This document shows, piece after piece, positions 1 through 64,000 of a stretch of 64,000 nt of DNA. Numbering within the stretch: position 1 is the stretch's first letter; each line of letters opens with the position of its first letter. The notes under the pieces are model-generated. The model worked only from the letters and a program-made list of their open reading frames with translations. It was not told the origin of the DNA and made no database searches. A program made the translations under genes and the position numbers. The stretch lies in NCBI RefSeq assembly GCF_032118995.1, contig NC_092649.1, positions 20,893,832-20,957,831 of the forward strand, in the 5' to 3' direction. This DNA is from Asterias amurensis (taxonomy: Eukaryota; Echinodermata; Asteroidea; Forcipulatida; Asteriidae).

Positions 1-65
1 CATGTTTTTTGTTTTATTTGGGAATAAAGTAGGATTTGAAACTCTGCATGCTGGAAATACGATAC

Positions 66-200
66 GGAAAGATTTGCGGTAACACCACGTAATGACTATC
101 TCTAAAAATGAGTTGGGGTGCTTCTGTAGAAAAAAACGTTGGTTTCAAATCGACGTTTCGATCAGTATGCTCTGATCGTTTTCCGGAGAAAGACTAAGTG
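66..200. repeat. Partial copy of a short interspersed repeat
   Basis: This stretch matches part of 35882-36110: the motif TTTGCGGTAACACC, then GAGTTGGGGTG, then CGATCAGTATGCTCTGATCG, which is itself nearly palindromic. The fuller copy at 35.9 kb shows that the family has inverted ends. No coding potential is seen. Confidence 0.5.
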
Positions 201-359
201 GGAATATTTAAATGTTCTTAGTCATTTACAAGTCTGTACGATGTTCTCCGTTGTTTTCCACGTTAAAGCCGAAGTGACGCTCAATGCGCTTTAACATGCA
301 GTATTTTGTAAGGTATGTGGAACTACGTATGAAATATGAGATCTAATCCTTTTACATAG

Positions 360-600
360 CACCATGTAATGGTTTACAAGGTGCTATGGCGCAATATGAT
401 GCCAATCAAACCAGGAATACCGGGGCGAACCCCTTCTCTTTTCGAGAAGCGCACTGGGTTATTTTACGTGCGTTACACAACACACGGGACCAACGGCTTT
501 ACGTCCCACCCGACATTGCACAACGACTCTTTAATGACGATTACCTGTTTGTACGGGGAGGCATTCGCCTCTTGTTTGTAGAATAGCAATGGTTGGAACC
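360..600 (+). repeat. Interspersed repeat R1, first of three copies
   Basis: The sequence starts near ACCATGTAATGGTTTACAAG and continues through a GGGGCGAACC segment to a CGGCTTTACGTCCCA segment. The same modules lie in reverse at 5456-5635 and 12155-12320. Short open frames here do not look like a protein family. It resembles a SINE-like sequence common in marine invertebrates, but I cannot name the family. Confidence 0.55.
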
Positions 601-1021
601 AGCAAGGCAAAACTTGCGCCCTGGATAATCGGCAATCTGTGTATATAGGAAAGGTGTTATTTTTAAGCATTTTTTCGAACTCGAAATGAGTCAAACACTT
701 TAATTTACTGGTGCATGCGCCCGAGCACTATATAGGCTGACCGAAAATAAATGTGCCATTAACTTGCAGTCCCAACCGAATTCTAGCCCCAAACCTACTT
801 GCACTTTTAAATGTAGCCCCGACCTAAGTGCAGGATCAAAATAAATTTAACAACTTGTTCGTTTGCACACATTTTTGTACTCCAGCAATATACTGCATTC
901 TTGATCTTAGCAGGCAACTTGTACCATATAGCAGAAACCGAAAATAGTTAAAAGATTGCTTAAAACATGCCATGTTGGCTTAGGGAGAACAACATTCAGA
1001 GAATCAAATGAGTTGCAATAC

Positions 1022-4000
1022 CTTACTCCAATAGTACATTGAAGGATGGTTACCAGCCCATTGACAACGAACACGGTACCAATGAGCTGCCCTTTTAGTG
1101 CAGCATCGTGATCAATGCAGAAATATGGAGCAAGGATTAACACCGAAGAAACATTCCCGCCAAAACTCGTCATGAAGTGCTGTAAATATGACATCAGTGA
1201 AGTAGTTATAGGGTGCGTTCGTTTAGCTTCCCTGGGTCGATCCCGGTGTGTGGCGTGTTTTTTCCCCAGGACGAACGTGGGTAATTATCTGCACACGTTC
1301 GTCATGGAAAAACACACCGGGGTCGACCCGGGGAAGCTAATCGAACGCACCCATTGTTAAAGGAACACGTTGCCTTGGATCGGTCGAGTTGGTCTTTGAA
1401 AAGCGTCTGTAACCGTTTGTTATAAAATGCATATGGTTAGAAAGATGTTTTAAAAGTAGAATACAATGATCCACACAAATATGCCTCGAAATTGCACGGT
1501 TTTCCTTTTACCTCGTCGACTAACACGGTCGGCCATTTATGCGACTCAAATTATTTTGCGTAAAGTAAAAAAAAAAAAATTCAAAAACAAAGAACACTGT
1601 AATTTTAAAAGCAACATGTTGCTTTGAAATTTATATCATAATTCTGTGTATGTATGTTAACAAGGACCACACAGACACAACCCATCATATTTATTGGACA
1701 ATTGTCCCAATGGAAACAACGAGAGTTTGCAGAACCCATGGCCACCCAGTGCCATTTTCAATGGGACCATGTTGAAACCAGTGGGCGATACAGTATCCCA
1801 TTTCACCCAGTACATTTCTAATGGGACTCACAAATGATGTCACATGGAAATGGGAATTTGTAGAATTCTTTTCAATCAAACACATTTCTTATGTTATCAA
1901 ATTATGTCCCATTGGAACGATGGGCTTATGAAGTGTCCCATTCAAACCATACCGTATTGGGACAATTGTCCCTAGAAACAATGGGAACTTGCAAAATCAC
2001 ATTCAATCAAGAAAGGAAAAAAGGACATTGACATTTATTCATGCCGGTTATCAATCATGTGCAAATGTAATAACATGTTAAATTTACACAATACTGGCTA
2101 GACGCCGAAGCTTTGTGTGGTGGGTAATAGGGTATAATGCATAACGCAGTAAACCGATTTATCACCGGGAAATACGCAGTCATATCGGGGCTAAGCGATT
2201 GGGATTGTCAGGGTTCAGACGTGGTTCCATTGTTCTTTTCAACCAAAGCAAGGCATTTCGGGGAAAGGGTGCTGGGAACCGTCATTGAATATTCTGCTAC
2301 CAAAGAGTTAAGATAGATTCCCCTCCCTCCCTGGGGTTTAATGGAAAGGTCAGGGTATTACGGCATACGTGATACAGATTGAGTTGACTAATAATCTTAC
2401 AACTTATACTTAACTAAAATTAAAGCGGTAAGTTAAGGTTTTTCCTATAAACTAGCTAATAGGCATGGAAGCCTGTGAGGAAAGTGGTAAATTAATTTAT
2501 GTGAATTGATATGGATAAATATGGTGGTAATAAAATGATAAAGAAGTAAATTAAATTTGTACCTTCTTGGCAACTCGCTGGAAGTGGGAACCTCATTGAA
2601 CCAGAGTTTCTCCAGTCAATGAATGCGTTTATAATTATAACTAGACATAACATTTTTGTTAATTACAAAAATACGGTGTTCGGTTGGGCGTTACGTGATG
2701 ACGTAGTTCAAAAACATTGAACCATAAAGATGACTTTTTCTACAACGTGTCGTTAATTTTTATAGTTAAACTTGTGTCACAGTTTTCTTCACAAATGCAA
2801 TATTTTTGTGTGAGATTGGCTTTAGGTTTTAATTTGCAATTTATGGAAACCCTTGTAAAATTTAGCTACCTCTGCACGGGATGATGTACACAGATTTGAT
2901 AATCAACAGCACCCTATTTTGTTGAACAAACGAGAGCTCTGTTGGAATTCCCCCCAAAACGTTCTCGCCATATGATTTGTACACATTTAAACATTATTTT
3001 ATTGTTATTTAATACCTGATGACGACATTATGACGTAATTAGGCCTGTGTTGTCTTAAAAATACTAAGGTTCAACTATCTGTTGAGTTTCAAGGTTCAAA
3101 TCGATCTCAATCTTGAGTTATGCCGTAGATCAGCTCAAAAGTTGTTTTTTTTTATGAAAAAAACACGAAGTCGAACTTTTTCGTTGAGATACAGCGAAAA
3201 GCAAATGTCGTTTTTCAACATTAAAAACCTTGTCATGACCTAATCAATGACGTCATCAGTCCAAAAAAATTGCGGTTTCATCTACTCACTATTGTCTATG
3301 TACATAGTAAGTTTTAAGTTTGTACAAGCTTTACTTTTGTTTAAAAGCTCAAAAGTTTTTTTTTCGATGTAAAATACACGAAGGCGAACTTTGACCCAGG
3401 GTAACGACCCGGAAGTTAAGGTCGTACGATTTTGGCGTTAACTTTTCAAATGTTGTCCAAGTCTTTATCTATCCGATGCTGAAATATGAACATCATAGCT
3501 TTTCTATTCGTTGAGATACAGCAACAAGCAAATGGTCAATTTTCAAAATTAAAAACCCTGTCATGACGTCATCAATGACGCCATCATTCCCAAAATATGG
3601 CGGTTTCTTCCACTCACTATTGCCTATGAACATAGTAAGTTTTAAGTTTGTACAAGCTTTACTTTTGTTTAAAAGCTCAAAAGTTGTTTTTTTGATGTAA
3701 AATACACGAAGGCGAACTTTGACCCAGGGTAACGACCGGAAGTTAAGGTCATACGATTTTTGGGAAATGTTTGTTGAAAACGCCTTGAAAACAGACTACG
3801 TACGTAAAGCCCTTTCATATGATGTATAGATTGTCAAAATAGCTTTTGTGGTTGAGGACATAGGAACTTATGCATAATGACGACTGGAGAAGAGACTAAC
3901 TAACCGAAAGGGAAATGTTTGTTGAAAACACCTTGAAAACAGACTACGTACGTAAAGCCCTTTCATATGATGTATAGATTGTCAAAATAGCTTGTGTGGT

Positions 4001-7000
4001 TGAGGATATAGGAGCTTAATGCATAATGACGACTGGAGAAGAGACTAACTAACCGGAAGAGAAATGTTTGTTGAAAACGCCTTGAAAACAGACTAAAAAG
4101 GAGGCTATTTTTAGGGGAAAAAAATAAATACAAAAATAAACAGTACAAATTTTGGTCGCCACGTGGTCTCCCATCGAAATACTGACTGGGCCCGATTTTG
4201 CTTAACCTCAGTGACCGGACGAGAACCGGTGTTATCAACGCAGTATGGTCGTAGATAAAACTAATTAATTACTTTTGAAGAAAACTGACATTATGTTGAG
4301 AACGCCTCGAACGCAGACTAAAACGATCAAAACGTGGTGCAGAGCGTGACTATGCTCCTCAATGCACCGCACACTTACACGTGGTGACCGCAATGCACCG
4401 CATGCTTACACGTGGTGACAAAGTACGTGTACATGTAATCGTAAAATCTTTACGCGCAATCAATGGGGGAATTTTGTAGTTCTTTATACATGAATTTTAA
4501 AATTTTCAACCTCTCTTTTGAGCCGGAAGACAAAATAAAAATGGGGTCATGTCTGTGAGGTGTTTACGGAGTTTTTAATGCCCTTTCCGATGATGTATTG
4601 ATTGTAAAAATCTCTTATGTAGATCTAAAGTTATGATTTTTTTTAAATAATAAACTTTGAATGAGTGTATCTCGTCAACTGATGACGTCATCGTGACGTA
4701 ACAACTTTGCATCATCTACTGGTTATTGTCTACCTGTTTGCAAAGTTTCAACTTTATGCAAGCTTCGCAACTATGCTTTTTCTTGCGGACAATCGACGAG
4801 AAGAAGAATAAGAAAAACCAAAAAAAAAAATTAGAATTTAGTGTTTGTAGAAACAAACACAAGGTGTTCGGATATTCGTCAAGGTCAGCGTTTGAGTCAA
4901 TGAAATAAGTGTTGTTAAAAATGCAAAGATTTTTTTCTCGATGTGTATTATGGTAATTTAGCATCAAAAGGGTTGTTGCTCGAACAACTAACAATTAAAG
5001 GAACACGTTCCCTTATGAGGCGCCAAGTGTAAACTTATTATTTAACGCAACTATTTACAACTATCTCACCAAGTCGACTTACAGAAACTAAGAAGTTGAC
5101 TTAACAGCCTGAACACGCGTTGAGATGTGTGTGTATCAAACCTTGTGCACCACTATGAGAGCACTCTATTTCCTAGTCTTTATATTGCTTTTTAACTTTA
5201 CGTTTGCGGGCTAAAACTAAATGTAATACTGTAATGCCCCTTTAAATGATGTTTGACCAGGCAAAGATATAAAGTAGGTTCCAACGGTTACAAAATATTA
5301 GTATGATTATCCCGTGCTTAGCCCGCTCATGGGGGTTCTATTGTTTGTGATTAAACTTACATCATTATCATTATGTTTGACAACTTGGACCGAACACCTG
5401 GGTCAAAAGATGTTTATAGGAGTTTTCTTAACTTTACAAAATTATGATGTCACTTAACCATTGCTTCGTCCTTCGAATGGGACGTAAAGCCGTTGGTCCC
5501 ATGTGTTATGTAACGCATATAAAAGAAACCCAGTGTACTTATCGAAAAGAGAAGGATTTCGCCCCGGTGTTCCCGGTCCGATCGGCAGCAAAATTGCGCC
5601 ACAGCACCTTGTAAAGCATTACATGGTGCTACCAGAATATTAGTATGATTAGCCCGTGCTTAGCCCGCTCATGGGGGTTCCATTGTTTGTGATTAAATTT
5701 ACTTCATTATCATTATGTTTGACAACTTGGACCGAGCACCTCTGGGTCAAAATAATTACGGATTTATTTTAAACACATGTCATGACACGGCGAAACGCGC
5801 GGATACGAGGGTGGGTTTTCCCGTTATTTTCTCCCGACTCCGATGACCGACTCATTGAGCCTAAATTTTCACAGGTTTGTTACAGAAGTTGTGATACACG
5901 AAGTATGGGCCTTGGGCAATACTGTTAACCGAAAGGGTCCAATGGCTTTAAGTCATGTTTGACGCCTTGGATCGGGCACCACTAGGGCAGGAGATGTTAA
6001 GTAGGTTCCAAACGATACATAATTAGTATGCTTAGCCCGGTTTTGGGTTCCAGTATTTTCTTATTTTATGTAAATAACATTATATGCGTTAAAGGAACAC
6101 GTTGCCTTGGATCGGACGAGTTGGTCTATAAAAAGCGTTTGTAACCGTTTGTTATAAAATACATAATGGTTGGAAAGATGTTGTAAAAGTAGAATAAAAT
6201 GATCCACACAAATTTGCCTCGAAATTGCGTGGTTTTCCTTTTACTTTGCGAACTAACACGGTCGGCCATTTTTGGGAGTCATAAAAAACAGGATCTATGG
6301 AAAAGCTGAAAATAAAAACCATGTCGAAATATACCATTGTTATTCAATAGAGACGTATTGTAGTCACTTTGGTTGGGGAGTGAGGAAACTAGTAAAACAC
6401 ACACATAAATCACAGTGCTGGCTGGGACATAATTTTCTGCACCTGACAAATCTATGCATGGATATTCTTTAGAAGGTTTTGTTTGTTTGAATAGATTCAC
6501 ATGGTTCGTTGTGGTTGAGTCGACAACAACCTTTTTATCCTTTTGACAACCATCATATATAATGTAACTTCACGGCTGATGGTTGCACTTTGGTATTGTC
6601 ACTTTTCAACTCGGCTTCGTTAAGTGCTGTCTGGTACCTTCCATACATACAATTTGTTGTAAAGGCTTATAGTTTGATGAATAATATGACGAAAACAAAC
6701 TTTTATCCTTTTGAACTGAATTCATGATTTATTGTCTCATTCTTCTCACGTAGCTATTTAATAGGGTCAAAACGTGAGGCCAGTAACACTATTTTGCAAG
6801 TACATGTACACCATGTAATGTTAGTTGGACGCAGTTTGCTAACAGCCATTAACCTTTTTTAAATAAAATCAGTAAATTAATAATTTTGCTTGTTACATAA
6901 AATAAAATTGAAGAGGATGCCTGAATTGACTAATACAATCGGAGTTGGACGAGGTGTAGACTTGATTCAAGTCTTAGATTGTGGTTATTCTTCTGCATCC

Positions 7001-10000
7001 CAGGCCCACAATATTAGCGATCACGCGGGCCCTAACTCGCAATCTCAATACACACACGTTGCAACGTGTGCAGGCTGTGTCTAAGTAAACTTCTTAATTA
7101 GTTACTGTTAGTCGACTTGGTGAGATAAATTATGTCAGTAAGTCGACTTACCATTTTATCTAAGACGACTTGGTGAGATAAATTATGTTGTTAAGTCAAC
7201 TGATTGTTTTGAATAAGTCGACTTAGCAAAATAATATGTCGGTAAGTAACTGATTCCACGAAATAAGTCGTTTTGATGAGATAACGTGTGTCGGTAATTC
7301 GATATGTTGGATGGCACTCCTGGAGCTCCGTAGGTGACCTTTTGCCAGTCAAAACTTATCAATGGAAAATCACGCCATGTGCACGCACATGGCACTGGCG
7401 TATAATGTGTAAACAAGTCTGAACAAGCTATAGTCGCGAGGGGTATGCTGCGTTAGGCATAAACACTTAGGCCAAGAAAATATACAAATGCTTACTTTTG
7501 AACCGTTAGACAAGGTCAAAATGGGATTATGTCTGCGAGGCGTTTACGGAGTTTTGAATGATGATTCCGATGATGTATTGATTGTAAGAATCCCCTGTGT
7601 AGATCAGAAGTTATGATTTTATATTAATAAAAAACTTTGATTGACCATCATTCAAGAACGGTTGACGTCATCATGACGTAACTTAAACGGTTTCCTCTCC
7701 TAATAAATACCTATCTATGTGTGAAGTTTCAATTTCATACGCGTTTGGGAAAGGTGCTTTTGTTAGCGGACAAGGTATTTTTGAGTTGGCCGAACAAACT
7801 TAAAAATACACTAGATATAGTGTTTGTAAAAACAAACACTAGGTGTTCGGCTATTGTTGGGTCAGTGTTTGAATAAATGAAACAAGTATTGTAAGTATCC
7901 CGTCAAATTTCAAAGAAATCAAAACCAAACAGTTTTCTCGATGTGTAATAATTTTATGGAAAAAGCATCAAAAAGTGTACATTTCAACCTAAAAGCCTTT
8001 AAATAATGGCTTTTCAAAGCATTTTACAGGCTCATCCAGTTTAAAAAGGTCAAAAAGTCAAGAGAAGGTCACCAACATACCCATTTTTGTGGAATACGTG
8101 AGGCCCTTTCATATATTGAATAGATTGTCAAAATAGCTTTTGTGTTTGAGGAAACGTGAACTGATGAATAATGGCGACTGGAGAAGAGACTAACTAACCG
8201 AAAGGGAAATGTTTGTTGAAAACACCTTGAAAACAGACTACATACGTAAAGCCCTTTCATATGATGTATAGATTGTCAAAATAACTTTTGTGGTTGAGGA
8301 TTTAGGAGCTTAATGCATAATGACGACTGGAGAAGAGACTAACTAGCCGGAAAGGAAATGTATGTTGAAAACGCCTTGAAAACAGACTACAAAGGAGGCT
8401 ATTTATAGGAGAAGAAAAAAATAAATACAAAAATAAACAGTCCAACTTTCGGTCGCCACGTGGTCTCCCATCCAAATACTGACTGGGCCCGATTTTGCTT
8501 AACCTCAGTGACCGGACGAGAACCGGTGTTATCAACGCAGTATGGTCGTAGATAAAACTAATCAATTACTTTTGAAGAAAACTGACATTATGTTGAGAAT
8601 GCCTCGAACGCAGACTAAAACGATCAAAACGCGGTGCAGAGAGTGACTATGCTCCTCAATGCACCGCATACTTACACGTGGTGACCGCAATGCACCGCAT
8701 GCTTACACGTGGTGACAAAGTACGTGTACATGTAATCGTAAAATCTTTACGCGCAATCAATGGGGGAATTTTGTAGTTCTTTATACATGAATTTTGATAT
8801 TTTCAACCTCTCTTTTGAGCCGGAAGACAAAATAAAAATGGGGTAATGTCTGTAAGGTGTTTACGGAGTTTTAATTGCCCTTTCCGATGATGTATGGATT
8901 GTAAAAATCCCTCATGTAGATCTAAAGTTATGATTTTTTTAAATAATAAACTTTGAATGAGTGTATCTCGTCAACTGATGACGTCATCGTGACGTAACAA
9001 CTTTCGCATCATCGACTGGTTATTGTCTACTTGTGTGCAAAGTTTCAACTTAATGCAAGCTTCGCAACTATGCTATTTCTTGCGGACAATCGACAGCGAG
9101 AAGAATAAGAAAAACCAAAAAAAAAAGAAAAAAAAAAAAAAAAAAACGAACAAAATCAATGAGTTGTTCGGGCTGTTGCCCGAACACCTAAAAAAAAAAA
9201 CGAACAAAATCAAAGAGTTGTTCGGGCTGTTGCCCGAACACCTAAAAAAAAACCGAACAAAATCAAAGAGTTGTTCGGGCTGTTGCCCGAACACCTAAAA
9301 AAAAACGAATAAAATCAATGAGTTGTTCGGGCTGTTGCCCGAACACCTAAAAAACCGAACAAAAATAAGAGGTGTTCCGGGCTGTTGGCCCGAACACCTA
9401 ATAATTGTAAAATGTTCTGGTACCTTCTATGGCAAACCGCTGAGAAGTGGGAACCTTTGCGGATTGGAATTTTACCGTTCGCAAAGTGAGGAATTGGGAA
9501 CCTTTGCAGATTGGCTGCAAAGTGTATTTATAATTGGAATTGGTATACTTCTTTATGAGTGGATATCACTGGATGGAATTAAAATAAAGGGAAATCCCTT
9601 ATTATTTTGCGTTTCACCACTGAATTCAGAGTACGGAATAAATTAACTCCTGGCAGAGTTCACTACAACAACAAATCCTTGTGTTTGTACTGTATATTTA
9701 TCACCGTAAATGCATTATTTAAAGGCATGGACACTATTGGTAACTGTCAAAGACCAGTCTTCTCACTTGGAGTATCTCAACATATGAATTAAATAAAAAA
9801 CCTGTGAAAATTTGAGCTCGAAAATTCAAATCTAAAGGTTTATTTTTAAATCTAAAATTAGACTGGTCCCTAATAACAATCATTTGGATTAACTATACAT
9901 AGGATTCGAACTGCTTTTAGCTACCAGGCAATCTCTGTGTTCTAGTTGGTTAGACACTGCTCTAGAAATTCAAAGGCCGTGGGTTCGAATCCCACCCGAG

Positions 10001-10601
10001 TAATATGCATGTGGATTTGTTTTCACATGGCTCGGGAAAGTACTGAGTATACAGTGCTAACACACACCAGTGTAAGGGTAAAAACAAAATTATCATTATT
10101 TATCCCTCGTTGCTTTACCCGCTGCTAAAATATAGGATTCTAACTGCCTCTATAAAAGCTACCGGACAATCTCGGTGGTCTATAAGACACTGCTCTAGAA
10201 TTACAAGGGCCGTGAGTTCGAACCCACTCCAGCTATATGCATGTGGAAGTGTTTTCACAAGACTCCGGAAAATACAGTGCTAGACACATCGGTGTAAGAG
10301 TAAAACCAAAATTTATATATCTTGGCCTTCCTATGCCACATGAAATGCACTCAAACAAAGTTGACCCTGTTGCTAGTTTTACTGTGTAAAGTCTCACCTG
10401 CAGTCCGAGAACAAAAGTGGTGTACCACGGAGGCATGTCTTCAATGCCGTACACCAGCCCGTGGAGGGTTTTTTTTTTCTTGGTCGAGTTGTCCACTCCA
10501 TTACCCAAATCAATCCCATTAGTTGAAGCTTTAGGGACCGACGAAAAGCTGGATTGTTCAAAAGTCCCATCTTCAAGTTCGAAATCATTTGTAGCGGCCA
10601 T
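1022..10601 (-). CDS. SLC23-family nucleobase/ascorbate transporter, first two coding exons (partial gene)
   Basis: Two minus-strand exons fit the N-terminus of a sodium-dependent nucleobase/ascorbate transporter. Exon 1 (10398-10601, 68 codons) starts at the ATG at 10601 with a polar, lysine-rich cytoplasmic tail, then the family hallmark YGIEDMPPWY followed by VLGLQ, and ends in frame at a GT donor. Exon 2 (1022-1179) follows a TTTACAG acceptor and reads HFMTSFGG, then the hydrophobic first membrane segments, ALKGQLIGT and ILQCTIGV, ending two bases into an arginine codon before GTATTG. Known SLC23 proteins read EDxPPW..LGxQHYLT in the same place, so the join Q|H is as expected. Most of the transporter, including the substrate motif, lies beyond the left edge. 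The intron is about 9.2 kb and full of repeats. A similar first exon lies at 30546-30764. Substrate (ascorbate or nucleobase) cannot be told from this part. Confidence 0.85.
1211..1351. repeat. Hairpin-forming inverted-repeat element
   Basis: The ends GGGTGCGTTCG and CGAACGCACCC are perfect inverted repeats, and the match continues inward through GGGTCGA/TCGACCC with a few mismatches and a short loop. It is a small non-autonomous element, inserted about 30 bases upstream of SLC23 exon 2 within the intron. Confidence 0.8.
1355..1560. repeat. Half copy of the TTAAAGGAACACGTTGCC family (family B)
   Basis: Starts GTTAAAGGAACACGTTGCC and matches the left half of the full palindromic copies at 46854-47241 and 62364-62752, ending near the centre of the palindrome (CGGCCATTTATGCGACTCA). 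Confidence 0.75.
1684..1995. repeat. Element with GGGACAATTGTCC-type ends
   Basis: The motif GGACAATTGTCCCAATGG near 1697 and GGGACAATTGTCCCTA near 1960 are self-complementary ends. The interior repeats phrases such as CCCATTTTCAATGGGAC and TTTCTAATGGGAC. No gene is seen. Confidence 0.45.
2000..3060. other. AT-rich stretch without recognised features
   Basis: Inside the long SLC23 intron as modelled. I see no coding exon, tRNA or clear repeat; no long open frame on either strand. Confidence 0.4.
3060..3865. repeat. Internally repeated intronic segment
   Basis: Two diverged direct copies of about 380 bases: the block around 3260-3420 (CACTATTG...CATAGTAAGTTTTAAG...TTGACCCAGGGTAACGACC) recurs at about 3610-3740. 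The phrases TCGTTGAGATACAGC and AAAAGCTCAAAAGTT recur in both. Confidence 0.6.
3866..4930. repeat. Left copy of a ~1 kb direct duplication
   Basis: Matches 8140-9120 in the same orientation: GACGACTGGAGAAGAGACTAA, the GTGACCGGACGAGAACCGG phrase, the two CAATGCACCGCA.ACTTACACGTGGTGAC repeats, then TGATGACGTCATCGTGACGTAAC and CTTGCGGACAATCGAC. Differences are scattered single bases and small indels. Confidence 0.8.
5285..5755. repeat. Pair of ~115-bp direct repeats flanking an R1 copy
   Basis: The block AGTATGATTA.CCCGTGCTTAGCC followed by GACAACTTGGACCGA is at about 5300-5420 and again at about 5640-5750, in the same orientation. Between them, at 5456-5635, lies a reverse copy of R1. A weaker third copy of the first motif is near 6025. 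Confidence 0.65.
5456..5635 (-). repeat. Interspersed repeat R1, reverse copy
   Basis: Reads the complement of 360-600: CCATTGCTTCGTCCTTCGAA at the left end and CAAGGTGCTGT in complement at the right end. Confidence 0.6.
6089..6283. repeat. Half copy of family B
   Basis: Starts GTTAAAGGAACACGTTGCC and runs to the palindrome centre (CGGCCATTTTTGGGAGTCA), like the copy at 1355. The right half is absent. Confidence 0.7.
6290..7085. other. Intronic stretch without recognised features
   Basis: Only short open frames without family resemblance. I see no splice-bordered exon that fits the SLC23 gene around it. Confidence 0.35.
7100..7310. repeat. Degenerate AGTCGACTTGGTGAGATAA repeats
   Basis: The phrase recurs about five times with spacing of 45-60 bases and growing divergence. 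An inverted relative (TCTCACCAAGTCGACTTA) is at 5065-5085. Confidence 0.6.
7490..8140. repeat. Diverged relative of the 4.5-4.9 kb repeat module
   Basis: The order of motifs (GGCGTTTACGGAGTTTT, CGATGATGTATTGATTGTA, GACGTCATCATGACGTAAC, TAGTGTTTGTA.AAACAAACAC.AGGTGTTCGG) is that of 4480-4880, but with much more divergence than between 4.5 and 8.8 kb. It is an older third copy. Confidence 0.55.
8140..9120. repeat. Right copy of the ~1 kb direct duplication
   Basis: Partner of 3866-4930 in the same orientation, about 4.3 kb away. Its 3' end passes into a poly-A tract at 9115-9146 and the hairpin repeats that follow. Confidence 0.8.
9147..9402. repeat. Five tandem hairpin units GTTCGGGCTGTTGCCCGAAC
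   Basis: Each unit of about 50 bases holds a perfect 8-bp stem (GTTCGGGC / GCCCGAAC) with a TGTT loop, followed by ACCTAAAAAA and GAACAAAATCAAAGAG. The fifth unit is diverged (GTTCCGGGCTGTTGGCCCGAAC) and keeps the stem by paired changes at both sides. The open frames across it on both strands come from the repeat. Confidence 0.8.
9720..9840. repeat. Truncated copy of family A
   Basis: AAAGGCATGGACACTATTGG, then CAAAGACCAGTCTTCTCACTT and CTGTGAAAATTTGAGCTC, as in the full copies at 31.5-33 kb. The right half is missing. Confidence 0.7.
9945..10100 (+). repeat. tRNA-derived SINE (family S1)
   Basis: An A-box-like TAGTTGGTTAGACACTG and a B box GGTTCGAATCC lie at tRNA spacing, followed by a tail with CTCGGGAAAGTACTGAG, CAGTGCTAACACACA and GTGTAAGGGTAAAA. 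Close copies are at 10150-10320, 50603-50765 and, reversed, 51115-51290. It lacks a complete acceptor stem, so it is a SINE rather than a working tRNA gene. Confidence 0.75.
10150..10320 (+). repeat. tRNA-derived SINE (family S1), second tandem copy
   Basis: GGTCTATAAGACACTGCTCTAG, B box GAGTTCGAACCCACTCC and the same tail. It lies just downstream of the SLC23 first-exon donor site, inside the intron. Confidence 0.7.
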
Positions 10602-11196
10602 CGTATTCTGCTACCCGTTTGGGTGGAGTTGTTCAAATATCTGGCACCGGGAGTTCCCTTTTAGATTCGCGGAAGGTCGGAACCACACCGTTTTTGAAAC
10701 CAGAACAAAAACTTCGCTCACAATAGCCAGTGACAATACAAGCGTAAAAAAAACCTTATTATATGCGCGGACAATTACATTTCAACTTCTTTTGAGTGCT
10801 CATTGAATTGGGGTCAAGTAAATTATATTTCAATGTGCAATATTTCCAGACAATAACAAAACACAGCAAGAAAATGTCAGTGCTCTTCCAGCGACCAGTT
10901 ATGAAATGAAAAGGTTGTAATATCTCCGTGTGATTTTTTTGTACTATACGGGCACCAAACGTTTTGACTTATTTGTATACTGGTTTCCACGAAAATCAGA
11001 TATTATCATAATTCTCAAACAATGTTGAACAATTGTTGCGTCGTCCTTGCTCTAGGCTGCACAGAATGAAGTTTATGGAATGTTACCGACAAACTGTATC
11101 CGTAACATGTTCTCAACATTAATTTTGCTTTGGAATAATTACAAAGTACATTAGTTTAATCATACATATAACATTAAGACGTTCTTATAGCCGATG

Positions 11197-11319
11197 GGCC
11201 GATTTCACGAAACTTTACGCAACTGCGTAAGTCCACTTGCGCAACGTTTATGGCGTAAGTTGCTCCATAAACGTTGCGCAAGTGGACTTACGCAGTTGCG
11301 TACAGTTTCGTGAAATCGG
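11197..11319. repeat. Near-perfect hairpin element, arms ~55 bp
   Basis: CCGATTTCACGAAACT at the left pairs with AGTTTCGTGAAATCGG at the right, and the match continues through ACGCAACTGCG and TCCACTTGCGCAACG to the centre near 11260. Only one or two mismatches are seen, so the copy is young or kept homogeneous. Confidence 0.85.
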
Positions 11320-11778
11320 CTGGATGTGACCTATGTTTGCATTTAAACAGCCCTCTGTTGACAAAACACTGTATACGTCATGTTTCGCCGGGCAAAAAGA
11401 CACGTAGTCATGGTAAGATTGCATACACTTTCGAGCTGGCTGCCAAAACACAAAGGTTTTGCCCGGCGGTATGCGCGCGAATCATGTTGTGGTTTTCGTG
11501 TGACGTCAGAAGTCACATCGTCTATAGAGTGCATTTCAGTTCTGAGAACGCTCAATGCACTTTACAAACAATACATTCTAACAAAATACAATGCAATCTA
11601 CAAAAAAACTTAACAATAGAACTTTACAAAAACAATAATCTTTGCATCTGATGGTTTAAGGTGTATTTCGAAGAGACCGGGTTCGTCACTGAGAATGAAG
11701 GGTAGCAGAAACACGGTTCCAAAGGGTGGGTGCGTTAAAGTAAAAGGTTCTTTTAATACTATACATAATACTGTAGGC

Positions 11779-11918
11779 CTAGATACGAATGTATACGAGT
11801 AGATACGAGTAAATACGAGTATATACGAGAATATACGAGTATGAATACGAGTAGAGGCGAGTATACGAGCAGATACGAGTATATACGAGTGTATACGAAT
11901 ATATACGGAAAGCTCATG
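11779..11918. repeat. Minisatellite of ATACGAGT-type units
   Basis: About 16 units of 8-10 bases built on GATACGAGTA/ATATACGAGT. Confidence 0.85.
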
Positions 11919-12154
11919 CCACTGCACGATAACCCAATGATTTCATTGCATCCATTCTGAGTAGCAGGTACCTGTCTGTTTACTTGAGGATATGAATAAA
12001 GACTTTTATTGTCAAAGTTGAGTTATAGGGAACTACCGATTCCCAAGTGACAGTCGGGGGATAGATCCAAATCATTGACCCAGCTACACTGAATTAAAAA
12101 AAAAAAAAAATTAAATAGAAGTCAATAGGACTAAAGTCAGTGGGACTAAAGTTC

Positions 12155-12320
12155 TGACAACCATTGCTTCGTCCTTCGGAAGGGACGTAAAGCCGTTGGT
12201 CCCGTATGTTGTGTAATGCATGTAACAGAACCCAGTGCACTATCGAAAAGAGTTCTGAGGTTTGCCCCGGTGTTCCTGGCTGTGCTGGGTGGCTGCTGTA
12301 AGCACCGTAGAACCTTGTAA
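12155..12320 (-). repeat. Interspersed repeat R1, third copy (reverse)
   Basis: CCATTGCTTCGTCCTTCGGA, then GGACGTAAAGCCGTTGGTCC, as at 5456-5635. Confidence 0.6.
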
Positions 12321-12685
12321 ACCAAATTTGGTCTCAGGAGTCATCACAGCAAAAACCTGTATTTCTGAAAGTTTGTATAAATTATACCCATCCCAGCGCC
12401 TTGAGTAAGTTGTTTGGTAAATACGTGCGCCATAAGACGTTGATATTATTATGATGGAGTGTATCATTATCAAGGTACCGTCTGATTCTCCTTATATGTT
12501 GTAACTGGAAATAAGTCATTTGACATAAAGCTTAGAAAATTGCTTGCTCGTTGTCATTATAATATGAATCAAACTTCATTCCTTAATTGTGGACCTAAAG
12601 CAATAGGGTTAATGCGTGTATGGTTATTCGAACACTGAAACTCATCCACAGTCGTTACTTCCATCCAGCTACCAGCGCCTCTTTA

Positions 12686-12870
12686 GCCCTTTTCACACTA
12701 CAGGTATTTCCCGGGATATTCCCGGGAAATGTTAGTCGATCTTTTCACACTACAAAAAAATTCCCGGGAAATAACATTTTCCCGGGAAATAATTTACCCA
12801 GTTAAGGGGTAGGGTTAAAGGAGTTATACCCCGGGGACAAAAAGTTTTTCCCGGGAAAAGCAGCTAGTGA
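12686..12870. repeat. Left terminal region, CCCGGG palindromes
   Basis: Two CTTTTCACACTAC starts (12688 and 12739) are each followed by paired TTTCCCGGGAAAT palindromes, then GGGGTAGGGTTAAAGG. The complement of 28957-29123 has the same order and spacing, with more divergence than the inner arms. Confidence 0.8.
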
Positions 12871-13312
12871 GAACGAAAGCGGGTTTAACTTACCCCACCT
12901 TTTGCTTCCACTGTGTTGAGACGTCATTAATCTCGAAAGGTCACAGACGTCAAAAATAGCGCGCCAAATAACTCGCGTGGTAACAATAGCCCTTTTTTGT
13001 TTTCTCCTTCTGAAAGTGTTTATACGTTTAGGTACGAAAATAAAAGTGAATTACATCTGTAATTTACAAATAAATATATTAATTAAAAAAATTGACCACG
13101 TGAATGGAATAGGAATACAATAATTAATAGTTGGCGTGAACAAGCTTCCTTCTCGTACACACGCCATGTGTGTATGGTATTTCTTATTTACATGTACTTG
13201 GCCGTTGGTGGACTTTTGTTGTCCAGAGTCAGATTTGAGTTCTTGGATCGACATTGCTGTCTACCACCTGACAGTAAATATTTTACTTCAATTTGTTGCT
13301 CAATTTCTTACG

Positions 13313-13483
13313 ATGAGTAGAAATGACCGATGGAGTGATGATAACACTTTGAAACTAGTTGCCTACAAGAAACGGGAAAGTTTTCTCAAAATTGGCTGAC
13401 TGCCTGCGTGAAGCTGGATATGAACGGACCCCTGCCCATTGCAGATACAAACTGAAAACCTTGGGAAAAAAGACTATACGTCG
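13313..13483 (+). pseudogene. Myb/SANT-like DNA-binding exon, one-base frameshift
   Basis: From the ATG at 13313 the frame reads SRNDRWSDDNTLKLVAYKK and ESFLKI, then a surplus G near 13394 shifts the frame. Past it the reading continues ADCLREAGYERTPAHCRY and KLKTLG to a GT donor at 13484. The W-x(n)-GYERTPxHCRxKLKxL pattern is that of the Myb/SANT-like domains that PIF/Harbinger elements encode beside their transposase. Its place next to a TTA-flanked terminal repeat fits that reading. No further exon of this gene is evident, and the shift makes it non-coding as sequenced. The right arm lacks this segment. Confidence 0.6.
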
Positions 13484-13852
13484 GTAGGATAATAGTTTTG
13501 TTTTTCAAAGCCTAAAAATTTTCTATTGCATAAGTGTTCTCCTGCAAAAACATTTTGTTATAAATTTAAAAGTCTTTATGAAGCCATGAAAAATGCTAGC
13601 CATAGGGTTAAAGCCTATTCAGTGTTCTTTCTTTGCACGATGGGAAAACAGCACTGTTGATGTTAGAAGGGAAGATTGCTTCTTTTCCTTTCTACTGCTA
13701 TTGTCAGATTGTGCAAAATCGACCATGCGGTATTTTTTCTATAAAACCTTTAATTACCTTGGCCCTTTAACATCATGGACATTATTATGCAAACTTCGAA
13801 AATTATGGGGCGCCGTTTGTCCATTAATTGTTTGACACTTTTAAGGCTTGTT

Positions 13853-15083
13853 TTTACCATGGTTTACAGCAATTAGATGTAAACCATAGAAACTGTTGGC
13901 AAATCCTGTTATGGTTAACATACCAGTAAAGTATTTGTTGTGTCTAAGTTTATGGTTTACAAACCATGAACATACAAAAAACATTTACAAATCGTGGTTC
14001 ATAAACCAAGAAAATTTACGCATCTTAAAAACATGTTTTATAAACCATAAAAAATAAAACATCAAATTCATGGTTTACAAATCATGGTTTACAAACCATG
14101 AAAATTGAGACATCTAAAAACATGGTTTATAAACCATGAAAATTTAAGATAAAAATCGTGGTTTACAAATCATGGTTTATAAACCATAACAAATGAACCA
14201 TAAAATCATGGTTTGTGACAATGGTTTATAAACCATGAAAATCGAGACTTCTTAAAAAACATGGTTTATAAACCATGAAAATTGAGACTTCTTAAAAAAC
14301 ATGGTTTATACACCATGAAAATTTACACATCTCAAAAACGTTGTTTGTAAACCATAAAAAAAAGTGCACTTACAAATCATGGTTTACAAACCATACAAAT
14401 GTGCACTCACAAATCATGGTTTACAAACCATAAAAAATGTGCACTACAGAAATCATGGTTTATAAACCATAAAAACGTGCACTCAAAAATCATGGTTTAT
14501 AAACCATAAAAACGTGCACTCACAAATCATGGTTTACAAACCATAAAAAATGTGCACTCAAAAATCATGGTTTATAAACCATAAAAACGTGCACTCACAA
14601 ATCATGGTTTACAAACCATAAAAAATGTGCACTCAGAAATCATGGTTTATAAACCATAAAAAATGTGCACTCAAAAATCATGGTTTATAAACCATAAAAA
14701 CGTGCACTCACAAATCATGGTGTACAAACCATAAAAAAAACTCCAATCACAAACCATGGTTTATAAACCATGAAAACGTGCACTCAGAAATCATGGTTTA
14801 CAAACCATAAAAACGTGCACTCACAAATCATGGTTTACAAACCATAAAAAAAACTCCACTCACAAATCATGGTTTACAAACCATAAAAGCGTGCACTCAC
14901 AAATCATGGTTTACAAACCATAAAAACGTGCACTCACAAATCATGGTTTACAAACCATAAAAAAACTTCCACTCACAAATCATGGTTTACAAACCATTAA
15001 AAAAATGTGCACTCACACAAATCATGGTTTACAAACCATAAAAAAGTTGTGTACACAAATCATGGTTTACAAACCATAAAATT
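13853..15083. repeat. Left array a: CATGGTTTATAAACCATG palindromes
   Basis: About 30 units built on an 18-base palindrome (CATGGTTTATAAACCATG or the TTTACAAACC variant) joined by spacers such as AAAACGTGCACTCACAAAT. The regular part has a 37-38 bp period; the left 450 bases are more diverged. The mirror array is at 27779-28890. Confidence 0.9.
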
Positions 15084-15189
15084 CTATTACGATCGTCTCT
15101 AAAACCTCCTTCCCAACTCTGATCGGTTCCCATTTCACCCCATTTCCCCCCATGCCACGTGCGAGCCAGCAATATGCAATTCACCTATG

Positions 15190-15745
15190 GAGGACGGAAA
15201 GTGGACATCTGCTTTTCTGGTATCAGAATTGCAGAAAAGCAGATTTAATGGGTTTTTGTAGCAATTTTTTCTCCTTTTCTACTTTTCTGCTACCTGAAAA
15301 GCAGATTGATCGTTTTTTGAAAAGCATTTTCTACTTTTCTACTTTTCTGTTACCAGAAGAGCAGGTTTTACTTTTTCTCCATATGTTGGCGGACGAAAAG
15401 TGGCCTTTTGCTTTTCTAATATCGGAATTGTAGAAAAGCAGATTTAACGTTTCGTGAAAATGCAATTTTCTATTTCTCTGCTTTTCTGCCCAGGAAAAGA
15501 GGATTTTACTCTGGTGGACGAAAAGTGGCCGTTTGCTTTTCTGCTATCAGAATAGTAGAAAAGCAGATTTAACGTTTTGTAAAAATGCAATTTTCTATTT
15601 CTCTGCTTTTCCGCCACCTAAAAAGCAGATTTTATTCTGGCGGCCGAAAAGTGGCCATCTCCTTTTCTTCTTTCAGATACCGGAAAATCATATTTTACCT
15701 AGGTGGCCGAAAAGTGGCCATTTGCTTTTTCGCTTTCAAAGGACG
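15190..15745. repeat. Left array b: CTGCTTTTCTG..CAGAAAAGCAG palindromes
   Basis: About six units of roughly 100 bases. Each has a stem of the type TGCTTTTCTG / CAGAAAAGCA and the phrase GACGAAAAGTGGCC. The open frames across it repeat the same short peptide and are not protein-like. Mirror array: 26995-27520. Confidence 0.85.
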
Positions 15746-15859
15746 GCCCGTGAACGTGAACCATAAAACACGCACAATGCACGGGCGCCGAACTGTGTTT
15801 GTGTTGGGGAACCAATCACGTCAGTCAGTCAGTCGATACTGGAAGAAGTATATGGAACG

Positions 15860-16700
15860 CCAAAGAGGCATTTAATCATCGGTGATGGTATTTGCAACCG
15901 GAAATTTGTCATCGGTGGTGGTCCTATGCGATCGGTGATCAATTTTAGCGAGCGGTGATAAAACACGATCGGTGGTCCATTTTAGCGATCGGTCATGCAT
16001 ATTCACGATCGGTGATGGCTTTTTGCAATCGGTCAACTTTAGTGATCGGTGGTGGCTTTTTGCAATCGGTAAACTTTAGTGATCGGTGGTGGCTTTTTGC
16101 AATCGGTCAACTTTAGGGATCGGTGGTGGCTTTTTGCAATCGGTCAACTTTAGGGATCGGTGGTGGCTTTTTGCAATCGGTCAACTTTAGAGATCGGTGG
16201 TGGCTTTTTTGCAATCGGTCAACTTTAGAGATCGGTGGTGGCTTTTTGCAATCGGTCAACTTTAGTGATCGGTGGTGGCTTTTTGCAATCGGTAAACTTT
16301 AGTGATCGGTGGTGGCTTTTTGCAATCGGTCAACTTTAGTGATCGGTGGTGGCTTTTTGCAATCGGTCAACTTTAGGGATCGGTGGTGGCTTTTTGCAAT
16401 CGGTCAACTTTAGAGATCGGTGGTGGCTTTTTGCAATCGGTCAACTTTAGAGATCGGTGGTGGCTTTTTGCAATCGGTCAACTTTAGGGATCGGTGGTGG
16501 CTTTTTGCAATCGGTCAACTTTAGAGATCGGTGGTGGCTTTTTGCAATCGGTCAACTTTTGCAACCGGTGATGGAATTTTGCAATCGGTCAACTTTAGTG
16601 ATCGGTGGTGGCTTTTTGCAATCGGTCAACTTCAGGGATCGGTGGTGGCTTTTTGCAATCGGTCAACGTTTGCAGCCGGTGATGGAATTTTGGGATATCC
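15860..16700. repeat. Left array c: 37-bp GATCGGTGGTGGCTTTTTGC repeats
   Basis: The regular part (from about 16035) holds some 17 units of 37 bases: GATCGGTGGTGGCTTTTTGC followed by AATCGGTCAACTTTAG plus one variable base (T, G or A). The left part is irregular. Mirror array: 25590-26740. Confidence 0.92.
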
Positions 16701-16740
16701 CAATTTTGCGTCCGGTCGGTGCAGGCCTACTTCAAAACCT

Positions 16741-17567
16741 ATGATTGTGTAGATTGTTGATATTAATTGTTGTTATTTTCTAGTTCACACCACCGTGGAG
16801 GAATAAATTACACTCACCAGCGGGTTGACTGACTTGCCAAACATTTTTAGAAGAGTACCATTTTATACCCAGATAACATACATACATTGGGCAATCAGTT
16901 ATTCCAAATTATTACATTATTGCAATCAAGATTTATTAATATCTACAATTTTTGGGGTATTTTATAGCAAAAAAAAATCTCAACAAATTACATTACATTT
17001 GTAATTACATTTTTTAATTGTTTCGACAATCTTATGACATCCTGTGCCACAGCTTTGACACCCTGCCTTGAAAATTGCATATTATGACCAATGTCGGTTC
17101 AATGCCGGCCCAATGGTGGCCGTTACCAAATCAATATTGGCACAAAAAAGTTGTTTTATACCATTATTTGCCAAAACGGTGTGCCACTTCGAAACCAGTA
17201 TTGGCCCAGAAAAGGTTTTCTATACCATTTTGTCAAATGGCGTGGCGCTAAAAAAAAAAGTATTGGCCCAGAAAAGATTGTCTATGGTGCAGCTACAAAA
17301 CCAGTGTTGGCCTAATAGAGGTTTTCTACCATTTTGCCAAAATGGTGTGCCGCCAACAAACCAGTAGACAGATGACAGAAAGTAAAACTTTCATTATCAG
17401 ACGAAAATTCAACCAGCATTTTAACTCGTAAGTTTTTATTAATAAAATAAAAATGCAAAAAGTATATCAAATATATTAAATTTAAATGAAATTACTTTGC
17501 AATAAAAAAGTTCATTACAATAAAGTGTAGTTGTCCATGATAAACAAAAAACATAAGAAAATGAAAA
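16741..17567. repeat. Left arm unique spacer and array d (CCAATATTGG / CCATTTTGCCAAAATGG)
   Basis: 16741-17060 is AT-rich single-copy sequence nearly identical in complement to 25230-25552. 17063-17365 holds four or five units with GGCCCAA or TTGGCAC next to CCATTTTGCCAAAATGGTGT palindromes. The mirror match ends near 17567 (ATAAACAAAAAACATAAG), which is the inner edge of the arm. Confidence 0.85.
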
Positions 17568-17599
17568 AACAGCAGCAATGAATAAATCAAATTAAAAAT

Positions 17600-17925
17600 G
17601 CTATGTAAAAACCGCTGCTTCGGCACCACCGCCGCCCACGACGACGGCCCCGTCGACGACACCAGCTTGTGGATGGAATGTTATGGCGGATGGGGTACCT
17701 CCATCGACATTTACGGTTCCACCAACGGCAGCGACGGTGCATGGGGCAGTGATGCCGCCGACAACAATTGGAGTCTTTCATAATACACCAATATTTGTAA
17801 GTTCCGTTAGCGCGTCGCTTGCTGGGATAGATAGCGTGCCACTGCATAGCGTCTGTGACGATCTTGGGGCCGCCGTGCCCTTAGGCCATTTTTTTTTTAT
17901 TACTTGGATTACGGATTTGTAAGCT
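17600..17925. other. GC-rich open stretch at the left edge of the core, unassigned
   Basis: 17610-17770 is markedly GC-richer than its surroundings and is open on both strands. On plus it gives a Pro/Thr/Ala-rich peptide, on minus a Gly/Val-rich one (GGITAPCTVAAVGGTVNV). Compositional bias alone could give either. It may be an exon of the composite element; no start, partner exon or family was found. Confidence 0.25.
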
Positions 17926-19099
17926 ACAAAAAACGGGCGGGGGCGGAAAAAAAAAAAAAAAAAAGGGGGATTACGGAATTTCGAGCCCAGAAAACGGGCG
18001 GGGGGAAAAAAAAAAAAAAAAAGGAAAAAAAAAGAACAAAATGCACGCGGGCGGCTTCTAAAACACGTACATATATACACAATTTATGTAGATAAAAGCA
18101 ACCACTCACTGAAAGAATGTCGCCAGTGTTTTAGGCCAAACAAAATGTTCGGTTTCTGGTTACTGACCGGCCCTTACTTTTACACCGCGACCCTAAATTA
18201 TTCACATTTTCGGCTTGAAAAAAATTTATTCATATTTTTTTTTAAACCGTGTCGAACAAAAAGTCAGACTTTTACCAAATTAACAAATGTTAGAACAAAA
18301 TTGAAATAAAGACAAATTTACCGATATCTCCGTGATTTAAGGCCCATGATTTATTACTAATCCACGGACATACACCGGTTCCTAGCTCACGAGTGAACGT
18401 TGAGCGCATTCTAAAGATTTGCAAAATGGGCAGATTGCGCCGGTTTTCCCGAGCTACAATACTAACAAAGCACAAATCTGCAGATTGCGCACCTTTTATG
18501 CTGGATCGCCATTCATCTGCCAATTAAGCTGAGCGCACACACGACACGCTGATGCTCTGCCCAAATTCGCACACACAGACCATTTGTTGATGCATCAATT
18601 GATTGCATGAGTTTGGGTCGTGAGCGGTCGATGCTCTCGTGGTTGTTACTAAATGGCCAAACTGTATGCACTTGGGCAAATAGTATAGTCTATAAACGGA
18701 CTCACACTTTTGTACGTGAATGCATACCATTGGTCTGGTTTCCATCATACATCGGCCGCGATTTTATTTTCTTCGTTGACACTGACTCACGCCGCGGTTT
18801 AATACGTGTACATGTGCATGTACATTGTACAGTACATGTATGTGTACATGTAGGGGTCTCGTTGTAAATTCCAGAGGAAAAAATCGCTAGTAAAAACATG
18901 TACACGATGGTGTTTTGTACATGTACGCGATCGGTGGCACTGTTGTATGAAAGTGTTGTGTATTTATTTATTTATTTTTTTTTTTTTCCCCTACAAAATT
19001 AGATTTTTCGGGCGGGGAATTTTTGAATTTTTTTCAGAAACACGATTTTTTCGGGCGGCGATTCCCGTAATCCAAGTTATTAAAAAAAAATGGCCTTAG
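17881..19099. mobile_element. 1.2 kb inverted-repeat element inserted in the core
   Basis: TAGGCCATTTTTTTTT plus ACTTGGATTACGG at the left pairs with CCGTAATCCAAGTTATTA plus AAATGGCCTTA at the right. The interior has G-rich A-tract repeats (ACGGGCGGGGG, 17930-18030), an AGGCCAAACAAAATGTTCGG piece at 18133 related to the ends of the element at 44529, and GTACATGT-rich sequence near 18810-18930. No convincing gene. Confidence 0.65.
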
Positions 19100-19199
19100 C
19101 GTTGCAAGAAAAAATTTGGAAGGGCGAGTTTGTGGAGTTAACCTTTAAACAAAATTTGCCTCCCATATTGACCTAGCTCTACTTCCAGGTCAACCGGAA

Positions 19200-19500
19200 G
19201 TGGGACAATATCCCAAGAACTTCACAACCTATGTTCAAACCTTTTTTCAGTTATAGCCTAACAAACAATACAGTATCGGGCCAATGGTGGCATGTACCGG
19301 CGTCGAGTTTCGATACGGTGCCGTTAATTATGATGATGATATTGAGCCAGAATTGGGCCAGTGCTGGCCTTCTTCCGGTCAAGCGTCATGTCCTTGCTAG
19401 TAAAGTGCCCACACTGGGCCAATGTCGGTTTTATAGAGGCAAACTATTTTAGTTAGGACGGAGGTTTGCCCGTCTTGGCGAATATTGGTTTTGTGCGGCA
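19200..19500. repeat. Diverged array-d motifs in the core
   Basis: GGGCCAATGGTGG, GGGCCAGTGCTGG and GGGCCAATGTCGG occur at about 60-75 bp spacing, like array d of the arms but without the CCATTTTG palindromes. Confidence 0.45.
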
Positions 19501-19921
19501 CATCGTTTCGGCAAAATGATGAACCTTTAAAGGCCGTGAAAAATGATAACTTTGAGGGACGGAAACACATATACTTTATAAAACAAGCCCTACTGATTCC
19601 AAATAAATTATTACTTTACCATTATCTGTGTATTTGACCTTGAAAAAGAAGCGACAACCCTAGCACTCGCATGACCCCCTCTGCCCCCATAACGTAAAAG
19701 TAGGACATTGAGATAATGATATGCACGTGACCCCAAAAACGTCATAAAGGAGATCGAGTCACGTGACGCGGAAGTACACTAGGAGCTTCAACGTGTGTGT
19801 GTATGCTTTGTTTTCGCCGTAGCGATGCGAGCTTCACAATTTTATCCTCTGGTTGTATCCCAGTTTAGTATCATTTAATCTTCGATTTGTGTATCTAAAG
19901 TTCAGTGCCGACACTATCAAA

Positions 19922-20393
19922 ATGCCCAAATCGTGTGTTGTAGGCGGTTGCACACGTAATATACTGAAAAATCCCGAAGTATTTTGGTTGTTGTTTCCCC
20001 AAGATAGTGCACTACCAGCGAACATGAGTTCGTTTCGTCAACAACACACGTTCCGACTTCACACTAGATGTAGGTAGTCATCTTTTGTCTGCTCGGCTCA
20101 CTTCACCGATGATTGTATTGACGAAACAGTTAAGAAGAAGCGAAGTCTTGGCTTGCCATTTCGGTTCAGACTTAAAGTTGGGTATGTCCCAAGCATCAAG
20201 GACCAACAGTATCGGTCATGCATCAACGTCCGACACCGAGTACTTCGACGGGAATTCCTTCGACGTCCGCCGATGTGCAGACTCAGTCGGATGAGCCCGG
20301 CCCTAGCACAAGCACCGCAGAGAAGACATGGAGTACAGATCCTCGTAAGCGCTCTGGGGGAGCATACCTCAAAAGGGAAAGAGCAAGGGTATG
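19922..20393 (+). pseudogene. THAP-domain exon broken by frameshifts
   Basis: A C2CH zinc-finger THAP domain is recognisable in pieces. MPKSCVVGGCTRN from the ATG at 19922 gives the first two cysteines, with FWLLFPQDSAL after it. In another frame VRFVNNTRSDFTLDVG follows, preceded by TGA exactly where the invariant tryptophan belongs (TGG to TGA). In a third frame comes FVCSAHFTDDCID (the C and H ligands) and then LKVGYVPSIKD, the THAP closing motif (AVPSI in most members). A Ser/Thr/Pro-rich linker (TPSTSTGIPSTSADV) continues from about 20218 in yet another frame to a possible GT donor at 20394. So there are three shifts and one stop in 470 bases. THAP domains bind DNA and are common in transposases and in genes derived from them. 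The exons at 20651-22118 are its likely continuation. Confidence 0.75.
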
Positions 20394-20650
20394 TACAAAC
20401 CACCGATTTCGTTTGTCCAATTATTCATAATCATGGTCATTTGGGGAAAGTTTCAATGCGGTTGTAAATTTAACAGTAATTAATACAAAAATTTATCTGA
20501 AAATGTTTTCTATTTTTTTTTTAAGTCAATGCCATGCCATGGACTTCATTCAGCTTGAAGTAATTGAATTTTAAAACTGTTCTCTCATGGACCAGCAGAC
20601 ACTGTATTTGTCACTAAAGGTTTGTACACCTTTTGTTGAATATTTTTCAG

Positions 20651-22031
20651 GGTCGGCTTCTGCCAAGAAAGTTGCAGCCATTCTGGACAGCACGTGGACA
20701 AGAAAGGATGTGAAAATGTTGTCGCCATCCATGGAAGGCATCCACTCGGTTATTAACCAGTACGCGCCTGAGATGTTTTCATTTTCGTATGAGGGCATGT
20801 TATGCAGGTGAGCAAATTTGGTCTACATACTAGGTGTAACCATATACTTTAGAGGGTGGTTGCGGGGGGGGGGGGTGTTGAGGTGCACTGCAGATCTCCC
20901 AAGGCTATCTGTAGTGTATGCCTTAGAAGCTGTGGGATGGGGAATTGACTAGAAAGAATAACTACGGGCCTGACCCCCCCCCCCCCCCCCCCCCTAACTA
21001 ATTTATGGGACCTGCCCTTGATTTTTGCAATTTTTCAAAGAGTAGATCATAATTGGGTGAAACTTTTAGGTTGGATGATTAAGGTGTAAAAACAAAATGT
21101 ACATGTACAGTGCATTAGTATTTTGTGCATTCCACTAGCTTTCATTTAAAGGTTCGGCCAAGGTTTTGGCAGTACATACTGCAACACCATGCATTTTATC
21201 ATACAAGTACATCCTTGTTTATTTCAGAATATACCTTGCTGCGCTTCATTTCAACGAGAACACCAACAGGGCACAGGCCATGGACAGGGAGGGCAATCCA
21301 GCATTCAGCATCTGCTATCCAAGGGCCAAGCAGACCACGGGGGGATATACTGTCAGGAAGGTGCTCATAAAGGCCACTCACAGTAAGTGCATGGTTGTGT
21401 GCAAGTACATACATATGTTGGCACAAGAGGTGTTCTTGTCGTGATTAGTAATTTCTTTGCAAATAAACTTCAACTGATCTAAGTAATTTTTACTTTTTAT
21501 TTGGGGCACAGTACAAAGACTAAATTTCTGTAAGATACAGTTGATGTTCAAGTCTCCTTTTTTTACAGTTTATTTCAAATGAACGACTTCTTTGTTTTGG
21601 GGGCACCCCCTTATTTTTGTGTATAAAATTTTCCTTGTTTCACAATTTGCGCCTAGTTTTTCACCCTTCACATTCCTCTAGCAATATTTTGCACGCATCA
21701 AAGTTAACCAATTGATTAGGCAAATCCACATGAAGTTTAATGTGCACATTGTGGGTTGTGTCCTTATAATTGATTTTATTACATTATAGATTTCAGCAAG
21801 AGGATCATGGAAAAGGTTCTGTTACTCTGCGCAGCTGGGGCAGACACCAGAGCCAAGTACCCGGAGCTGAAGGCAAATCCTGGATATCTAACAGCAAAGG
21901 TAACTCGCCCTGACAAAACACAGGCTGTGAAAGAATTTGTGTCAAGGTTTGGTAAAGCGGTGGAGCCTGTAGGAAGACCAGAGGGGACTGAAGGTGTGGT
22001 TGTTCCAGCAAGTAAGGCAACAAAGAAGTAA
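20651..22031 (+). CDS. THAP-associated protein of unknown function, three exons with intact joins
   Basis: Exons 20651-20807, 21228-21382 and 21790-22031 join in frame across GT..AG introns. The first gives SASAKKVAAILDSTWTRKDV and YAPEMFSFSYEGMLCR. The second gives IYLAALHFNENTNRAQA and GGYTVRKVLIKATH. The third gives FSKRIMEKVLLLCAAG and a Lys-rich end at TAA 22029-22031. I recall L.ALHFNEN..R.QA and GG(Y).V(R)KV as typical of many marine-invertebrate predicted proteins that also carry THAP or appear in repeats; I know no function. The frame stays open for 28 codons beyond the TAA and ends in a basic RKKRKK tail (stop 22116-22118), so this stop looks like a recent nonsense change. Convergent with the P2X7-C-like gene 650 bases on. 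The upstream link to the THAP exon is unresolved because the donor and acceptor phases do not fit. Confidence 0.65.
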
Positions 22032-22676
22032 AAGAAGAAGAGCAAGCATGCTGACAAAAGGCATACTGAGGGCCAACAACAGGGAGAACCTTCATCCAGA
22101 AAGAAACGCAAGAAGTAAACGCCAAGGTGGGGGTGACGACACAACAGAGCACAATCCTTTGATATTCATTATGCATTCATTTCAGCATGCATTTATTGTT
22201 ACTTAGTTTGCACACTAGAATACTATTCGACTGAACTCAACCAATAAAACTAGCCATGGCTACCACTACATTTTTAAATAAAAATGCAACAACATAGTTT
22301 TTAAATTTGACATCGTGGTGAGCTTGAATTTTAACAAACACATGTACTTGTGCCGTATAATTGTACATTTTTTTTATTGTAAAGTACAAATTCTGTTTTA
22401 TTTATCCTACTCATCCATGAGTGCATCACAAAAATGAATTTGACATGGCATTCCCTCAAATATATTTAGTCCAAAACTTTGAATGTAAAATATTTTGTGT
22501 AAAAAAAAAAAAAAAAAAAATGCAAAGGCCTCTTTTGTAAACTTTACAAAAACGCTTGACCGTTCAAACTCATTTTTCAAAGACTATCATCATATTTACA
22601 TTGTAAAGTGTATATTTACTCCTAAACCATGTAAAAGTGTTACTGATATCCAGTTATGTGTTACTATATTGTAAAT

Positions 22677-24124
22677 CTACATGTCATCAAGGTCAGGAAA
22701 TCTAAACCCTTCATAGTTGCCTCCTTCATCGGGGAAAGTCGTTCTGGTTATCCCCATTATGCATGCTGGGAGGGGCACTCTGTTGCGTCTTCCAAGGTAA
22801 CCATAACACCACCTGATCACCTGCCGATAAGACACATGTCTGTACTTTCTGTGAAATAAAAAATAATACCGTTCTGTTTTACAATCAACAAACTGTAAAT
22901 CATTTGTCCATTTGTTACGTTGAATTGACCAATGTTCTAGCCAGTATCAGTGTTACCAGGATAAGTGGGATTGACGAAATGGGCTCAAACAAGGAATATT
23001 GGGCTTATCAAGAGAGTCGCCTTTACTTTGGGGGTGGGAAAAGTGTCCTGATACATGTTCATGTATGTCACGTTTCTCATAAAATAGATTATCTGAATAT
23101 AATAACCAGGTTGTGTGCTTCTATTTTGGTTCAAAAATCTTACAGAAAAAAAAGTTGAAATTTAAAAACATTGAAAATTAACTCTTACCGTGGAAGGTCA
23201 CCTTCAACAGCTCTAGCCCCATACTGTTGTCGGTACGCATAGTACGCTGTCTCTAGTGTTCCGGGGTTCAGACATGTAGCCGAATACCAAGGATGGTCTG
23301 TAAAACAACTGAAACCCTCAGTGTCGACTCCAGTATGAACGATTTTCTCCTGTATGGCTGCAATCTCTTTACAGCAAATGCAGTTGTGAACGAACTCCAT
23401 CACCACACATTTACCACAGGAACACCTTCAATTCAAAAAGCAAGACAATTAATAAGTCAGAAATTTTTTAGAGAACTGTGGCATGGAATTTAACTCAACA
23501 TTCATGTACACAACTGAATTTCACTTGGTTGACATTATGACAAATTAGACACTAACAGTTACAGAAAACTACTCACAAACAAAGCTGTCTTTGCGTTGTA
23601 TGATGTATGATTGTGTAGATATAGACGAGCGAGTATAAAGGCCTATGATTTTATGAGCCAAATGACCAGGTATACACACACGGGTACGTGTTTTGCCCTC
23701 ATCAATATCAACAAAAGCCTACATACACAGGCTATGTAAAATCAGTGAACTATACTATGTCAATGATTCAGAAATTAAAATTACCAGTCGGTATTGTTCA
23801 ATCGCTCGTTGTTGGCAGCTTGGTCATTCCCATCTTGTTCTTCATCGGGGTCGGCGTCATCGGCAGCAGCAGCGTCACCTTGCTGTTGGCGTGGTCTTGC
23901 CAGTGTGGCTCGAATCTATATGGTTCAGCCCCACGAACCACCTCCTCATCCTCATCGTCTGGCTCAACGTCATCGCTGTCTCCCGATCCCCCTGAGATAC
24001 TTTCAGATCCTTCACTGAAACCATCAGAATCTACACTGATTTCTTCCCAAAATTCGTCACCGGAGTTTTCAGAGTCTGACATGTTTACTTCGTCGAGGAA
24101 AGAATCGGCGGACAATACACGCAC
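22677..24124 (-). CDS. P2X7 C-terminal (ballast) domain protein, three exons, frameshift in exon 1
   Basis: Exon 1 (23785-24124) starts at ATG 24124 with a Ser/Asp/Glu-rich region and the motif AEPYRFEP, and ends NERLNNTD plus TG before GTAATT. Exon 2 (23189-23425) reads CSCGKC, CICCKEI, CFTDHPWY and TAYYAYRQQYG. Exon 3 (22677-22848) reads KYRHVSYRQVIRWCYGYLG, RNRVPLPAC and a TAG stop. The cysteines, the histidine and the YR(Q)..RW..G.LGR..R..LPxC pattern are those of the intracellular C-terminal domain of P2X7 receptors, which binds zinc and guanine nucleotides; no channel part is present here. Stand-alone copies are abundant in invertebrate genomes. PYRFEP and NNERLNNTDW are in different frames (a TAG precedes the second in its frame), so one base is gained or lost around 23860-23920. 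A sequencing error would restore it; otherwise it is a pseudogene. Confidence 0.75.
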
Positions 24125-24399
24125 ATTACATGTGGGGCTTGCGTAGCGTGCGTGAGTTGTATGGGTACCAGACCTAGTCAGTCTCCTTTATGACGTCACA
24201 GCCATTGCGCAACAACCAATCGTGACCTCTGCATTTACAGAATCGCGACGCGCGGGCTTTTTAAAAAATCCTTGTTTTAATCTTTTTACAATTTCGAGAA
24301 ATTATCTTTGTATACTTATATATTGTGTTTGATACATCAGCAAATAGATTTTGAAAGTGGATTGAATGGAAACTTCTCATTTTCCACGCACTTTATGGC

Positions 24400-24650
24400 C
24401 AATGCTGGTTTTGTAGCGGTGCACCATTTTGGGAAAGTGGTAGAAAACCTGCAATGGTCCAATACTGGTTTTGTGGCACACCATTTGGGAAAACAGGCAG
24501 ATAACCTCTCATTGAGCCAATACTGGTTTTGTAGCTGCACACCATTCTTGTCAAAATGGTGTCATATAGAAAACCTTTTCGGGGCCAATTATGCCAATAC
24601 TGGCTTTGGCAAAACGGTAAAGAAATATGTTCTAATTACTAAACCGACTT
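24400..24650. repeat. Extra array-d units on the core side of the right arm
   Basis: Three or four units of about 75 bases with GCCAATACTGGTTTTGTAGC, CACACCATT and AGAAAACCT, in the orientation of the right-arm array d. They have no close mirror at 17.6 kb. Confidence 0.6.
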
Positions 24651-24724
24651 GATATTTAAAAAGGAATTAGCCCATGCAAGTTATTGAAGCTGGGGTGGAT
24701 TTCACAAAGAGTTAAGACTAGTCT

Positions 24725-25560
24725 TTTCATTTTTTTATGTTTTTTGTTTATCATGGACAACTACACTTTATTGTAATGAACTTTTTTATTGCAAAGTAAT
24801 TTCATTTAAATTTAATATATTTTATATACTTTTTGCATTTTTATTTTATTAATAAAAACTTACGAGTTAAAATGCTGGTTGAATTTTCGTCTGATAATGA
24901 AAGTTTTACTTTCTGTCATCTGTCTACTGGTTTGTTGGCGGCACACCATTTTGGCAAAATGGTAGAAAACCTCTATTGGGCCAACACTGGTTTTGTAGCT
25001 GCACCATAGACAATCTTTTCTGGGCCAATACTTTTTTTTTTAGCGCCACGCCATTTTGACAAAATGGTATAGAAAACCTTTTCTGGGCCAATACTGGTTT
25101 CGAAGTGGCACACCGTTTTGGCAAATAATGGTATAAAACAACTTTTTTGTGCCAATACTGATTTGGTAACGGCCACCATTGGGCCGGCATTGAACCGACA
25201 TTGGTCATAATATGCAATTTTCAAGGCAGGGTGTCAAAGCTGTGGCACAGGATGTCTTAAGATTGTCGAAACAATTAAAAAATGACAAAGTAATGTAATT
25301 TGTTGAGATTTTTTTTGCTATAAAATACCCCAAAATTTGTAGTTATTAATAAATCTTGATTGCAATAATGTAATAATTTGGAATAACTGATTGCCCAATG
25401 TATGTATGTTATCTGGGTATAAAATGGTACTCTTCTAAAAATGTTTGGCAAGTCAGTCAACCCGCTGATGAGTGTAATTTATTCCTCCACGGTGGTGTGA
25501 ACTAGAAAATAACAACAATTAATATCAACAATCTACACAATCATAGGTTTTGAAGTAGGC
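24725..25560. repeat. Right arm: array d and unique spacer (mirror of 16741-17567)
   Basis: The complement follows the left arm almost base for base, including the TAAAAAAAAAG run, GTTTTCTACCATTTTGCC and the ACCACCGTGGAGGAATAAAT segment. Differences are a few substitutions and one small indel (ATTTGTAATTACATT left, CTTTGTCATT right). Confidence 0.88.
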
Positions 25561-25589
25561 CTGCACCAACCGGACGCAAAATTGGGATA

Positions 25590-26740
25590 TCCCAAAATTC
25601 CATCACCGGTTGCAAACGTTGACCGATTGCAAAAAGCCACCACCGATCCCTAAAGTTGACTGATTGCAAAAAGCCACCACCGATCCCTGAAGTTGACCGA
25701 TTGCAAAAATCCACCACCGATCACTAAAGTTGACTGATTGCAAAAAACCACCACCGATCCCTGAGGTTGACCGATTGCAAAAAGCCACCACCGATCACTA
25801 AAGTTGACCGATTGCAAAATTCCATCACCGGTTGCAAAAGTTGACCGATTGCAAAAAGCCACCACCGATCTCTAAAGTTGACCGATTGCAAAAAGCCACC
25901 ACCGATCCCTAAAGTTGACCGATTGCAAAAAGCCACCACCGATCACTAAAGTTGACGATTGCAAAAAGCCACCACCGATCCCTAAAGTTGACTGATTGCA
26001 AAAAGCCGACACCGATCCCTGAAGTTGACCGATTGCAAAAATCCACCACCGATCCCTAAAGTTGACTGATTGCAAAAAGCCACCACCGATCCCTGAGGTT
26101 GACCGATTGCAAAAAGCCACCACCGATCACTAAAGTTGACCGATTGCAAAATTCCATCACCGGTTGCAAAAGTTGACCGATTGCAAAAAGCCACCACCGA
26201 TCCCTGAAGTTGACCGATTGCAAAAATCCACCACCGATCACTAAAGTTGACTGATTGCAAAAAGCCACCACCGATCCCTGAGGTTGACCGATTGCAAAAA
26301 TCCACCACCGATCACTAAAGTTGACCGGTTGCAAAATTCCATCACCGGTTGCAAAAGTTGACCGATTGCAAAAAGCCACCACCGATCTCTAAAGTTGACC
26401 GATTGCAAAAAGCCACCACCGATCCCTAAAGTTGACCGATTGCAAAAAGCCACCACCGATCACTAAAGTTGACCGATTGCAAAAAGCCACCACCGATCAC
26501 TAAAGTTTACCGATTGCAAAAAGCCACCACCGATCACTAAAGTTGACCGATTGCAAAAAGCCATCACCGATCGTGAATATGCATGGCTAAACCATCACCG
26601 ATCATGAATATGCATGACCGATCGCTAAAATGGACCACCGATCGTGTTTTATCACCGCTTGCTAAAATTGATCACCGATCGCATAGGACCACCACCGATG
26701 ACAAATTTGATCACCGGTTGCAAATACCATCACCGATGAT
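25590..26740. repeat. Right array c: 37-bp repeats (mirror of 15860-16700)
   Basis: About 25 units of CCACCACCGATCNCTAAAG plus TTGACCGATTGCAAAAAG, including variant units with CCATCACCGGTTGCAAAAG. It is longer than the left array, so copy number has changed since the arms formed. Confidence 0.92.
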
Positions 26741-26994
26741 TAAATGCCTCTTTGGCGTTCCATAGAAGTAGGCCTACTTTTGTGATGACCGCGCATGTGG
26801 CCGCGGCATCTCAAAGGAAATACTCTGGCGGAGGTTTCACGGCTACCATCCAAAATAGACTTCAGGGATTCTTTCTTTACAAAAAAACACGGTCAGTCAT
26901 ACATTTTCCCGTGTGGTTTATTTCAAATGAAGCGGGTGACACGTTTGTTCAATAAACTGAAACATTCACGGGCGGTCCTTTGAAAAAGCAAATG

Positions 26995-27520
26995 GCCACT
27001 TTTCGGCCACCTTCTACCTAGGTAAAATATGAGTTTTCCGGTATCTGAAAGGAAAAAAGGAAATGGCCACTTTTCGGCCGCCCGAGTAAAACCTGCTTTT
27101 CAGGTGGCGGAAAAGCAGAGAAATAGAAAATTGCATTTTTAAAAAACGTTAAATCTGCTTTTCTACTATTCTGATAGCAGAAAAGCAAATGGCCACTTTT
27201 CGTCCACCAGAGTAAAATCCTCTTTTCATGTGGCAGAAAAGCAGAGAAATAGAAAATTGCATTTTTACAAAACGTTAAATCTGCTTTTCTACTATTCTGG
27301 TAGCAGACATGCAAAAGGCCACTTTTCGTCCGTCAGCATTAGAAGAAAAATTAAAACCTGCTTTTCTGGTAACAGAAAGTAGAAACGTAGAAAATGCAAT
27401 TTCACAAAACGTTCAATTTGCTTTTCTGGTAGCAGAAAAGCAGAAAAGTTCATATAAAACAACCATAAAATCTGCTTTTCTGATACCAGAAAAGCAGATG
27501 GCCACTTTTCGTCCTCCATA
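26995..27520. repeat. Right array b (mirror of 15190-15745)
   Basis: CTGCTTTTCTACTATTCTG and TAGCAGAAAAGCAAATGGCC units in opposite orientation to the left array. Confidence 0.85.
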
Positions 27521-27778
27521 TTCACCGTGTGTGTCAATGCTGTGATCAATGCACCGTGTGTGTAATGCTGATGCAATAATAGCTCTTTGAATGCACCGTG
27601 TACAGTATGCCATGTGGCCACCATGCCGCAGTGCTCGGGACCGGATGTCAGGGTGGGTGGTGAGCGGTATGGCTCTTGAGGCCAGCGTAGTCTGGTTCCT
27701 AGACGACTCTTGTTAACATGGGGGAAATGGGAACCGATCAGAATTGGGAAGGAGGTTTATTTGAGACGATCGTATAGG

Positions 27779-28890
27779 TTTTCATGGTTTATAAACCATG
27801 ATTTGTGTATGCACCTTTTTTATGGTTTGTAAACCATGATTTGTGAGTGCACGTTTTTATGGTTTATAAACCATGATTTGTGAGTGCACACTTTTATGGT
27901 TTGTAAACCATGATTTGTGAGTGCACATTTTTTTATGGTTTGTAAACAATGATTTCTGAGTGCAGGTTTTCATGGTTTATAAACCATGATTTCTGAGTGC
28001 ACATTTTTTATGGTTTGTAAACCATGGTTTGTGAGTGGAGTTTTTTATGGTTTGTAAACCATGATTTGTGAGTGCACGTTTTTATGGTTTGTAAACCATG
28101 ATTTGTGAGTGCACGTTTTTATGGTTTATAAACCATGATTTGTGAGTGGAGTTTTTTTATGGTTTGTAAACCATGATTTGTGAGTGCACGTTTTTATGGT
28201 TTGTAAACCATGATTTCTGAGTGCACGTTTTCATGGTTTATAAACCATGGTTTGTGAGTGGAGTTTTTTTATGGTTTGTAAACCATGATTTGTGAGTGCA
28301 CGTTTTTATGGTTTATAAACCATGATTTCTGTAGTGCACATTTTTTATGGTTTGTAAACCAAGATTTGTGAGTGGGGTTTATTTGTAAACCATGATTTGT
28401 AAGTGCACTTTTTTTTATGGTTTACAAACAACGTTTTTGAGATGTGTAAATTTTCATGGTTTATAAACCATGTTTTTTAAGAAGTCTCGATTTTCATGGT
28501 TTATAAACCATTGTCACAAACCATGATTTTATGGTTCATTTGTTATGGTTTATAAACCATGATTTGTAAACCACGATTTTTATTCTTCAATTTTCATGGT
28601 TTATAAACCATGTTTTTTAGATGTCTCAATTTTCATGGTTTATAAACCATGATTTGTAAACCATGAATTTGATGCTTCAGTTTTTATGGTTTATTAACCA
28701 TGTTTCTTAAGATGCGTAAATTTTCTTGGTTTATGAACCACGATTTGCAAATGTTTTTTTGTCTGTCATGGTTTGTAAACCATAAACTTATACACAACAA
28801 ATACTTTACTGGTATGTAAACCATAACAGGATTTGCCAGCAGTTTCTATGGTTTACATCTAATTGCTGTAAACCATGGTAAAAACAAGCC
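27779..28890. repeat. Right array a (mirror of 13853-15083)
   Basis: CATGGTTTATAAACCATG units with spacers such as ATTTGTGAGTGCACGTTTT, the complement of the left spacer. The last part (28790-28890) mirrors 13853-13950 including TAGATGTAAACCATAGAAAC in complement. Confidence 0.9.
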
Positions 28891-28956
28891 TTAAAAATGC
28901 CAAACAATTAATTGACAGACGGCGCCCCATAGAAAATGCCATTCAGAAAATTACTA

Positions 28957-29123
28957 GGCCTTACCCCAGGGTTGAATCCCTTAACCCTGCCCCTGAGCAG
29001 GGTTGATTATTTCCTGGGAAAACGTCATTTCCCGGGAAATTCCCGGGAGCATTTTTGTAGTGTGAACAGATCAACCAAAAGTTCCCGGGAATTTCCCGGG
29101 AAATAACTATAGTGTGAACAGGC
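28957..29123. repeat. Inner right terminal-like region
   Basis: In complement: GCCTGTTCACACTATAG, paired CCCGGG palindromes, a second TGTTCACACTAC, more CCCGGG, and GGGCAGGGTTAAGGG, in the order of 12686-12840. It is the mirror of the left end, yet 668 bases of other sequence lie between it and the outer right end. Confidence 0.75.
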
Positions 29124-29139
29124 AACAATTTAGATGAAT

Positions 29140-29640
29140 GCCAACACAGAACCTCTGGGTAAAACACGGACACAAAAGTCAATTCAATTACAGTTCTCAA
29201 AAGAAAAAAAAGCTTTCGCAGAGTAGAAAGCTCCCTTTCGCATTTTTTAATAGAAACTTGCTCCCACCAGTGGCCGCTCTTCTTGGTAGACCAGATTGAC
29301 CTTTGACCAATACTTCCAGCAAGTGCCATAAAACCCGTCAATCGCACGACAAATTCCATCCGATTGTTATACCGATGTCTTTAAAACACTGTCACAGAAA
29401 TCGTCTTCTCCTGACATGCCGTCAGCGATGTCTTCCCCGAACTCTCCGCCGTAATCACAGAAATATTGGTATAACCACACGCAAATACACACGTGCGGCC
29501 ATTTTGGGTCGCATGTGGCAAGGATTTTGCAGCCGGCCGTGTGGCATTGTGGGAACGGACCTCCGTCAACAAACATTGGGTACTTCCGCATGGGCTGACC
29601 TGTTTGCCACATTTCCTGGGGTTTGATCTTAAGTGTGAAA
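29140..29640 (-). pseudogene. Possible Harbinger-type transposase N-terminal remnant
   Basis: On minus, about 29285-29250 reads STKKSGHWWEQV, a phrase like the start of the Harbinger transposase core (GHWWE.V before the FR.S...F motif). Upstream sequence (29400-29650) is open with an acidic segment (GEFGEDIADGMSGEDDF). No DDE motif and no in-frame link between the two was found. The position opposite a Myb/SANT exon and next to a TTA-flanked end makes the reading plausible, but the similarity is short. Confidence 0.3.
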
Positions 29641-29791
29641 CGACCGTGCATATTCCTGGGAAAAAGTACTCCCGGGAGTTACCAAATTGGGATAGTGAGA
29701 ACGGTTGCTGGGGTGGCGGTGGGGTTAAAAACTCCCGGGATTTTCACGGGAGTTAATTTCCCGGGAAATGGCTCTGTAGTGTGAAAAGGGC
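29640..29791. repeat. Outer right terminal region
   Basis: In complement it begins GCCCTTTTCACACTACAG, then TTTCCCGGGAAATTAACTCC, CCCGGGAG pairs and GTTCTCACTATCCC. The left end has CTAGTGAGAACG at a comparable distance. Confidence 0.75.
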
Positions 29792-29876
29792 TTAAGTCAG
29801 ATAGTTCCCACATCCAGGGCCGCCGTGATATGCCTCATCAGGTTTGTATGGAGAGCGGGTGTTTTGTACAATGGGA

Positions 29877-29912
29877 AGCCCTCGGGAAGCCCTCGGGAAG
29901 CCCTCGGGTTGC
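29877..29912. repeat. Three tandem GGGAAGCCCTC units
   Basis: Three 12-bp units GAAGCCCTCGGG in a row, about 90 bases outside the composite element. Confidence 0.8.
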
Positions 29913-30109
29913 GAGAACAAATTGTGATAATCGGTGTGATGTTTTGAGCAAAGCAGGGAGGCATATTCCACAGGATCGGGCAAAATAACAAAATCCAGAC
30001 CGCTGATAAATTGACCGTAAGAATGTTTGGAAAAGAATATAAGCAGTTATTATAACTTGAAAAAGTAAAGATTAGTACAGGGTCAGGCAAACAAGCATGA
30101 TATTCCCTA

Positions 30110-30340
30110 AGCAAACAAATAAACAAACAGACAAGCAAACAAGTTAGTAAACACGCAACAATCAAACAAGTAAACAAGTAAACAAGCAAACAAGTAAACA
30201 AGCAAACAAGTAAACAAGCAAACAAGTAAACAAGCAAACAAGTAAACAAGCAAACAAGTAAACAAGCAAACACGAAAACAAGCAACTAAGCAAACAAGAA
30301 AACAAGCAAACAAGCAAACAAACAAACAAACAAGTAAAAA
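30110..30340. repeat. AAACAAGTAAACAAGC microsatellite-like array
   Basis: A 230-base array of AAACAAGY units with occasional variants. The minus-strand open frames (Leu/Val/Cys/Phe repeats) come from it. Confidence 0.9.
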
Positions 30341-30545
30341 ATTATCATGAAGTATATGAGTCTGACACCCCAATGGTTTGAATGGTTTTCTCGATTAGGT
30401 CGGTGGATGTTTTTAGTTACAGAGGATAACCACGAATATCAAAGAAGGGCGCAATGAAACTCCACGACGATGAAAACTACTTTCACCCCAGGGAGATATG
30501 TGGACTTGAGATTGAGTTATTGTAAAGTTAGCCCTGTTGACGTAC

Positions 30546-30764
30546 CTGCAGCCCCAGTAGAATGGTTAAACGCCACGGTGGCGTGTCCTCAACGAAGTAC
30601 GCAAGATCAAGCTTTGGTCTCGCCTTCATTCTCGAGTAATGATCAATGCATGGCTCGACATCTAGCCTAGCCTCTGGATCCTCGTCAAGGTCCGGTGTGA
30701 CAAACTTAACTTCTAACATCTCACGTTGCTTTTCTTCCAAAGATGACGTTTTGGATCCGTTCAT
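30546..30764 (-). CDS. Second SLC23-type first coding exon
   Basis: From ATG 30764 the exon encodes 73 residues: a charged tail (SSLEEKQREMLEVKF), then LDLAYFVEDTPPWRLTILLG and LQ, ending in frame at CAG|GTACGT. The EDTPPW...LLGLQ stretch and the phase-0 donor match the first exon at 10398-10601 and SLC23 proteins in general. The tails differ completely, so this is a paralogous exon and not a recent copy. I find no SLC23 exon 2 between 10.6 and 30.5 kb. It is therefore either an alternative first exon of the gene continuing at 1022-1179, or the stranded start of a tandem gene whose rest was lost. Arg replaces the usual Tyr after PPW. Confidence 0.7.
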
Positions 30765-30849
30765 GGTTGGAGAGAGATTCTGAACGACTGTGCTATGCTT
30801 GACCAGATGGTGCTGTGTTGTGTGTATTCGCGTAAGCCATGGAAGTTAA

Positions 30850-31026
30850 GGCCCCGTCACACAGGCCCCGATAACGAGAACGAAAACGATAACGATAAAA
30901 ATGCACGCCCTCGATTGGTTGAATGAGCGTGGGCGTATTCTGCGTGGAGCAATTCAACCAATCGCGAGCGTGCATTTTTATCGTTATCGTTTTCGTTCTC
31001 GTTATCGGGGCCTGTGTGACCGGGCC
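30850..31026. repeat. Palindromic element upstream of the second SLC23 exon
   Basis: GGCCCCGTCACACAGGCC pairs with the GGCCTGTGTGACCGGGCC end, and the match goes on through CGATAACGAGAACGAAAACG and ATAAAAATGCACGC. It lies 86 bases upstream of the ATG at 30764, where it could affect the promoter. Confidence 0.85.
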
Positions 31027-31099
31027 TTTACGGTCGGTGTTTGACCTCATCATTCACCCTCAGGTTACGAACCGATGATTAGACTCATGTACAGAATAC

Positions 31100-31460
31100 A
31101 TACATCAAACTTCCTGCGTTTAAATCATAAGGGGTTATGTTTAGACTCAACTTCATAGAGACATGCAAATTTCTATAGTTGCAAACAAATATGATTAGGA
31201 AGAGGACATAGCCGATCACACTTTACCTTTTGTACAGTGGTTTTTTGGCACTGTTTTGAAAAGAAAAAGAAGAAATCAGCTGATTTAGTGACACTGACAT
31301 GCTTGCCTGTTCTGTCCTTACTCTATGATCCGACAGCCCTTGGAAATGCTTCTAACCCTAACATATAACCCGCGTGTAAATCATTGGGGGGACGGGATCA
31401 TGCTGTCATGTAGTTTGTCAACACCTTGTAAACTAGTCCCTGTTTCATGTTGAAAATAAC
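31100..31460. other. Intergenic stretch without recognised features
   Basis: AT-rich, no coding or repeat signal that I can support. Confidence 0.35.
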
Positions 31461-31462
31461 AG

Positions 31463-31983
31463 CTTATGGACACTATTGGTAATTGTCACAGACTAGTCTT
31501 CACAGTTGGTGTATCTCAACATAATGAGCATAAAGTAACAAACCTGTGAAAATTTGAGCTCAATCGGTCGTCGAAGTTGCGAGATAATAATGAAAGACAA
31601 AACACACTTGTCAAACGAAGTTGTGTGCTTTCAGATGCTTGATTTCGAGACCTCAAGTTCTAAACTTGAGGTCTCGAAATCAAATTCGATGAAAATTACT
31701 TCTTTCTCGAAAACTACGTCACTTCAGAGGGAGCTGTTTCTCACATTGTTTTATTGAGAAAAAACACCCTTGTCACAGGAAGTTATGTGCTTTCAGATGC
31801 TTGATATCGATACCTCAAATTCTAAATCTGAGGTCTTGATATCAAACCTCTTTCCCCAAAACTGCATTACTTCAGAGGGAGCCGTTTGTCACAATGTTTT
31901 ATACTATCAACCTCTCCCCATTACTCGTAATCAAGAAAGGTTTTATGGTGATAATTATTTTGAATAGTGTCCACTGCCTTTAA
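31463..31983. mobile_element. Family A element, copy with internal duplication
   Basis: Ends TGGACACTATTGGTAATTGTC and TAGTGTCCACTGCCTTTAA are the family A ends. The central hairpin unit (GATTTCGAGACCTCAAGTT / AACTTGAGGTCTCGAAATC) occurs twice, at about 31645 and 31800 (second as GATATCGATACCTC), with the block ACACCCTTGTCACA..GAAGTT duplicated with it. Confidence 0.8.
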
Positions 31984-32372
31984 AGGCAGTGGACACTATT
32001 GGTAATTGTCAAAGACTAGCCTTTACAGTTGATGTATCTCAACATATGCATAAAATAACAAACCTGTGAAAATTTGAGCTCAATCGGTCATCGAACTTGC
32101 GAGATAATAATGAAATAAAAAACACCTTTGTCACACGAAGTTGTGTGCGTTTAGATGGTTGATTTCGAGACCTCAAGCTCTAAACTTGAGGTCTCGGAAT
32201 AAAATTCGTGGAAAATTACTTCTTTCTCCAAAACTATGGCACTTCAGAGAGGAGGGAGCCGTTTCTCACAATGTTTTACACCATCAACCTCTCCCCATTT
32301 TACTCGTCCCCAAGAAAGGTTTTATGCTAATAATTATTTTGAGTAATTACCAATAGTGTCCACTGCCTTTAA
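31980..32372. mobile_element. Family A element abutting the previous copy
   Basis: Begins TTAAAGGCAGTGGACACTAT and ends ATAGTGTCCACTGCCTTTAA. TTAA is present at both ends, and the left TTAA is the right one of the neighbour. The central inverted repeat is ACCTCAAGCTCTAAACTTGAGGT. No coding capacity. Confidence 0.85.
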
Positions 32373-32584
32373 TAGTTACTTCTTATAAAATATAGCGCGC
32401 ATATCCGACATTCACTGAATCTATAAAAGGCGCTTTTAACGATAGTTTTCGTTCATGATAGGATGTGGGAATACGTTTTGAATTAATTTATGAAATGTAT
32501 TCCTTCAACCCAGCACATGGTTTTACTTACAAGGTGAAACCCTTTTCTTTTCGAGTGCACTGGTTTATTTTATACGTAGGTTAG

Positions 32585-32976
32585 ACAGTGGACACTATTG
32601 GTAATTGTCAATGACCAGTCTTCTCACTTGGTGTATCTCAACATAATTTATGCACAAAATAACAAACCTGTGAAAATTTGAGCTCAATCGGTTGTAGAAG
32701 TTGCGAGATAATAATGAAAGAAGAAAACACCCTTGTCACACGAAGTTGTGTGCGTTTAGATGGTTGATTTCGAGACCTCAAGTTCTAAACTTGAGGTCTC
32801 GAAATCAAATTCGTGGAAAATTACTTCTTTCTCGAAAACTACTTCACTTCAGAGGGAGCTGTTTCTCACAATGTTTTATACTATCAACCTCTCCCCATTA
32901 CTGGTAATAAAGAAAGGTTTTGTGATGATAATTATTTTGACTAATTACCATAACCTGTAGTGTCCACTGCCTTTAA
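32585..32976. mobile_element. Family A element, third copy
   Basis: AGACAGTGGACACTATTGG to GTGTCCACTGCCTTTAA, same orientation and interior as the copy at 31980. Confidence 0.85.
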
Positions 32977-33154
32977 ATAACAAAACATTGCAAAACACTA
33001 GGCCTTTACACATTGAAACGATGATAGTTTGCGTGTCAACTGGTTTGGAATTAAGGTCAATACATTTTAAAATGCGAGATCGTTACGGTATTAAATTTTC
33101 ACTTCGTTTGTTCTTATTGTGAAGCAAAGGCCAAAGCTCCGTCTTTAGATGTAA

Positions 33155-33516
33155 TTAAAGACACTAGACACCCATGGTATCGTATGAGACCAGTCTTCTC
33201 ACTTGGTGTTCAACATCAATGCATTAAACAAATGTGAAATTTTGAACTCAATTGGTCGTCGAAGTGAGATAATAATGGAAGAAAAACACCCTTGTCACAA
33301 TAAGTTGTGTGCTTTTATAGATGATTTTGGAACCTCCAAATATAATTCTGAGGTCTCGAAATTCAAGGAATATTACTTCTTTCTCGAAAACTACTTAACT
33401 TTAGAGGGAGCCGTTTCTCACAATGTTTCATGCTATCAACGGCTTTCCATTGCTAGCACCGAGTAAGAAGTTATGCTAAACATTATTTTGAGTAACAACC
33501 AATAATGCCCACATTA
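33155..33516. mobile_element. Diverged family A element, fourth copy
   Basis: TTAAAGACACTAGACACCCA at the left and ACCAATAATGCCCACATTA at the right, with the same interior blocks (CCAGTCTTCTCACTTGGTGT, GAGGGAGCCGTTTCTCACAA). The right end is eroded. Confidence 0.7.
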
Positions 33517-34189
33517 TACTCTAATGTTTGAAGAGTTGTTTTCTATTTCCAGGTGACTTAAATGAAAAACATGGTGATTAAAAAAAGTGTTTGGAATCAT
33601 GTGTAAAAGCCTGCCGATAGAGGACGCCATCTACATTTCCACTAGTGACTTTGTCTTTACTGAAATCTACTCCGCGGCAGTAACAAAATAAAAGTAGCAT
33701 TAAGTTCCCAAGAACCACACACAGCAAAGCACGGGGGTGCACCGTAATAATATAATCGTACATTCAGTGGAAAAAGCTTATTATTCATAATAAAAAAAAT
33801 ATTTTTCAGGCCAAGAAATACTAAAGAAATAGTATTAGTGCCTATTAACTATGGTTGGCCTGAAAGATAGGAAATTAGCATGTTAGAATAATCTAGTTGA
33901 AAAGTATTCGTTATTTGTTTTAACCCCTACTAGGGGTTTTACAAAATCCGTTTGGCAAAATACAGGGTCGAGTCAAAGATGGACCCTGCCAAAGATGGCT
34001 GCCGAATCATGGCGGGAAAATTATCACTTAATGCCACTTTGAAAAATAGCATCAACTTAACAGAACAGTGAACAGTTGCCCCCAATATTTGTTTTTTAGG
34101 GCAAGGTCTAAATATTGGGGGAAAGTCAGCAAGTTTTGCGGCGACCGATCGAATGCATAGTTTAACTTCAAAAACGAGGGAAATGCCGG

Positions 34190-34330
34190 GAAAAACCTGC
34201 CAGCAAACTTTCCATATCCTGCCACCACTCTTTTAAACATTTTTTACAAAAAGGAACATCTCATTAATGCGATACTATTATTTCATAATGAATGAAAAAG
34301 TGGCAGGATACGGAAACTTTTCCGGATAAA
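34190..34330. repeat. Inverted-repeat element (TTTCC.TATCCTGCCACCACT)
   Basis: AAACTTTCCATATCCTGCCA pairs with TGGCAGGATACGGAAACTTT across a 90-base loop. A related hairpin lies at 48560-48690. Confidence 0.65.
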
Positions 34331-34979
34331 AAATGAAATGGACTCACCAGTAAGCCTATGAATAGTCGAGTGGGTCGCCATGTTTGCACGTGTCTTTATT
34401 ATTCCATGTGCGGTACGTCATACACCAACTACACGTTCACATTTACAAGTGTCACTTCGTCCGTCCTAGCCCTCCCGAGTCCTAGAAAAGAAATGAAAAC
34501 TTTATTGAAGTTGAACCAACAACGTAGTATTAAAGTTCTGTTCTAGAACGATACATTCAATAGGTCAGTTCAATTCATTGTGAAACTCTGGAGTCCAGAA
34601 AGAGTTGGCTCCGTGGTTGGACCATGGTTTTGGACCAAAGCTTGGAGCATATAGGAAAACATTTGAGGAAAACATTTTTTCCTCCATCACATGGTAGTTT
34701 CCTCCATCTCCACGGTTGGACCATGGAGGATGAATACAAATCACTTACCAATTTATGTCACACAAATCTAAGATAAGCCTACGCCTACTGGTATTTTGCA
34801 TTTGTTTTGATGATAGTTCCATGATTGCCCAGTGTCCTCTGCAAGGATGCTAGAGTTAGTTTCTAGAAACGACAGCTTATCGAGAGAGTAGAGAGTTGTG
34901 TTTTTCTGACCCAAAATCGGCCAAGAAGAAGCGCGCCCTCTCTTGGTCAATTGTGCCAAACACAATCATCTGTGTTTAG

Positions 34980-35250
34980 TCGATCTGCTGATCTATTTTG
35001 CAATAGCTACGTCGCACTAAAAAAAATAGGGAAGGTAAGTTGTCCATAAAACTTTCCATTATTTTATCTTTCAATTTATTGATGCAGGTATTCGAAACTT
35101 CCTCAATGCAGAGGCCATTGTCACAGACACGGAATGTACCAGTGGCCAGTGCAGTGCCAGACATCATGGCAGTCGTTTGACTGCCGACACTAGCAGTGTT
35201 TCCATATAAACGAAAACGACACTCACACCGTACACATGACACTACAAAAT
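34980..35250 (-). CDS. Possible exon of unknown protein
   Basis: After an acceptor-like TTTTGTAG at about 35250, minus reads SCVRCECRFRLYGNTASV, then SGTALATGTFRVCDNGLC and EEVSNTCINKLKD, open to 34976. The cysteine spacing (C..C.C and C...LC) and polar composition could belong to a secreted or membrane-protein ectodomain. No start, partner exon or family is recognised. It would be divergent to TMBIM4. Weak. Confidence 0.2.
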
Positions 35251-35753
35251 ACAAGACATAATTATATCCATGGATACTAATAAACACTAAGCGTATTATT
35301 ACTTTATCATGAACTATAAAATTAATATATAGTCTTTCGAATAGAAAGTCACATTGTGGTGTGTGTTATTTTGCCGAAGTTTACTCAGAAGAATAGTTTT
35401 ATTGATTTGTCATGTTGTTTTAGACTTTTGTGCTGGCTTGTTTTTGTTGTGGAACGACAAGTTCTTCAAGTTGTGTATTTCAATTTCGTGAATAAAATCT
35501 CTTTTGCTGTTCTGAGCTGTGATTGTTGATAACTTGATACATCCCCAACCTTACCAATGCTAACTTGCCTAGTAATTGAAATTAGTATTTACTATTGTTT
35601 TGTTAAATTTTACAGTCAGTTGCATAGCAAAATTAACCAGTGGTTTTTGTTTCTAATTTATTCATGTAGTAATTAAGTTCATCAATCAAGAAAAGACACC
35701 ACTGTGTGTGTATCATTGAAGACTAGACTTACACTTACAGAGTTGCCGGCAAG

Positions 35754-38700
35754 ATGGCGTCCAAAGCACCTGATGTGGAGAGCATCGTTGATGACTTTCG
35801 ATATGGCACCAACGTCGCTACAGCCCATGTATCCATCAGAATGGGTAAGAAAATCAGCTTCGAGTGTCATCATGTATCTTATGGAAAGGTTTGCGGTAAC
35901 AAACATCATGTTATGACTTCCGGTATCCCTAAATGAGTTGGGGTGGTTGTGAAAAGAACCATTGGTTTCAACACAACGCTTCGATCAGTATGCTCTGATC
36001 GTCCTCTGATCTTGACGCCAAGTTGAAGTAATGATTCTTTTCAGAACCACCCCAACTCACTTTAAGAAAGTCATTACATGGTGTTATCGCAAACCTTTCT
36101 ATAAAGTATTTCCACCATGCAAAGTTTCGAATCCTAGTTACAGGTAATAATAAATAATGGCTTCTTTATATATTATGGCGCTCTGGTCCATCATGCAGTG
36201 ACGCTCATGGCACTCCAACAATATTACCCCCTGGTCACTGGGACTTGAATCATTCCTTAAACCATCTCAGCTCCCTGGGGGGTATACAGCCTTGTGCAGC
36301 AAATGCACTACTCGGCTAAATCAATCACAAGAACCATCTCTGCCCTCACAGGTACCCCAAATTTACCCCTGGGTGGAGAGAAGCAATTATAGTGAAGTGT
36401 CTTGCTCCGGGAAACAAGTGTCATGACCGGGATTCAAACCCGGGATTCAAACTCAGTGCTCTTATCCGCTCAGCCACGACACCCCGTGAGGACAAGTCCA
36501 ACGATCTTGACTTGTGTTTTTGTGCAAATATTGAGTCAGTAACTATTATCTCAAGACTGCTTTGGTTGACTATTTTTCACTTTGATATTGCTCTTTCTCC
36601 ACCAGGTTTCTTGAGGAAAGTGTTTGGTATTCTGTGTACACAGCTGCTGGTAACAACTGTTGTATGTGCCATCTTTATGTACACTGATGGCGTCAAGGCT
36701 TATGTACAAAACAGGTATGTTGTCAATGTCATGTGTAGTGCATGGCTTTTGAACAACAAATGTTACTTTATAGTCTGCAGTATTCTGTATTGCTTTGGAT
36801 TGGTCTTTATTTAATTTCTACTACACCCCCATGTGGTGTGTCGTGGTCAAGCTCTGGAGTTGTCAGCGGCAGAGTGTGGGTTCGAATCATGACACTTGTG
36901 CCCTCAAACAAGGCACTTACTTTTCAAACCATACATACTTTGTAAAAAGTTGGGAAGTTAGTTAGTGCATTCTGCTCCACTAACCATGTTCTTAAAGCGG
37001 ATGATACCTATGTCTACATCCTTACGGACTGTATGAAGGGGGGTAACCCTGTTTCAGCTCCAGGGAGTTGGTGGCAACGTGCCCCACGTGGCAGTTGATT
37101 TGGGTCGGTAGCCCAAATTAGTTAAGTGTAGTCCTCACCAGCCTGGTCCTCACCTTGAAGTGGCCATCTGGCCTTTTTACAAGTACACATATTAACAGGA
37201 TCCTTTTTTGTTAACAGTGAGTATTATTATTCTAATAATGGTAATAACCCGTTTTTATATAACGCTTTTCACACCTGGAGGGCGTCCCAAAGCGCTTCAC
37301 ATTATTACCCCTGGTCACTGGGCCTTAATTCACTCCTTAAACCATCTCAACTCCCCGGTGGGGAGTATGCAGCCTGTGCAACATTAATATGTCCTACTCG
37401 CTAAATCAATCACAAGAACCATCTCTGCCCTCACAGGTACCCATTTACCCCTGGGTGGAGAGAAGCAATTATAAATAAGTGTCATGCTCAGAGACACAAG
37501 TGTCACGACCGGGGTTCGAACCCATACTCTGCTGAACAGAAGCACCAGAGCTTGAGTTTGGAGCTCTTATCCGCTCAGCCACGACACCCTGCGTGGAATA
37601 CTACATTGTACATGGAATACTGAACTGTTTGTCCATGCACTGATTGCATGAGCAACACATTTCTTCAGTGTACTTATACTCACAATTTACACTGAAATGT
37701 GTGGGTTGGAGCTTTCATGTATGGGTGAGGTACATTGCGTATTGCAATAATGTTTGTTTTTATTCTTTATTCTATTTCAGCCAGGGGATGCTTCTGTTTG
37801 CATATATCTCTTCCTTCGCTCTTCTGTTCGCTCTATTCGTCAAACGTAGAGATTCACCAATTAACATGATTCTTCTGGCTCTGTTTGTAAGTAAAATATA
37901 AACTTTGGTTTCAGACAGGCAAATTCAAAATAATAATTGCATTGAGCCTGGTTCATACTTCATGCGAATGCAAAGCGAATTTGACGTGATTTCTGAAGAT
38001 GTCAAAACTCTCCTTTCGCAGCGAATGTTTCGCAAAAGTGACGCAGTTCAACTGCTGCGAATTATTTGTTGCGAATTTGTGATGTCAATATTCATATCAC
38101 ATAGGCATTAGCGGGAAGTATGAACCAGGCTTTAGGTTTTGCTCATGACAAGATCATTTTGGCAAAGCGTGACATTACAATACAAATCACAATAGACCCT
38201 TCCCATAATATATGTAAATTGCACATAGCGCGTGCGCACTAACGTTTTGGTTTGCAAAATGAGGGGAAATCGCGCTGTTTTGTACACGGCTAATGGGTGC
38301 GTGACGCAGACGCGATTGCGCGTCTGCTTAGTGCACAACTCTATGGCGTTTGCCAACCAACAGGGTCTGTACGCATGCGTGAATGTAATTAGCATATTTC
38401 ATGGGAAGGGTCCATTGTACAGTACTTGTGCAAGCTTGAGTTGAATCTTGGCACTTTAGTGAAGTACACAATAATAATTATAATAATAATAATAATAATA
38501 ATAATCATCGGTTTTTATATAGCGCTTTATACACCATGTCTCAAAGTGCATCCAACATTTATTTCATGCCTTAAACCATCTCAGCTCCATGGGGAGTATA
38601 CAGCCTGTGCTGCCAAATATGTAGCACACCATGCTAAACCATTCATAAGGACCATCTCTGTTCTCACAGGTACCCATTTAGCCATGGGTGGAATTAAAAT

Positions 38701-39754
38701 TAAGTGTCTTGCTCAGGGACACAAGTGTCAAGACCTGGATTCGAAACCCACACTCTGTTGAACAGAAACAGCAGAGCTCGAGTTCAGTGCTGTTCTCCGC
38801 TCGGCCACTACATCCCACACTGACAGCTTATGGTCACAGACCCCAGCCATAGCAATTGCTTAACATAAAATTGTACTGTGGAATTCCAGAAAGTTTTGTT
38901 ATTTCCCATTAACCTTTTCCCATGCATTTTTACCTCTAATTTTGTTTGATTTTCCTTTTGTTCCTAGACTCTGGTTGAAGCCTACAGTGTTGGTACCATT
39001 GTGACGTTTTACAACAAGGCAGTTGTATTGCAGGCCTTTAGTCTTACTCTAGTGGTCACATTCAGCTTGACTGTGTACACTATGCAGAGCAAGAAAGACT
39101 TCAGCTCATGGGGTGCAGGGTATGTTATAGACAAACTTATTTCTCAAGACAATTTTCAAGCAATGATAAATTTTCTCAGAAAATAAACCTTGGACCGCAG
39201 TCTCGAGGCCTGTGATTTTAGGCCAATAAACTTAGTACCATACGAGTCAGGCGGTCTTGTATTTTTGAACAATTAGTGAGAGAAACAGTAATACTATAGT
39301 TCAGTGTCTTGCTTAAGGACACAAGTGTCATGACCAGGACTCGAACCAACACTCTGCTGAACAGAAACACCAGAGCTCGAGTTCGGTGCTCTTATCCGCT
39401 CGGCCACAACGCCCTTTTTATTACATACATGCCAGCCCTTCAGGAAAAGATAATAAAGCCAGCAAAACTGTTTAGCCTATATATTTTTTTTGACACAGAT
39501 TGTACTCTGCTCTCCTGATCCTCATCCTGAGTGGTCTCCTGCACATCTTCCTGCCTCAGAGCGACGCAGTTGAGTTCCTCATCTCTATCTTTGGTGCAAT
39601 TCTCTTCTGTTGCTTCATCATCTTTGATATTCACATGATGATGCATAAGATCTCCCCAGAAGAATACATCCTCGCCTCCATCAATCTTTATCTGGACATC
39701 CTCAATCTATTTCTGCACATACTTAGAATTCTTGGACAGGCGCAGAAGAAGTAG
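35754..39754 (+). CDS. TMBIM4: TMBIM4 / Golgi anti-apoptotic protein (lifeguard 4), complete, five exons
   Basis: Exons 35754-35844, 36606-36714, 37781-37886, 38968-39119 and 39499-39754 join in frame across GT..AG introns to 237 residues; the human protein has 238. The start AAGATGGCG is a good context. Residues 1-30 are a short cytoplasmic tail ([20 protein letters not shown]), as in other family members. Six to seven hydrophobic segments follow: [34 protein letters not shown], the [12 protein letters not shown] segment, [34 protein letters not shown] and [20 protein letters not shown]. The [11 protein letters not shown] loop and the C-terminal [20 protein letters not shown] with LNLFLHILR are hallmarks of the Bax-inhibitor-1 family. 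The second aspartate of the pH-sensing pair is in the NLYLDILN segment. TMBIM4 sits in Golgi and ER membranes, lowers stored calcium and protects from apoptosis. No defects are seen. Introns hold antisense SINEs and small elements. Confidence 0.95.
35882..36110. repeat. Inverted-repeat element in TMBIM4 intron 1
   Basis: AAAGGTTTGCGGTAAC at the left and its near complement GTTATCGCAAACCTTT at the right; CCGGTATCCCTAAATGAGTTGGG pairs inward with CCCAACTCACTTTAAG. Centre has CGATCAGTATGCTCTGATCG. It begins 38 bases after the exon 1 donor. Confidence 0.75.
36165..36490 (-). repeat. tRNA-derived SINE (family S2) in TMBIM4 intron 1
   Basis: On minus it starts GGGTGTCGTGGCTGAGCGGA, a Leu/Ser-tRNA-like A box, with a B box GGTTTGAATCC, then CACTTGT and TCCCGGAGCAAGACACTT, CCACCCAGGGGTAAAT, GGTACCTGTGAGGGCAGAGA and ATTTAGCCGAG. 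Copies at 37225-37592, 38466-38820 and 39300-39415 have the same orientation. Confidence 0.8.
36830..37185 (+). repeat. SINE-like repeat (family S3) in TMBIM4 intron 2
   Basis: GTGTCGTGGTCAAGCTCTGG and GGGTTCGAATCATGACACTT give tRNA-like boxes, followed by AAGTTGGGAAGTTAGTTAG, TCTGCTCCACTAACC and CAGCTCCAGGGAGTTGG. A related diverged copy is at 46557-46850. Confidence 0.6.
37225..37592 (-). repeat. S2 SINE in TMBIM4 intron 2
   Basis: Full-length copy. Minus: GGGTGTCGTGGCTGAGCGGA, B box GGTTCGAACCCC, and at the far end AGCGTTATATAAAAACGGGTT and ATTATTAGAATAATAATACTC. It is the best preserved of the four. Confidence 0.85.
37945..38131. mobile_element. Short inverted-repeat element in TMBIM4 intron 3
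   Basis: AGCCTGGTTCATACTTC and GAAGTATGAACCAGGCT are perfect 17-base inverted ends. The interior has several GCGAATTTG/CAAATTCGC-type pieces. No coding capacity. Confidence 0.85.
38192..38417. mobile_element. Second short inverted-repeat element in TMBIM4 intron 3
   Basis: ATAGACCCTTCCCAT pairs with ATGGGAAGGGTCCAT, followed inward by ATATGTAAATT / AATTAGCATAT and GCGTGCGCACTAACG / TGTACGCATGCGTG. Confidence 0.75.
38466..38820 (-). repeat. S2 SINE in TMBIM4 intron 3, with TAA-type microsatellite tail
   Basis: Same family as 37225. At the left end (38470-38507) it carries about 12 AAT units, the usual SINE tail on minus. Confidence 0.8.
39300..39415 (-). repeat. Truncated S2 SINE in TMBIM4 intron 4
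   Basis: Only the tRNA-like head is present: GGGCGTTGTGGCCGAGCGGA, GGTTCGAGTCC on minus, ending near the AAGACACTGAACTA phrase. Confidence 0.75.
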
Positions 39755-39962
39755 AACGGCCTTCCAGCTTCTTGGTGTATTCTCAAAGTTTGCAACTCTA
39801 TTATTTTAAAGGCAAACCCAAATCTTAAAGGCAACGTATACTTTTAGGGTAGGGTATACCTTTGGTTCCTTGGAACCATTTGTTTGTATTTAACGTTTGA
39901 AATGGGGGTAGCGTTTTATAGATGTTTTACGCAGAAAAGTTTCTCAGACTGTAATGTTTTTG

Positions 39963-39965
<3 letters not shown>

Positions 39966-39997
<32 letters not shown>
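39966..39997. repeat. CT dinucleotide microsatellite
   Basis: About 16 CT units just downstream of TMBIM4. Confidence 0.9.
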
Positions 39998-39999
<2 letters not shown>

Positions 40000-40151
40000 T
40001 CATTCTTTTGAAGGGATTTGTTTCTCCAAACGTTACATACTAATCAACAGATGCTGTGCTTCTTACAGAGCAAGTCTTTCTGGTAATTAATTTCTGAAGT
40101 AAAGGCCAACGGTATACCGTACCATGCCTACCTTTAAGACACTGCCTATAT

Positions 40152-40995
40152 TTAAAGGCAGTGCACACTATTGGTAATTACTCAAAATAATTATTAGCAC
40201 AGCATTTTGAGATTTTTTATGTAAGACGCTATGCTAAAAATAAATTATTACTATTATTATTATTATTATTTTAAGCACAAAACCTTTATTTGGTGACGAG
40301 TAATGGGGGAAGCTTGACGGTATAAAACATTGTGAGAAACGGCTCCCTCTGAAGAGCCATATATAGTTTTCGAAAAAGAAGTAATTTTCCACGAATTTGA
40401 TTTCAAGACCACAGATTTATAATTTGAGGTCTTGAAATCAACCATCTAAGCGCACACAACTTGGTGTGACAAGGGTGTTTTTTCTTTCATTATTATCTCA
40501 CAACTAAGACGACCAATTGAGCTAAAATTTTCACAGGTTGGTTATTTTATGTAAGCTTGGGCGATATCACGATATTATCGAATATCGCGATATTAATTTT
40601 GACACGATTTCGATATCGAATAGATTTGGTTTTAATTGAAATATCAATTTGTCGCGATAATGGCAATATTTTGATATATCGATTAAATATCGCGATGTAT
40701 TTGCTAGCTGAGACATCTTGCACCCCATAGGTTTGGAGTAAAACCAGAGGAATAGGTCATTAGAACACCTCTCTTATGCTAGGACTGTCTCTTCTACAAC
40801 TTTCACTGTGAGTTTTTTAGACTGATGTCAAATTTCATTAATCGCGATTATATCGAATATCGTGATATATTGTCGGCGATATACCATGAATAAAATAAAT
40901 CAATATCACCCAAGCTTAGTTTTATGCATATGTAGAGATACACCAACTGTGAAGGCTAGTCTTTGGCAATTACCAATAGTGTCCACTGCCTTTAA
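40152..40995 (-). mobile_element. Family A element split by a nested insertion
   Basis: TTAAAGGCAGTGCACACTAT at the left and TAGTGTCCACTGCCTTTAA at the right, with TTAA at both ends. The interior is in reverse order to 31980. It is interrupted at 40551 by a 368-bp element, and an ATT microsatellite lies at 40240-40272. Confidence 0.85.
40552..40919. mobile_element. Nested element with GATATCGCGATATT-type arms and 7-8 bp target copy
   Basis: Ends TAAGCTTGGGCGATATCACG and ATATCACCCAAGCTTA are inverted. TTTTATG is present on both sides (40545-40551 and 40920-40926), and one base further the flanks differ (A or G), which fits an 8-bp hAT-like duplication with one change. Arms are rich in ATATCGCGATAT-like palindromes. 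Confidence 0.8.
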
Positions 40996-40999
40996 AGTA

Positions 41000-42140
41000 A
41001 ATGATGGTTGGTAATATTATAGCCACAATCACATACTTGTACATATTGTGATCAGTTGTGTCAGTGTTCTCAAACCATGCCAACTTTGAAAGTTGAAGGT
41101 TGGCAGGAGGGGCTGGGGGATGGGGTACTGTGTGAGTGCATAGGGTTGGGTCGGCCTAGGAGCCCAGACAGTTATTGTACATGATCTGTAATCATGGTGA
41201 TGCACTTCAAGTGATCCATGGCTACTTCAAGGCATATTACTCCAGTGGGATTCGAACCCTTGAATTTACCCAACTGCGCGGCAGCAAGAGGCAGTTCAAA
41301 TTCTTTATTTTAGCAGTGCACTGCTACCACTGCAGAGGGTACCTTGACGATCTACATTTTATACTTTTGGCAGCAACTTCTTAAATGTGTCTGTTGGAGA
41401 ACATTGTTGCATTGATTAAGTATACTCAGTTGAGCCTACAAAGGGTTACACAGTTTTCAACTGCACCCTTCCAGGTTCATATCTTGTTACATTGTATATT
41501 AATATTTTATGGTTGTCGGGTGAATATAAACATGTTTAATTTAAACTTATTCATAGCGCATTAAATAAGCGGAGTATTTTTGTTCTGGTTGATATAATGC
41601 TTGTATATATGAAGCTCAACCTAAGGTTGTAGAGCCCCAATTACTAAACCATGTTCAACCATGTTCAACCCAGCCTTAAACTTGTATGGTCACAACTGTA
41701 AATTGATTAAATAATTGTACTAGTCTGAGTTATAGTTAGAAAAAGGGTTCAAAATGGTGGCCATTTTTAAACAAAAATGGCCGCAAATTTTTATTAATTT
41801 TTTTTTCCATACCGCTTCAGGCTTTGTTCTCTCGTCTGAGCACACGCAATTGTGAAAATAACCGCAGGGCCAAGCTAGCCTGAGCCAAATCTGTAGCCGA
41901 ACCCATGGTTTTCGAAAAGGGCTTTAGGATGAAAGTTAAGTCGCGGTGTCTAGCTATCTGGTATGTTCTAATTATTTACGTGTAAAATCTTGACAGCTGA
42001 TAAAAACAGGAAAAATACATGTGGTTCATAATATTTTTTTTTTTTTGCTTTTATTTATTATTTACACATAAATTTATTTATATATCGTTTACTTGACCTG
42101 ATTAGTTATTATTAATAATTTAATGTTATAGTTCAATAAA
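41000..42140. other. Intergenic stretch between TMBIM4 and the SDR gene
   Basis: No gene seen. 41750-41790 has a small AATGGTGGCCATTTTT palindrome; 42040-42130 is AT-rich. Confidence 0.4.
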
Positions 42141-42156
42141 TTTATCTCAGTAAGTC

Positions 42157-42268
42157 TGTGTCTGAAGCAACAACTTTGGCTACAGCTAGATCGGCGCGTC
42201 TTCAAGTGTTGAAGAATAGGCAGACGGGCGCGAACTAGCCATAGCTAAAGCCAAAGTTGCCGTTTCAG
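42157..42268. repeat. Inverted-repeat element
   Basis: GTCTGAAGCAACAACTTTGGCT pairs in complement with AGCCAAAGTTGCCGTTTCAGAC, and CTAGATCGGCGCG with CGCGAACTAGC. Confidence 0.75.
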
Positions 42269-42405
42269 ACAAGGCAAATGACTATTCATATCCAGGTACT
42301 GGATTGTAAGATTAATTGGTGTCTAATTTTTTTTATGATAATTATGGCAGAATAAAAAATATGAGTGGAATAAAAAGCATTTGGTATTAATTTTGTTGTT
42401 TTGCA

Positions 42406-42565
42406 GCTCGAATCTACTTCAAACCATGGAGGAAGGAAGAGAAGGAGCTCGAACGACCCGCAAAACCGCAGAGTAACAAAAGAATACCCTGACAATGCCC
42501 CTGTCTGGCCAGTGGAAAAAGATAGGAGACCTCCAGCTGGTCGGCCGATTAACGAGCGGGATTAA
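42406..42565 (+). CDS. Possible terminal exon of unknown gene
   Basis: A strong acceptor (TTTTGTTGTTTTGCAG at 42390-42405) is followed by an open frame reading SSNDPQNRRVTKEYPDN and APVWPVEKDRRPPAGRPINE, with a stop at about 42563. It is hydrophilic and protein-like in codon pattern. In another frame the first half reads RIYFKPWRKEEKELERP, so the frame is not certain. I find no upstream exon or start. Confidence 0.25.
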
Positions 42566-43019
42566 ATCTCTTTGTACAGAATGTGTGGTACCGCCAGTCT
42601 ACGCTCTTGCCTGCGTGTAAAGTTGAATCATTGGAGAAAAGAGTTGTGAATATACACGTTTTCATTTACCGTTTGTGGTGTTTCACGGAAACATCATGGC
42701 ATATTTTTACATTTTTTGTGACTTTCCGGTTACTAGCGGTGGTTCAAAATTTGGGTATTAGCACACATGGGTGGTTGGTATTCAATTGTGTTTTTCTATT
42801 TGGTGAGCACAAGTGTACACAATTGTCGCTCATTGTCTGTGTAAGGTATGTGGGTGACTACGAGGTGTCATTAAACGACCGCGGTACCACGGGTTCGACT
42901 TTTGAAGTCCCTTCGTTCGAGCTCCTCTTCTTTCCTCCATGTTCAAACGGAGAACATCGGACGGACAAAATATAAAAGGATGCTCTAGCACTAAAACGGG
43001 CTTCCAAATTGCACCTTTA

Positions 43020-43095
43020 ACAGTTACCTTTTTTTTGTTGCTTACACACAGATGTGTAAGCACAGTATACTCAGTATTCAGTTGCAACAAGTTAG
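43020..43095 (-). repeat. Fragment of S1 SINE tail
   Basis: CACACAGATGTGTAAGCACAGTATACTCAGTA matches the S1 tail in reverse. Confidence 0.55.
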
Positions 43096-43166
43096 GTGGT
43101 TAACCAAAGGAGGCTTGCCAGATCCCAGTCACTGCTTGTACAACAAGACAGATTTTTAAGAAGTGC

Positions 43167-46100
43167 TTACCATGGCAATGTTCTACCAGCATGACCAGTG
43201 TATTCATAACACTTGCCTGAAGCATCTAGTCCTTGCAGTTTGTCGAGTGTAGCTAATACACCACTCACACTCTCATGTGGAGTAACAGGGGCCTTGTCTA
43301 CACCTCCCATGTCTGTCTGTACCCATCCAGGATGCATGGCAACAGCGAGGACGCCATACGGAGCAAACTCAATCGACATGCAGTTGGTCAGCATATTAAG
43401 AGCGGCCTATGAAAGAAAACAAAACACTTTCAGTTTTAGTAATGAAAGGGAAAGTTAAAAGGTTGAGATGGTTTCCTGATTTTGCTTTAGTCCCAGTCTC
43501 ATCTAAATGTAAGTGACTAATTTTAATTCCCAAAATAATTTTGCGACAATGTTGTAAAGAACAGTCGTGAACAACCCAATTCGTTCACCAACAGTCGCAG
43601 GAAGTTGCGAATATTTTTGTAGTAGTCGTGACTGAATGAATTAACTGAATACATGTAGTTGAATTACAGTAATCACGACTCGATTAAGCAATTAATAGTC
43701 AGGACTTTAACACCAGTCGCAAGTGTGATAAAGGCCCGAGTCGAAGGCGAGGGGCCGAGGGCCTTTATTGCACAGCAACACACAGCAACGGCAGTTTAAG
43801 AACGAGTCACTACTCTTTAATTCCCATTCTAAAATGCCTTTTTTGGTTAAAAGGTGTAATATAGTAAGAAACTCTGTGAAACTTATCCATTTTTCAACCA
43901 TGAGCTCTGTTTGTCCATGTGTAGCATTTTTATGACCGAAACGTCAGTTTTCGAATCCGTTCATGCACATAATCTTGGAGCAAGACGATTCTCGTTACAC
44001 AAAGCACAGCCAACTCACTGAAAGCGCCCACATCGCCCGTTACGAGAAACGTCTTGCACCAAGACTAGCGCATAGCATCCGAAAACAACCAGTTATAAAC
44101 AGAGCCCCAACTGGTTATTATCAACCATTTAAACACCTCAACAGGACGCGCTCTCCACCAATAGGAATAACCAAACTGTCTGAGGAATTCATGAGCATAG
44201 TTTAATACAAAGTAAAAATGTTTAACAGTTCGTTTGAAAAGCTGTTAGTAGTTCAATGGGTTTCCGGATGAATGTTTCAACTTCGTATACCCCAGGGTTT
44301 TACTGCCTACCCCTACTCTGGAGCAGGGGTTCTATTCCCAAGGGTATCCATTTCCCGGGGCAGACTTGGTAGAGCAATCAAAGTAAGAAAGGGCTGGCCA
44401 TTATTCCAGAGGTCCAGTTTCATAAAAAAAACTTAAGCACAAAAAGTAGCTTAGCACAGCAAGCTTACAGAATAAGGTTATTGTGACTACTATCCTGCTT
44501 ATTTCTGCTAAGCGGGAAATTGTTATTAGGCCAAACAAAATAAATGTTGTGTTTACGGTAACCCGACCGACCTGAATTTTTTGCGGCCGAATTGCCGACC
44601 TCAAAACATTTTTCTAAATATTTTGTGAGTTGGTAAAATTTAAAATGAGAATTTTAACATGTTGCCTCACTTTAAAACTGTTTATTACGACTTACCAGTG
44701 TAATAATGCATTTTTGCAAAAATCATGGCGATATCAAAACTTGTGCACCCGGCCCACGCCTAGCCTAGCTTACTGTACTGCCACAATTTTTTCTGTGAAA
44801 GGTGCACGCGCCACCCGATGCCCGGCCCCGACGCACCCGCTGTGTTCACAGCGTACTTCGGGGCGATCCAATGTCACACGAAACGAAATTGGGCCCCTGG
44901 CAGCCGGCCGCATATTGGACACCACAACAAAACACGGTACAACAGTACAGTACAGCTAGCTGTCAGTGGTACAGCACGAAACGAAATTGGGCCCCTGGCA
45001 GCCGGCCGCATATTGGACACCACAACAAAACACGGTACAACAGTACAGTACAGCTAGCTGTCAGTGGTACAGCACGAAACGAAATTGGGCCCCTGGCAGC
45101 CGGCCGCATATTGGACACCACAACAAAACATGGTGTAGCTGTCAGTGGTGTACAGCACGTGGGTGACCGGCCGCGTACGTTTACAACACGTTTTACACTA
45201 CGGACAGACTGCGAATGAAAACTGCATCAAAACATGGCGTCGACGTCAGGCAGTTCTTCGTGCGGTAACATGAACAAATTGTTCAGCTTGAAAACAGAAA
45301 AGTGCCTCCATCAGCCAGCCAAGTTGAAGCTAGTAAACATCGATGTCAGCAAGACATTTCTCAATATTTTCGAAGATCACCATGGGCCAAACTTTTATCA
45401 CGTTTGTGCTCACAACACACATTCAGATCAGATCAGGCTGACATTCAAAATAATAAGTTTGACCCTCAAAAGTGTTTATTCATTTTGCTATATTATTTTG
45501 GGGAAAATGTGAGTTGTGAGTTTCGGCTCTGTTGTTAATGTTATGGTACACCTTGCACCACTGAGCCTACTGAGTGACATCATTTTCACCCAGCAACCCG
45601 GAGGTTCGTCAGTCTGGGTAAAGTGCAAGTAAGTGTACAACAATGGAATGAAAAATGTGAACAAAATAACCACACCTCAAATTGAAAGTTGGTAAAACTG
45701 ATGTCAGCATTTAAAACATGGCCCTGATTTAATGGTAAGATAAAAAGTTTCCTTGTAACTTCTAAAGCGCTTGCAACTTGACCTATGTTATGTTTTTTCT
45801 AAAACAACTTATAAACTTTTATATTTTACCACTTTCCAACATGAGGGTTTATAACTTGATGAGTCGAACAAGGTTAGTATAATTCATGGTAACGGGTTTA
45901 AAATATTAACAAATAACTCAAAATTCAAGAACTTAAAAATAAAAATAAAATTACAAAATAAAATTATTTTCCTACCTACCTACCTGGAATTTTTTAGGGC
46001 CGTTACCGTAAACACAACATTTATTTTGTTTGGCCTTAGCAATATTTTATGCTGAAGCAGCTCTAAGAAATTGAGCGCCTTGGGTTGCCTTTCGAAAAGA

Positions 46101-49100
46101 GAGTAGTGTGAAAAGGGCTTTAAGACAATCTAGATGATGTCAGGAGAGGACATTGGTCGTACCTTGGATGTTCTATATGCCACAGCCGAGCTGGAGGTGT
46201 TTAACGTGATAGAGCCCATGATTGAAGATATGTTAACAATGGCTGATTTCTCAATACTCATTGTTTCATCATCACTGCCAGTGAAAGATGCAGCGCGCCT
46301 CAAGATGGGCAGGAATGCCTGTAAATAAACAAAATTGTGATATTTCAGTTTAACTGTTTTAGTTTTCCGTTATTTTCAGTTTTGCTAAATGCCAGTTGGT
46401 CACTAATTAACGTCCAAAAGTCTCTCGGGTCATTTTTGGCTATCTGAACCAAGGAAGGAACCATGGTCTTGAGGCTGGTTTCAATTGGTCGACCACAGTT
46501 AGTCAACCATAGTCAACCAGCCTGGCATCGAGCCAAAATAATAAACGGTCAAAATCATGGCACGTCACAGCCTTGCGGTTAAGAGCACCAGATTTAAGCT
46601 CTGGTGTTTCTGAAGCAAGAAGACTTGTTTCATAAGCAAGAAGACACTTAACCATGATTGCTTTGTAAAGTTGGGGAGGTAGCGCTTTCTGCTCTACTAG
46701 CCAGGCTCAGTCTGATGGATGATACCTGACCCTACAGCCTTATGGACTGTTTCAGCTCCAAGAGTAGGTGAACCTACAGCCTTATAGACTGTTTTAGCCC
46801 AAAGAGTAGGTGACAATGGCCCCTGGAAAAATAGTTGATTTGTTGCCAACATCTTAAAGGAACATGTTGCCTTGGATCGGACGAGTTGGTCTATAAAAAG
46901 CGTTTGTAACCGATTGTTGCATGGTTGGAAAGATGTTTTAAAAGTAGAATATAATGATCTACACAAGTATCACTCAAAATTGCACAGTTTTCCTTTTCTG
47001 TTACGAACTAACACGGTCGACCGTTTATGGGAGTCGAAAATTTGACTCCTATAAATGGCCGATCATGTTAGTCGACGAAGTAAAAAGAAAACCACGCAAT
47101 TTTGAGGCATGTTTGTGTGGATCATTGTATTCAAGTTGTACGTCTTTCTACCCACATGCATTTTATAACAAACGGTTACAGAACGCTTTTCAACATGTTC
47201 AAAGACCAACTCGACCGATCCAAGGCAAAGTGTTCCTTTAAACATGTTAAAGTGGCCTACGGGCCTTGTGTTTCTGGACTGGCGACTTGCATAGAAACAA
47301 CAATTTTAAAAAATACCTTTAGTAAACCATGGTGCGCACTCGAAACTATATGTAAACATTTATTGTCTGACCACTATACAAACAGGCCTAGTGCTTACCT
47401 GAGTCACCCCCAATGTTCCCACGACATTCACTTGATACAACCTCTCCATGTCTTCAGTTGATGCATTCTCAACGTTACCCCTGGATATTATCCCAGCGTT
47501 GTTAATCAGAAGATTCAATCCCTGATCCCCGACGATTTGTTCCACATCGTGCACTGTGTCTTTGTAGGTCAGTTTATTTGCCACATCTAAACAGATCGAA
47601 GGGGGAGAAAATTGCAAGCTCAAAGATCTCAACCAGATGAAAATTTAGATGGTGCTTTTTTTAAAAGTCATTGCTTGATTTTTTCAAACTGCAAAACACC
47701 CTTGTCACACGAAGTTGTGTGCTTTCAGATGCTTGATTTCAGGACCTCAAAATCTAATTCTGAGGTCTAAAAATCAAATTCGTGGAAAATTACTTATTTC
47801 TCGAAAACTGTGTTACTTCAGAGGGAGCTGTTTCTCACAATTTGTTGTACTATCAACAGCTCCCCATTCCCCCCTACTCCTTACCAAGTTAGTTTTTATG
47901 TTAATAATTATTTTGAGTAATTACCAACGTGTCCACTGCTTTCAATCTTGATTTTTTATAGAAGGAAATTAAAGGGTAGCGACTAGTTCTTTCATGGCCG
48001 TTTAAAAACCGGGGCTCGGGCCTTTATCACACGGCAATTCGGGGTTTAGTCTAAGTCCAGAGACGACATGGTCACATGGACGTCAGCAAACACACACCTC
48101 CATGGTTCTAGTAGTGGCGAGGAGGGTTACGTTATTATCGCTACTATGGTTCTAGAAGAAAACCATTACCAGTAGTATCCTTTAAATCATATCATTTTAC
48201 CTACAAATTAAAATAGCATACCTAGCTTAAGAACTTTTACTGCCGGATTGTTGCTGGCGATAGTTTGCAAATCCTGCAATTAGAAAACTAAAGTAGTATT
48301 TATAATTATCAAAGCTGTAAAACCTTGCTCCATGGTACATGTTATTGGTACTGCTCATAAATGTATGCCTATCTGAATAGTGGCAGCCTCTTTTTGTCAG
48401 ATACTACTTCATTCAAATCAAAGGTATTCAATTCAGGGAAACTCACTCCTTTATTTGTTTGTTTACTTGTTTAGGATGTTAGGTGATCTTCCCATCATCA
48501 AGGGTCCAGGGACCGGAAACATTTATTTACCCTGCCACAACTTTTTCACTTGTTTATTTTACAAAAACAGGGATAACTTTCCGTATGGCGCCACCACTTT
48601 TTTCACTCATTTTTACAAAAAGGGATATCTCATTGAAGGTAAAATTAGATCAAGTGAAAAAGTGGTGGCGCCATACCGAAACTTTTTCCAAAAAAGGAAT
48701 CATTTGATTAAATTATAAAGGATTTATGAGGCATTGCATATGAGTACATTATATTATTTTATTTCATACAATGAAAAAGTGTTGGATACGGGAAATTTTT
48801 GACAAGAAACCACACAAATGAATTTATACATGTCCAAATTATTCATGTTTCTTCAAACCAGTCCATGATGAAGGAATATTTATAAGAACACAACATCCAA
48901 ATGACCCGGTTATGGTCTATGTTTTATGGTACCCAGTTCCATCATAAACTAAGATTGGGCTCTGTTTTCATTAAGAACTTTGATATGTGCATAATTGTTT
49001 GTAAATTGTATAGACGATGTGACCTGTGACATCACTAGCCCAGGTTGGACTCCTTTGTTGCAGGCAACGTCCTACCAGGGCTATGACATCAGGATCACAT

Positions 49101-50109
49101 GTTAACAAACTGCAGGCACGATTTGTACACAGCCAATGGAAGAAAACATAGAATCTTTTGGAGATTGCACTGTCTAATTCTTATCAACTTGATGATGAAA
49201 GGAGGCACATATATAGAGGACCAAAAGTGGACAACGCAATTTTTTGATAGTAGAAAATGAGAGTTTACTTTCAATTTTCAAGTTAAACCATTTTTTCAAA
49301 ATCTTCTTGGAATTTTCCTTTTGCCAGTGACTGGCGGTCGAAAAGTAGACAACCCAAATTTCAAAATTTCTACTTTATTTTTGATTTTACTTTTGGGATT
49401 TTACTTCTGTCCTCAAGCTTAGCCTACCCATGGCGTTCTAGTTTATTGCTCCATGGCCTACCCTACACCTTTTCTCATAAGGTTTATCGCGATTCAGTAA
49501 CGCACTGCATTGTGGGAAGGAATATGGGGCGGTTACTATGCAGTTTGTACGACCCGCGGACACAACGCCTATACCTTTGTGTGGGTTCAACAGCGCGTGG
49601 GTTCAAAACTCTTGATATTTTGCTATTCGCGATAACCCTTGTTTCTGCAAATTGTCTTTGTGATCCCCTTTCTCCAAAATCATGAACATTCTGCTAGGAG
49701 AAATTTTGAAATTTGGTTTGGTCCAAAAAGTAAAATCCAAATTTCTGCTATGCTAGTACAAATATTTTTATGTGTGGGTTGTTAGCCCAGGTTGGACTCC
49801 TCCGTTGCAGTGGCACTGACTGACGTCCTACCAGGGCTATGTGGGTTGTCTACTTTTCGTCACGCGTTTAATTAATGATTAGTAAAAACTAAATAGTACA
49901 GAGGTCCTTGCCTGTAGTAGGTATATGGTTTAATTTGTGGTGTTTAAGTTGCATTGGTCGATGAAAATCGGAATTAAACTTACCGCCGCATTTTCAGGCG
50001 ATCGACAACACGCAAAAACGTGTTCCGGTGGTTTGGCCAAGTTGAGCAACTGCCGAACAAACGTAAGTCCAAGGCCCCTGTTAGCCCCAGTAACTAACAC
50101 AGAAAACAT
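43167..50109 (-). CDS. Short-chain dehydrogenase/reductase (C-factor/sniffer-like), complete, five exons
   Basis: Minus-strand exons 49984-50109, 48222-48273, 47399-47586, 46163-46318 and 43167-43406 join in frame to 253 residues, typical for classical SDRs (about 250). The start MFSVLVTGANRGLG gives the Rossmann nucleotide-binding TGxxxGxG at residues 7-14, then CCRSPENA. LLINNAG gives the NNAG motif after KLDVANKLTY. Exon 4 carries AIVNISSIMGSI (the catalytic serine strand) and ends AYRTSK, and exon 5 goes on AALNMLTN, so the YxxxK catalytic pair is split by an intron right after the lysine. GVLAVAMHPGWVQTDMGG is the PGxxxTxM motif characteristic of the C-factor/sniffer/carbonyl-reductase-like group. 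This points to an NADP(H)-dependent cytosolic carbonyl reductase; the substrate is unknown. The gene is convergent with TMBIM4. Introns hold family A, family B, hairpin and inverted-repeat elements. No damage seen. Confidence 0.92.
43725..43766. repeat. Small hairpin ATAAAGGCCC / GGGCCTTTAT
   Basis: A 10-bp stem with a purine-rich loop (GAGTCGAAGGCGAGGGGCCG) inside SDR intron 4. Confidence 0.65.
44875..45160. repeat. 98-bp tandem repeat, about 2.9 copies
   Basis: Units start CACGAAACGAAATTGGGCCC at 44877, 44975 and 45073 and include GCAGCCGGCCGCATATTGG and ACAGTACAGTACAGCTAGC. The third is cut short. The GC-rich content and position just before an ATG suggest it may act as a promoter of the element. 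Confidence 0.85.
45234..45512 (+). CDS. Possible first exon within the 1.5 kb element, unknown
   Basis: ATGGCGTCGACG at 45234 is a good start context after the tandem repeats. It reads MASTSGSSSCGNMNKLFSL, then KTEKCLHQPAKLKLVNID and VSKTFLNIFEDHHGPNFY, open to 45512, where possible GT donors occur (GAAAATGTGAGT at 45505). No family is recognised. It may be the remnant of the element's own gene; the element is too short to hold a full transposase. Confidence 0.3.
   Translation: MASTSGSSSCGNMNKLFSLKTEKCLHQPAKLKLVNIDVSKTFLNIFEDHHGPNFYHVCAHNTHSDQIRLTFKIISLTLKSVYSFCYIILGKM
46557..46850 (+). repeat. SINE-like repeat (family S3), diverged
   Basis: CGTCACAGCCTTGCGGTTAAGAGCACCAG followed by AAGCAAGAAGACACTTAACC, AAGTTGGGGAGG and TGCTCTACTAGCC, like 36830-37185. 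Confidence 0.55.
46854..47241. mobile_element. Full palindromic family B element with TTAA ends
   Basis: TTAAAGGAACATGTTGCCTT at the left and AAGGCAAAGTGTTCCTTTAA at the right. The two halves are complementary almost throughout (about 190 bases each), meeting near 47045 (GACTCCTATAAATGGCCGA). TTAA at both ends fits a TTAA target. In SDR intron 3. Confidence 0.88.
47690..47946. repeat. Truncated family A copy
   Basis: Starts in the interior at ACACCCTTGTCACACGAAG and runs to ACCAACGTGTCCACTGC. The left third is missing. Confidence 0.75.
48560..48690. repeat. Hairpin element in SDR intron 1
   Basis: TTTCCGTATGGCGCCACCAC pairs with GTGGTGGCGCCATACCGAAA, continuing through the AAAAAGGGATATCTC loop region. 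A partial relative follows at 48770-48800. Confidence 0.8.
48800..49980. other. SDR intron 1, no gene seen
   Basis: Contains a ~50-bp motif repeated at 49041-49085 and 49787-49842 (CCCAGGTTGGACTCCT..GTTGCAG and CGTCCTACCAGGGCTATG), separated by about 740 bases. Confidence 0.4.
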
Positions 50110-50119
50110 ACTTGTGGTC

Positions 50120-50600
50120 TTTTAAATTTGCTTTCGTCTGGTGAATGGGGTAGAGCTGATGTACACTGTGCTGTAAATACTATGTCATGATGTAATGTTT
50201 TACTGCTTGCATGCAAGCGTTTGACATCCCGTACACACATTTTTCGTTATGTAATGTTGTTTTGTGCATCACAGCCTTGTATCCAGAGAGTGTCAATTGT
50301 TCGCTCCCCTAAAGCAAACTAACGACAGGCCTCGTGTAGGTATCCAAACCTTGTTCTCAAGGGTAATTGATTGTTCGCTCATAACCCTCCTTCCCCCGAC
50401 ACATATTTTATAAATGTACTCATTTGTTTATAGGGCGCCCTCTACACTCTGGAAGTGTAAAAAGGGGCGGGGTTGGGACATGGAGGGAAGTCATAATTTT
50501 GACTTAATAGATATCTCATCGATCAGTCATAATGGAAAATCACAAGACATGAATATGACCTTAACTGTTCCATGAAAGTATACCTAAAACCACAACAATA
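50120..50600. other. Upstream region of the SDR gene
   Basis: Expected to hold the SDR promoter. I see no clear TATA box or other defined site; no gene. Confidence 0.35.
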
Positions 50601-50602
50601 TT

Positions 50603-50765
50603 ACTACCTCGGTAGTCTAGTTGGTAAGACACTGCTCTAGAATTGCAAGGGTCGTGGGTTCGAATCCCACCTGAGTAACATGCCTGTGATATTTTTTCAC
50701 AGGACTCGGGAAAGTACTGAGTATACAGTGCTAACACACATCGGTGTATGGGTAAAAAACCAAAA
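50603..50765 (+). repeat. S1 tRNA-derived SINE, best preserved copy
   Basis: A box TAGTCTAGTTGGTAAGACAC, B box GGGTTCGAATCCCACC, tail CGGGAAAGTACTGAG and ACACACATCGGTGTATGGG. Confidence 0.8.
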
Positions 50766-50951
50766 TTAATAATATTACTCATCTTTAGAACAAGGGCAAT
50801 AGATTTTTATTTTAATTCGATTTTGAACTTTTTCATGTTTTTTAAAGGTTCAATAAAGTTGTTTATTGTTGGTAAAGGTTTCTCCTATTACTGAGAAAAG
50901 AAAATAAAAGAAACACTGTAATGTGGCACTCACCGTGTGTCTCGTTTCTTA

Positions 50952-51515
50952 AGGTATACCTTTGGTAATTGTCAAAGACCAGTATTCTCACTTGGTTTAT
51001 CCCAACATACGATGCGTACAATGACAAATCTGTGGAAACCAATGCGTAAATTGGTCATCGAAGTTGCAGAAGAAAAGTAATAGATGTTAAATTTGCATCG
51101 GGGATAAAGAATATTAATTTTGGTGTTTTACCCATACACCGATGTGTGTAGCACTGTATACTCAGCACTTTCCCGAGTCCTGTGAAAAAAATCACAGGAA
51201 TTTTTTTTTTTTTAACTCGGGTGGGATTCGAACCCACGACCTTTGCAATTCTAGAGCAGTGTCATACCAACTAGAAAAGTAATGCAAAAAAACCCAACAT
51301 CTTTTTATTGGATCGAATTGAGAGCTTTCCGATGCTCGAGAGTTTCTCAGATACAAATTTTAGCAATAACCTCTTTCTCTGAAACTACATTACTTCAAAG
51401 GGGGTCGTTTCTAACAATGTTTTCAACATAACCTCTTCAGCGCCCTTTGCCAAGTTAGTTTCATGGAAGTAAACTTTTGGAAGTGATCACCAAAGGTATA
51501 CCCTTCCCTTAAAGT
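50952..51515. mobile_element. Family A-like element split by an S1 SINE
   Basis: Ends AAGGTATACCTTTGGTAATT and ACCAAAGGTATACCCTTCCC are inverted and resemble family A inside (CAAAGACCAGTATTCTCACTT, TTACTTCAAAGGGGGTCG). An S1 SINE on minus (51115-51290) is inserted near the middle. Confidence 0.7.
51115..51290 (-). repeat. S1 SINE, reverse
   Basis: Complement of the S1 order: tail CCCATACACCGATGTGTG first, then CTTTCCCGAGTCC, a T-run, and GGTGGGATTCGAACCCACG. Confidence 0.8.
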
Positions 51516-51787
51516 CATTTGTACCAGTTTTGACGTCACTGGGCCCAAAAGTTCATTAAAAACTGACAAATTTGTATAATACAAAAACAAAAAAAACAGA
51601 GGTACAAAAATCAACTGTTTCTTTTTCATTTATGGAAATCCTCATCATATAATACATCTGAAACAATAGTGGTTCCTGTTAAATCCTACATGCTGTCTAA
51701 AATCAAATGTAGACATTTTGAATACAACAAAATTTGAATACATGGCTAGAAAGAAATAAAACATTTCATATAATGCTTATGAAGTGT

Positions 51788-52164
51788 AAAGGCACTAGAC
51801 ACAAAGACCAGTCTTCTCACTTAGTGTATCTCAACATATATGCATAAAATTACAAAATTGTAACAATTTTAATTAATTGGTCAACGAAGTTGCGAGAGAA
51901 TAATGATATAAAAAACGCCTTTGTCGAACAAGTTGTGTGCTTTCATTTGCCTTGAATTCGAGGCCTCAGCTAATTGAGGTCTCAAATTAAATTTAAATAT
52001 TTTAGTGAAAAACTACTTCTTTCTTGAATACTACGTTACTTCAGAGGGAGCCGTTTCTCAGATTGTTTTATACTATTAACATCTCTCCATTGCTCGTTAC
52101 CAAGTAAGTTTTTATGCTAACAATTATCTTGAGTAATTACCAATAGTGTCCAGTGTCTTTAAAC
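51788..52164. mobile_element. Diverged family A element
   Basis: AAAGGCACTAGACACAAAGA to AATAGTGTCCAGTGTCTTTAA. Interior blocks are in family A order, but the central hairpin is reduced (GGCCTCAGCTAATTGAGGTC). Confidence 0.75.
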
Positions 52165-52902
52165 AATGCTGAGTACCCATGGATACATAAAGAGTCCACG
52201 GCTTCCCTACATCCTGGTGAATATGAATTGCCGTAGAACTGTTAAATTTACATACTTGCAGGCCTTGATTTCCATTTTTGAAGGGACACTTGAAACTTTC
52301 ATCTGGTACAATGTAAGGGGCACTTCTATGAGGACAATTTTTAATTTGTATTGGAACTTTGCAAAGGGCACCTCAGCAATAGCACAGGGCACCACACTTC
52401 CGTGGGTTAATCGGAGGCCTGTGCTTGCTATGTGTTACCAGGCCTTATACTTCACCGAGGCAACAAAGGCGATTGCCTCCATGCCCCCTCCCTGGTCATT
52501 GCCTTGGTGCCCTTGAAAAGCTCCAGTAGTACAAATTAACATTTATTCCCACATAGGGTGCCCTCTTAACCAAGGAGAAAGTGCCTTGGTGCCCTTGCCC
52601 TTTCAAAAAGGAATTGGCATACAGTCCTGTGTCATGACAAGAAGTGGTTTTTAATTATGAAGGATACCTGTTGGAATCTCATTATCCCATTCAGCTGACC
52701 AGTGTCTACAAAATAAAGTTGGAAAATTCAAAGTTCAAAGAACAAGTATGATACATTTCACATCTACCGTAATGTTGGAATGGCTAAAAAGTCTAAAAGC
52801 ATGCAAACTTTACAAACAATTGAGAAAGCAACATTTAATGTACATCTTACATCTTAAATTGCTATCAAACCCTGGCTCAAATATTCACTAAAAACAAACT
52901 TA

Positions 52903-53368
52903 TAAAGGGACAAAATGCCTTGGATTGGGCGATTCGGGCTGAAAGTCAAGAAATTTAAATATGGATGAATTTTTTTAACTTTCTATTAATATGCGTACTA
53001 ACGTTGCTATAATATTTTTTTATAGTAAGTATATACTGTTCCATGCCTTGAGCCTCAAGACTTGATGGCTAATAATATTAAACGTAGAATATAACGATCA
53101 ACACAAATATGCTTTGAAATTCCTGGCTTTCTATTTACTAATTCTGTCCGCCATTTTGGTTGAACCAAGTTTGTTACTTCACTAAATGGACCCTGTTAGT
53201 TTTCACAAAATAAGAAGAAAACCATACAATTTCGAGGCATATTTGTGTGGATCCATATATATATGCTACTTTTAAAACACATTTTCAACCAGATATTCAT
53301 TTCATAACAAATGCTCTGTTTTACAGCTAAACGCAAAGCGCTCAATTCAAGTCCATGTGTCCCTTAAA
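52903..53368. mobile_element. Diverged family B-like element
   Basis: TATAAAGGGACAAAATGCCTTGG to AAGTCCATGTGTCCCTTAAA, with ATCAACACAAATATGC and GCATATTTGTGTGGATC in inverted positions as in family B. Confidence 0.65.
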
Positions 53369-53379
53369 AACAAATAAAA

Positions 53380-54085
53380 TGTTGCCCTTTGCCTATATGT
53401 TTGTATTTCATGTACTACAGTGCCTATTGCTAAAGCTTGCAAGCTTGACAGCTTTAAATGTGATCAAAGTGCTATTCACACGGCAGCCATTTAACTTTGG
53501 TCCCTTGCTTAATTTTACCATGGGTGTAAAACGTCGCAATGTTTAGACAAGATTTTGCAAGAGAACTTGTTCAGTAGAAAAAACATTGTTTTCTTTAACA
53601 CATGACAAGGTACATTTAAAAAAAAACTCACAACCATGCTACAATTTAGTAAGGAACCCTTGCTAAGTTGCACTCGTTTGAAAGGGGCTAAAGCCAACTT
53701 TCCTAGCACTGATTACCACAACAATCTTAACTTACAGACCAAAGGATCATGCCCTTTACAAGGTGGTGTTGATGTGTCTGCCCAATTCTGTGGTACTTGT
53801 GAATTTGTCTACACCACCCTGAAAGCACAGAGTAAACAGTACTTTTTAAACAAACATGTACCATACAAACTAGAGTAAGGGCAAAACTAAAGTACAAATT
53901 CTAACTTAGTTCAAACTGTGCGCCTGCACACAGATTCAATTGGCTTATTTATATTATGACACTATTTACAAATGTACAGACAAGTTTTAAAACCACCTGT
54001 AGTAATGCTAAAGGTGAAAGTTAAACACAAGATCCAACATCAGACTTACTTTCCTTTTATCTGCTTAAGTCAAATTGTCAGACAA
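53380..54085. other. Stretch without recognised features
   Basis: Short open frames on both strands without family resemblance; no repeat recognised. Confidence 0.35.
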
Positions 54086-54087
54086 CG

Positions 54088-54466
54088 TTAAAGGCAGTGG
54101 ACACTATTGGTAATTACTCAAAATAATTGACATAAAACCATACTTGGTGACAAGTAATGGGGAGAGGTTTGATGGTATAAAACATTGTGAGAAACGGCTC
54201 CCTCTGAAGTGCCATAGTTTTAGAAAAATTTACCACGAATTGATTTTGAGACCTCAGATTTAGAACTTGAGGTCTCGAAATCAACCTTCTAAACACACAC
54301 AACTTTGTGTGACAAGGGTATTTTTTCTTTCATTATTATCTCGCAAGTTTGATGGCCGATTGAGCTCAAATTTTCACAGGTTTGTTATTTTATGCATAAC
54401 ATGCTGAGATACACTAACCGTGAAGGCTAGTCTTTGACAATTACCAATAGTGTCCACTGCCTTTAA
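54088..54466 (-). mobile_element. Family A element, complete, with TTAA on both sides
   Basis: TTAAAGGCAGTGGACACTAT to ATAGTGTCCACTGCCTTTAA, reverse orientation to 31980, central hairpin ACCTCAGATTTAGAACTTGAGGT. Confidence 0.88.
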
Positions 54467-54879
54467 AAAGGAAAAATGCCTCAAAAATGATAACATGTTA
54501 TTCCAACTATAAGGCAGTAGAAACGGCTACCTTGTGGTTTTTAATATATAACTTCCATTTGTAAAAGTGACTGTAAATAACCGAAAATGCAAAGGGTGAC
54601 AATTCCTTTGGGAATGGAAACAAAATTCAATCACAATACATGTACCATGAAAGTAGTATCTGGCTCTCATAATGGTCTAAAGATGTCAGTTCAGTTAAGA
54701 CTGAAAATTTTAACTTGCACAAGTCATTCTGTCGGTGAAAATACTTTGTATCACAAAAATGACCTTTAATCGAATGACAGATGCATTGGACCAAATCTTT
54801 AGAAAGAGCAACCCAGAACTACATGGTCAAACAGGCCCATTAGCACAGAGATAGAGCCTCTGTAGCATCCCTTACAAAT

Positions 54880-55000
54880 GCTATAGAATCCCATAGAATT
54901 TAAATAGGATTCCTATAGGATTCTCATACATTTTGAATATTTGATTCCTATAAGTTTCCTATAAGATTCTTATAGGATTTCTTTATAAGGGATGTATGTC
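54880..55000. repeat. Degenerate TATAGGATTCCTATAGGATT repeats
   Basis: About seven units of TAGGATTC/TAAGATTC, partly palindromic. Confidence 0.65.
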
Positions 55001-55549
55001 AGATACAAAAGTATTTCAAAATCGAGATACACAAATACAATTGCTCAATTACAAAACAAATTAATACAATCAAAAACAGATTAAAAAGTTTTTGTAAAAA
55101 CAAATTGCCAAAATGAACAAGTATATCTCAATTTTGAAATCCTTTTTTTATAGGTCCATACATGTAGGTCTAAAGATCAAAAAGTATATGTTTAATCAAT
55201 TGTCATCTTATCAGTGACCTCATTTAAAAAGATTTTGGTTTGGCAAGAAGTGAAAAACAAAATTCCTAGAAATAAACTTTAAAATCAAACAAATTATTAT
55301 TCATTAAAAATAATGACACACAAATATTGTCACATTTACAGTACAGAAAGTTAACATGTTGATCAATACAAAGTAAAAGGTTGATACCCGCTAACGAGTT
55401 TTCCTAAGGGGTGTGTGTGCAATGTGTAGGTTACAAAAAAAGATATTGTGTCGATGCAGTGCTGCGAGGCTACATAATTTTTAACATTTGGCATGGTGTA
55501 TGGTGGTAACCCGGAGCTGAAACCAAACCAAAAGATCACTTTAAAAAAA

Positions 55550-55920
55550 TGATCCTGTTTGAAGTGGCCGAGTCGTAACAAATTAAGATGGGCACCAGAT
55601 GCATTCAAACAAAGATGCAACTTCATCAACATAGTATCAGATGTTCTGGGTGGATTGGATGGTCATCATAAAAACCATGTAAGAATCGTGGTTGTGCTGT
55701 ACCTAAAATGTTCAGTTACTTCGTCAACTACAATCAACCTGAACAGCCATATCCTGAGCTGAACTCCAACAAAAACATCACTTTGAAAATTACTCGTAGC
55801 AAATTAGAAAGGGCACCAGATGCGATCTAATGAGTACAAAGCAACTTCATCAATAAAGTATCAAATGTTCTGTGGGGATTGGGCAGTCATCATAAAACCC
55901 TGCGAGACTATGGACTATGG
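55550..55920. repeat. Pair of ~110-bp direct repeats
   Basis: GCACCAGATGC, AGATGCAACTTCATCAACA and GTATCAGATGTTCTG then GGTCATCATAAAA at 55588-55676 recur, diverged, at 55812-55897. Confidence 0.6.
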
Positions 55921-56249
55921 TGCTTCATCAACTACAATTTCAAATTATGCTAAGGTTCTTAACTGACATATAATTGGAATTATATGAAGCCGTAGGAGGA
56001 GAGACTCACCCTGTGTTATGTTCCATTTAATTTGGTCTGAACCACCCTTTAAATAAAATGGAAAGTTCCTCCATTCATAAAAATGCAAAAGAGCCTATGT
56101 CCCAGCACAAAAATCCATATTGAAACATGTCTTTGTTCTTCGTGGTACGGTCTGTTCGCACGTGTATTCACGCACTCTAGTCTTTTAGTTTTACGCTACC
56201 TAACTACAATGACTACACCAGAGTTTTGACACTATATTTCCTGAGTTAT

Positions 56250-56365
56250 CATGTCTTCTACTGCGAACAAGAAAGGCAAACCATCCAGGAAAGCTCCTCC
56301 GCCTTATGTGGAGAAAAACAAGAAATCTACAGCAAGTACAGACGTCTGCTTACAGCACACACACT
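56250..56365 (+). CDS. Lysine-rich short open frame, unknown
   Basis: ATG at about 56250 starts MSSTANKKGKPSRKAPPPYV and EKNKKSTASTDVCLQHTH, stopping within 40 residues. The basic, Pro-containing start looks like the N-terminus of a nuclear protein whose continuation is lost or spliced. Downstream (56460-56870) two diverged ~230-bp direct repeats share ACAACCAGTTGGTC and GAGGTAGGTGG.AGTCCAT. Nothing named. Confidence 0.3.
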
Positions 56366-56459
56366 GACCTTGCCTTGGGTCGAGCGAAGTAGCAGAGAAA
56401 CCGACCACGCCTTGCCTTGGGCAGGAGGAGACCAAGCGTAGGAAAAGAGCCACAGAAAC

Positions 56460-56870
56460 ATGGGGTACAACCAGTTGGTCTCGTTCTCACACATTGTCAC
56501 AGATGATGTCCGAGGTAGGTGGCAGTCCATACATAAAGAGAAATCAGTGGAAAGGGGGACAGGAAAATTTGTTGCCGATGTCAACTTACGCAAATTTGCT
56601 TCGTACTTGGAGACAGACACCACAGCTAGCACCACAGGTCACAGACCAAGCATAAGAAAATAGCTCACAGCAACATGAACACAACCAGTTGGTCCCATTC
56701 TTACAAATGATATTCGAGGTAGGTGGAAGTCCATTCATGAAGAGAAACCAGTGGAAAGGGGTACATGAAAGTTTGTTGCGAACAACAAACGCAAATTTTA
56801 CTTTTTGCTTGGAGAAACATACTACAGCAAGAACCAAGTTACTGGGTTGCATTCAAGGATCCCAGAAATA
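56460..56870. repeat. Two diverged direct repeats of ~230 bp
   Basis: ACAACCAGTTGGTC is at 56467 and 56683; CCGAGGTAGGTGGCAGTCCAT and TCGAGGTAGGTGGAAGTCCAT at 56509 and 56714; AGAGAAA.CAGTGGAAAGGGG in both. The open frames have been kept in different registers, so coding function is doubtful. Confidence 0.6.
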
Positions 56871-57097
56871 GAGACCTGAAGGCCACGGAGATGATTAAAA
56901 ATGGGCCCCTTCACACGGCCCCCTCGTCGGGAATGTGTGACGTCACAGAGAGAATTTGTGGACTGGACTGTGTGTGTGTGATTGTGTGTGTACGGCCGGC
57001 TGCAGACAGAGACGTGTTGGTGCATGAGTTGTTAAATCACATACATGTAGTTTAGAAATGTTGTGGTCAGAATGTTAATTTGATGCGGACATTTCAG

Positions 57098-57261
57098 AGG
57101 ATGAGTCGACAGATATTGATTCAGATGATCAAGTGTACATCAACGAACCAGGACAACAAATAGAGCCATACATGTATGAGCCAGAGGTAGACAGAGGTGA
57201 CAACGGTGACCAAAACGAAATTTCCGGTGTTGAAAATGACAACACAGACCTGCAAGGATGA
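57098..57261 (+). CDS. Acidic exon of unknown protein
   Basis: After an acceptor (GACATTTCAG ending 57097) the frame reads DESTDIDSDDQVYINEPG, IEPYMYEPEVDRGDNGDQ and ends at TGA 57259-57261. The acidic PYMYEPE motif resembles the PYRFEP motif in the acidic N-terminus of the P2X7-C-like protein at 22677-24124, hinting at a related family, but no cysteine domain follows here. Confidence 0.35.
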
Positions 57262-57357
57262 CTCGGGAACAGTCCTTGGTGAGCCAAACGTACAACTTGG
57301 CGCAGACAACCACTGCTCCACTTTGAAATATTCCATCATACATCATCAATTTTGTGA

Positions 57358-59085
57358 TAAAATGTGTGCTCTGAAACAAAGTTCAAACTTTTAACAGAAG
57401 CGATCTTTATCAGCTCCTAGCTAAAGACACCGTTAATAAGATTTTATTAACATGATTAATGGTGTTTTCAAACAGCTTTTAGTTGACAGGGGTCGAAATT
57501 AAGTGTATTTCCATGGTAGTCAGCAGGGCTAGTGACCAATAATTTTTAGTAGCCCTGATTAGATTTTGGTAGCCCGAAAGACACATTATGTCTCGCGTCA
57601 CGGCTCAAACTTTACAATACACCAATAACATAGTTCTTTATTGTTTGTGATGATGATTTTTGCATTATTTTTCCACTAGCCCGTCGGGCTATCAAACTGG
57701 AAAAATGAGTAGCCCGGCTGTAAATCTGGTAGTCCCGGGCTAGCGGGCTAGTAGCAATTTCGACCCCTGGTTGAAGATACGAGTGTAACTAAGGGGCTTA
57801 GGCTTGGCTTTAACACAAATTCTCCGAACTAAAAAAAAAAGAGATACATTACAAGAGATACATTACAAGAGGTACATCACCATTTTTGTGATAAAATGCA
57901 TGCACTAAAACAAAGTTCAAAGTTAACAGAAGCGATCTTTGATAAGCTCTCAGCCAAAGACACTGTTAATAAGATTTTAATAAGAAATGTACCATGAATT
58001 TATTGAGCTGTTTGGTGTTTTCTTTTTCAGTTCCACAGAAAAACAGATCAGGGGCTGGTTCAAACACATGCGGACTTCGGTAGGAAAACTGTACAAGACC
58101 AAGTCAGGCCAGGTTACCCAACCTCTCACAGCAAGGAAGAAATGGCAACTGCAGAATTTCGCCTTCATGAAGGTCCACATTGTCCCACGCACATATACTG
58201 TAGAGACCACACCGGTAAAGATTTTCTAAAGAGTTATTACATGGATCACATTTATAGTTTTTAAAAGCAGGAGACAAGACTATGCGCACATGGTTTTTCC
58301 ACACGACATATGTATGTGTGTGTGTTCTTTTGCAACAAATAATATGGCAGTTCGACCATGGTCCGACGACGACGACCCATCGCGCTTGTGGAATTACTCT
58401 AAGGAATGCCACAAAAATATCTTGAAAATGAGGATGCACAACACATTGTTACAATGTAAGAATTGTGGCCTATGTTTCTGTGAATGTTTTGTCTACGCTG
58501 CAATTTTTTATTTTTTTTACTTTAAAGCCCTTTTAATGTTTGTAATGCTGGTCCGAAATCTGGACAACATTTTTTCGTTTTTTTTTTTAATAATTCTTTT
58601 AGGGTGCACACTTTTTCTAAGAATCACATGATTTTGCTTGATTTTGCTTGATTTTGCTTCAGCTTGATTCCTCTTTTTCATTCCTCAAAGCTGGCAGGTA
58701 TGCCAACCCATAGCCAGAGAGTGCTATCCTACATTAGTGACAAAATACATGCACTGAAACAATGTTCTAACTTAATAGATGCAATCTAAGCTCCTAAACA
58801 AAGACACTGTTACATGTAATAAGACTTTATTAATGCTATCTTTTCGAACAGCTCTTAATTGAAGATAAAGCGTAAATAAGGGGTTTGGGCTTGGCTTTAC
58901 CACCATTCAACACTAAAAGGGAAAGGTGTGGTTGGTCGTACATCACAAATGCGTGCACTGAAAGAAAGTTCAGACCTTATTGATGCAATCTTTGATAAGC
59001 TCCTTGCCAAAGACTCTGTAACTGAAGGTGCTTTTGCTCGGTTTTACCACCAATCAAAACCAAAAAGAGATACTTTCTAAAATTG
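57358..59085 (+). repeat. Four degenerate copies of a possible CARD-like coding segment
   Basis: Copies start near 57365, 57897, 58747 and 58949. The best (58949) reads MRALKESSDLIDAIFDKLLA and KDSVTEGAFARFYHQSKPKR before a stop near 59081. The others keep ALKQSS and AKDTVNK but carry stops or deletions. The L.DAIFDKLLAKDSVTE pattern is like helices 2-4 of CARD domains; this is a guess from the helix pattern. A shared flank GGCTTGGCTTTA links copies. All look like pseudo-exons. Confidence 0.35.
58031..58214 (+). CDS. Myb/SANT- or MADF-like DNA-binding exon
   Basis: Bordered by TTTTTCAG and GGTAAAG. It reads STEKQIRGWFKHMRTSVGK, LYKTKSGQVTQPLTARKKW and QLQNFAFMKVHIVPRTYTVE. The W(F)..(M)RT..GKL.K.KSG.....LT.R.KW....F.F.K.HI pattern is one I associate with SANT-like domains in invertebrate repeat-borne genes. 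It may belong with the neighbouring acidic exon, but no joined model holds. Confidence 0.45.
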
Positions 59086-59089
59086 GTGA

Positions 59090-59670
59090 TGCACAATGAA
59101 ATATTTCTTTGTGCACCATCCATCCTTCTTTATGCTGTCTTTGAGCAGCCCTTAGACACACGTGTAGACACTGTAACGACGGGATTGGACATCATAACTA
59201 AAAAAGAGGAGAAGCGCAGCATGCATCAACAATTTCATGATAAAATGCTATTGCCGGCATAATGAAGTGACTGGTGAGATGTTTAATGAACGATTCGATG
59301 CTGATGTTGACGTGGGGAAGAGACGCCTGAAGACTTCTATAAAGTAGTAAATCTTACTCAGAAACAGTGAGAAAAACAATTGACTAAAAGTAATTAGAAT
59401 CGATTAAGCTTATGGGCAAAGGGCTTTTCAAGTTGCATCCCCTGAACGCTGGAATTCACTCCCTAAAAGCATAAAATATAGCTCCTCTCTAGAAGAGTTT
59501 CCAAAAGTCTAATTTGGAGACTCATCTTTTTGGTTAAGTAAGTTGTATTGTTCATTGTATGCATTTTGTAGTTCTTTCTGTATTTTGTGTAAATGTTGTA
59601 TTCAATAGTTCCGGTTTCATTCTTTCACTTTCCAAAAGCACTGTGGGACTGTAATTTTGCGCTATTAGAA
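59090..59670. other. Stretch without recognised gene
   Basis: Contains a weak fifth relative of the CARD-like flank near 59235 (GATAAAATGCTATTG); otherwise nothing. Confidence 0.35.
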
Positions 59671-59805
59671 ACTGTGCATGATATTTATAGTTATTACTAT
59701 TATTGTTTATTATTACTGTTCATCTCAGTCCAGTTTCTATCCTGGATATAATACAATGTGCCCACTATTTTCTGCAGCAAGAAACTTTCTGCTGGTGGCC
59801 ACCAT

Positions 59806-61840
59806 GATCGTTCAGTGTGTGCAAAGTAATGCTAGAGCACAAGCAGCCAAATCAAAAGTGGACAGCTTATCGAGTGAGGATGTGGCCACCACGAACATTC
59901 AGTGTGCGCAAAGTAATGCTAGAGCACAAGCAGCCAAATCAAAAGTGGACAGCTTATCGAGTGAGGATGTGGCCACCACAAACACTCAGTGTGCGCAAAG
60001 TAATGCTAGAGCACAAGCAACCGAACCAAAAGTAGACAGCTTATCGAGTGAGGATGTGGCCACCACGAACACTCAGTGTGCGCAAAGTAATGCTAGAGCA
60101 CAAGCAGCCAAACCAAAAGTGGACAGCTTATCGAGTGAGGATGTGGCCACCACGAACATTCAGTGTGCGCAAAGTAATGCTAGAGCACAAGCAGCCAAAT
60201 CAAAAGTGGACAGCTTATCGAGTGAGGATGTGGCCACCACAAACACTCAGTGTGCGCAAAGTAATGCTAGAGCACAAGCAACCGAACCAAAAGTAGACAG
60301 CTTATCGAGTGAGGATGTGGCCACCACGAACACTCAGTGTGCGCAAAGTAATGCTAGAGCACAAGCAGCCAAACCAAAAGTGGACAGCTTATCGAGTGAG
60401 GATGTGGCCACCACGAACATTCAGTGTGCGCAAAGTAATGCTAGAGCACAAGCAGCCAAATCAAAGGTGGACAGCTTATCGAGTGAGGATGTGGCCACCA
60501 CAAACACTCAGTGTGCGCAAAGTAATGCTAGAGCACAAGCAACTGAACCAAAAGTAGACAGCTTATCGAGTGAGGATGTGGCCACCACGAACACTCAGTG
60601 TGCGCAAAGTAATGCTAGAGCACAAGCAACCGAACCAAAAGTAGACAGCTTATCGAGTGAGGATGTGGCCACCACGAACACTCAGTGTGCGCAAAGTAAT
60701 GCTAGAGCACAAGCAACCAAACCAAAAGTGGACAGCTTATCGAGTGAGGGTGTGGCCACCACGAACATTCAGTGTGCGCAAAGTAATGCTAGAGCACAAG
60801 CAACCAAACCAAAAGTGGACAGCTAATCGAGTGAGGGTGTGGCCACCACGAACATTCAGTGTGCGCAAAGTAATGCTAGAGCACAAGCAGCCAAACCAAA
60901 AGTGGACAGCTATTCGAGCGAGGATGTGGCCACCACGAACACTCAGTGTGTGCAAAGTAATGCTAGAGCACAAGCAACCAAACCAAAAGTGGACAGCTTA
61001 TCGAGTGAGGGTGTGGCCACCAAGAACATTCAGTGTGTGCAAAGTAATGCTAGAGCACAAGCAGCCAAACCAAAAGTGGACAGCTTATCGAGTGAGGGTG
61101 TGGCCACCACGAACATTCAGTGTGCGCAAAGTATTGCTAGAGCACAAGCAGCCAAACCAAAAGTGGACAGCTTATCGAGTGAGGGTGCGGCCACCACGAA
61201 CATTCAGTGTGCGCTTAGTAATGCTAGAGCACAAGCAGCCAAACCAAAAGTGGACAGCTTATCGAGTGAGGGTGTGGCCACAACGAACATTCACTGCGCA
61301 CAAAGTAATGCTAGAGCACAAGCAACCGAATCAAAAGTGGACAGCTTATCGAGTGAGGGTGTGGCCACCACGAATATTCAGTGTGCGCAAAGTAATGGTA
61401 GAGCACAAACAACCAAACCAAAAGTGGACAGCTTATCGAGTGAGGGTGTGGCCACCACGAACATTCAGTGTGCACAAATTAATGCTAGAGCACAAGCAGC
61501 CAAACCAAAAGTGGACAGCTATTCGAGTGAGGATGTGGCCACCACGAACATTCAGTGTGCATAAAGTAATGCTAGAGCACAAGCAACCGAACCAAAAGTA
61601 GACAGCTTATCGAGTGAGGATGTGGCCACCACGAACACTCAGTGTGCGCAAAGTAATGCTAGAGCACAAGCAACCGAACCAAAAGTAGACAGCTTATCGA
61701 GTGAGGATGTGGCCACCACGAACACTCAGTGTGTGCAAAGTAATGCTAGAGCACAAGCAACCAAATCAAAAGTGGACAGCTTATCGAGTGAGGGTGTGGC
61801 CACCACGAATACTCACTGTGGGCAAAGTAATGCTAGATGA
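59806..61840 (+). repeat. 87-bp tandem array (about 23 units) with long open frames
   Basis: Each unit is 87 bases, exactly 29 codons: CAQSNARAQAAKSKVDSLSS plus EDVATTNI in one frame. A continuous frame runs from ATG 59678 to the stop at about 60824 (382 codons); another spans 60657-61601 (QPNQKWTAYRVRVWPPRT). Units fall into a 261-bp higher-order pattern of three (endings SK, EP, PK) in the first third. The peptide is low-complexity, Ala/Ser/Gln-rich and has no signal peptide or known repeat motif. The start MIFIVITIIVYYYC would be hydrophobic, but it lies outside the array. Whether it is translated is open; expansion in a multiple of three keeps frames open without selection. Confidence 0.85.
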
Positions 61841-61920
61841 AAGAAGATTTGCCAGACAGCTTGGAGTGGCTGAGGGTACGGTTAGATACAACCTTCATAA
61901 ACATCGTGAGTGTTTTTATG
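61820..61920 (+). CDS. Possible helix-turn-helix exon after the 87-bp array
   Basis: In the second frame of the array the reading passes directly into MLDERRFARQLGVAEGTVRY and NLHKH, before GTGAGT at 61906. The ARxLGVxxGTVRYxLxKH pattern is a typical helix-turn-helix. The first frame stops at the same place (AGATGA, 61840). A later acceptor at 62160 precedes an open stretch (GEKGGPSTKLAVQV) but in a phase that does not fit this donor. Confidence 0.35.
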
Positions 61921-62159
61921 CTTCATGCTACAAGGATTGTATTTTTAAGAAAAACATGTGTATGCAATGGTATGCAATGGTTGTCTTTATCTTTTTGTCA
62001 ATAGTATAATTAAAGGCATATAATACTAATCCTGAGCATGCTTGTGATAAGTGTTTTCATACAACTTCAGAATACATTTTCATTTGCAAAGATAAATTTG
62101 TTCAGTCTTTCAAACAAAATTGCCTGATTACTAAGTTTTTGTTTTCTTTCTTTTGTCTC

Positions 62160-62360
62160 CAGGGGGAGAAAGGTGGTCCTAGCACCAAATTGGCCGTACA
62201 GGTGTGCAATTTCACAGATTCCAATTCCGCTGATAAAACCGACATCATTTCTATGTTCCAAGCCACCGACTCATATGAGAATATTGTATGGACATGGTGT
62301 TTAGCCACTTCAGGGACGAGCTACTACAACTTCAGCAGACTTCACAAGTTAGGGTGGGTG
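62160..62360 (+). CDS. Possible exon, unknown
   Basis: After TTTTGTCTCCAG the frame reads GEKGGPSTKLAVQVCNFT and SADKTDIISMFQATDSYENI, then WTWCLATSGTSYYNFSRLH, up to a family B element. Protein-like but not recognised. Confidence 0.3.
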
Positions 62361-62363
62361 GGG

Positions 62364-62752
62364 TTAAAGGAACACGTTGCCTTGGATCGGACGAGTTGGT
62401 CAAAACAAAAGCGTTTGTAACCGTTTTTTATATAATGCATATGGTTGGAAAGATGTTTTAAAAGTAGAATACAATGATCCACACAAGTTTGCCTCGAAAT
62501 TGCGTGGTTTTCCTTCTACTGTGCGAACTAACACGGTCGGCCATTTATGGGAGTCAAAATTTTGACCCCCATAAATGGCCGACGTGTTAGTCGACGAGGT
62601 AAAAGGAAAACCACGCAATTTCGAGGCATGTTTGTGTGGATCATTGTATTCTACTTTTGCAACATCTTTCTACCCATATGCATTTTATAAAAAACGGTTA
62701 CAAACGCTTGTCAAAGACCAACTCGACCGATCCAAGGCAATGTGTTCCTTTA
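62364..62752. mobile_element. Full palindromic family B element with TTAA ends
   Basis: TTAAAGGAACACGTTGCCTT to AAGGCAATGTGTTCCTTTAA. Halves are complementary, meeting near 62560 (TTTGACCCCCATAAATGGCC). Closely related to 46854-47241. Confidence 0.88.
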
Positions 62753-62841
62753 ACAAAATAGGTCAGGTTTTTTTTTTTGGCGACTATGAGTTATTGACAA
62801 AGGTTACGGGCCATATGGGTCCAAACTCAATTCGATTTTAT

Positions 62842-64000
62842 TGAAATGTTGAAAATATGTGTAAGGAGAAAGATAGGGGAAACTTGAGAGAAAGAGATGA
62901 CGAGTTGAATGACAGTTGGCAGGCACTATCTATTGAGGCCATGGAGAGTAAGAGGGAGTTGGTGTTACATACCCCTCCAAGCCCTCTCACCCAGTGGGAA
63001 AGTCCATTCACCCAAAATATGGAATGAGACTGGTGATAGCTATGTCGACAACCCCGACTGGTTCAAGAAACGTGAAGCAGTACAGGATCTTGCAGACAAT
63101 CAGGAAGATCCTAGGAGGGGTGGAAACACCAAGGCAAATGGCCCATACAACCCCGACTGGTTCAAGAAATGCGAAGCAGACGAGTTGTACAGGATCTTGC
63201 ACACAATCTGGAAGATCCTATGAAGGGTGGAAACACTAAGGCAAATGGCCCGTACAACCCCGACTGGTTCAAGAAATGCGAAGCAGACGAGTTGTACAGG
63301 ATCTTGCACACAATCTGGAAGATCCTATGAAGGGTGGAAACACTAAGGCAAATGGCCCGTACAACCCCGACTGGTTCAAGAAACGCGAAGCAGACGAGTT
63401 GTACAGGATCTTGCAGACAATCTGGAAGATCCTATGAAGGGTGGAAACACCAAGGCAAATGGCCCGTACAACCCCGACTGGTTCAAGAAACGCGAAGCAG
63501 ACGAGTTGTACAGGATCTTGCAGACAATCTGGAAGATCCTATGAAGAGTGGAAACACCAAGGCAAATGGCCCATACAACCCCGACTGGTTCAAGAAATGC
63601 GAAGCAGACGAGTTGTACAGGATCTTGCAGACAATCTGGAAGATCCTATGAAGGGTGGAAACACCAAGGCAAATGGCCCGTACAACCCCGACTGGTTCAA
63701 GAAATGCGAAGCAGACGAGTTGTACAGGATCTTGCACACAATCTGGAAGATCCTAGGAGGGGTGGAAAATGGGAAAAAGGTCAATGGCCCGTACCACCAC
63801 TCAAAAGCTTGTGAGTCAATCTTGCCAATTATATACATCTTACATATAGCTCCACCTGTACTTCACATTATGTAGAGCTGGTTGTTACATTTTATTGAAA
63901 TGTCGAAAATATGTACAAGGAGAAAGATAGGGGAAACCTAGGAGAAAGAGATGACGAGTTGAATGACAGTTGGCAGGCTCTATCTATTGAGGCCTAGGAG
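62842..64000. repeat. ~1.05 kb duplicated unit, right copy cut by window end
   Basis: GAAATGT.GAAAATATGT and AAGGAGAAAGATAGGGGAAA, then GATGACGAGTTGAATGACAG and TATCTATTGAGGCC, occur at 62842-62942 and 63896-63996. The second copy runs off the window, so more units may follow. Confidence 0.8.
63056..63765. repeat. 107-bp tandem array, about 6.6 copies
   Basis: GGTGGAAACACCAAGGCAAA recurs at 107-bp steps (63119, 63226, 63333, 63440, 63547, 63654) with a few variable bases. Since 107 is not a multiple of three, each frame cycles through three peptides (e.g. GPYNPDWFKKCEADELYRIL). The longest such frame runs to 63875. Confidence 0.9.

Follow-up and report, generated by a model that had tools for sequence, protein, structure and literature searches.

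A many-satellite palindrome in Asterias amurensis is very probably a nest of foldback elements inserted centre in centre

Introduction

PIF/Harbinger transposons make a 3-bp target duplication of the TWA type and encode a Harbinger transposase plus a Myb-like protein. Among foldback elements, Tetris has been put forward as a case of satellites seeded by transposons, in a paper whose accessible portion also mentions foldback elements of sea urchins (PMC4079207). The repeats of Galileo contain THAP-binding sites, according to the sections at hand of two papers on that element (PMC3688188, PMC3573991), and the part of a Kolobok study available to us describes the likeness of the KolX protein to the C-terminus of P2X7, with KolX as its source (PMC9587614).

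The locus analysed here, from the sea star Asterias amurensis, was first noticed as a palindrome of ~17 kb that carries several satellite arrays in mirror order. We argue that this palindrome is, with high probability, a nest of DNA transposons in which a Harbinger-type host was entered by the foldback elements A, B and C, and these in turn by a miniature inverted-repeat element (MITE) and a Kolobok.

Mirrored blocks of the window

The window is the whole stretch of 64,000 nucleotides that was analysed (contig C2:20893832-20957831), and the genome searched comprises 491.5 Mb in 23 contigs. Comparison of the window with itself bore out the mirrored satellite blocks: blocks A, B, C and D follow one another inward in equal order from either side, block A being a 37-38-bp array, block B an array of ~125-bp units, block C a 37-bp array, and block D 870 bp long. 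Counted over ungapped positions only, the left and right copies agree at 141/148 positions in the lead of A, 947/999 in the array of A, 488/528 in block B, 110/111 in the lead of C, 662/721 in the array of C and 861/871 in block D. BLAST returns lower identities (87.6% for block B and 89.5% for block A) because the arrays are gapped and unequal in length. In the self-comparison, the linkers that separate the blocks showed no match between left and right. Visual inspection suggests a resemblance of the two sides over some 20 bases at the inner border of block B.

The arms measure 3.77 and 4.21 kb, less than the 4.4-4.9 kb that the sequence-only reading had given them, and the core between them (17571-24720, 7.15 kb) has the size described there and carries THAP, P2RX7_C and a transposase C-terminus. 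The outermost 18 bp are indeed exact inverted repeats with TTA on either side. The palindrome had been drawn out to these ends; the mirror is real, but it starts only at 13804 and 28931, inside them, and the outer flanks have only TIR-type sequence in common. That the satellites are themselves palindromic holds for the array units of A and B, which contain inverted repeats, but not for the C monomer, where a search for inverted repeats of at least 7 bp found none. Scans of viral contigs with two of the array monomers gave no match.

The outer element

The sequence outside the mirror consists of two parts:

12686..13803, plus strand: outer element, left part, with the TIR GCCCTTTTCACACTACAG, a TTA target and a Myb/SANT-like remnant
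28932..29791, minus strand: outer element, right part, carrying the TIR of this end as well as another TIR-like copy at ~28964-29122

The family to which these parts belong is ~2 kb long. A broken Myb/SANT-like remnant at ~13310-13480 matches Myb_DNA-bind_4 (5.6e-6) with a score at the cut-off and spans a frameshift. No transposase domain was found in the element, and a '-SGHWWEQ-' stretch of its right flank, which we take to resemble Harbinger transposases, matched no Pfam family. By its TTA target and Myb/SANT-like remnant, the outer element is a putative Harbinger-type transposon. TTA stands on both sides of it in the window and in several of ten other copies, but not on both sides of the remaining ones.

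When positions 12680-13280 were used as query, the best 40 of 300 candidates were scored, window included, and these gave at least 39 other genome copies at 95-96% identity. A search across the insertion point of A returned 41 rows (the window, 39 full rows and one short partial one), and the 39 other full rows all end at 13802-13803. In each of the 19 of these that were fetched as loci (L020-L038), the 13803 side is joined to the 28932 side, with arms and core absent and with the left and right flanks overlapping by exactly 6 bases. Ten outer copies besides that of the window were fetched at length; the junction is uninterrupted in nine, two of which read GAAAAC in place of GAAAAT, and the tenth (L016) has ~0.8 kb of other sequence near the site.

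These empty sites bear directly on the earlier idea that the whole 17 kb is one transposon whose borders are the outer TIRs with TTA beside them. The exact 18-bp repeats and the TTA on either side are what such an element would have, but further copies with the same borders, once searched for, turned out to lack the interior in 19/19 cases, and the inner ends, those of A, recur 180 times in the genome. We give a single 17-kb transposon next to no probability. The suggestion of a Harbinger-derived composite fares better in that the outer ends are of Harbinger type; the Harbinger-type element is, however, only the landing site.

Foldback element A

Inside the outer element lies the first of three elements whose ends begin with TAT and finish with ATA:

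13804..28931, no strand assigned: element A, 15,128 bp if all that is nested in it is counted, with ends TATGGGGCGCCG... and termini TAT..ATA
13798-13803 and 28932-28937: target duplication of A, GAAAAT, exact and non-palindromic, 6 bp
13804..15083, plus strand: left arm of A, a 148-bp lead and then the 37-38-bp array
27778..28931, minus strand: right arm of A, mirror of the left arm

The first 27 bases of A have 180 exact matches in the genome (87 + 93), compared with 0 + 0 for a reversed control. Among the 100 of these 180 ends that were listed, at least 34 neighbouring inverted pairs occur, 157 bp to 29.4 kb apart. At least four A copies measure 6.46-6.79 kb (C2:4046172, C3:9635082, C10:6731227 and C13:6640911). 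With the 187-bp end of A as query, the best 40 of 239 candidates were scored, yielding at least 40 full-length rows, the window included, plus one partial row. The lead and the array stand next to the end in 20/20 loci (L042-L061, L042 being the window).

Compact copies of A with both ends, five among 17 loci, are all flanked by exact 6-bp duplications (CACAAT, TACACT, TACAGC, AAGAGC and GTTTTC). Two other large copies, of 8,301 bp on contig C11 and 9,297 bp on contig C1, likewise have exact 6-bp duplications (TTTGTA and CATGAG), bringing the tally for A copies with both flanks read to 8/8, the window included. A thus combines inverted arms made of tandem repeats with dispersed, duplication-flanked copies, the features by which foldback elements are recognised. 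A one-off palindromic duplication, the outcome that the sequence-only reading had set against a transposon, is refuted for A by the 180 exact ends and the 6-bp duplications at other loci.

Most copies differ little from one another. Within the extracted 148-bp ends, 24/28 lie within 0-3 differences of the consensus; three rows repeat the same ends, which makes it 21/25 distinct ends. The two ends in the window, at 4 and 7 differences, are above most copies, and other divergent ends are found in L049 (7 differences) and L052, where only about 26 bases from the start of the lead are left at one end. These end-to-consensus differences suggest that A is a young family with many near-identical copies.

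Elements B and C nested within A

Two further elements, and a MITE-like insertion, lie successively deeper:

15186..27520, no strand assigned: element B, nested in A, with ends TATGGAGGACG and termini TAT..ATA
15180-15185 and 27521-27526: target duplication of B, TTCACC, exact and non-palindromic, 6 bp
15186..15731, plus strand: left arm of B, ~125-bp units
26982..27520, minus strand: right arm of B, mirror of the left arm
15851..26764, no strand assigned: element C, nested in B, with ends TATGGAACGCC, the first 27 bases identical, and termini TAT..ATA
15845-15850 and 26765-26770: target duplication of C, GAAGTA, exact and non-palindromic, 6 bp
15851..17570, plus strand: left arm of C, with lead, 37-bp array and block D
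24721..26764, minus strand: right arm of C, its block D shortened at 24721, adjoining a short MITE
17884..19095, no strand assigned: MITE-like insertion, with TIR GGCCATTTTTTTT... and TTA on either side

B starts just inside the last spacer of A, and its end at 27520 is the reverse complement of TATGGAGGACG. In the window it has long inverted-repeat arms and an exact 6-bp duplication. The empty site for B, ...CAATTCACC/GTGTGTG, reads uninterrupted as CAATTCACCGTGTGTG in three separate copies of A: L043, L049 and L062, the last of which shows it in each of its two arms and has L044 and L045 as its own ends. B sits at the identical base of A in L047 (left arm of the contig C11 copy) and L048 (left arm of the contig C1 copy), and among the fetched loci it was seen only within A, at three loci (window, C11 and C1).

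For C, no second copy of the end was present among the fetched loci, and the evidence for its insertion comes from the window. In L047 and L048, sequence inside B gives way directly to the final ~39 bases of C, and block D comes next, from which we conclude that a deletion has removed everything from within B up to those ~39 bases, the outer part of C included; block D of these copies is 98.7-99.1% identical to that of the window. The MITE at 17884-19095 is also present in the sister copy on contig C11. A zinc-finger reading of the neighbouring stretch at ~17600-17880 was rejected, as no Pfam family matched it.

The mirrored region was scanned for pairs with TA ends, exact 6-bp flanks and at least 10/12 terminal bases alike. 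Six pairs resulted: A, B, C and three more (14445, 17477 and 17503). The flanks of the latter three are self-complementary, which any mirror yields, so that these pairs reflect the symmetry alone. Shuffled segments gave one match in 2/20 runs, a weak control because shuffling does not keep the mirror.

These observations also weigh on an alternative in which one foldback gained its satellites by duplication and exchange within its arms, with no nested insertions. The arms of Galileo are known to lengthen and recombine, as set out in the consulted part of PMC3573991, and left-right identities do differ between the blocks here. B and C, however, have terminal repeats of their own with exact, non-palindromic 6-bp duplications, and empty B sites exist, so we judge such a modular-arm origin very improbable.

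A Kolobok in the core

The genes of the core fall within the innermost insertion:

19531..24392, no strand assigned: Kolobok of Kol0 type, with TTAA on the left and a right side short of one target base
19922..22032 (approximate), plus strand: broken transposase gene, with a THAP exon containing an in-frame stop, and C-terminal exons
22680..24082 (end approximate), minus strand: KolX/P2X7-C-like gene with a frameshift

Pfam identifies THAP (PF05485, 1.9e-6) and P2RX7_C (PF20478, 1.6e-10). One protein of the core matches an Asterias amurensis protein at 100% identity over 99% of the query. The catalytic middle of the transposase remnant is missing, leaving this copy without a DDD/E transposase. 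KolX, whose reading frame is shifted relative to P0010, resembles the C-terminus of P2X7. The ends, AGGCCGTG and AGTGCGTG, are 5'-RR termini if the lost target base is allowed for.

The sister copy on contig C11 lacks the Kolobok. Its middle (L064) matches 17342-17716, 17743-19140, 19134-19530 and then 24391-24725, passing straight from 19530 to 24391, where the empty site reads TTAA. On contig C1, the distance from D to D is 3.2 kb, too short to hold a Kolobok. The gene core is thus a Kolobok that was inserted later, and a defective derivative. A TTAAGG just inside both arms had suggested a Kolobok with giant, TTAA-flanked arms; this was rejected because the mirror extends beyond TTAAGG and the duplication is GAAAAT.

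Insertions and movement of the nest

In this reading, a Harbinger-type element of ~2 kb (TTA) served as the target into which A inserted with duplication of GAAAAT. B had gone into A close to its midpoint, with TTCACC duplicated, and C likewise into B, with GAAGTA duplicated; the MITE (TTA) and the Kolobok (TTAA) entered the middle of C. Mirrored blocks with unlike linkers arise because each nested element brings its own mirrored arrays, and central nesting of foldbacks with their own arrays therefore produces a long palindrome of unlike satellites. The several satellites of the arms are accordingly real blocks, explained by three nested foldbacks instead of one many-satellite element.

The composite of A with B occurs at three loci, each with a different 6-bp duplication around A, as transposition of the whole nest predicts; the nests on contigs C1 and C11 are known from partial reads of each copy. 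A transposase acting in trans may recognise the end of A, and perhaps the arm repeats also, and would excise the whole nest and reinsert it by way of 6-bp staggered cuts. Insertions at the centre would be tolerated, or favoured, because the arms remain intact.

By hand arithmetic, B lies at 1382 of ~2787 bases of A (~49.6%), C at 665 of ~1415 bases of B (~47%) and the Kolobok at ~2465 of 4834 bases of C (~51%, MITE left out). The three central positions suggest a preference or a constraint, with the caveat that array lengths have since changed and that the region was chosen for being mirrored. It is a tentative and rather doubtful proposal that the foldback lineage prefers the middle, or hairpin loop, of foldbacks with the same ends, and that the composites transpose by their outermost ends and so spread satellites. 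Whether insertions are aimed at the centre, whether nested cargo is tolerated and whether transposons seed satellites are questions that can be put to each copy separately within a single genome.

Candidate transposases

A, B and C share TA..TA termini, and 6-bp duplications flank 8/8 A copies and, in the window, B and C. These traits match the description of IS3EU elements in the part of PMC10045372 at hand, and membership of the foldbacks in IS3EU as non-autonomous elements is plausible, if on balance somewhat improbable. No IS3-like transposase was found in the 1.8 kb read of one 6,482-bp A copy, where the gene instead encodes a Tudor-knot (4.1e-6), a weakly RAG1-like stretch towards the end and then a zinc knuckle.

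That gene could alternatively point to a mover of a different class, with an end around the third catalytic acid that resembles RAG1. It matches positions 555-602 of the RAG1 profile, and RAG1 chains top the PDB list. Against this, the Pfam match (PF12940, E = 0.016) falls below the cut-off and the PDB matches have E values of 0.22 or worse, neither of the first two catalytic acids turned up in the 1.8 kb of sequence, and the gene is known from one copy, in which it may be a passenger. We consider a RAG1-like mover unlikely. In the texts available to us, just one paper has both terms, foldback and IS3EU, and there they stand in the title of a reference and in a table.

Comparison with known systems

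The outer element is like PIF/Harbinger in its TTA target and Myb/SANT-like remnant, and unlike it in having no detectable transposase domain. The core shares with Kolobok Kol0, as presented in the consulted part of PMC9587614, the TTAA target (intact on the left and at the empty site), the RR-type ends, the THAP-bearing transposase remnant and KolX, but differs in the missing catalytic middle, the stop in THAP, the frameshift in KolX and the lost target base.

Titles and the openings of abstracts, from searches not aimed at foldback nesting, mentioned no nested foldbacks of this kind. Foldbacks stacked centre in centre mimic one element with many satellites, and such a stack replaces the giant palindromic transposon that had been supposed.

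From what could be seen of PMC10045372, IS3EU/GingerRoot elements have TA..TA termini and usually 6-bp duplications, as A, B and C do, whereas here the 1.8 kb read contains no IS3-like transposase. Galileo, of the P superfamily, resembles the foldbacks in its long, internally repetitive TIRs of variable length; in the portions consulted (PMC3688188, PMC3573991), however, its targets are 7 bp, against 6 bp and TA..TA ends here, and the THAP gene found here is part of the Kolobok rather than of the arms. Tetris and other foldbacks, in the accessible text of PMC4079207, are likewise non-autonomous, have long inverted arms with tandem repeats inside and are not assigned a named transposase. The arms of Tetris contain ~220-bp repeats, in contrast to the three nested foldbacks with unrelated arrays described here.

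Further repeats within the window

The right flank of the outer element, the Harbinger-type host of the foldback element A, carries within it an extra TIR-like copy (window 28964-29122), oriented as the terminal TIR, and this copy is found in other copies of the outer element too. Elsewhere in the window are 2 tandem repeats, one of an 87-bp unit in 23.5 copies (59795-61837), which contains long open frames, and one of a 107-bp unit in 6.4 copies with 97% matches (63080-63768), as well as a direct duplication of 1 kb, in which 3801-4829 and 8095-9126 share 94.8% identity.

Related copies elsewhere in the genome

A further case of an A element within a Harbinger-type copy occurs at C1:7242645 (L049), where the insertion point differs from that in the window. 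In a 3,173-bp A element (L062), the middle is occupied by an additional mirrored repeat (TGTGCGCACACGTATGCAATGTCG...). Blocks resembling D, the 870-bp block in the mirrored arms of the nested foldback element C, are clustered at C10:12.95-14.62 Mb with identities of 83-86%, and several of these form divergent pairs with narrow spacing. Also on C10, an A copy of 6,482 bp hosts a gene (C10:6733900-6735700; L067, L068) with a Tudor-knot domain, a zinc knuckle and a weakly RAG1-like end.
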